From the IMG/VR virus record IMGVR_UViG_3300017729_000012, positions 1 through 34,457 of that record: a stretch of 34,457 nt of DNA; one strand, written 5' to 3'. Each line of letters starts with the position of its first letter. Position 1 is the stretch's first letter. A model generated the notes under the pieces. It worked only from the letters and a program-made list of their open reading frames with translations, had not been told where the DNA came from and made no database searches. Below, in pieces: positions 1 to 34,457 of the stretch. The position numbers and the translations under genes were made by a program. Origin of the DNA: a virus.

Positions 1-18
1 ATTGTTTTTTATTTTATT
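1..18 (-). promoter_or_regulatory. Translation start region of a gene lying just outside the left edge
   Basis: These 18 bases are identical to 2847-2864, which is the leader and first two start-codon bases of the 938-aa gene. Read on the minus strand, both give an A-rich leader ending in ACAAT, and the 938-aa gene continues with the G of its ATG. If the base before position 1 is a C on the plus strand, the next gene of the operon starts at position 2. This is inferred from the identity; the gene itself is not visible. Confidence 0.55.
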
Positions 19-31
19 GTTTATTTTTTAT

Positions 32-2848
32 TTAGACAAATTCTCTTGGATTGTAAAATCTTATTTCTATATTACCTTGAGATATTCCTTTAGTGCTGCC
101 AGTAAAATCTTCTTCTAGAAAATCTAGATAAACAGCATTTTCAGTAGGTGTTAATTCCCACTCTCTAAAAAAGATTTCTGCAGGACGTACACCTTCTACT
201 ATTTCTGATCTACCATTTGCCATAACCCACGGAAATTTACTAGAACCACATCTTGTATTTGGGTCTCCTTGTGCATGTATAAGGATTTTATATAATGCTG
301 TTCCTCCTTGCCAAGTGAACTCACATCCTGTATCATTTGATAATTCTTGAATTGCAATTGCACCTCCTTTAGGATGACTGAAACGTGCAACATAAGATGT
401 ATAGTTTACTCCACTACCACCTGAACCATTTGATGCTGCAGTAAGTCTACCTTGAGCATCAACTTCAATATTAGCATTTGTATAAACCCCTGGGGTAACA
501 GATGTATTTTCTAAATCTATAGTTAATTTATCTGTAGCAACAGTGCTTGTTGCAATTCCTACACCACCTGCTAATAAAGCTGTATCTCCATCAGCAACAA
601 CTTGTCCTGTTCCAATATCACCTGTTAATGTCCATCCTGCAGATGAGTTTGTCCAAGGTACATTAACAACTAGTTGATTACTATCATTAAATTGAATTCC
701 ATAAGTTCTTTTCTCTACTTCAGTTACTGCCTGTGCTGCTTGTGATTGCTGAACATCACTAAATAATTTACCAATACCAAGAACAGTTGATGTCATTGTT
801 ACTACACTTGGAACAGAAGGAAATGCTTGTAAATTACCCTGTCCATCTATATAATCTGTAGCTAAACCTGCCCATGTAAAGTCTAAAGTACTATCTCCTG
901 TATTACTACTATCATTTGTTACTGCAACATCTAATGCATCACCTGCTGTTGTTGCTCCTATAGTTAGTACACTTGCAAAAGTAATTAGTTGAGGATTAGG
1001 ATTAGTATCCATTGTAACGCCCGGTCCTGTAAACTCAAACATTCCAGAAGTAGTAGTGTTTCCTACCTTAATACTAGTTACTGTATTAACTGATACAGCA
1101 CTTATTGTTAATGTTTTTTCTCCGCCTACACCGGTGTTAACTGAACCTGATAAACCTGAACCTATTACTACTTTATCAGTAAAATATCCTGCTGTAGTAT
1201 CTGCTGAATCTATTTTAAACTTAACATCTTCTGATGAACCTGACCAAGGTACGTTTACCACTAATTGATCATCTGAATTAAATTGAACACCGTATGTTCT
1301 ATCTTTAACAGTTGATACTGCCTCAGCTGGTTCAAGTTGTACTGTATCATCCCATAGTTTACCTGTTCCAGTTACCGTAGATGTCATCACTGGTACTGCT
1401 GCAGGAATAGTAGGGAATGTTTCTAAAACACCATCGCCTCTAACATATTGAGCTGGCACACCTTGAAAATCTAAAGTTAAAAAAGGTGTAGTAGTTGAAT
1501 TTGCCACAGAAGGTACTATTGCATCTGCTATACCTGGGGTTACATCACAATTAAAATCTGTTACTGTCCCTGTCCCTACAGAAGGGAATGTTTGTAGTGA
1601 CCCTGTACCATCTATATATTGTTGTGCAGTACCTGCACCTGTAAATGTAAGAGTACCTGATCCTGTTACAGGAGATCCTGAAACAGTAAATGCAGATGGT
1701 GCTGCTAAACCAACACTAGTAACAGAACCTGATCCGCCAGATGCTGATATAGTAATGTTATTTATTCCGTCATCAAATATTGTAATATTAGCTCCAGCCA
1801 CTAAATTAAGAGCTCCGGATAAACCTTGTAATGACGTTACATGAGTTGGAAAAGCAGGAATGACAGCACTAACTTGTACTGTATCATTGCCCTGATCTGT
1901 TAGTGTAATGTTATTACCAGCTTCAAGACTTACTTTATCTAATGAACCATCAGAACCATTCAACGCTATTGCATAGTCATCAACATTAGATGCTTGACCA
2001 CTTAAATCATATGTAGTATTACTTCCTGCTGCAGGTGTTGGTAAAGTGATTTCTGAAATTTCTATTTCTGTAGGGTGACCAGTTGCATCTTGAGTTATGC
2101 TTTTTATTACACTGAATGTATCACCAAATGCTGGAGATATAGCAGTTGTATTATCAACTCTAGTTGTATCAAGATGAGTAATAGTTATTTTTTCCGGGTT
2201 ACCTCCAGCTATTAATAGTGTAGTACCCATTTTTGTTCCTCCTTCAAAAACAACTGCTTCATTGCTTTCTACAGTTCCTGTTACAAAACCATCACTAATT
2301 CTCCAACCAGTAAATAATTGGGGAAAGGTTTCTAAGTCTCCAGCACCATTAACATACTGAGTTGCATTACCTAAATAATTAAATGTAAGAATACCAGAAG
2401 TTGTAACAGGACCTCCAGAGACTGCAATTGCATTTCCATTAGTATCAGCGTCTATACTAGTAACAGTTCCAACAAACTCATCAGAACTACTTATAGTTAT
2501 AGCATTAGAACCATCATCAGTTAGAGTAATATTAGCACCAGCAACAAGCTTTACAATATCTGTGCTTGCATCTGATCCTGTAAGTATTAATTCTACATCA
2601 AGTCCACTTTGTGTACTACTATAATCATATGTAGTATCTGTACCGGCACCAATAGCAGCTGCAAGATCATATATAGAGATTAATTCTTGTTCTAGTTTTG
2701 GCAAATATGCCATAACATTTAAGTTACTATCTTGTTTAGTTGATAGAATTAAGTAATCTTCCTTACCATCTGTATTAAGATCATATGGTTTTGGTGCGTA
2801 TTTCTTTTTGGAAAATAATCCAATTACGTCTTGCAGTAGTGAACCCAT
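32..2848 (-). CDS. Repeat-containing phage tail fibre / adhesin (938 aa)
   Basis: Probable receptor-binding or tail-fibre protein on the virion surface. It is rich in Gly, Ser, Thr, Asn and Val with a beta-structure look and no enzyme motif. Three copies of an AGxNITLTDxGxNxITIS element begin near residues 103, 309 and 351. Four copies of a YxxGxGxLxxFP element have their Tyr at 165, 411, 468 and 666. A longer block (start TSTVxGxGKL, core RTYGxQFN, end LVVNVPW) occurs twice, after the third and fourth YxxGxGxLxxFP. The N-terminus is a short amphipathic segment ending in KKKY, resembling that of the 397-aa protein upstream, so both may dock on the same virion part. It is the last visible gene of the leftward operon, 14 bases after the 70-aa gene. 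Tail location is inferred from repeat style; no trimerisation or lyase domain was recognised. Confidence 0.7.
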   Translation of the reverse strand: MGSLLQDVIGLFSKKKYAPKPYDLNTDGKEDYLILSTKQDSNLNVMAYLPKLEQELISIYDLAAAIGAGTDTTYDYSSTQSGLDVELILTGSDASTDIVKLVAGANITLTDDGSNAITISSSDEFVGTVTSIDADTNGNAIAVSGGPVTTSGILTFNYLGNATQYVNGAGDLETFPQLFTGWRISDGFVTGTVESNEAVVFEGGTKMGTTLLIAGGNPEKITITHLDTTRVDNTTAISPAFGDTFSVIKSITQDATGHPTEIEISEITLPTPAAGSNTTYDLSGQASNVDDYAIALNGSDGSLDKVSLEAGNNITLTDQGNDTVQVSAVIPAFPTHVTSLQGLSGALNLVAGANITIFDDGINNITISASGGSGSVTSVGLAAPSAFTVSGSPVTGSGTLTFTGAGTAQQYIDGTGSLQTFPSVGTGTVTDFNCDVTPGIADAIVPSVANSTTTPFLTLDFQGVPAQYVRGDGVLETFPTIPAAVPVMTSTVTGTGKLWDDTVQLEPAEAVSTVKDRTYGVQFNSDDQLVVNVPWSGSSEDVKFKIDSADTTAGYFTDKVVIGSGLSGSVNTGVGGEKTLTISAVSVNTVTSIKVGNTTTSGMFEFTGPGVTMDTNPNPQLITFASVLTIGATTAGDALDVAVTNDSSNTGDSTLDFTWAGLATDYIDGQGNLQAFPSVPSVVTMTSTVLGIGKLFSDVQQSQAAQAVTEVEKRTYGIQFNDSNQLVVNVPWTNSSAGWTLTGDIGTGQVVADGDTALLAGGVGIATSTVATDKLTIDLENTSVTPGVYTNANIEVDAQGRLTAASNGSGGSGVNYTSYVARFSHPKGGAIAIQELSNDTGCEFTWQGGTALYKILIHAQGDPNTRCGSSKFPWVMANGRSEIVEGVRPAEIFFREWELTPTENAVYLDFLEEDFTGSTKGISQGNIEIRFYNPREFV

Positions 2849-2862
2849 TGTTTTTTATTTTA

Positions 2863-3075
2863 TTATTTGCAGTATCCTTTTTTAAAAGCAGCAGACTGCA
2901 CCGGCTCTTTAGCTCTGGTAGACTTTTGCTTCGGATTCAAACTTGTTTTTTTAGCTAATTTAATTCTTGCTTCAACCTTTTTTCTATTCTTTTTTTGCTG
3001 TATAGCTTGTGGAATAGATGTAGGGTTATAGTAACCATTAGTTACTTCTTTTTTTATTGGTAATGATTTTGCCAT
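2863..3075 (-). CDS. Small basic protein of unknown function (70 aa)
   Basis: Not recognised. It is very rich in Lys and Arg (for example KKNRKK near the middle) with no membrane segment and a lone Cys next to the C-terminal Lys. It lies between the 101-aa gene (2-base gap) and the fibre gene (14-base gap), so it is surely co-translated with the tail and lysis cluster. Its tiny size, charge and place among tail genes would suit a small virion protein or assembly helper, but nothing in the sequence decides this. The reading frame is supported by the tight packing on both sides. Confidence 0.6.
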   Translation of the reverse strand: MAKSLPIKKEVTNGYYNPTSIPQAIQQKKNRKKVEARIKLAKKTSLNPKQKSTRAKEPVQSAAFKKGYCK

Positions 3076-3077
3076 GA

Positions 3078-3383
3078 TTATTTCTTTTTAGATTTACTAC
3101 TACCACCATACCCAAGGGCTCTCATGCTAGCAATATTTTTTCTGTCTTGTTCTGTTTTGAACTTAGGTCTAAAAAAAGTACTTTCTTTAGCATCAAGCTC
3201 TCTTACAAGTTGATTGTCACTTTTGTTTGGTAAACTGTCATATACATTAGTTACATCACCACCTGCCATATAGCCTAATAGACCACCACCTCTAGAGTAT
3301 ACATCCATTTTCATTCTATTTGTTGGTACAAAAGCATCTCCATCACCTTTAGTACCACCTTTTCCGTATTTCTTTTTCATCAT
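3078..3383 (-). CDS. Small glycine- and lysine-rich phage protein (101 aa)
   Basis: Function unknown. The frame is open further upstream to an ATG at 3437, but that start would lie 47 bases inside the upstream holin gene. I choose the ATG-ATG pair at 3383/3380, which follows the holin stop by 7 bases and has the A-rich leader seen in this operon. The protein has a Lys/Gly-rich start, a central SRGGGLLGY segment with YMAGGD after it, and a C-terminal lysine-rich tail after GYGGSSK. Glycine patches of this sort occur in small hypothetical proteins of Bacteroidota phages, which is a general impression, not a family assignment. It is not clearly membrane bound. Confidence 0.6.
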   Translation of the reverse strand: MMKKKYGKGGTKGDGDAFVPTNRMKMDVYSRGGGLLGYMAGGDVTNVYDSLPNKSDNQLVRELDAKESTFFRPKFKTEQDRKNIASMRALGYGGSSKSKKK

Positions 3384-3390
3384 TTTTAAT

Positions 3391-3855
3391 TTATTTATTA
3401 CTAATTGCTTTAAATTTTTCAGCTCCCCTTGAACCAAAGTAAGCTACATATACTGTTATTAATAATGACTTTAATAGGTCTACCCATACTGAGTCTACTT
3501 TAAAGTCAATTTCAGAACTGTCCAATAGCATAAATATTACCATTGATATAGTTAAAAATATCAAGGTCATTGGTCTCGTATTTTTACTAAGCCAAGAATC
3601 AGAACTCATATCACTAACCCAACGCTTGCTTACTTCTTGCATTTCAACCATATCTTGCTCTAATAACTTTAAAGCAGTCTCTTTATCTACTGGAGATAAA
3701 GCTGGTTCTTTTTCTATTAAAGATTTAACCATACCTAAAACACCTGCATCAGGAAGTAACTCCCCGGCAAGACCAAGTATACTAGGGACTTTCTTTGTAA
3801 GGAATTGTCCTACTTTAGTATCTTTAAATTTCTTTTTAGGTTTTTTATCACTCAT
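3391..3855 (-). CDS. Holin, 3TM / GTA-holin type (154 aa)
   Basis: Probable holin that forms the inner-membrane lesion for lysis. A Lys-rich cytoplasmic N-terminus (residues 1-22) is followed by a weakly hydrophobic stretch at about 25-46 and an acidic helical segment (about 56-80). Next comes the SWLSKNTRP sequence (87-95) leading straight into a membrane helix at about 96-112. A second helix lies at about 124-142, ending YFGSRGAEKF. The conserved RP before the first helix and the YFGxRGxEK ending are characteristic of the 3TM holin family of phages and gene transfer agents. It sits between the 397-aa tail-tip protein (9-base gap) and the 101-aa gene. No endolysin is adjacent. A different holin lies at 8848-9261. 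Confidence 0.75.
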   Translation of the reverse strand: MSDKKPKKKFKDTKVGQFLTKKVPSILGLAGELLPDAGVLGMVKSLIEKEPALSPVDKETALKLLEQDMVEMQEVSKRWVSDMSSDSWLSKNTRPMTLIFLTISMVIFMLLDSSEIDFKVDSVWVDLLKSLLITVYVAYFGSRGAEKFKAISNK

Positions 3856-3864
3856 CTTTTTAGT

Positions 3865-5058
3865 TTAAGGGTATATTCTTATTTCTAATGGTGTATCAAG
3901 TAAAATACTATCATCTGCTATAGCTGTGTTTTCAACTAAATTAGTAGTGATAGTAAAACTATTTCCAGTTACACCAATAATATTAGCAATGTTTGGATGA
4001 TTTTTAAATACTTGTGCAATGTTTATAGTCACTTTACTTGGATCAACTGATGTTGACCAAGTTGCAGTATAGCGTCCAACGCTAGGTCTTGACCATGATA
4101 AGGTTCTTCCTGTATCATTATAAATGACATTCTCTGTAGGTGCACTGTTACCTAGCTGAGTTACTTGAGATACATATGCCTCATAGTAATGAGATAATCC
4201 CATAGCCACAGACTTAGGATTAGCTGTTGTACCTAAAGGAACACCGGTTATAACTTCTACACCATTGCTTCCCCACATTAAAACATTATCTGATTCAGAT
4301 ACAGAAAAACCTGGACCTGCTCCACCTGGGTTTTCATCATATACATTAAAGGTAGTCATACCACCACCAGAAGATATTGTTACTTCATTTGAGCCATTAT
4401 CTGTTATTGATACATTACTTCCTGCAAAAAGCTTTACATTGCTTAATGATCCATCTGAACCATCAAGTTTTAAGTTTACATGCTGAGGTCCTCCAGTTGT
4501 TTGACCTGCACTTGAAAGGGTATAAGTCACACCACCAGATGAAACACCATTGATTATTATTTCATTTGTTGTCTCAGTTAAAGTAATATTAGAACCTGCC
4601 AATAAAGATTTAAAGTTTAGAGTTTCCCCTACTTTGTCTTTCCATATACCAAGTCCTGATCCTACATTAGCTGCTAAATTAGGTTCTCCTTCTGTATCAA
4701 TTTCTACATAATTATCATCAGCTGACTGAGCCAAAGTTAAATTAGGGCTCATAGATTTTAGTGTACGGAAATAAACAGTACATTCACCTGTGTCAGGATC
4801 AACTTCTGTTTTTTGATATACAGTTGCAGTATCTCCTTTAGGAACCTCCGGTGTGTTTTTATGATCACATCCTGCTCCTTCAACTTTAAAGTCTGATATC
4901 TTAATTAATTTAACTGCTTTATAAGGTATAGGAGATGCTACACCAGTCATATCAGGTTGCTCATTCCATTTACCTAATACTAGCACATCATTCTTTTCTG
5001 CTACTTTAGAGTATTTTCCTTGTCTAATTAAACTTAATATGTCAGTTAAAATATTCAT
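3865..5058 (-). CDS. Tail-tip / receptor-binding protein related to the 938-aa fibre (397 aa)
   Basis: Probable virion surface protein. It shares with the 938-aa protein a GSDGSL-x(2)-V-x-L-x-AGxN element followed by SITDNGSNEVTISS (near residue 211), and has a second, diverged AGSNITLTE element near residue 153. Both proteins also start with a short amphipathic segment ending in a basic KY (here RQGKY). Residues 45-110 contain a Cys-bearing beta-rich section with no recognised family. The C-terminal 130 residues are Gly/Ser poor and end in LEIRIYP, comparable to the IEIRFYNP ending of the large fibre. The gene is 3 bases from the 72-aa gene and 9 bases from the holin gene. Paralogy with the 938-aa gene is well supported; the role is inferred. 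Confidence 0.65.
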   Translation of the reverse strand: MNILTDILSLIRQGKYSKVAEKNDVLVLGKWNEQPDMTGVASPIPYKAVKLIKISDFKVEGAGCDHKNTPEVPKGDTATVYQKTEVDPDTGECTVYFRTLKSMSPNLTLAQSADDNYVEIDTEGEPNLAANVGSGLGIWKDKVGETLNFKSLLAGSNITLTETTNEIIINGVSSGGVTYTLSSAGQTTGGPQHVNLKLDGSDGSLSNVKLFAGSNVSITDNGSNEVTISSGGGMTTFNVYDENPGGAGPGFSVSESDNVLMWGSNGVEVITGVPLGTTANPKSVAMGLSHYYEAYVSQVTQLGNSAPTENVIYNDTGRTLSWSRPSVGRYTATWSTSVDPSKVTINIAQVFKNHPNIANIIGVTGNSFTITTNLVENTAIADDSILLDTPLEIRIYP

Positions 5059-5061
5059 ATC

Positions 5062-5280
5062 TTATTTACCATCATAGGACCAGCCGCCCATTTTATATTT
5101 TTGTTTTTTTGACTTTCCGTCTCTGCCTTGTACAACTCTTTCTGTTTCAACACCCTTGCGCATTTTTTCTTGTACTGAACCTAGCATCATGTCTTCTAAT
5201 TCACCACCTGTTCTTAATAACATCTTGCTTTTTTGCCTAGATATTTTTTGCTTTGGTAAACACGGTCTTTTTTTTGCCAT
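5062..5280 (-). CDS. Small basic protein of unknown function (72 aa)
   Basis: Not recognised. It is strongly basic with a Lys/Arg-rich N-terminal third (including a lone Cys in RPCLPKQK), a short acidic GGELEDMM segment, and a basic middle with VVQGRDGKSKKQKYKMGG. It has no membrane segment and no signal peptide. It follows the 48-codon mini-gene by 11 bases, with a TAAAATAAG leader, and ends 3 bases before the 397-aa gene. It resembles the 70-aa and 101-aa genes further along in being short, basic and glycine-tailed. This could reflect small structural or DNA-associated proteins, but that remains a guess. Confidence 0.6.
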   Translation of the reverse strand: MAKKRPCLPKQKISRQKSKMLLRTGGELEDMMLGSVQEKMRKGVETERVVQGRDGKSKKQKYKMGGWSYDGK

Positions 5281-5291
5281 CTTATTTTAAT

Positions 5292-5438
5292 TTATATATC
5301 CAATGTAAACGTTACAAAGAATAAGTACACTTTCACTGTTGAATAATCAAACTCAGCATCTGGTTGTATAAACTCCCATCCTAATGCTAATCTATTATGT
5401 GGCCAATGAAATGCTATTTCTAATTGCCAATCACCCAT
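5292..5438 (-). CDS. Mini-protein, beta-strand and aromatic rich (48 aa)
   Basis: Unknown function. The start codon overlaps the stop of the preceding 33-codon gene by one base (TAATG), which argues for true coupled translation. The peptide begins MGDWQLEIAFHWPHNRLALG, has a central WEF-IQP segment, and ends in alternating hydrophobic residues (VKVYLFFVTFTLDI). Its dense aromatics and alternating pattern suggest a small two-sheet or hairpin fold rather than a membrane helix. Similar tiny ORFs with an ALGW core are, as far as I recall, found in other marine phages; this is not verified. The 11 bases to the next gene make it part of the operon. Confidence 0.6.
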   Translation of the reverse strand: MGDWQLEIAFHWPHNRLALGWEFIQPDAEFDYSTVKVYLFFVTFTLDI

Positions 5439-5539
5439 TATATTTTACTTTTAGTTTTTTTACAAAGTCCTTGACGGCAATGTCCTAAACAGACTTTACC
5501 TTTTGTGACCCACTGTATTAACAAACAAATTTGTCTCAT
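5438..5539 (-). CDS. Mini-protein with Cys/His cluster (33 aa)
   Basis: Unknown function. Its ATG overlaps the TGA of the 86-aa gene (ATGA arrangement, 5536-5539) and its TAA overlaps the ATG of the 48-codon gene, so it is locked into a chain of translational coupling. A hydrophobic start (ICLLIQWV) leads to GKVCLGHCRQGLCKK, with Cys at 17, 21 and 26 and His at 20. That spacing could bind a zinc ion or a metal cluster, or form disulphides, although three Cys and one His in so short a peptide is only suggestive. The strong operon context is the main evidence that it is a real gene. Confidence 0.5.
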   Translation of the reverse strand: MRQICLLIQWVTKGKVCLGHCRQGLCKKTKSKI

Positions 5540-5796
5540 TTTTTAACTGCCTTTTTTTTAGGTGCTCTTTTTTTAGTTTTACCTGCAACTGCTTTAGGTA
5601 CATGACCTAACTGATTGCCAACCTCTTTAATTGCTCTACCTACATCAGCTAATTCATTAGCTGTGAGCTTATATCTTTTTACAATTTCAAGTAAAGTCTT
5701 TTCAGCTTTCTCATCAATTGTAGTCTTTGACCAAACAGCTCTCCAAGAATCTTGTAAGCTGTATGTCCAAATGACATGTATGATTTTTTTAAACAT
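5536..5796 (-). CDS. Small protein with basic tail, first gene of the leftward operon (86 aa)
   Basis: Function unknown. An N-terminal hydrophobic/aromatic segment (FKKIIHVIWTYSLQDSWRAV) precedes an amphipathic helical region (about 28-66, including ELADVGRAIKEVGNQLG). The C-terminus is a strongly basic tail of about 16 residues (KTKKRAPKKKAVKK). The layout would suit a nucleic-acid-binding or peripheral membrane peptide. It is the first gene after the divergent control region, so its expression probably follows that region's leftward promoter. Its stop codon overlaps the start of the 33-codon gene. I could not assign it to a family. Confidence 0.65.
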   Translation of the reverse strand: MFKKIIHVIWTYSLQDSWRAVWSKTTIDEKAEKTLLEIVKRYKLTANELADVGRAIKEVGNQLGHVPKAVAGKTKKRAPKKKAVKK

Positions 5797-5825
5797 AATT
5801 AGTTTTTTAAAAGTACTATATGAAT

Positions 5826-5914
5826 AATATACAAATTTTGTGTCACTTAACCAACTGATTAAGATATATAAATCTTATCTTTGTGTTGCTTACTGATAAC
5901 AATATACAAATTTT
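5826..5914 (+). repeat. Two exact copies of a 14-mer AATATACAAATTTT
   Basis: The copies are at 5826-5839 and 5901-5914, 75 bases apart and in the same orientation. Both lie between the divergent genes. On the minus strand each offers a TTTGTATATT, so they could supply -33-like promoter elements or be protein-binding sites. The region is AT-rich, so some chance similarity must be allowed for. Confidence 0.4.
5860..5877. promoter_or_regulatory. Dyad TAAGAT-N6-ATCTTA upstream of nrdB
   Basis: Perfect 6-base arms (5860-5865 and 5872-5877) flank a 6-base AT spacer. The right arm overlaps a TAnnTTTG match at 5876-5883. This could be an operator placed on a promoter, but the low sequence complexity limits confidence. 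Confidence 0.3.
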
Positions 5915-5927
5915 AACTTAGTTAAAA
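5911..5927. promoter_or_regulatory. Palindrome TTTTAAC-TTA-GTTAAAA
   Basis: A perfect 7-base inverted repeat with a 3-base centre. It overlaps the end of the second 14-mer copy. It is a candidate regulator site between the two divergent transcription units; no regulator gene was recognised in the window. Confidence 0.3.
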
Positions 5928-6004
5928 TAAATATAATGGTCTATAAAAAGTGATAGTTCTCTTTTATATCTCAGTTACATTTAGTAAATTAAATACATCC
6001 AGTG

Positions 6005-6036
6005 GCCGCATTTTCTTTTTGAGAATGGGGCTTTTT
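6005..6036 (+). terminator. Terminator-like hairpin in the nrdB leader (possible attenuator)
   Basis: Bases 6005-6015 pair with 6021-6031: ten pairs (one G-T) and a single G-G mismatch, closing on a TTTTT loop. A run of five T follows at 6032-6036. It is far more GC-rich than its surroundings and has the shape of a rho-independent terminator in the plus direction only, since no T run follows on the other strand. It ends 20 bases before the nrdB ATG with no plus-strand gene before it in the window, so it would act on the nrdBA leader itself or end a short leader RNA. Confidence 0.65.
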
Positions 6037-6056
6037 AATCCTTAATAAATAACCTT

Positions 6057-7037
6057 ATGAACAAAGACATCTTTAAACCCAGAGTAAACATACTGCCTTA
6101 TGAGTATCCACAACTATTAGCATACAAAGACGCAATTAGGCATTCCTACTGGATTGATACAGAATTTAATTTTACAGAAGACATACAAGACTTTAAAGTC
6201 ACTATATCAAATGAAGAAAAAGATGTCATTAAAAAGACAATGCTTGCAATTGCTCAAATAGAAGTAAATGTAAAAACTTTTTGGGGAGATCTTTATAAGA
6301 GAATGCCAATCACAGAAGTAGGTGATGTAGGCTTTACTTTTGCTGAGTCAGAAGTAAGACACAAAGATGCTTATGCTAGGCTACTTAGAATACTAGGATT
6401 AGAAAAAGAATTTCAATCAGTAGTTGAAGTACCTGCAATAGAGGGTAGACTAAAGTATTTAAAGAAGTACTTAGATGGTACACGTTCTAGAGACAATAAA
6501 ATGTATACTAAATCTGTATTGCTATTCTCTTTATTTATAGAGCACGTAAGCTTGTTTAGTCAGTTCTTGATTATGATGAGCTTTAACAAAGAAAAGAATG
6601 TACTTAAAGGTATATCTAATGTTGTTGAGGCTACTAGTAAAGAAGAGGAAATACATGGTAACTTTGGAGCAGAGTTAATTAACATAATCAAAAGAGAAAA
6701 TCCAGAATGGTTTGATAAAGAATTTGAAGATTTGATCTACTCTGCATGCATGAAAGCTTATAGTGCAGAGTGTGGTATACTTGATTGGATCTTTGAGAAA
6801 GGAGAACTTAGTTTTCTACCTAAAGAAACAATACAACATTTTATAAGAAACAGATTCAACAACTCTTTAGAAAAGATAGGTATGAAACCAATCTTTGAAG
6901 TTGATCAAGAAATATTAAAAGCAGTAGAATGGTTTGATATTGAGATAACTGGCACCAAAGAAGGAGACTTCTTTTACAAAAAGAGTGTTGACTATAACAA
7001 GAAAAGCAAAAGCATCACAGTTGATGATTTATTTTAA
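6057..7037 (+). CDS. nrdB: Ribonucleotide reductase class I, small (radical) subunit
   Basis: Holds the metal centre and radical that drive NDP reduction by NrdA, supplying dNTPs for phage DNA synthesis in the cytoplasm. By alignment with E. coli NrdB the six metal ligands are E69, E99, H102, E162, E197 and H200. The radical tyrosine is kept at Y106 (HKDAY). W32 matches the tryptophan of the radical-transfer path. The first ligand is Glu instead of the Asp84 of the E. coli enzyme, a change also seen in some other R2 lineages. The C-terminus SITVDDLF is the usual acidic-hydrophobic tail that docks on NrdA. Length (326 aa) is a little short but normal for phage enzymes. The gene precedes nrdA by 11 bases and has a hairpin in its leader. 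It starts the only plus-strand block of the window. Confidence 0.95.
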   Translation: MNKDIFKPRVNILPYEYPQLLAYKDAIRHSYWIDTEFNFTEDIQDFKVTISNEEKDVIKKTMLAIAQIEVNVKTFWGDLYKRMPITEVGDVGFTFAESEVRHKDAYARLLRILGLEKEFQSVVEVPAIEGRLKYLKKYLDGTRSRDNKMYTKSVLLFSLFIEHVSLFSQFLIMMSFNKEKNVLKGISNVVEATSKEEEIHGNFGAELINIIKRENPEWFDKEFEDLIYSACMKAYSAECGILDWIFEKGELSFLPKETIQHFIRNRFNNSLEKIGMKPIFEVDQEILKAVEWFDIEITGTKEGDFFYKKSVDYNKKSKSITVDDLF

Positions 7038-7048
7038 AAACAAAACCA

Positions 7049-8674
7049 ATGGAATATAATAAGTATTACTGGCTGAATGAAGACAGCCGCACATTTTTAT
7101 CAAGAGGGTATATATCAGAAAGCCCTGAACAAAGAATCAAAGACATTGCTATTAAAGCAGAAAAGTATTTGAATATAAAAGGCTTTGCAGAAAAGTTTGA
7201 GGATTATATGGCAAGAGGGTTTTACTCTTTGTCTACTCCTGTATGGATTAATTTTGGTAAACAAAAAGGTTTACCTATAAGTTGCTATGGATCTAACGTT
7301 GATGATAACTTAGATAGTATTTTAAATGCCGGTCGTGAGATTGGAATGATGAGTAAATATGGGGGAGGTACAAGTGCTTTTATTGGCAACATTAGAGCAA
7401 GAGGAACTGAAATATCTACAGGTGGTTTTGCTGATGGTCCAGTGCACTACGCTAAGATATATGATACTGTAGTAGATGTATGCAAGCAATCTGAGGCTAG
7501 ACGTGGTGCTTGTGCAGTATACCTACCAGTTGAGCATGCGGATATCTTAGAGTTCTTAGATATTGGTACAGAAGGTAACCCTATACAAAATTTACAGTAT
7601 GGTGTTACAGTTACTGATCAATGGATGACTGAAATGAAAGAAGGAGATAAAAGTAAGCGTAAGGTATGGGCTAAGATTATTCAGAACAGAAGTGAGTTTG
7701 GATTTCCTTATGTTATGTTTAAAGATAATTCTAATAACAACTCTCCTTACAAAGAACTTGGGTTGGAAATTACAGCATCTAATTTATGTTCAGAAATCCA
7801 GCTTCCTACTGATAGTTATAACTCTTTTGTATGTTGCTTAGGTTCTATTAACCTATTACATTGGGACCAGATAAAAGAGACTGACGCAATTGAAACATAT
7901 GTGTATTTCTTAAATGCAGTAATGGATGAATTCATTATTAAGTCTGAGACTATGCCGGGCATGAAGAGAGCGTTTAACTTTGCTGAGAAGCATAGAGCAA
8001 TTGGTCTTGGTGTGTTAGGATATCATTCTTTGTTTCAATCAAAGCTTCTTGAGTTTGACTCATTGCAAGCTAAAGGATTGAACAGTGAAATCTTTAGAAC
8101 ACTTAAAGATAGAAGTGAGATTGCTTCTAGAGAGTTGCATAATGAGTATGGATACACGTCTCTTAGAGAAGGGTATGCTAACACCACTCTTATGGCCATT
8201 GCTCCTACTAAGTCTAGTTCATTTATACACGGTGCTGTGTCTATGGGTATAGAGCCTATCAAGTCTAATTACTTTATTAAGGATCTTGCTAAGTCTAAGA
8301 CTATTTATAAGAACCCGTTTTTAGAAGAGGAGCTTGAGAAGTACGGTCTAAATACAGACAAGACTTGGAAATCTATCTTAAAGAAAGATGGTAGTGTTCA
8401 ACACTTAGATTTTCCTACAAAAAAAGTATTTAAATCATTTGTTGAGATATCACCAAAAGAGATTGTATTACAAGCAGCACAGAGACAAAAGTATATTGAT
8501 CAGTCACAGTCATTAAATTTAATGATTGATCCATCTGTGTCTGCCAAGCACATCAATCAACTATACATGTACGCCTGGGAAGAAGGTGTCAAAACTTTAT
8601 ACTATCAATTTAGTAAGAGTAGTGCACAAGATTTTGCAAGAAACATTTTAGAATGTAGTAGTTGTGAAGGTTAG
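7049..8674 (+). CDS. nrdA: Ribonucleotide reductase class I, large (catalytic) subunit, short form
   Basis: Reduces ribonucleotides to deoxyribonucleotides together with NrdB. The active site is complete: redox cysteines C79 (PISCYG) and C262 (SFVCC), the N245-x-C247-x-E249 triad (NLCSE) with the thiyl-radical cysteine C247, the Y518-Y519 radical-transfer pair (KTLYYQ), and the C-terminal shuttle CSSC (C536, C539). A phosphate-binding-type loop APTKSSSFIHG...GIEP is present. At 541 aa it is over 200 residues shorter than typical cellular NrdA. It lacks the N-terminal ATP cone, so inhibition by dATP is probably absent, as for other phage enzymes without the cone. Its end overlaps the start of the downstream lipoprotein gene by 11 bases, implying coupled translation. 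Confidence 0.95.
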   Translation: MEYNKYYWLNEDSRTFLSRGYISESPEQRIKDIAIKAEKYLNIKGFAEKFEDYMARGFYSLSTPVWINFGKQKGLPISCYGSNVDDNLDSILNAGREIGMMSKYGGGTSAFIGNIRARGTEISTGGFADGPVHYAKIYDTVVDVCKQSEARRGACAVYLPVEHADILEFLDIGTEGNPIQNLQYGVTVTDQWMTEMKEGDKSKRKVWAKIIQNRSEFGFPYVMFKDNSNNNSPYKELGLEITASNLCSEIQLPTDSYNSFVCCLGSINLLHWDQIKETDAIETYVYFLNAVMDEFIIKSETMPGMKRAFNFAEKHRAIGLGVLGYHSLFQSKLLEFDSLQAKGLNSEIFRTLKDRSEIASRELHNEYGYTSLREGYANTTLMAIAPTKSSSFIHGAVSMGIEPIKSNYFIKDLAKSKTIYKNPFLEEELEKYGLNTDKTWKSILKKDGSVQHLDFPTKKVFKSFVEISPKEIVLQAAQRQKYIDQSQSLNLMIDPSVSAKHINQLYMYAWEEGVKTLYYQFSKSSAQDFARNILECSSCEG

Positions 8675-8858
8675 GTTATTATTACTGTTGGTTTGCCTAG
8701 GTTGCAAGCCACAGTATAATCCTGATAAAGACCCGGATGTATTAGACTGGTATGTTGATGAAGGAAAACTTATTATCTATACTAAGCAAGATTCAATACA
8801 AGATGAATATGATAGAGCTAAATATATTGACTCATTAAAAAAGGACTCTATTTTCTAA
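8664..8858 (+). CDS. Small lipoprotein, possible outer-membrane spanin (64 aa)
   Basis: Starts with GTG inside the end of nrdA (11-base overlap); no in-frame ATG is available nearby. A basic start (KVR) and a run of leucines lead to VCLGC, a lipobox-like signal with the modified Cys near residue 13. The mature part (about 51 aa) is short and highly charged, rich in Asp, Tyr and Lys, with no further membrane segment. Small lipoproteins of this size next to holin genes are often outer-membrane spanins, but no partner inner-membrane spanin was seen and the neighbour on this strand is nrdA. The Cys at -3 is not typical, so the lipid anchor is likely but not certain. Its 3' end overlaps the convergent holin gene. 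Confidence 0.65.
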   Translation: MKVRLLLLLVCLGCKPQYNPDKDPDVLDWYVDEGKLIIYTKQDSIQDEYDRAKYIDSLKKDSIF

Positions 8859-8865
8859 GTCCTTT
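8837..8865 (-). terminator. Terminator hairpin inside the convergent gene overlap
   Basis: AAAGGACT (8840-8847) and AGTCCTTT (8858-8865) form a perfect 8-base stem around a 10-base loop. On the minus strand the stem runs into six T (complement of 8837-8842), the form of a rho-independent terminator for the holin transcript. In the plus direction only three T are present, so it is weaker there. It overlaps both stop codons, TAA of the lipoprotein gene and TAG of the holin gene. Confidence 0.65.
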
Positions 8866-9261
8866 GTGATTATCAATTCTATCTAGAATTTTATTGAGTT
8901 CTTCTGTTTTTATTAAGCCTGCCATTGAAGCATTCTTCAAAGCACTTATAAGTTGTAAGATCATAAAAGGAACTACAACTACTTCTGATAACCAACCTGT
9001 ACCATTAAATCCTTTCTCTACCATAAGGACTACTGTCAGGATAGCTACCCAAACAAAAGTGTTTCTGGTAATTCTTAATGCTTTGTATGTTTTAAAGCCT
9101 TCTCTTTTACAGCCTGCCCAAACCCCAAAGATTCCATCTAACCATAATACTGAACAAACCGCCAGGTATTGTTCCATGTTTTCCATTGATAAATCAAAAA
9201 AGTACGTACATAAGTACGTGCAGAATGCTGTTATGCTCACTATGAATAGTTTAGTTGTCAT
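8848..9261 (-). CDS. Holin, toxin-secretion/phage-lysis holin type (137 aa)
   Basis: Probable inner-membrane holin. Four hydrophobic segments can be drawn at about 4-22, 31-49, 67-83 and 91-108, followed by a charged C-terminal tail (ELNKILDRIDNHKG). The segment LWLDGIFGVWAGCKREGFK with the aspartate-glycine inside the second helix, then a basic loop and a third helix, is the typical plan of the phi29-like family of holins (Phage_holin_4). Its start lies 11 bases inside the end of the 124-aa lipoprotein gene, so the two are translationally coupled as a small lysis unit. It ends in an overlap with the convergent lipoprotein gene of the plus strand. This would be a second holin besides the one at 3391-3855. 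Confidence 0.75.
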   Translation of the reverse strand: MTTKLFIVSITAFCTYLCTYFFDLSMENMEQYLAVCSVLWLDGIFGVWAGCKREGFKTYKALRITRNTFVWVAILTVVLMVEKGFNGTGWLSEVVVVPFMILQLISALKNASMAGLIKTEELNKILDRIDNHKGLRK

Positions 9262-9625
9262 TGTTAAATTTAATTTTCTTTTGTACTCTTATGGGTGCAA
9301 CAACTTTTACTGGCTTTACTGGTTTAATTATTGGTATTGTTACCGGTCTCGTGTGCATTACAGGAGGACTGTATGTATTTCTCACATTAATGTTTGGAAT
9401 ATAATATCTACTCCAATTTCTATATTGCCATTCTTGTCTATACTGATATCTAAAAGGATCATCTTGACGCAATATTCTAAATTTAAAGTCTCTAACAGGA
9501 ACAGCAAGAGTATCTCCTTTTTCTGTTATAGTTAAAATACTTTTAATTTTATATGTTGTGGATATATTATATGTTCCACAAGATGAAACCATTCCTAACA
9601 TTAATAATAATAATAATCTTTTCAT
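9251..9625 (-). CDS. Lipoprotein upstream of the holin, possible spanin (124 aa)
   Basis: A clear lipoprotein signal: MKR, a leucine-rich core encoded partly by five successive TTA codons, and the lipobox MVSSC with Cys at about residue 16. The mature domain is about 108 aa, rich in Arg, Tyr, Pro and Val, with a proline-valine-lysine stretch (PIIKPVKPVKVVAPIRVQKK) near the C-terminus that may span the periplasm in extended form. Proline-rich lipoproteins coupled to a holin often act as spanins that fuse the membranes late in lysis; that role is inferred from context. Its end overlaps the holin start. The next gene upstream is the 1923-aa protein, 84 bases away. Confidence 0.6.
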   Translation of the reverse strand: MKRLLLLLMLGMVSSCGTYNISTTYKIKSILTITEKGDTLAVPVRDFKFRILRQDDPFRYQYRQEWQYRNWSRYYIPNINVRNTYSPPVMHTRPVTIPIIKPVKPVKVVAPIRVQKKIKFNNDN

Positions 9626-9685
9626 AGTTTACACTATACATCTTAGCCTGTATACTATAATATAAGTAAATTATATGTCATCTAT

Positions 9686-9699
9686 CAGATTTAAACCTG
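9686..9699. promoter_or_regulatory. Imperfect palindrome in the gap before the lysis pair
   Basis: CAGATTTAAACCTG has 7-base arms with one mismatched pair. It lies in the 84-base gap (9626-9709) between the 1923-aa gene and the lipoprotein-holin pair. No clear Bacteroidota-type promoter or terminator was found in this gap; a weak sigma70-like arrangement could be drawn but is not convincing. Confidence 0.25.
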
Positions 9700-9709
9700 T
9701 TAATTTGTC

Positions 9710-12700
9710 TTATTTAATATAGAAATCAGCATTTTTAATATAGGATTTCCATTTTTGTATTGAATAAACTATTGGGAATACATCTCTAAAGTTTTTGTGA
9801 ACTTTAAATTCTCCTTTTCTATCACCTCTTTGATATACATATGTAGAATTAGATAAAAACTCTTCTTCATTACCGGTTAATTTTGATAAACCATATCTAG
9901 CATTTCCAACAATAAACATTTCTAAAAATTCTGACATTTCTGTTACAGACCTAGCAGAAGCAATAGGAGAGTTTGCCATTTGATCAATCTGCTTAGCACC
10001 AGCAAAAGAAGGCATAAATAATACTAGTTCTTTATAAGCTCTATCTGCCTGGTATCTTGTTAAGTTCTTAAGTCTTTTTTCAAAATCAGTATCATCGTCA
10101 TCTCCTCTTAAAATTTTATCAAGTATCATTGAGGTAAACATAACACTAAACATTATTCCTAATTCACCCATAGTTCTATAAAAACCAAATAGTTTATTCT
10201 TAGCTCTTTGATCCATGTTACCTCCTTCTCCATACTTTCTATCTACACCATACTTTTCATTACTATAAAAGTTTACTTGAGCATCCATATAATCTTTACC
10301 CATTGTTTTAAAATGAGTATTCTGATTTACAAAAACTTCTTTCATTGCATAATTTATAAATGATAAAGCAGATCTATATCTACCTTCCATCCATCCTAAG
10401 TTTTGATCAAAATATTCTCTTTGATATCTTGCTCTAATTGCAGGAGCTACCCACTTTTTAAACTGAACAGCAAGATTTCCTAAAGTATGAGATTGTAAAA
10501 CCATTCTATCGTCTTTAGCATAGTTACCGTGAATTTGCTTGTTGACTTCTCTAATTTCATTTCTTATCTCATATCTCATATCATCATTCCATTCAACCTT
10601 TGTACCATCTCTTTTAATAAGAAACTTATATCCTGGTTTTAAAATGTTGCTGTGAGTTTTTGTATCATATTCAAAAGCATCATATAAAGATAAAGCATTA
10701 CCTCCCTCATCTTCTATCATGTAATCCATTAAAATAGCCATTCCAACTTTAGTTTGAGAGTTATACTCGGCAGCATCCTGCATTATATAACCCCATTCAG
10801 TTGCTCTATCAAACCAGCTTTTACCTCCATCAGTAGCAGAACTTTGTTCACGTAGATCAGCCATGTTATCCATCATTCTAAATCTGTCAACAAAAGCCTC
10901 ATATTTATTATTAGGCAATTTTTTATTATAATCTGCCTTAGCTAATCCGGGTATTACTCCTAATGTAACTACGTCAAGTAAATCTTCTGCACCTCCGTGT
11001 GATGTTCTTTGTACTAATGCGGGCAGGGCTCTTTTATTAAATTCCCACGTTGCTCTTTTAAATGCACTTTGAGAATAGAATCTACCCCCTAATGCTTCTA
11101 CATTATTGTTTAGTCTACCAATTAAGTAGTTATTAAAGTTACCAAACGGGTTAAATGCTACATATGATAAAGAAGAAAACTGAATAATACCATCAGCTAT
11201 TTTATCAAATGCACCTTTAGTTACTAATTCATTATCATAATGAACCATTGACATAAACTTTTTGGCTCTTCTTACAACATTCTTTTGTTGTTCTGTTCTA
11301 TTAACTTTAGTACCTATGTTAGATATTACCTTATTAGCTGTTCTACTAACTAAGTTTAATCCAGCTGACGGAGCAGGTGTATATGTTCTCTCTTCAATAA
11401 CTTTAACAAAAGCATTTAATGTATCATCAATTTGACCCATTGTTTCAAAGTTCTCTGCCATTGCACTAAACTTAAGTAAACTAGAAGCCATATCTGTATC
11501 TATTTGACCCAATGCCGGAGTAGACATAAGCTTAGACATCTTACCATTTAAAATAGCAATATCAGCTTTGTATTGATCTCTTGTTATTTTGTTCTTTTTG
11601 TATTGACCTTTTAATATATCAATATCTTTTTGAACACTAGCTCTTTCTTCATCTGTTCTTGGTTTACCTGTATAGTATATTGGAAGTTGATTTATTATAT
11701 AACCCTGATTATCTACTTGTATGTTTTTTTGCTGCTGAGTTGTTTTAAACATATTCCAGGCCTTAGTACGGGCAGCCTTAGCGTACATTTTACTATATAA
11801 CGTTCCTTTATTAGACACTTGATCTAATAACCTATTCATTACTAAAGGTGCTCTTCCTAACATGTCAGCTGCTATACCAATAGGTATTTTTTTAAGAAGG
11901 TCTTCTTCAAACATACTTACATACATTTCATAAAACTCTCTTTGTGCAATAGATAACGCATCTGTTTTACTAGGATCCATAATATCTTTGTATTTTGGAT
12001 TAGTCATGCTGTCACCGTTTCTTGGCTCTAGTACTGCTTCTACATACTCTGGTCTTACAGCATCAAACTCTTCTCCCACAATCTGAATTGTACCATCCGG
12101 TGTACCGTTTACCCTGTTTGCCTTTGTATAAGGCTTTCTATCAAAGTACCTAGCACGGTATGTAATCCATTCTGCATGTGGAACGTTTTCTCTTTTTTGC
12201 CAATAACCCCTTGTAGCTGCTTCAGTTCCAGGATTCCAAACTTCATATTTAGCTCTTGCATTTTTAAATTCTTGAGTATACTTATGGTACATCCCATCAA
12301 TTAACTTATCATTTTCATCTTTATCTTCTGCTTGAAAAAAATCACTGTATGCTCTTTTCTTATTAGCTAAGTCTATGTTATACTTAAGATCTTCTCTGCC
12401 CTGCTTTGTTTTTAGGGCTTCTTCTAAATTAAATACCGGTCTATACTCATACCAAGTACCTTCATTATCTGATAAAACAGATCTTAATTTATCTTGTTTT
12501 ATATTATATTTTTGACTTAATGCTTTTACATACTGTCCACTAAACACTTGTTCTCCATCAATTTCTACAAACTCAAGCATAAAATTATAAAGATCCTTTA
12601 AATCTATACCAGGATTAAGTTTAACTAGTTTTTGCCCTGCAGCTCTAATTATACTTTCTCTTTGTGATACCTTATCTAATAATTTTTGTGTTTGTATCTT

Positions 12701-15481
12701 TCTAATTTTAGCCATGACACCAAGTAAAACATCTCCAGATGTATCCATGTCTCTAGTCTGATACTCTACTCCATCAATATCTGCAGCAAATTCCATGACC
12801 AAATCAAGATCCTCTTTAGTAAAGTAACTTCCTTCACCACCATAATTATTACTGGACTTTTGTCTTACTTGCTCTTGAACGTAATCATATAACGCATTGT
12901 CAACAATACCTCTGTTTGATTTAGACCCACTTAGTGCATTAAGCTGAGTTTGTAATGATAAAATTAAATTTTTCTGTGTATTATTTAAACCAATTAAATC
13001 TGTTAACTCATATAGACCTTTAAATGTTTCTAGATATTTTTCAAAGTGTAATGCATATGATAAATACTCAGGCTTATCAATGTTGTTAGGGTCTTCCATA
13101 TATGCCCTAAATTCTTTTATTTGTTGTAATGCATCCTGTAATACTTCAGATAAAACAACTGATTGTTTTCCGGCATCTTCAGACAATGCAATTGCAATAT
13201 ATGCAATGGTCTTTGATATCTGATCAATCTCTTTCTGCTGTGTAGACTGAATGTAAATACTATTCTTTACTAAAGGTATAAGATCTCTCTTAGCAATTAG
13301 TTTACCCATATAGTCTTCTAGTAGACCAGCATGAATATTATATTCTGTATAGCCTTCTGCATCCTTTTTATCTTGCTCTGTTGTTTCTGTCTTTTCATTT
13401 TTACCATCCCACCTTGCATTGTATGCATCACGTTGTTTTTTGGACAAAGAATCTTTCTTAGCAGAATTTCTTGATATAGGTATTAATTTGTTTACTTTAT
13501 CTAACTGTGTGCTTATTGGATGTGGCTCAATTCTATCATAATTTATTTCACCATTAAATACTTGATCAACACCTTTTCCATCAACACCTACATGGAAGTG
13601 TATGGTTGCCATAGCAAACTCATCATATGCAACTTCATAGCCCATATTCTCAGTCATTCTTCTGTATAAAGCTACTTGTAGATTATGTTGTGCTCTTGTA
13701 GACAACTTAGTTACACCGTGTTCTATCAGTTTACTGTCATTACCTAATGAATATGGAAAATTATATTTTTTAATACCATCATCATTTACATCATCTAGGT
13801 TATTCTTGCTTGTCTTTAAGTCAAAAATTCTAACCTTACCCTTTGCATCAATAATAAAAATATCAGCCATACCTGCTATTTTTGATTCTTCATCAAACAA
13901 TACTACTTGTGATAAAATAAGTGATCCTGTCTCACGGTAGTTTTCTATTATAGAATCTAATGTATCATATACTTCTTTTGCTTTTTCCTTAGATATATTA
14001 TTAGTCTTTAGGTTTTTATATGCAGCATTAAATTTTAAATTTCCAATAACCCCTTCTAATAAAGTATCTACCTCATTACCAATTTCAAGATTCAGCCTGT
14101 GTTCAACTACTTTAGTTGGAGATAATACTCCTTTGATAGCTGTTGTAGCTGATGTATATACATCCTTAGTTTTATTTGGATTATAGTATACATGATCTTC
14201 TTCATTTAATATTACCAGTGTATCACCAGCAGCAGCATTTTTTTCAGAAGCAGAAAACTGATGCACTTGTTCATCGTAAAGCTGAGCTAAATTAAATATT
14301 TGATCTACTATTGGTCTTTGAAGAGGGTTTGCTTTAGCTCTTATTGCTTTTAATTCAGATGCTTTTTCTTTTGATAAGCTATACCTTACATTTCCATTTA
14401 CCCTTTTCTCTAACTTAAATTGTATACCTTCTGTATTTAGCAGTTTTGCAATATCACTCATAGATGTACTAGCTACTATAGCTGACACAGGTAAAGGTTT
14501 ACCTGTCAGATAAATGCTTAAGTTCTCTATAACACTTTTAAACCACTCTAATAATTCACCAATTGCATTTAAGAAACCTTTTGTTGGTTTGCTTTCATAT
14601 TCTTTTTTGAAGTGTCTGGCTAAAGCTTGCGTTACAATTTCTAGGTCTCTTTCAGTTTCACTAAAATTTCTAGATTGATTATTGTATGCATCTTTAATTT
14701 GCTCAGATAGTTCAGGAAAATTAGTTACTGCTTCATCTAATAAATTATTAAACAGTTGTTCATTTTCCATTTTTACTGCATCTATAAAAGGATGCAACAT
14801 TTCTTCAATTGCTATTTCATCAGTAACCCTACCTTTAATTAAGTATGCTACTCCATTATAATAAAAAGACTTAACATTTTTAAATCCTATATCTTTAGTA
14901 TTGTACTTTGGTAAGCTTTCTAATAATACTCTAGCTTGTGCAACTGATATCATTTTTACATTAACCTGTGGAAACATTCTTTTTAAATGCATCACTACAG
15001 CTCTTGATCTATTTGTATCCCATGATCTTGATTTTTCTAATAAATCTCTTCTACTAAATACACTATCAATTGCTTCTATTTTATAGCTTTGTTTTGTTCT
15101 GGTTACACTAAAAGCTGACTCAGGTATATTATTAATTTCTAAATACCTATAAAATCTTTTTAAATTATTTTGCAAAAAAGACTCATCATATAGTAAGGTA
15201 TCAGGATTAGAATTGTTTATAAGAAACTGTCCCGCCAACCTGCTTCCAATTTTTTCCCTTCTTATATTATCAAGCACAGCTTTACCAAAATCTTTTTGTT
15301 GTAAACTAAATGCAATCTTTTGATCAGAAACCATTGCTTTAGCTTGAACAGGACTTGGAAAAATATCAGATTCATTTACTTCTTGCCAATTACTAATAAC
15401 TTGAGAAGTACGTAAATCAGACTTATAAACATCTTTTAATGCTTGATATCCCGGATCATTTCTATTATAACATTTAGCCAT
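9710..15481 (-). CDS. Large virion or ejection protein with degenerate zincin and RecB-like nuclease domains (1923 aa)
   Basis: Probably packed with the RNA polymerase and delivered with the DNA. Residues 226-230 read EEMLH, a zincin HExxH with the first His replaced, followed by EIVTQAL (E281 in the place of the third ligand) and a GELLEWFKSV helix; activity is therefore doubtful. Residues of about 420-660 match the RecB/Cas4 PD-(D/E)XK plan: SQVVLFDEE (524-532), GMAD (D540), FDLKTS (D554, K556), then LQVALYRRM. The usual acidic residue in the SE position is Gln525. The middle is helical and charged. The C-terminal 500 residues include VQFKKWVAPAIRARY and a membrane segment at about 1772-1792 followed by DDDD. 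The gene starts 14 bases after the giant polymerase gene. The overall plan fits large proteins of crAss-like phages near the polymerase; the ejection role is inferred. Confidence 0.7.
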   Translation of the reverse strand: MAKCYNRNDPGYQALKDVYKSDLRTSQVISNWQEVNESDIFPSPVQAKAMVSDQKIAFSLQQKDFGKAVLDNIRREKIGSRLAGQFLINNSNPDTLLYDESFLQNNLKRFYRYLEINNIPESAFSVTRTKQSYKIEAIDSVFSRRDLLEKSRSWDTNRSRAVVMHLKRMFPQVNVKMISVAQARVLLESLPKYNTKDIGFKNVKSFYYNGVAYLIKGRVTDEIAIEEMLHPFIDAVKMENEQLFNNLLDEAVTNFPELSEQIKDAYNNQSRNFSETERDLEIVTQALARHFKKEYESKPTKGFLNAIGELLEWFKSVIENLSIYLTGKPLPVSAIVASTSMSDIAKLLNTEGIQFKLEKRVNGNVRYSLSKEKASELKAIRAKANPLQRPIVDQIFNLAQLYDEQVHQFSASEKNAAAGDTLVILNEEDHVYYNPNKTKDVYTSATTAIKGVLSPTKVVEHRLNLEIGNEVDTLLEGVIGNLKFNAAYKNLKTNNISKEKAKEVYDTLDSIIENYRETGSLILSQVVLFDEESKIAGMADIFIIDAKGKVRIFDLKTSKNNLDDVNDDGIKKYNFPYSLGNDSKLIEHGVTKLSTRAQHNLQVALYRRMTENMGYEVAYDEFAMATIHFHVGVDGKGVDQVFNGEINYDRIEPHPISTQLDKVNKLIPISRNSAKKDSLSKKQRDAYNARWDGKNEKTETTEQDKKDAEGYTEYNIHAGLLEDYMGKLIAKRDLIPLVKNSIYIQSTQQKEIDQISKTIAYIAIALSEDAGKQSVVLSEVLQDALQQIKEFRAYMEDPNNIDKPEYLSYALHFEKYLETFKGLYELTDLIGLNNTQKNLILSLQTQLNALSGSKSNRGIVDNALYDYVQEQVRQKSSNNYGGEGSYFTKEDLDLVMEFAADIDGVEYQTRDMDTSGDVLLGVMAKIRKIQTQKLLDKVSQRESIIRAAGQKLVKLNPGIDLKDLYNFMLEFVEIDGEQVFSGQYVKALSQKYNIKQDKLRSVLSDNEGTWYEYRPVFNLEEALKTKQGREDLKYNIDLANKKRAYSDFFQAEDKDENDKLIDGMYHKYTQEFKNARAKYEVWNPGTEAATRGYWQKRENVPHAEWITYRARYFDRKPYTKANRVNGTPDGTIQIVGEEFDAVRPEYVEAVLEPRNGDSMTNPKYKDIMDPSKTDALSIAQREFYEMYVSMFEEDLLKKIPIGIAADMLGRAPLVMNRLLDQVSNKGTLYSKMYAKAARTKAWNMFKTTQQQKNIQVDNQGYIINQLPIYYTGKPRTDEERASVQKDIDILKGQYKKNKITRDQYKADIAILNGKMSKLMSTPALGQIDTDMASSLLKFSAMAENFETMGQIDDTLNAFVKVIEERTYTPAPSAGLNLVSRTANKVISNIGTKVNRTEQQKNVVRRAKKFMSMVHYDNELVTKGAFDKIADGIIQFSSLSYVAFNPFGNFNNYLIGRLNNNVEALGGRFYSQSAFKRATWEFNKRALPALVQRTSHGGAEDLLDVVTLGVIPGLAKADYNKKLPNNKYEAFVDRFRMMDNMADLREQSSATDGGKSWFDRATEWGYIMQDAAEYNSQTKVGMAILMDYMIEDEGGNALSLYDAFEYDTKTHSNILKPGYKFLIKRDGTKVEWNDDMRYEIRNEIREVNKQIHGNYAKDDRMVLQSHTLGNLAVQFKKWVAPAIRARYQREYFDQNLGWMEGRYRSALSFINYAMKEVFVNQNTHFKTMGKDYMDAQVNFYSNEKYGVDRKYGEGGNMDQRAKNKLFGFYRTMGELGIMFSVMFTSMILDKILRGDDDDTDFEKRLKNLTRYQADRAYKELVLFMPSFAGAKQIDQMANSPIASARSVTEMSEFLEMFIVGNARYGLSKLTGNEEEFLSNSTYVYQRGDRKGEFKVHKNFRDVFPIVYSIQKWKSYIKNADFYIK

Positions 15482-15495
15482 TTCTTATCTTTTTA

Positions 15496-18400
15496 TTATA
15501 GTAAACATTTAAGTCTATCTATTAGTTCTTGTTCTCCAAGCTCTGTTTGTGAAAACAAATCTCCATATGCAAACATAGCATCTTGCAAAGAGTTTATGCC
15601 TTGTTCACTCATTTTCTTTTCTGCTTCTGTATTACCAGCAACATTATCAGACCACCATTTCTCAAGACTTACAACCTCACTCATTTCTTCTGACTCAGCT
15701 AAATCTAGCTTTAATTGGTTTTCTTGACTTTGTTGTTCTTCAGTCCTAGTATCTAAGGTCTGTGAGTTATTCTCCATTTCAGCATTAGCTACTTCATCAA
15801 AGGTACCACTTGCTGTCAAATCTGACAAGGCTTCAAGTGCTTTTGCTGTGTCTGCTATATTAGTATTAGCTTGTTCATCATTTTCTTTTACCTCTACACT
15901 GTTATTTGTAACTTCAATAATTGCACCTGGAGTTCTTAATATATCTTGTTTTTGTTGTGTTTCTACAGCACTAACACCAACGCTTGCACCAGCTTCATCA
16001 GTTTGTTGTATTGGTTGTTCTGATCTAATAACATCATTAACTGGAGTATTACTATTAATATTTCTTGTCTGAATATATGTTAATCTTGGACCACCTACAA
16101 AACCGGCAGCAAATTGCTGGTTAGATCCCATTGATGGAACTAATCTATATACAACTTTTCCATCTACAACATCTGCTTCCTCATCACGTTTAAAGAGTTT
16201 ATATGTTTTAGACATAGCATCACTAAGGTCTAATCTAAAGTAATCAATCATTTTACCATTGTCTTCCATTTCATCTTTGATATAGACTACTTCTTCAACA
16301 GGAAGATACTCAACATCGCTTGTCTTATAGTTGCGTAGTATAGGTCCTGTTGGATTAGATTCTAGGTAACCCTCTTTAAATTCTTTTATAAGTTCTTCTT
16401 TTGTTATACCAAATGCTTTCTCATAAGGTATAATTCCTTTTAATGCTAGTTCAACTGTATTTACATTATTAAGATACTTCTCCATAACAAAAGGACTCAT
16501 TGCTTTTAATAAAGAACCATACTTTAATTGCAAGCCGTCTTTAACCATCATATAATGAAGAATAGATATTGCTAAATCTCTTGTTTCCAATCCACCATAT
16601 AATTTTGCAAAGGAGGTTTGAAGGTCAATCAAGTTTGCTGCATTTAATCTTCTCCAAGTATTTGAAGTAGCTATGTTTAATCCTGTAGTATTTCCATTGT
16701 CTGTTGCATACTCAGTTCCTACAAATGAATCTAAAAAGAAATTACTTTCTTCATTGTTCTCTGACCTTCTTGTTTTTTCATCTCTTATCATTTTAACAAT
16801 AGATAAGTCTGCTTCATTTATTGGACCAGGATAAATTAAATTATTTGTAACCGGTGCTGCATTGCTAGAACTATTGTTTAGCAAATGTTTATAGCTCTTT
16901 ATTGTTAAGTAAGAAAGTAAATCTTGTTCTACCTTTGCTGCAGTATCAAATCCAAATTTATTATTATCAATATCTAGATTATCATTAACCGGACTTAATA
17001 TTTCTGCAAACTCTGGAGACATTGTTAAAAGAACATTTGGTAATAAATCTTGGTAAATCTGACTAAAGACTTTAAGGTTAGTACTTTGCCATGTTTTGCT
17101 TTTAAAAATTGAAGTAACATCAGCTTGAGCATCTTTTCCAAACAGCTCTTGTAAGTCTTTAATGTTCTTCTTAGTAGTTGGAACATTTTGAGGCAACCCT
17201 TGTGATAACACAACTGCGGGTCTCATTTTTGCAGTCCAGTTTTTTATTTTGTTTAACCTACTAAAAGCATATAAGATTTGTAATCTCTCATTATCACTTA
17301 AATCCTTAGTACTATCTACAGCTTTTACTAGTAAATCTTTATTTACTTGGGCAAACTTTACTTTTCCATTTTTATTTTTTTCTTCTGTTACTTTTGCTTT
17401 TAGAGATGCTATTCTACTATCAAGTAACATTTTTAAATTTGGAGATGTATTATCAACTTTGTTCTGAGATAAGTCATATAAATCTCTAACTTCAGCAGAG
17501 TTTAATAAAAGCAATGTTGTTTCTAAAGGTATACCCAATGAAATCATATTAGCAGCCATACCTACAGCATGTATATTTAATCCTAACTTAGATATGAACC
17601 TTTCTTTAGCGTTATCTGTTTCCATTGTAACTAAAGAAGAAATTATATCTTGCTTTCTTTCACCGTTTATAATCTTGCCTCCAAAACCATTATAGGGAAC
17701 ATTACCTAGTTTAAAAGGTTTAAATAGATCAATATTGTATTCAGTTAATAAATTAAGATATACGTTAGGTAATACTACAGCACCAATAGCTGCTCCTTTG
17801 TTTGCTTCAAAAGATTTAATCATACCAGTCAGTGAGTCTACATCAACAGGAGAATCTTGTCTATCCTTAAAAAGTTGTATGTCTGGATTAGCTACAAGGT
17901 TATTAAATGCAGTCTTTAATACTTCTATATCTGCCGCTTGATATGCAATAGGTAAATCTTTTTTAAGATCTTGTTGAACTAACTCTGTGCCTGTCATACC
18001 TTCATTACCAGCAAGTGCATAATTATAATCTAAAATTTTATTATTTAATACTGCCTCATTAGGGTTGCCATGCTTTTCAACATAGTCAGTAAACTGTTTT
18101 TTTGTTGCTGGTAAGCCAAGCATTAAAGCAGCTCTTAAAGAATCTTCATTAAATTTATTCTCACCTTCTTGATCAGTCAATCTATTCATTTCTTGCGGTG
18201 ATAAAGCATTATCCATTCTAATAGCAAGCTGATCATTATTAAACATTGATGCAGCTTTATTATAAACTGTATCTGGTTTAGCTGTTAGGTTATTTATATT
18301 TTTAACATACTCTGTATATGGATCACCTTGACCAAACTCTATAAAATTATTATTATCATCTAAATAATATTCTTTAATTTTTGCATATACTTTATCTATA

Positions 18401-21400
18401 TCAAAATCTGCACCTGATACTTCAACTATTTCTTTAGGAAATATAGCAGAAGAGCCATAATAAGCAGGTAGAAAATCTACAATCTTTATGTTTACAGCAG
18501 AGTGTTTATCTTGAGTTGGTATACGTACACCAAACATCTTAGATATAGCATCAGGAATTTTAGCATCTGTATTAGCAATTAAATCCATTACATTCTTATC
18601 CATTGCCGGCATAACAACTTCACTATATCTTTCACCAGTTTTAGTAGATGCATCAGCAGGATTAGTATAACCCATTAGCCCTGTTCTTAAAACATCTAGA
18701 ATAACTATACCTTCTGGATAAACACCATCTCCTGGAACTCTATCTGCAAAGTCTCCTTTGTATTGACTTTCTCTTAATATTTCAGATCTTACAGGTATAC
18801 CATTTTTAACTTCATATACTTTTCTATAATATCTAGTACCAAAAGATGATACTAAAGCTAGCGCTGTACCAGGAACTTTTTCTCTTAATGTACCTTTACT
18901 AAAATATGAAAGAAATAGTTGTTCATACTTCTTAGCTGTAAAAGGATTATTAAGATTAAACTTTTGTTCATTTTTATCTGATGTAAAAAACTCTAATAAA
19001 TTTGATGCTGAGCCAGATGCCTTTAAAGAATTTTGTGCATAGTCTAAAAATGCTCCAAGATTAGGTGTTATAGCACCTTTCTTTTTAGATAATTTAAATT
19101 CATCTAGTGCTGTATCAAAAGTAAATACTAGGTTTCTTTTATTTTTATATTTTAATATTACTCTTTGTGATGTTGCAGCATTATATAATCTTCTAACATC
19201 ACCAACGTTCATTGTTTCACCTTTTTCATTTAAACCCAGTCCAGGTATTTTAACTGTATCATCTTGTTCAGATGTAATTATATCCTTAATCTGAGTCATG
19301 TCAGTAATTTCCATCTTATTGGATGGCTGAATAACTTGAAGCCCCAAGTACTCTGTACTTAATTTAGTAGATTTTAAATTCTGACTTAAATCAAAACCGC
19401 TTGAGTCATCATTTAATTTGTTTACAGTATTCTTCATCATCTTTACAGCTGATAATGGGGCAGCCATAGCAAAGTTTTTATTGGCTTCCTCATTGGCTTC
19501 CATTTGCTCACGTAAATAATGAAGCTGCTCTTTAGTTGGTTTAGGTTCCCACTTACCTAACTCAGCATTATAATTAGATGTATACTCTTTTGTTAAGACA
19601 GTAACAGACATTTTAACTGCTGTTTTACCATCCATGTAAACATACTTTTTAGAATTTATAAGTTCTTGTTTTTTTGCAAGACCTATAGGTTTGTCTTCAG
19701 TTCCAAATATAGCATCACTGTTTGGTGCTTGTCCAATGTCAAGTGTATCATACATGCTAGCCATAGAAGGACTTAACCTACCAAAACCAAATGTAGCATA
19801 CCTTGATCCTTTAGTTGTAATATATGCTTGTGCATCTGCACTATCAATATTATTACCTGTTAAAGATGATTGCTCTGTTATTTCATCAAATACAAACATA
19901 TCAAAGTTTGTACTTGCATGATTTATTCCAAGTTCAGGTGCAGACAATACACTGTATGCACTATAGTATGCGGCATTATTTAACTTAGCTCTTTTAACTT
20001 TATCAACCATACTTTGCAGTGTCATTGCTTGATCACCTAGTAAAAGGTCATTAATAGAAGCTGAGTTAATCCAGTTATTAAAAAATATCTGTTGTAGGTT
20101 ATGAGATTCATTGGTGTTTAAGTTTAATTGACTACCAGCTAAATCAACCATAGTTCTAGCAACTCCTTGACCTATAGTCAATCCTTGTCTAACTTGAGTT
20201 GATAAATTATCTTTTACTTTTAGTTTTGTAATTAATTCATTAAACTCTTCAAATGCTCCATTCAAACTTGAAGTAACTTCATTTTTTATAGTTGATCTTG
20301 ACACACCTATAGCTAGCTTAACACCTTGATCAAAAGTCATTACTTGTTTTTGCTTACCTGCATTAATAGCTACATTAGCTAGTGTTTGTTGAGTAATAGG
20401 ATCTAACAATAATCCTGTGTTTGCAAAACTAAATGCTCTACCTTGCATGGAGTCATTATATCCTTGAATATCACCACCAAGCTCACCAAAAGCAATAGCT
20501 TCTCTATTTATCCTTTCAAACTCTGAAGCTATTCTATCTATAAACGCATTTACTAGTTGAGGAGTAAGCTCAACGTTTTCACCTTTCATAGTTACAGCTT
20601 TTATTACAGGCAAACTTGTTAAGTCTCCAGTATTAGCTGCTTCCATTACTCTTAAAAATACAGGTGCTGTTGCTATAGGTAGCTTTCCAACACCTTCTAC
20701 TGAATCTACTTTACCTGTTCTTCTGTTAAAATTAGATACATAATTATTAATTAATGATACAGCAAACTCTTTTGGTGTAAACTCCCCAAAGCTTTGTGTA
20801 GACTTACTATCTTCTAAAGATGTATTTAATATATCTTCTGCAACGCTATCATTAAGATCTGTTGTAACAATAGATTTAATTTTGCTACCCGCAATTCTAG
20901 TTACTTTTATTCTACCTTGAGATGATAAATTTCTAAATGCCTCATTATTTAATAAATAATTATTGCTTAGATATTCATCATTTGATAGTTGATCTATTTT
21001 TTTTGGATTATTTAATGCAGATATTGCTTTTAAATGATAAGTTGGAAGTTGATGACCATAAACTAAATCACCATTTGGATTAATAAATGATGATGCACCA
21101 ATTGATTCATCAAAGATTGCATTATTTAAACTTATATAAGTAAGTCTAGATGCCATACCATCTGATTTCTTAGAGAAAATATTATCATCTCTATACATAA
21201 GATCATATAGAGTTACTAAAAACTGCTCAGATATAGGCTCAATAGAGTAAGCGTTATATAATATTTTTTGCTCTGGATCTAATTTAGCATAATCAAAAGT
21301 CTTAATGTAACTATAGTTTAAATACATTGGACTTAACCTTATACCTGTTAGATCAAATAATTTTTGAGAATGCTCTCTAGCTTTCTCATCACTCTTTTCA

Positions 21401-24400
21401 CTAGTTAAGTATTTGGTTTTGTCACCTAAAACAAGAGACATGTTTTTAACTAAGTCAAGCAAGTCATCAATTTTTTGACCAGACTCATCTAAATTCATTT
21501 CTTTCCTCTTAGTTATATAAGCTTGTGACCACTCATCTAATTGTGAGTTAATATCATCACGTTCTGAGGCAGTGTATATTAATATGTTTCCTGCACCATC
21601 TCTTTCATTAAATATATAATCTACTTTATAGTTTTCAAAACCTTTAACTATTGACTGCAATAGACTAGCATTGGTAACATTTATAAAAGGTGATTCAGAA
21701 GACAAAGACTTTATATCTAGATTTGCATCATTAAATAATTTGTCAACTACTGCTGCCATATTAGGATTTAACCTAGAGTATGAATACATACGTCTAAGCA
21801 TAACAGCCTGATCACTTATATTAGATACAGCTTTTAGTAAACCATTATATGCTTCATTAAATTTAACAGGAACAATTAATGGTTCTCCTTCCGTTAATTC
21901 TGTCTTACCAAAAAAGTCTACATCTTTCATTGTTGAAGTAGCAATGTAAGACCTCACCTTTTTAGTTAATGAATTAAACCCTCCTATCTCAGATGCATCT
22001 TTGTCAAATTCATCTGCTTTTCTTAATCCAGTTGAATCTTCTTCTGCTTCTGATTTAAATTCACTCTCATTATCTTGATCTGATATTATATTAATTAAAC
22101 CAAAAACCTCTTTCTTTATATCTTCAGGGTAATTAGTAAATGCATCCTCTAATTCTTCAAGTTGTTTTATTTTTCCTGCTCCTAAAATTTTATTGCTAGC
22201 ATCTTCTGGATCAAGTAAAATTCTAAAGTCACGTGCAATACTCTTATAAACATCTTCAGGGTTATAGCTTTCTTCTTCTAAGTTATTAACTCTAGTTATA
22301 AACATACCGGCCATTGATCTAATTAATGGATCAATTACCATTGAATCAACATATAAAAACCCTGATACATTCTCATCTTTAGATACCACATCGTGTCTTA
22401 CCAATGCATTTGCAACAGTAATTCCAGCATCTGATGTGAATTCATTTAATTGTACAGTTGCACTTTTAAATTTACCAGCATCAATATTTTCATACAATGT
22501 TTGTAATTCATTAGGGGTATACTTAGATAACACACCTTTAATCCACTCAATTATCTTAGTAAAGAATGATTTAATCTCTGTGTTAGTCTTAGTACTTCTT
22601 GGGTCCTTTTTAAATGCTTCAAACTCATCAGCCAAGTATTCTTCTATAAACTCATTCTCTAATTCAATATCAGAAAGATCTTCATATTGTTTTGCGGTTG
22701 TTCTAAATTTTTCTAATTCAGCTTTATACTTTGAACCATACTTGCTTTTTAATTCTGACTTACCAAGTTTTCTATATCTATCTATTTGTTCTTGTGTAAG
22801 TAGCATTCTAAAGACACCATGAAATGCTTCATGATATTTAAAAGGATTATTAGCACCAACATATACAGTACCGTTTACACTTACCCCTCCTGCTATCTTA
22901 TGTATATCTAAAACAAAAGCACCAACTCTTTTATAACCTTTAGTTATGCCATTATCTGCTAGAGTAAGTACATCTTCTATACCTATTATAGATGGTAATG
23001 ATTCATTTGCCCAATCTAAAAACTCATTGTAGTCTTCTATTCTCTCTACTTCAGTAGTTGCTTCAACTAATTTGTTTGCTGTCTTAGAAAGTTTTTTAAC
23101 TATTGCAAGTTGTTTTTGATATTCTTTGCTTTCATCTAATGCATCAATTTTAGCTGCACCTTTTAATCCTTCTGTTAGTGTAGCTTTTAGTTCTTTAAGT
23201 TTAGCTTTTTCTTTATCTAGTGTTGTCTCCTTTGTTTTTTCTTGTGGTTTAAGACTTCCTATGCCACCTGCAGCAGCAACACGTAAATTAACCCCATTAG
23301 AAATAACAGGGTTATTCATCATTTTTTCTTCTGCTTCATTTAGAGGCTCTCCTCTAAGCATTTTATTTATTATATGCTCAATGCCTACAGGATGACCTTG
23401 AAAATCATTATCAATTCTAGATATTAATTCTTCCTCTGACATATCAAGAACACTGTCATCAGACTCTTCAGATATCTCAGGTAGTGCTACTTCTTCTTCA
23501 ATTCTCTTATCCTCATTCTTAGGTCTAACACTTGCAAATGCCACAGCTTGTTGTGCTAGTATTGCATCTGACTCAGCAGAAAGAACTAATGAGTTGTCTG
23601 TTACTACTTCAATTCCAACTTCAGTTGTACTCTTATCTACTATATCTTGAGCAGGGGCACCTGATGCAAAAGACTTTCTTATATTTTTGTCTCTTACTTG
23701 TGCATTATTTGCAGCAACTTTTTCTAATTTATTATACTTAGTAATTAAACTTTCTACTATTTTAACGGCACTTGTATCTGAATTAACAACAGGAAAGTCA
23801 ATGCTTACAGATTCTATATTGACTATCTCTTCTCCTTTTTGTTGATCCAATTGAATAAATATACTTCCATCTTGCCCAACTTTTAAATCAAGAAGATTTC
23901 CAGGATAACTACTTAAAAATAATTTATCTGATAATTCTTCATTGTATTTAACAGCCGCAGCATTTCTTTTGAGATCATCTTTTATTGCTTGAATTTCTTT
24001 AGCTTTATCAACAATCTCTACAAAAAGAGCTTCTTTTTCTTCTTTTGTATATGTCACTGCTTTAAGATTAACTAAAGCATAAGTACCATTTGGTAGCTTA
24101 ACTGCAGCAAGATATCTATCTGTTCCTGCTAGCAAACTATCTCTAGTAATTCCTTGTTTTTCTAATTGATTTAGTACTTTATTCTTTAAATCAACTTCAT
24201 CAGTAGCAGATGTGGTATAGTTAAATATTCTACCACCTTGTTTTTTATCATACTTTAAATCAAATATAAAGTAGTTATTATTTTCATCTGCATATTGATA
24301 ATCTAATGCAGGCATATAAACAGGGTTACCTTTACTATATACAATCCTTCCTCCTTTTGAATCAAGCTTTATATTAAAAGGTAGATCTTTTATACTAAAG

Positions 24401-27400
24401 TATTGTTTCTCTTCTGCTACTCCAAGATTATTAAATGTTGTAGTAAGCATAGAGTTTAATGTAAATGCTTTTTGAATTTCTTTTAACTGTTCTTCGGTAG
24501 TTATACTTTTACCAAATGGAGTATACATTACATTCTGAGCTTGTCTTAGATTCATTGATCTAGGATCTACATTAGCTCCTGTTAGTTGATCTTTAATTAA
24601 AAATGAAGCATTGTTCATATATGCAAATATTCCATCTGGTGAATCAGAAGGTTGTATTTTCTTTTCTAATAGTTTTTGATTTATCCTATCTTGTGTTACA
24701 GTATTATTAATTCTAATACCCACAACATATTCACTACTATATCTTTTAATTAATGGGTTTGAGCTTTTATATTGATAACCAGACATATTCTGAACAGAAT
24801 ACTCTTTTACAGTCTGTGGATTTGGATTTCTATATACAACAAACTCTAACTGTTCTCTTTCAGCTGGTGTCAACTCTTTTAGTATAGCTTTAAGTCTTTC
24901 TTTGCCTTCGGCATTTTCATATGTTAAAGCTTGTGCTATTTGCTCATCTGATAAACCTTTCTTGTCAGATCTATTTGCATGTGCATAAGGAGACAATAAT
25001 GATTGAATGTCTAACTTACTAACTGAGTCATCTAATACATCCATTGTTATTTCTTCAACAGAAAAAACATTCTTAAACTCTCCTTGTTTTATATATTCAA
25101 ATTTTCTTGTTGATATAGGCCCAACATTATTAGATTCTTTAATTACTCTAAGCTTTTGATTTTTACCAAATTTCTTTGAGCTGTTGGGTTTTTGAATTAT
25201 AATATACTTCTCACTTCCTTTGTAAATAGACATTCCATAAAACAAACCACTAACACCATCAAACTCAAAAGTTGTTGAATCAGGAGCTTGATCATCAAGA
25301 GCAGACAAAGCATCATAAGCTGTAGCAGCAGCATTTTCATTAAACGTACCTCTTGTTGATTCAAATTGTTGATCAACAAAATCTAATAAATCTGAACTTA
25401 ACTTGTTTCCTTTTTTATCTAGCAACTCATAAATAGTTATAGGCTCCTGTCCAGGAACTTTTACTACTCTTTTATATAAGTCTGCTATAACACCTTCCTT
25501 TAAAGGTTTTTCAGTAACCTCAATATTATCAGCAACATCAGGCTGCTCATATATATCATCTAACTTAACAGTTGTTTGATTTAATATAGAAGTAATTAGT
25601 GGGTTTTCTGCTAGTAATTCTTGTTTGGGTGTAGATAAAAAGTCTTGAAACCCTGTGTCAGAATCAACAAGTGATTGCTCTATAGGGCTTGTATATACAG
25701 TTTCACCAGCTGCATTTTTTGTCATTGTACCTGCAGCCCATACTTGCTTTATAGCATTAAATACATTCTTTAGCTCCTGCGCTTCAGCAGAGTTTTTCCA
25801 CTCTTGTACAGATAAACTTGTTTTACCTGCTGCAGCCATTCTTGATTTATAACTTCTATAAGATCTCCTCAGTACCTCATCAAGATAAGGACTTATAGTT
25901 ATTGTATCAACAGTTAATTTAATACCTGCATTCTCAAGCATTACATCTAAATCGGATTTCTGCTCATCAACATCTTGTCTTTTTGCTTCATCCTTTTCTT
26001 CTTGAGTTATTTCTTCTTCACTAGTCTGATCTGTTTTTGTAGATTTATAAACATTTATCAGAGACTGTATCATTTTAAATTTTATATCATGAACACCCTC
26101 AACAACTTTACCGTTTTCATCATAAAAGTCTATAAGAAAGTCTGCATTCCCTGTCTGTAAAAAAAGTACCATCTGTGCTTCATCTGCATATGCACCAACT
26201 GGATCTTTAGCTAAATCATTTATTAGTTGATTTGCTAAAGTAATATCAGTATATTTCTCTAGAGCTGCTTTCATTTCTTTTGCTCTTCCCTCTAGTCTAT
26301 TCTTAGATAATGCTTGAGATCTTTCTACCATCTCAGCAAACTTTTCAGGGTTATTCATAAACTCAATAGCTTTGTCATATACTTTTGCTCTATTATCTAA
26401 AGCATAGTAATCAACTATATCAACTAGTGCAGCATCAATGTTATCTTCATTTACAAATGAGCCTTGCTCTTTAGCCAAAAATCTTACGTAATTTTTAAAC
26501 TCATTTCTTAAGCTATCTTTTAATGCTTTGTTTCTTTTAAATGTACCATTCTTAAATCTATTCTTTTTATCAGTAACAATCTTTTGAATAGCTTTAAGTC
26601 TTGTAATTTTTTCTTGCTTTGGTGATGATGCAGTTGGCGCACCTTTTACACTAGCTCCCTCAAATGCATCTATTTCTTCTTGAAGGATTACAATCTCCCT
26701 CTCAATTGATTCTGGGTCAAGTAAAGTAGTAATATCACTTGCAGCCATTTTTGCAAACAAAGGTTCTGCTTCAAGCTTTGAGTATATCCCATCAGCTCTA
26801 CTAACTGCAGACATAAAACTTTCATTAGTAAACATGTATAAATAACGTGCATGATCATATCCAGCCCTTGCAACTAACTCATTTATATATTCTTTCTCTT
26901 GTGTCTTACGGTTGAATTTATTTTCATCAAAAGGATTTACATATTTATCTTTAAGCTTATTATAATTTTCTTCCATCTTATCCATTTGGATAATGGTTTC
27001 ATTTATACGCTTTCTTAACTTGCCATCCTTTTTATCTTTATTACTAACACCAGGGAATGCATCAGCTAATTCAGTATCAGTCATATCTAAGAAACCTAAT
27101 AACTGATCTCTAAAGTGTCTTGTTCCATTTGTTTCAAACATTGTAAAAAACTGTTGAAACTTAGCTGCATCTTCAGCATCTTTAAATCCAAAGAAATCTT
27201 GTTGATAAGCAGACTTCTTCATTTTTTCAGCCATTTCCTTTTGAATCATAAAATTCAATCTGTTGACATCAAACAACTCTGATGGATCTATAGCTTGCTC
27301 ATTCCATGATTTATTATAAGAGTCAACAATTTTTTCAATCATTTCATCTCTTGTTTTTCTAAACTCAGCAAATGTTTCTTTTTGTTTTGCCGTAGCTAAA

Positions 27401-29268
27401 CCAATACCAGCTTCTTGCAATCCATACTTATATATAGAAGGCACACCCTGCATAAAAGCTCTTTGTACAGGCTGTACAAGACCACCCATTAAAAAACCAG
27501 ACATAAATACATTAAATCCTTCACCAGAAAACTGATCACCCATTGCAGATAGTATCATTTGATTCTGTAATGCAACACCACCTTGTGCTGGATTTTGTAG
27601 TATTTCTGTATAATAACCAACAGTAGCTGCAGATATTGCTTCTTGAGAAACCTCTTGAATACCTTCAGCAACATTAGCTGCAAAGTAATCTAACATAACT
27701 ATACCACCACTACCAGCAACACTTTTCCATCCACCCGCAGCTTTAATTTTTGCACCTAGTCTTTTAAGACCTAAGAAACCTTTTTCTTTTCCTCCTAAAT
27801 ATTTAAAAGGGTTTTTAATTACTTTACCCGCAGCATCAACTACTTTTTTACCTGCTGTATTTATTACATTTTTAGCAATCCCTTTACCAAATGCTGAACC
27901 TATTGTACGCTGAATACCTCTTTGGAAACCACCTAATGCATTGCCAAGAACTAACCAGTTACTTGCATATATTATTGGTGCATTGGCCATCATTGTTTTA
28001 AATGCAGCTTGATCAGCAGCATTATTTATTCTAGCCATCTCATATTCATCAACACCCTGACCACCATTAGCAGCAGCGTAGTTATTCATACCATTTTTAA
28101 GTACTTGATTATATGCCATACCAGCTTCTAACTTGCTCTCAGCCATAGCTAAATTAACAGCTCTCATATCTCTATAAAAACCACCAAACTTTGCATTCAT
28201 CTTAGCAAGATTACTCATATTTTGACCAGCATTTTTTGCAGTCTTAATATCTCTAAATGCTTTTACTGTATTAGGTGTAAAACCTCTACCAAGTAAATTT
28301 CCTGCAGCTTTTAATCTTTCACCGCCTTTAGCAGCAACCCAGAAATCTCTAGCATTTTCAATTGCTTTAGCTTGCTTTAATATATCTCTTGTACGTTCGT
28401 ACATTTTTGTGAAACTAAAAAAGCCTTTAACACCTTTAACAACGTTTGCACCTGTCTTAGCTATAGTAACTGGTGCTGCTGTACCTCCTGAAAGTGCTGT
28501 AACACCCGCTAACACTAGCTCTTCTGCAGCAATAGATATAAGTATACCTCCTGTATATGCAGAGTTAGCTGCTAGGTTATTCATAAACCCACCAAAACCT
28601 CCTCTGGTAGAATTCATTATACCCATCTTGTCTTCAAAAGCTGTAGCTGAGTCAAGATCTGGCTCAAGATAATCAGAACCACTAAACATAGATCCATATA
28701 CAGAACTTAATCCTGTACCAACTAATGACCACCAATTACCTCTCATTCTGGAAAAGTCATCATAAATTGTAGAATTTGCATTATAAAAACTTTCCATATT
28801 AGAATATGGAGAATATCCTAACTTATCAAACTCAGGATGTTCAAAATATCTCATAAACTGAGTTTGCCTCATTCCTGTAAATGCAGGGGCAACTTTTTTT
28901 TCTGATACAGGTGTATCATTTAAAGTCAATAACCTCTTCGTCATTGAAAAGGTGTTCTCAGTATTATCAGGTCTGCTTTGAGTAACAGGATTATATGTAT
29001 CAGTAGCAGGACCGGGATCAGCTATACCTAAACTTGCCATAGCACCCACACCATACTTATCTATTGCTGCTGTGTATTCATTAACACCTGATATATCATC
29101 AGCTGCTAAATCACCGCTCATAGCATAATTATTAAAATTCTCTTCTGGAGTTTCAAATAATTCTTCAATAGGTTCAAAACGGAACTGCCCATCAGGTATT
29201 ACACTTGGGGCAGGTCTTTCAGCTTCTCTATTAAGTTGTTGTAATGGTGTTTTAGATTCGTTTTCCAT
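15496..29268 (-). CDS. Giant virion RNA polymerase polyprotein with zincin domain (4590 aa)
   Basis: About half a megadalton. The likely role is early phage transcription by a polymerase carried in the virion, as shown for gp66 of crAss-like phage phi14:2. Order: an acidic start; hydrophobic or Gly-rich segments at about 233-270, 430-465 and 518-600 (including ANVAEGIQEVSQEAI) that could cross or perturb a membrane; long charged helical stretches; a zincin with HEAFH at 2146-2150 and EEYLADEF at 2209-2216; a beta-like barrel candidate around SAVKMMK (K3276, K3279) and QVIQPSNKM; and a beta-prime-like barrel with R3582-IPT and VSGADFDIDK, the metal-binding DFDID at 3621-3625. Compare NRAPT...NADFDGD of cellular RNA polymerase. 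The last 190 residues are acidic. It is one uninterrupted frame, far longer than the 2180-aa gp66, so it appears to fuse parts that are separate elsewhere. Polymerase call is strong; domain limits are rough. Confidence 0.85.
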   Translation of the reverse strand: MENESKTPLQQLNREAERPAPSVIPDGQFRFEPIEELFETPEENFNNYAMSGDLAADDISGVNEYTAAIDKYGVGAMASLGIADPGPATDTYNPVTQSRPDNTENTFSMTKRLLTLNDTPVSEKKVAPAFTGMRQTQFMRYFEHPEFDKLGYSPYSNMESFYNANSTIYDDFSRMRGNWWSLVGTGLSSVYGSMFSGSDYLEPDLDSATAFEDKMGIMNSTRGGFGGFMNNLAANSAYTGGILISIAAEELVLAGVTALSGGTAAPVTIAKTGANVVKGVKGFFSFTKMYERTRDILKQAKAIENARDFWVAAKGGERLKAAGNLLGRGFTPNTVKAFRDIKTAKNAGQNMSNLAKMNAKFGGFYRDMRAVNLAMAESKLEAGMAYNQVLKNGMNNYAAANGGQGVDEYEMARINNAADQAAFKTMMANAPIIYASNWLVLGNALGGFQRGIQRTIGSAFGKGIAKNVINTAGKKVVDAAGKVIKNPFKYLGGKEKGFLGLKRLGAKIKAAGGWKSVAGSGGIVMLDYFAANVAEGIQEVSQEAISAATVGYYTEILQNPAQGGVALQNQMILSAMGDQFSGEGFNVFMSGFLMGGLVQPVQRAFMQGVPSIYKYGLQEAGIGLATAKQKETFAEFRKTRDEMIEKIVDSYNKSWNEQAIDPSELFDVNRLNFMIQKEMAEKMKKSAYQQDFFGFKDAEDAAKFQQFFTMFETNGTRHFRDQLLGFLDMTDTELADAFPGVSNKDKKDGKLRKRINETIIQMDKMEENYNKLKDKYVNPFDENKFNRKTQEKEYINELVARAGYDHARYLYMFTNESFMSAVSRADGIYSKLEAEPLFAKMAASDITTLLDPESIEREIVILQEEIDAFEGASVKGAPTASSPKQEKITRLKAIQKIVTDKKNRFKNGTFKRNKALKDSLRNEFKNYVRFLAKEQGSFVNEDNIDAALVDIVDYYALDNRAKVYDKAIEFMNNPEKFAEMVERSQALSKNRLEGRAKEMKAALEKYTDITLANQLINDLAKDPVGAYADEAQMVLFLQTGNADFLIDFYDENGKVVEGVHDIKFKMIQSLINVYKSTKTDQTSEEEITQEEKDEAKRQDVDEQKSDLDVMLENAGIKLTVDTITISPYLDEVLRRSYRSYKSRMAAAGKTSLSVQEWKNSAEAQELKNVFNAIKQVWAAGTMTKNAAGETVYTSPIEQSLVDSDTGFQDFLSTPKQELLAENPLITSILNQTTVKLDDIYEQPDVADNIEVTEKPLKEGVIADLYKRVVKVPGQEPITIYELLDKKGNKLSSDLLDFVDQQFESTRGTFNENAAATAYDALSALDDQAPDSTTFEFDGVSGLFYGMSIYKGSEKYIIIQKPNSSKKFGKNQKLRVIKESNNVGPISTRKFEYIKQGEFKNVFSVEEITMDVLDDSVSKLDIQSLLSPYAHANRSDKKGLSDEQIAQALTYENAEGKERLKAILKELTPAEREQLEFVVYRNPNPQTVKEYSVQNMSGYQYKSSNPLIKRYSSEYVVGIRINNTVTQDRINQKLLEKKIQPSDSPDGIFAYMNNASFLIKDQLTGANVDPRSMNLRQAQNVMYTPFGKSITTEEQLKEIQKAFTLNSMLTTTFNNLGVAEEKQYFSIKDLPFNIKLDSKGGRIVYSKGNPVYMPALDYQYADENNNYFIFDLKYDKKQGGRIFNYTTSATDEVDLKNKVLNQLEKQGITRDSLLAGTDRYLAAVKLPNGTYALVNLKAVTYTKEEKEALFVEIVDKAKEIQAIKDDLKRNAAAVKYNEELSDKLFLSSYPGNLLDLKVGQDGSIFIQLDQQKGEEIVNIESVSIDFPVVNSDTSAVKIVESLITKYNKLEKVAANNAQVRDKNIRKSFASGAPAQDIVDKSTTEVGIEVVTDNSLVLSAESDAILAQQAVAFASVRPKNEDKRIEEEVALPEISEESDDSVLDMSEEELISRIDNDFQGHPVGIEHIINKMLRGEPLNEAEEKMMNNPVISNGVNLRVAAAGGIGSLKPQEKTKETTLDKEKAKLKELKATLTEGLKGAAKIDALDESKEYQKQLAIVKKLSKTANKLVEATTEVERIEDYNEFLDWANESLPSIIGIEDVLTLADNGITKGYKRVGAFVLDIHKIAGGVSVNGTVYVGANNPFKYHEAFHGVFRMLLTQEQIDRYRKLGKSELKSKYGSKYKAELEKFRTTAKQYEDLSDIELENEFIEEYLADEFEAFKKDPRSTKTNTEIKSFFTKIIEWIKGVLSKYTPNELQTLYENIDAGKFKSATVQLNEFTSDAGITVANALVRHDVVSKDENVSGFLYVDSMVIDPLIRSMAGMFITRVNNLEEESYNPEDVYKSIARDFRILLDPEDASNKILGAGKIKQLEELEDAFTNYPEDIKKEVFGLINIISDQDNESEFKSEAEEDSTGLRKADEFDKDASEIGGFNSLTKKVRSYIATSTMKDVDFFGKTELTEGEPLIVPVKFNEAYNGLLKAVSNISDQAVMLRRMYSYSRLNPNMAAVVDKLFNDANLDIKSLSSESPFINVTNASLLQSIVKGFENYKVDYIFNERDGAGNILIYTASERDDINSQLDEWSQAYITKRKEMNLDESGQKIDDLLDLVKNMSLVLGDKTKYLTSEKSDEKAREHSQKLFDLTGIRLSPMYLNYSYIKTFDYAKLDPEQKILYNAYSIEPISEQFLVTLYDLMYRDDNIFSKKSDGMASRLTYISLNNAIFDESIGASSFINPNGDLVYGHQLPTYHLKAISALNNPKKIDQLSNDEYLSNNYLLNNEAFRNLSSQGRIKVTRIAGSKIKSIVTTDLNDSVAEDILNTSLEDSKSTQSFGEFTPKEFAVSLINNYVSNFNRRTGKVDSVEGVGKLPIATAPVFLRVMEAANTGDLTSLPVIKAVTMKGENVELTPQLVNAFIDRIASEFERINREAIAFGELGGDIQGYNDSMQGRAFSFANTGLLLDPITQQTLANVAINAGKQKQVMTFDQGVKLAIGVSRSTIKNEVTSSLNGAFEEFNELITKLKVKDNLSTQVRQGLTIGQGVARTMVDLAGSQLNLNTNESHNLQQIFFNNWINSASINDLLLGDQAMTLQSMVDKVKRAKLNNAAYYSAYSVLSAPELGINHASTNFDMFVFDEITEQSSLTGNNIDSADAQAYITTKGSRYATFGFGRLSPSMASMYDTLDIGQAPNSDAIFGTEDKPIGLAKKQELINSKKYVYMDGKTAVKMSVTVLTKEYTSNYNAELGKWEPKPTKEQLHYLREQMEANEEANKNFAMAAPLSAVKMMKNTVNKLNDDSSGFDLSQNLKSTKLSTEYLGLQVIQPSNKMEITDMTQIKDIITSEQDDTVKIPGLGLNEKGETMNVGDVRRLYNAATSQRVILKYKNKRNLVFTFDTALDEFKLSKKKGAITPNLGAFLDYAQNSLKASGSASNLLEFFTSDKNEQKFNLNNPFTAKKYEQLFLSYFSKGTLREKVPGTALALVSSFGTRYYRKVYEVKNGIPVRSEILRESQYKGDFADRVPGDGVYPEGIVILDVLRTGLMGYTNPADASTKTGERYSEVVMPAMDKNVMDLIANTDAKIPDAISKMFGVRIPTQDKHSAVNIKIVDFLPAYYGSSAIFPKEIVEVSGADFDIDKVYAKIKEYYLDDNNNFIEFGQGDPYTEYVKNINNLTAKPDTVYNKAASMFNNDQLAIRMDNALSPQEMNRLTDQEGENKFNEDSLRAALMLGLPATKKQFTDYVEKHGNPNEAVLNNKILDYNYALAGNEGMTGTELVQQDLKKDLPIAYQAADIEVLKTAFNNLVANPDIQLFKDRQDSPVDVDSLTGMIKSFEANKGAAIGAVVLPNVYLNLLTEYNIDLFKPFKLGNVPYNGFGGKIINGERKQDIISSLVTMETDNAKERFISKLGLNIHAVGMAANMISLGIPLETTLLLLNSAEVRDLYDLSQNKVDNTSPNLKMLLDSRIASLKAKVTEEKNKNGKVKFAQVNKDLLVKAVDSTKDLSDNERLQILYAFSRLNKIKNWTAKMRPAVVLSQGLPQNVPTTKKNIKDLQELFGKDAQADVTSIFKSKTWQSTNLKVFSQIYQDLLPNVLLTMSPEFAEILSPVNDNLDIDNNKFGFDTAAKVEQDLLSYLTIKSYKHLLNNSSSNAAPVTNNLIYPGPINEADLSIVKMIRDEKTRRSENNEESNFFLDSFVGTEYATDNGNTTGLNIATSNTWRRLNAANLIDLQTSFAKLYGGLETRDLAISILHYMMVKDGLQLKYGSLLKAMSPFVMEKYLNNVNTVELALKGIIPYEKAFGITKEELIKEFKEGYLESNPTGPILRNYKTSDVEYLPVEEVVYIKDEMEDNGKMIDYFRLDLSDAMSKTYKLFKRDEEADVVDGKVVYRLVPSMGSNQQFAAGFVGGPRLTYIQTRNINSNTPVNDVIRSEQPIQQTDEAGASVGVSAVETQQKQDILRTPGAIIEVTNNSVEVKENDEQANTNIADTAKALEALSDLTASGTFDEVANAEMENNSQTLDTRTEEQQSQENQLKLDLAESEEMSEVVSLEKWWSDNVAGNTEAEKKMSEQGINSLQDAMFAYGDLFSQTELGEQELIDRLKCLL

Positions 29269-29279
29269 TTACTTATGCT

Positions 29280-32200
29280 TTATTTTTTACCATAAATAGC
29301 CTGATCCTTTTCTCTCAAAGCTTGGTTATTTCTTCTTATCTCTTCATACTGAGCTTTCATAGCCATCATCTGCTGATCAATACCCATTAAACCATTTCTA
29401 AAATCCATTTGTATAGTACCTGAATCTGTAGTATACTCAGTATAATTTTCTGCATCAGGATCATAAGGATTATAATAATTTACATTATAACTAAAATTAT
29501 AATCACCAGTTCCATTTTTTATAACTCTATACTCTGCAGTATTAGTTATACCATTATCATTAGGAATTGTATAGTCATGATAGTTATTATTATCTCCACC
29601 TAATATATCTATTTCTGTTGAAGAATAATAATCATTCTTTTTAGCTTTAACGTTCATATCATCTTGTTGATCATAAACTAAGAATATACCACTCTCATTG
29701 TTGTCTGTACCAACACCTTTTAATTTCTTTATGTCTTCTGTTGTTAATGAACCATACTGTGAATCTTTTGGCCCTTTAACTTTAGATGCTAGCCATTCTG
29801 GACTAAACTTAAGCTCATATCCTGCATGAGTTTTATCTCCTACTTTAGCTTTGTCATACACAGGCATATAAGCTAATGTCCCTATTGGAGCTATGGCATC
29901 TGTGTTAGATCTCTTAGGATTATTAATCCACGTATTTAAATCTTCTATCCACAAATTATAGACTTTTAATGCTAAATCATTTTTTTGTTCTAACTCACTA
30001 TCCTTACCTAATGTACCAACACCCATTCCAAATGTAGAGTTGTTAGCTTGTAAAGTTTTAATTTGATTAATCATGTTAGCCATTTCTTGCTCATTGTCAG
30101 CATTTCTTGCTAAAGGATTAATAGCATAGTTATATGTAGGATTACTTACAACATCAGTAAAGCTTCCATCAATACCATATCTAGCAGAATTAAAATCTCC
30201 TGAATTTACATTAGCATCTAACTGACCTGTAAGTCTTTTGTTTAATCCTTTTTTAATTGCATCATATACCATACTTGCTTCTGATTCAATTGCGGTATTA
30301 TCCATCATCATTGCTCTAGAACCATCCTTATTATATCTTGGAATTTTCGTAACACCACTTGTTTTGGACGCAGGGTTAATTTGTAAATCATAAGCAGGTA
30401 CCATATAATCTTTATTATTAGTTCCAACATCTACTTTCCAATTTAAATCAACATTGGTAATTGTACCATCCTCAACACCTTTCTTAACCAAAGCAATATA
30501 CTCAGTTTTATTTAAAGGTATACCGTCTTTAAAAATGTTTGGGAAATTACCATTATCCATTAAGTTTTTAACATGCTTATTTTGTTTTTTAACATTAACA
30601 GTAGTAATATTATTTGCTTCATCAAATTTTTCATATGCTGTTGTTACAAATTGTTCTACACCTTTTATCTGAGTGTTAGTACCATTAATACCATTCATTT
30701 TTTGATACAACGCATCATACTGATTTCTTTGATCTTTTGATAATACCATATTTGGATTATCTAAAGCCTGCTGTCTAGTGTTTGAAAACTGTTCATTTTT
30801 GTCACTATATATTTTATTAATCAAATCTCTATTAACATAACCAGTAGATTCCCCGTCTTCATTAGTAGTTTGTTCTAATAGTTTTGTTTTTATTTCTGAT
30901 ATAGATCCTCTAAATTCTTTTTGTTCTCCATTTTCTCCTGTTACAGTAATACCATAAGTTTGATCCTCACTTTCATTGTCACCTCTAGGATTCATCAAAC
31001 TCATCATGCTAACAATATCATTTACTTGATTAGCAGCTAATTTAGTATCAGCTTCTTGAAATTGAGTTTTAGTCCTTTCAATCATGTCAGTATTCTGGGT
31101 AACCTCATTTTTTTTATTAGTGGCTAAATCTATTGTATTACCATCACCCAATGTTGTATAGCCAGAAGATAGTGCATCACCAAGCGGACTGTTTATACCA
31201 GTACCTTCTAAGTCACTTTTATATTTTTCAAGGTCAAGTCTGTTTTGTTGTTTAACTTTCTCTAGGTTGAGAGCATTAGCAGCATTAGCTCTAATCTTGC
31301 TCATGTCATACTTGAACTGTTTTTCTTTTAAAGCATATGGGTTGGCATTCATTTCATATTCATAGTCTCTTGCGCTAAATGCTTGTGCAGATTCTCTCAT
31401 ATCATTCATGATATTATTCTGCATAAGCATACTATATGCTTTATTTAAAGTATTATTTAATGTTTTACTAGGTAAAGCTGCTTCTTCTCTAATTCTTTTT
31501 TTAGCTTCTAGTGCTGCTTTAAATTGTTCTGTTCTTGATAATTGTTCTGTATTAGCATTATCAAGTTGTGAGCCTTCTATTATACCATTAGCACCTTTAT
31601 AGTTTGCCCAAGAAACATTAGCTTTTTCTGCTTTAGCTAAAGCTTGCATATCTTGAGCTATTCTAAGTTCATTAATACCTTCAATTCTTCTAATTGTTTC
31701 AGAAGCCCAAAGCTCTTGTCCTTGCTCTAAGTTAGCTGCTCTACCTTCTTTAACTGCAGCTGTTGCCCAATCCATACCTTTTACATATGCTTCTGTTTGA
31801 TATGCAGCTTGTACTCTTGGATGTTCCATAAGTCTATTTCTGATTTGCTGTAATGCAGCACCAGTTACTTGAGCACCATTTTGTTCAGTAATTATCCAAT
31901 CAGAATTTATAATTTCTTTTGGGTTAGTTGCAGATATAGGCTTATTAGGATTATATTTAGGATTAGGTTTTTTAGCAAACCTATCTCTTTTCATTTTTAA
32001 AGGTGGGTCCATGTTCTCTAATAGTTGCTGACCCATTTCAAATAAGTTAGCATCAGGAACATATTTTGGAAGAGCCATTTGCATAGCTTTATCAGGACTA
32101 GCATTAATAAATGCATCCATTTGATATTGCATTGCTCTTTCTCCTGTTTTCCAATATTTACTTTGTACACTTCTATCAGGTGAATTCAGCAATAAATTTG

Positions 32201-32564
32201 CTGTTTTCATTTCTTCTCTATATCTAGAAGTAAACAAAACATCTTTTACAGTAATATCATCTTCATAGAATGGGGCAAACACGTCCCTAGCTGCATTGAC
32301 ATTTTGTTGTAATGATAAATCCATACCAGATATTTTTTCAATCTGTGGTGCAATTTGTTCTGCGTACTGATCTCTTCTTTCTTTAGTATCTTCTCTTGAC
32401 AAATCAGCATAAACTACTTTATTATATAATTCATTAGTAGCTTTAAAATTAGTATCATACTTATCTTGTCTTGTCTCCAATACAGCAGACAAGAATTTAT
32501 AATCCGGTGTAAACGGTTTAATATCCGGTAAGTATGTATCTGCTCCTTTTATGTATGTTGCCAT
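29280..32564 (-). CDS. Probable virion cargo / structural protein of crAss-like type (1094 aa)
   Basis: No enzyme motif. The N-terminal 200 residues (PDIKPFTPDYKFL, KISGMDLSLQQNVNAA, FAPFYEDD, KYWKTGERAMQY) follow a pattern I associate with large structural proteins next to the polymerase genes of crAss-like phages; this is memory of family style, not a search. Residues of about 280-450 are Ala/Glu/Lys-rich and helical. The C-terminal part is Asn/Asp/Tyr-rich with beta character, then a helical tail (QQMMAMKAQYEEIRRNNQ). It has no signal peptide or membrane segment. It lies 11 bases before the giant polymerase gene and directly after a promoter-like and hairpin-bearing gap. Its role as an internal (cargo) protein ejected with the polymerase is an inference. 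Confidence 0.6.
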   Translation of the reverse strand: MATYIKGADTYLPDIKPFTPDYKFLSAVLETRQDKYDTNFKATNELYNKVVYADLSREDTKERRDQYAEQIAPQIEKISGMDLSLQQNVNAARDVFAPFYEDDITVKDVLFTSRYREEMKTANLLLNSPDRSVQSKYWKTGERAMQYQMDAFINASPDKAMQMALPKYVPDANLFEMGQQLLENMDPPLKMKRDRFAKKPNPKYNPNKPISATNPKEIINSDWIITEQNGAQVTGAALQQIRNRLMEHPRVQAAYQTEAYVKGMDWATAAVKEGRAANLEQGQELWASETIRRIEGINELRIAQDMQALAKAEKANVSWANYKGANGIIEGSQLDNANTEQLSRTEQFKAALEAKKRIREEAALPSKTLNNTLNKAYSMLMQNNIMNDMRESAQAFSARDYEYEMNANPYALKEKQFKYDMSKIRANAANALNLEKVKQQNRLDLEKYKSDLEGTGINSPLGDALSSGYTTLGDGNTIDLATNKKNEVTQNTDMIERTKTQFQEADTKLAANQVNDIVSMMSLMNPRGDNESEDQTYGITVTGENGEQKEFRGSISEIKTKLLEQTTNEDGESTGYVNRDLINKIYSDKNEQFSNTRQQALDNPNMVLSKDQRNQYDALYQKMNGINGTNTQIKGVEQFVTTAYEKFDEANNITTVNVKKQNKHVKNLMDNGNFPNIFKDGIPLNKTEYIALVKKGVEDGTITNVDLNWKVDVGTNNKDYMVPAYDLQINPASKTSGVTKIPRYNKDGSRAMMMDNTAIESEASMVYDAIKKGLNKRLTGQLDANVNSGDFNSARYGIDGSFTDVVSNPTYNYAINPLARNADNEQEMANMINQIKTLQANNSTFGMGVGTLGKDSELEQKNDLALKVYNLWIEDLNTWINNPKRSNTDAIAPIGTLAYMPVYDKAKVGDKTHAGYELKFSPEWLASKVKGPKDSQYGSLTTEDIKKLKGVGTDNNESGIFLVYDQQDDMNVKAKKNDYYSSTEIDILGGDNNNYHDYTIPNDNGITNTAEYRVIKNGTGDYNFSYNVNYYNPYDPDAENYTEYTTDSGTIQMDFRNGLMGIDQQMMAMKAQYEEIRRNNQALREKDQAIYGKK

Positions 32565-32568
32565 AATG

Positions 32569-32599
32569 TAAAATTAATATAATTATATAAGTTTACAAA
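32569..32599 (-). promoter_or_regulatory. Bacteroidota-type promoter candidate for the 1094-aa and giant genes
   Basis: On the minus strand TTTG (complement of 32596-32599) is followed after 19 bases by TAATTTTA (complement of 32569-32576). This matches the TTTG-N19-TAnnTTTG plan of Bacteroidetes sigma factors in all but the last base. The ATG of the 1094-aa gene begins only 4 bases after the -7 box, so the transcript would be leaderless or nearly so. The sequence is very AT-rich, which weakens the match. Confidence 0.4.
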
Positions 32600-32614
32600 G
32601 TGTTTTGTATAAAC
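32591..32614 (-). terminator. Hairpin between the right-edge gene and the 1094-aa gene
   Basis: On the minus strand GTTTA-TA-CAAA pairs with TTTG-TAAAC across an ACAC loop: nine pairs with a two-base bulge. It is followed by an AT-rich, not purely T, stretch. It begins 9 bases after the stop codon of the right-edge gene and may end or attenuate that transcript. Its right arm contains the TTTG of the promoter candidate, so the two readings compete. Confidence 0.35.
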
Positions 32615-32623
32615 CCTTTAAGT

Positions 32624-34457
32624 TTACATTCCCATCTTACCACTGTAAAATGGTACTGCCCACTTTGATAAACGCTTTTTATTCTCTTTTGTCTCCAGAC
32701 CCTTTTTACCTTTTTGTACATAACCTGGGGGTAATCCATTGGAGGACAAATCTCTTTGTGCATTATTCAATCTACTATTTTTACTTGTAGTTTGAGAATA
32801 ATAACCAGGATATAAAAACTCAAGATATTCTTTTGTTACTGGTCTTTGTACACCCTCATTATCTTCTCCTATTAGTTTTTGAGCTCTTTCAAAATCTTTA
32901 GCTCTTTGATATGCCTGATCATATTTTCCTTCTTCTGTAAATTTTCTACCATCTTCAGTAAATTCAATTATACCAAACTGATTTGGGTTAGTATTGAAAT
33001 TTGGATTAATTGTATTTAAGTTATATGTATTAGCCAAATTAGTTAAGCCTGCATTAAACAGTTCATTATACTTTCCTGTTCTCCAATTAGTAAAGTTGTC
33101 CTTCTGCTGGAGAGCGGTTATAGTATCATCATAAAGCTGCTTATTAGTTGCATTGTTTAACTGATCTACTTTCATATTAAGTTGAGGTTGCATAACTCCA
33201 ACTTGATTCATGGTTCTAACATTATTTTGATTAACTTGATTAATTGCTTTTGCATTAGCATCTAAAGTTTTACCAAAAACATTACTTCTTGAAATAGCCT
33301 GTGGACCATATGCACCTAGTGCATTAACCATAGTATTTAATGCAGAAGTATTAGCATTTACTCTACCTGTATAATCATCAAGTACATAATCTATTTTTTG
33401 ATCTTCTAATACAGGTGCATATGGTAAACGTAAAGTATCTTTTATAGCTCCAACAGTATTAAGATTATTAATGTCTTGAGCCCACCATAATTTATCTGGG
33501 CCCTCATATTCTTTAACATCTGTTGTTATTATTTCTTTATCCGGCTCTGGTAAATCCATCATTCTAATATCTTCAGGACTATAGTCTATATCAAACCCTG
33601 GAGCATTATATGTATATCCACCTCTTGCACCATCAAATCTTCTTTTCTTCCATTTTCTATCTATTTTACCATCACCATCTTCATCATAGGTTTTTGGATC
33701 ATCTTTAAATGCTGCTGCTAAAGATTCATCAGTAAAGAAATATGGTATATAAGGAAGATCTTTCTTTTTAAAATACTCCCTTCTTTTTTCTTCATATTTA
33801 TTTTGAAATGATCTCCAGTTTTTATCATAACCTTCTCTGTCTGATCTAGGAAAATTATATTTCCAATTTGGTCCTAACTCATCAATGATAGATTGATTTC
33901 TAAATCTAAAATCTTCTTCAGCTTCTTCTGAAGAAAATAAAGAAGAACCATAACCAAATTCATCAGCTGTAGCTTGTTCATCAGGTAATTTTACATTATC
34001 ATACATACCAGGTATAAAAGATGCTATTCCAGATGCATCTGTTATCTTTTGTTGTTCTTGTACCTCATCTGTATATACATCAGATCTATTTCCACTACCT
34101 ACTATATCAGCTTCTGTTGCTTCTCCTTTTTGTCTAACTCTAGTATCTTTTCTTTCATCTGACGCAGGTTTAATAAACTTTAGTTGTTTTTTACCATCTA
34201 TAGTAACTACAACAGGAGAGTATCCTTCTTTAATATTTAAATTAAACTCATTATGTTCTTTAGTTCCTGCTTTAAAAGGATTTTTATTTCCTTCTACTTT
34301 AGCTTCTTCTTTTTTTGTTACTGGTATTTCTGTGTCAGAAACCTCTTCGTTTTGTCTTTTTTGTACATTAGTTTGTTTAGGACCTACAAAGCCTTCTACA
34401 TCTTCAGGAAACTGTACAGCAAATTCTTCTTCAGTAAGTGAAAGATCACCGTCATTA
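32624..34457 (-). CDS. Probable virion cargo / structural protein, 5' end outside the window (at least 610 aa)
   Basis: The frame is open from the stop at 32624 to the right edge. An internal ATG at 34006 exists, but the 150 codons before it are open and protein-like (for example FAVQFPEDVEGF, NIKEGYSPVVVTIDGKKQLK), so the true start is beyond the edge. The visible N-terminal part is Glu/Lys/Thr-rich and probably disordered. The middle has an Asp/Arg/Lys-rich segment. Residues near the C-terminus form an Asn/Gln-rich helical stretch (AINQVNQNNVRTMNQVG, WRTGKYNELFNAGLTNLANT) and a basic end (KKRLSKWAVPFYSGKMGM). The Asn-rich helical pattern resembles proteins encoded beside the polymerase genes of crAss-like phages. 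No catalytic motif was seen. Function as internal virion protein is inferred. Confidence 0.6.
   Translation of the reverse strand, partial: NDGDLSLTEEEFAVQFPEDVEGFVGPKQTNVQKRQNEEVSDTEIPVTKKEEAKVEGNKNPFKAGTKEHNEFNLNIKEGYSPVVVTIDGKKQLKFIKPASDERKDTRVRQKGEATEADIVGSGNRSDVYTDEVQEQQKITDASGIASFIPGMYDNVKLPDEQATADEFGYGSSLFSSEEAEEDFRFRNQSIIDELGPNWKYNFPRSDREGYDKNWRSFQNKYEEKRREYFKKKDLPYIPYFFTDESLAAAFKDDPKTYDEDGDGKIDRKWKKRRFDGARGGYTYNAPGFDIDYSPEDIRMMDLPEPDKEIITTDVKEYEGPDKLWWAQDINNLNTVGAIKDTLRLPYAPVLEDQKIDYVLDDYTGRVNANTSALNTMVNALGAYGPQAISRSNVFGKTLDANAKAINQVNQNNVRTMNQVGVMQPQLNMKVDQLNNATNKQLYDDTITALQQKDNFTNWRTGKYNELFNAGLTNLANTYNLNTINPNFNTNPNQFGIIEFTEDGRKFTEEGKYDQAYQRAKDFERAQKLIGEDNEGVQRPVTKEYLEFLYPGYYSQTTSKNSRLNNAQRDLSSNGLPPGYVQKGKKGLETKENKKRLSKWAVPFYSGKMGM

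Follow-up and report, generated by a model that had tools for sequence, protein, structure and literature searches.

A fused head, zincin-like and RNA polymerase chain in a crass-like phage, and the terminal cysteines found where such chains are split

The locus and its giant frame

The window, by which we mean the whole stretch of DNA analysed here (a virus record of 34,457 bases), carries on its minus strand a frame of 4590 aa and 512 kDa that opens with an ATG (15496..29268; start codons here and below are inferred). Translation, HHalign, fold matches and comparison with relatives show a single fused chain, made of a head, a zincin-like motif, a two-barrel RNA polymerase and a C-terminal cysteine. 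An earlier sequence-only reading of this DNA had pointed to the 4590-codon frame, giving no strand, and to three motifs within it; the frame is present, and the translation has SAVKMMK (including K3276), RIPT from residue 3582 and VSGADFDIDK at V3617-K3626, exactly where that reading had put them.

It is very unlikely that the long frame is an assembly error, because residues 3000-4100 recur at 100% identity in two further contigs, one of them of 115.8 kb, and because YHE[AG]FH and DFDID lie within a single frame in 72 of 81 IMG/VR relatives of the same clade, gathered from two scans. In seven of the others the contig ends before one of the two motifs; that leaves two true exceptions, L027 with a break in the frame near residue 3250 and L056 with a different head. 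The DNA covers both motifs in 74 environmental relatives, with the same order of parts in 72. Polymerase frames with stops or frame changes were seen in L027, L077, L185, L186 and L191, each in a single contig, and could be real splits, introns or sequencing errors. A DNA-level search of a phage collection with the frame gave no match, nor did tblastn with residues 1-1433, and scans of PHROGs and Pfam assigned no family to the giant proteins.

Next to the frame lies a gene for a gp49/g065-like RNA-polymerase-associated protein of 1923 aa (9710..15481, minus strand), whose C-terminal third matches annotated RNA-polymerase subunits by tblastn (best E 1e-23). On the other side, an ORF of 1094 aa devoid of cysteine (29280..32564, minus strand) is probably a smaller cargo protein, judging from gene order and a position like that of crAss001 gp46; the two ORFs upstream of the giant frame had no match by tblastn. 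The window also encodes the small and large subunits of ribonucleotide reductase (6057-8674, plus strand) and two holin-like ORFs (3391-3855 and 8848-9261, both minus strand). Downstream of the gp49-like ORF, at a distance of about 0.8-7 kb, 14 of 23 clade records have a thioredoxin-like ORF, for example at G006:80722-80955 and G011:64322-64579; in 10 of the 14 it scores above the Pfam cut-off.

Queries from phi14:2 matched homologues of TerL, major capsid protein and portal in 18, 19 and 18 of the 23 clade records, some of them fragments, and these homologues indicate a Crassvirales-like phage. Misses of the TerL and capsid queries say little, because the known members cr110_1 and cr127_1 were also missed. 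In a TerL tree, where branches are very long, the window clade falls outside the four named families that were sampled.

Domains of the fused chain and their arrangement in relatives

The second half of the chain contains a gp66-type polymerase (residues 2308-4094; 16987..22347, minus strand). An AlphaFold2 model of residues 3000-4100, made with 39 sequences (pLDDT 79.4, pTM 0.80), has the phi14:2 virion polymerase 6VR4 as its top PDB match (Foldseek E 1.9e-27), with Z 17.9 over 783 residues at 3.5 Å covering gp66 814-1831, and QDE-1 and RDR2 entries come next, at Z 10-14. From window residue 2308 on, a second model, of residues 1990-3100 (pLDDT 76.0, pTM 0.61), aligns with gp66 106-887 (E 1.7e-14, Z 19.1, 535 residues, 4.6 Å), so that the two models together span gp66 residues 106-1831. 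HHalign against four Steigviridae polymerases gives E 7.7e-33 over 856 columns. The likeness to gp66 is far above chance, and the two-barrel crass-type polymerase that had been proposed around the named residues, with phi14:2 gp66 and QDE-1-like enzymes as its expected kin, is borne out by both HMM-HMM and structure comparison, the fold being of the gp66 type. The same proposal had left about 3000 residues ahead of the barrels; the part equivalent to gp66 is preceded by about 2200-2300, with gp66 residue 106 aligning to window residue 2308. A profile search of PDB sequences with the polymerase as query did not have 6VR4 among the matches listed, and it was the fold search that found it; a T7-type single-subunit polymerase fold was not among the matches listed in that fold search, where 6VR4 was best.

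The catalytic motif DFDID (residues 3621-3625; 18394..18408, minus strand) is invariant across the 39 aligned sequences (D3621, D3623 and D3625) and aligns with that of gp66. RIPT (residues 3582-3585; 18514..18525, minus strand), of which R3582, I3583 and P3584 are likewise invariant, aligns with RIPN of phi14:2 gp66. For the beta-like barrel, candidate lysines are found in KMMK (residues 3276-3279; 19432..19443, minus strand), where K3276 is invariant and K3279 nearly so in the 39 sequences; from this conservation, K3276 is plausibly a lysine of that barrel.

Ahead of the polymerase, residues 2083-2271 (22456..23022, minus strand) form a zincin-like region with HEAFH at 2146-2150, which HHalign relates to the crAss001 gp47 group (E 9.4e-10). 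HE[AG]FH is conserved, and E2209/E2210, which we considered as a third zinc ligand, are invariant. The zincin announced by the sequence-only reading therefore stands as a motif in open frame with the polymerase, and its fold is less clear, as the fold search with the large model (residues 1990-3100) had no zincin among the matches listed. The model has pLDDT below 50 at its residues 265-297, and this low-confidence stretch (residues 2254-2286; 22411..22509, minus strand) is likely the linker, which would place the junction between zincin-like region and polymerase near it.

The head had been called membrane-active. Of this claim there remains one modest hydrophobic stretch at residues 241-269 (28462..28548, minus strand; Kyte-Doolittle up to 1.84), present in the window and in 16 of 16 relatives examined, which hints weakly at such an activity. 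Comparison by HHalign of residues 1-2080 with the heads of gp47, Suoliviridae, Intestiviridae and phi14:2 g067 gave a best E of 0.0099, which is not significant. Indirect support for a common origin comes from two relatives: L056, where the polymerase of the clade, from the place of window residue 2992, follows a head matching cr110_1 gp39 (E 1e-9), and L219, whose head matches crAss001 gp47 (E 1.4e-25). Homology of the window head to gp47-type heads is only suggested by the profile comparison. The L056 chain (L056:4784-14665) appears as a head swap, and YHE[AG]FH is absent from it.

We found that the arrangement of these parts varies among relatives. In the Steigviridae examined, head/zincin, polymerase and gp49-like part are three separate proteins. 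The length of the polymerase chain in Intestiviridae and Crevaviridae leaves room for the gp49-like part as well; the annotation of the p-crAss-like record states this fusion, and the others are judged by length. Suoliviridae have zincin protein and polymerase in one chain, like the window, and a single HHalign alignment of the window clade with cr1_1/cr118_1 extends over both zincin and polymerase (E 9.8e-32). The fusion, which had been taken for an unusual arrangement, is therefore shared with deposited gut Suoliviridae (cr1_1 gp76, 4551 aa; cr118_1 gp14, 4946 aa) and with the 72 of 74 environmental relatives mentioned above. Together with Flavobacterium phage Fpv3, whose polymerase is part of a 4287-aa chain, the deposited Suoliviridae rule out that it is unique. 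According to a review, crass polymerases reach about 6000 aa (PMC10136315), and a giant ejected polymerase with a zincin is described for N4 (PMC5512222, PMC12633501).

In Fpv3, an isolated phage, the order of gp32 (L151, 33939-46802) is permuted, with HExxH at 4065 after the polymerase motif DYDID at 3116, and its C-end matches the end of cr110_1 gp39. The giant zincin-polymerase genes of the Suoliviridae cr4_1 (L033), cr53_1 (L148) and cr125_1 (L150) have 38, 40 and 78 in-frame stops, as expected for a recoded stop codon.

Facing cysteines at unfused boundaries

The 4590-aa chain has one cysteine, C4588, third from its C-terminal end (15505..15507, minus strand), and the 1923-aa gp49-like protein also has one, C4 (15470..15472, minus strand). 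Eight other proteins of the window have 20 cysteines in 2703 residues (0.74%); at that rate 34 would be expected in the giant chain, and scarcity of cysteine throughout the genome is ruled out. The end of the polymerase ORF is present in 78 of the 81 clade loci, which form 46 clusters at 95% identity. A lone cysteine lies within the last five residues of the polymerase chain in 45 of these clusters (in the exception, L077, the frame is broken, and the other frame carries a terminal cysteine at the same place) and within the first six residues of the gp49-like protein in 44 of 44. The 78 clade chains hold 77 cysteines in 335,704 residues, and the tails of 49 upstream ORFs of the clade none in 14,547 residues.

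The same pattern extends across crass-like phages: facing cysteines flank the boundaries between head/zincin, polymerase and gp49-like parts where these are unfused, and are missing where they are fused. In the 11 named phages in which head and polymerase are split, a cysteine is found in the last five residues of the head (11/11) and at the N-terminus of the polymerase (11/11), the latter in cr110_1 and the p-crAss-like record at an MSC that lies a few codons downstream of the annotated start. In the 13 with polymerase and gp49-like protein split, the polymerase has a cysteine at most nine residues from its end (13/13) and the gp49-like protein one within five residues of its start in 12, the exception being bajarodcaudo virus, where it is at C16/C23 of the annotated ORF. 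In crAss001 the facing residues are C2339 of gp47 (262 kDa) and C5 of gp50 (277 kDa), then C2404 of gp50 and C5 of gp49 (154 kDa). Outer ends lack such cysteines (0/5 ends of polymerase-gp49 fusions, 0/11 head N-ends, 0/12 gp49-like C-ends). Leptolyngbya phage Lbo-JY46 (L040), a cyanobacterial phage outside Bacteroidota, also has a gp49-like protein and a terminal-cysteine pair: of two neighbouring giants, the first has its single cysteine as the final residue and the second has its own at residue 4.

For a second scan, eight named polymerase cores served as queries and the best 80 of 465 relatives were taken. A motif-bearing ORF is present in 77 (not in L168, L182 and L232), and 71 loci remained after dropping six copies or close kin (L187, L192, L201, L203, L210, L233); L185 and L186, whose polymerase frame is broken, were omitted from the polymerase/gp49 tallies. 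In these loci from the best 80 of 465, where the head is split the polymerase has an N-terminal cysteine in 32 of 32, and the upstream giant has a C-terminal one in its last 12 residues in 25 of 27 and in its last 35 in 27 of 27; where the head is fused, the chain has an N-terminal cysteine in none of 29 and the preceding ORF a C-terminal one in none of 25. The polymerase/gp49 boundary has cysteines on both sides in 58 of 58, and the outer C-end of the gp49-like protein in 1 of 53. Other ORFs of the same loci give a background of 13% (N-terminal pattern 23/181, C-terminal 29/218), and internal cysteines number 49 in 201,539 residues. The corresponding Fisher p is 4.6e-18 for these best 80 of 465 and treats loci as independent.

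Since that test ignores the kinship of loci, switches on a tree are a better measure. With near-copies included, the N-terminal cysteine of the polymerase is present in 46 of 46 split-head rows (35 from the scan, that is from the best 80 of 465, plus 11 named) vs 0 of 53 fused-head rows (32 from the scan, 17 of the window clade, 4 named). A polymerase tree (FastTree, with some long branches) has nine switches of fusion state, eight of them forced by supported branches, and the cysteine pattern follows fusion state across all nine, with no exception in 99 rows.

The strongest single case for the rule is L219, where head, polymerase and gp49-like part form one chain of 5006 residues, whose tail matches gp49-like proteins (E 1e-36), and which has no cysteine at all. 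L224, a fusion of polymerase and gp49-like part with its 5' end cut, likewise has none in 3668 residues.

Some choices were made after seeing the data: the terminus windows (5-6 residues for the clade, 12 for the second scan and tree), the head cut-offs (2150/2400) and the start pattern M.{0,4}C, which replaced M.{1,4}C as L156 starts with MC. Among the literature matches listed we found no report of cysteines or disulfides in crass cargo proteins, a point that Drobysheva 2021 or Yutin 2018 could mention. PMC10172136, whose virion mass spectrometry included one reduced and one untreated sample, describes disulfides in the tail and in the gp57 dimer, with the word cysteine absent from its text; in the text of PMC7886860, PMC12633501 and PMC8954989, figures aside, neither cysteine nor disulfide appears.

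A possible coupling of virion cargo and comparison with known systems

That cysteines face each other at split boundaries and are missing at fused ones suggests that selection maintains covalent continuity all the way from head to gp49-like end. Its polarity, from upstream C-terminus to downstream N-terminus, would give one N-to-C string, which fits the exit proposed for crAss001 gp45, whose passage through constrictions of less than 50 Å is held to run N to C (PMC10172136); the same study reports inter-subunit disulfides elsewhere in crAss001 virions.

We consider it probable that the 4590-aa frame, with its gp47-type head, zincin-like region and gp66-type polymerase, is the leading car of a crassvirus cargo train, linked by cysteine to the gp49-like protein and ejected N-terminus first. 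The chain would be packed in the capsid, leave through the tail partly unfolded and start early transcription. C4588 would be joined covalently, most likely by a disulfide in the virion, to C4 of the gp49-like protein, which the first chain would pull behind it. The reducing cytoplasm of the host would then release the coupled chains; by analogy, a disulfide is the simplest link that we can infer, and one expected to open there. In split-head relatives a similar pair of cysteines would join head and polymerase, for which a peptide bond would substitute in fused ones, and the near absence of other cysteines would prevent mispairing during threading. As a general account, the evidence leans towards the giant early-transcription proteins of crass-like phages being a train coupled head to tail by disulfides, threaded N to C through the tail and uncoupled in the host, with fusion and cysteine coupling interchangeable. 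Such interchangeability would account for the ease with which these genes fuse and split. Weighing against coupling are the internal cysteines of gut lineages (C1334 in crAss001 gp50, and several in Suoliviridae, Intestiviridae and Crevaviridae), unpaired ones in smaller cargo-type proteins (C856 of 857 in the p-crAss-like record, L146:3081-5654; the N-terminal C5 of Fpv3 gp30, L151:29912-31708), the C16/C23 of bajarodcaudo virus and the background of 13%.

The pairing rule requires contact only, so it would also follow if the cysteines marked head-to-tail contacts of another kind, for example through a shared metal ion or a transient mixed disulfide to a thioredoxin-like protein helping to load or pull the chains, and thioredoxin-like ORFs do occur in 14 of 23 clade records. 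However, a single cysteine on each side would make a poor metal site, no thioredoxin was found in the six named crass-type records searched, all of which obey the rule, and ribonucleotide reductase, the usual partner of thioredoxin, also has its genes near the block in the window; we regard such contacts as unlikely, though worth keeping in view. If the cysteines instead joined like proteins into dimers (gp47-gp47, gp49-gp49) or were tags for capsid packing, the lone C-terminal cysteine of the p-crAss-like cargo protein, which has no partner on its neighbour, would be accounted for. Neither role would explain the joint absence of the two boundary cysteines where the genes are fused (0/29 and 0/25 in the best 80 of 465, and L219) or the outer ends, which lack them (1/53 in the best 80 of 465; 0/11 and 0/12 in named phages), and we find both roles quite improbable.

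The zincin-like motif immediately before the junction raises another reading, in which the fused chain is a polyprotein cut by its own zincin before packing, with head and polymerase travelling separately; there is a proposal that polyvalent phage proteins process themselves, although, according to the same source, the N4 virion polymerase is packed uncut despite a zincin (PMC5512222). Split relatives join this very boundary by cysteines and fused chains have none there, so that a cut between zincin and polymerase before ejection would unlink the head; the fused chain is thus expected to travel intact, and we give the polyprotein very little chance. Many of the split genes lie within tens of bases of each other, and the cysteine codons might instead be a DNA or RNA signal at gene junctions, uninformative on proteins. 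But the equally tight junction between cargo and head genes is without cysteines (0/25 in the best 80 of 465; 0 in 14,547 residues), and in crAss001, cr85_1, cr128_1 and DAC15 the gp47-type gene lies on the strand opposite to the polymerase gene and both keep their cysteine; this rules out a signal in the DNA, and we lend the reading as a whole next to no credence.

For some of the most abundant viruses in the human gut, it is puzzling how proteins of 150-500 kDa pass out of the capsid through constrictions of less than 50 Å without losing their order or each other. The terminal-cysteine rule offers a reason for the near lack of cysteine in these proteins, predicts from sequence alone which giants travel together, and is testable in phages already cultured. 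If true, disulfide coupling would be a reversible, redox-gated delivery of multi-protein cargo through a narrow pore.

The closest known counterpart, phi14:2 gp66 (6VR4) with g067 and g065, shares with the window the two-barrel fold, the DFDID and RIP motifs, the gene order and cysteines only at termini that face a neighbour, but has three separate proteins and a g067 without HExxH. Suoliviridae (cr1_1 gp76, cr118_1 gp14 and kin) resemble the window in that a single chain of 4491-4946 codons holds both the zincin motif and the polymerase, with a C-terminal cysteine and a separate gp49-like protein bearing an N-terminal one; they differ in that they come from the gut, a few cysteines lie inside their chains, TAG codes for an amino acid in some, and their deep TerL placement is apart from the window clade. 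Intestiviridae and Crevaviridae (the p-crAss-like record, cr110_1, cr271_1, cr127_1) share the three parts with the window and have facing cysteines at the boundary that is left open, but there the polymerase is fused to the gp49-like part and the zincin protein is separate.

Coliphage N4 gp50 is a giant ejected polymerase that, like the window chain, carries an HExxH of its own, and its fold presumably differs from that of the window polymerase. Its domain order is also another, and gp50, gp51 and gp52 have no cysteine, hence none at their termini; avoidance of cysteine may thus be general to ejected proteins and coupling a feature of crass-like phages. For N4, threading by unfolding has been proposed (PMC12633501).
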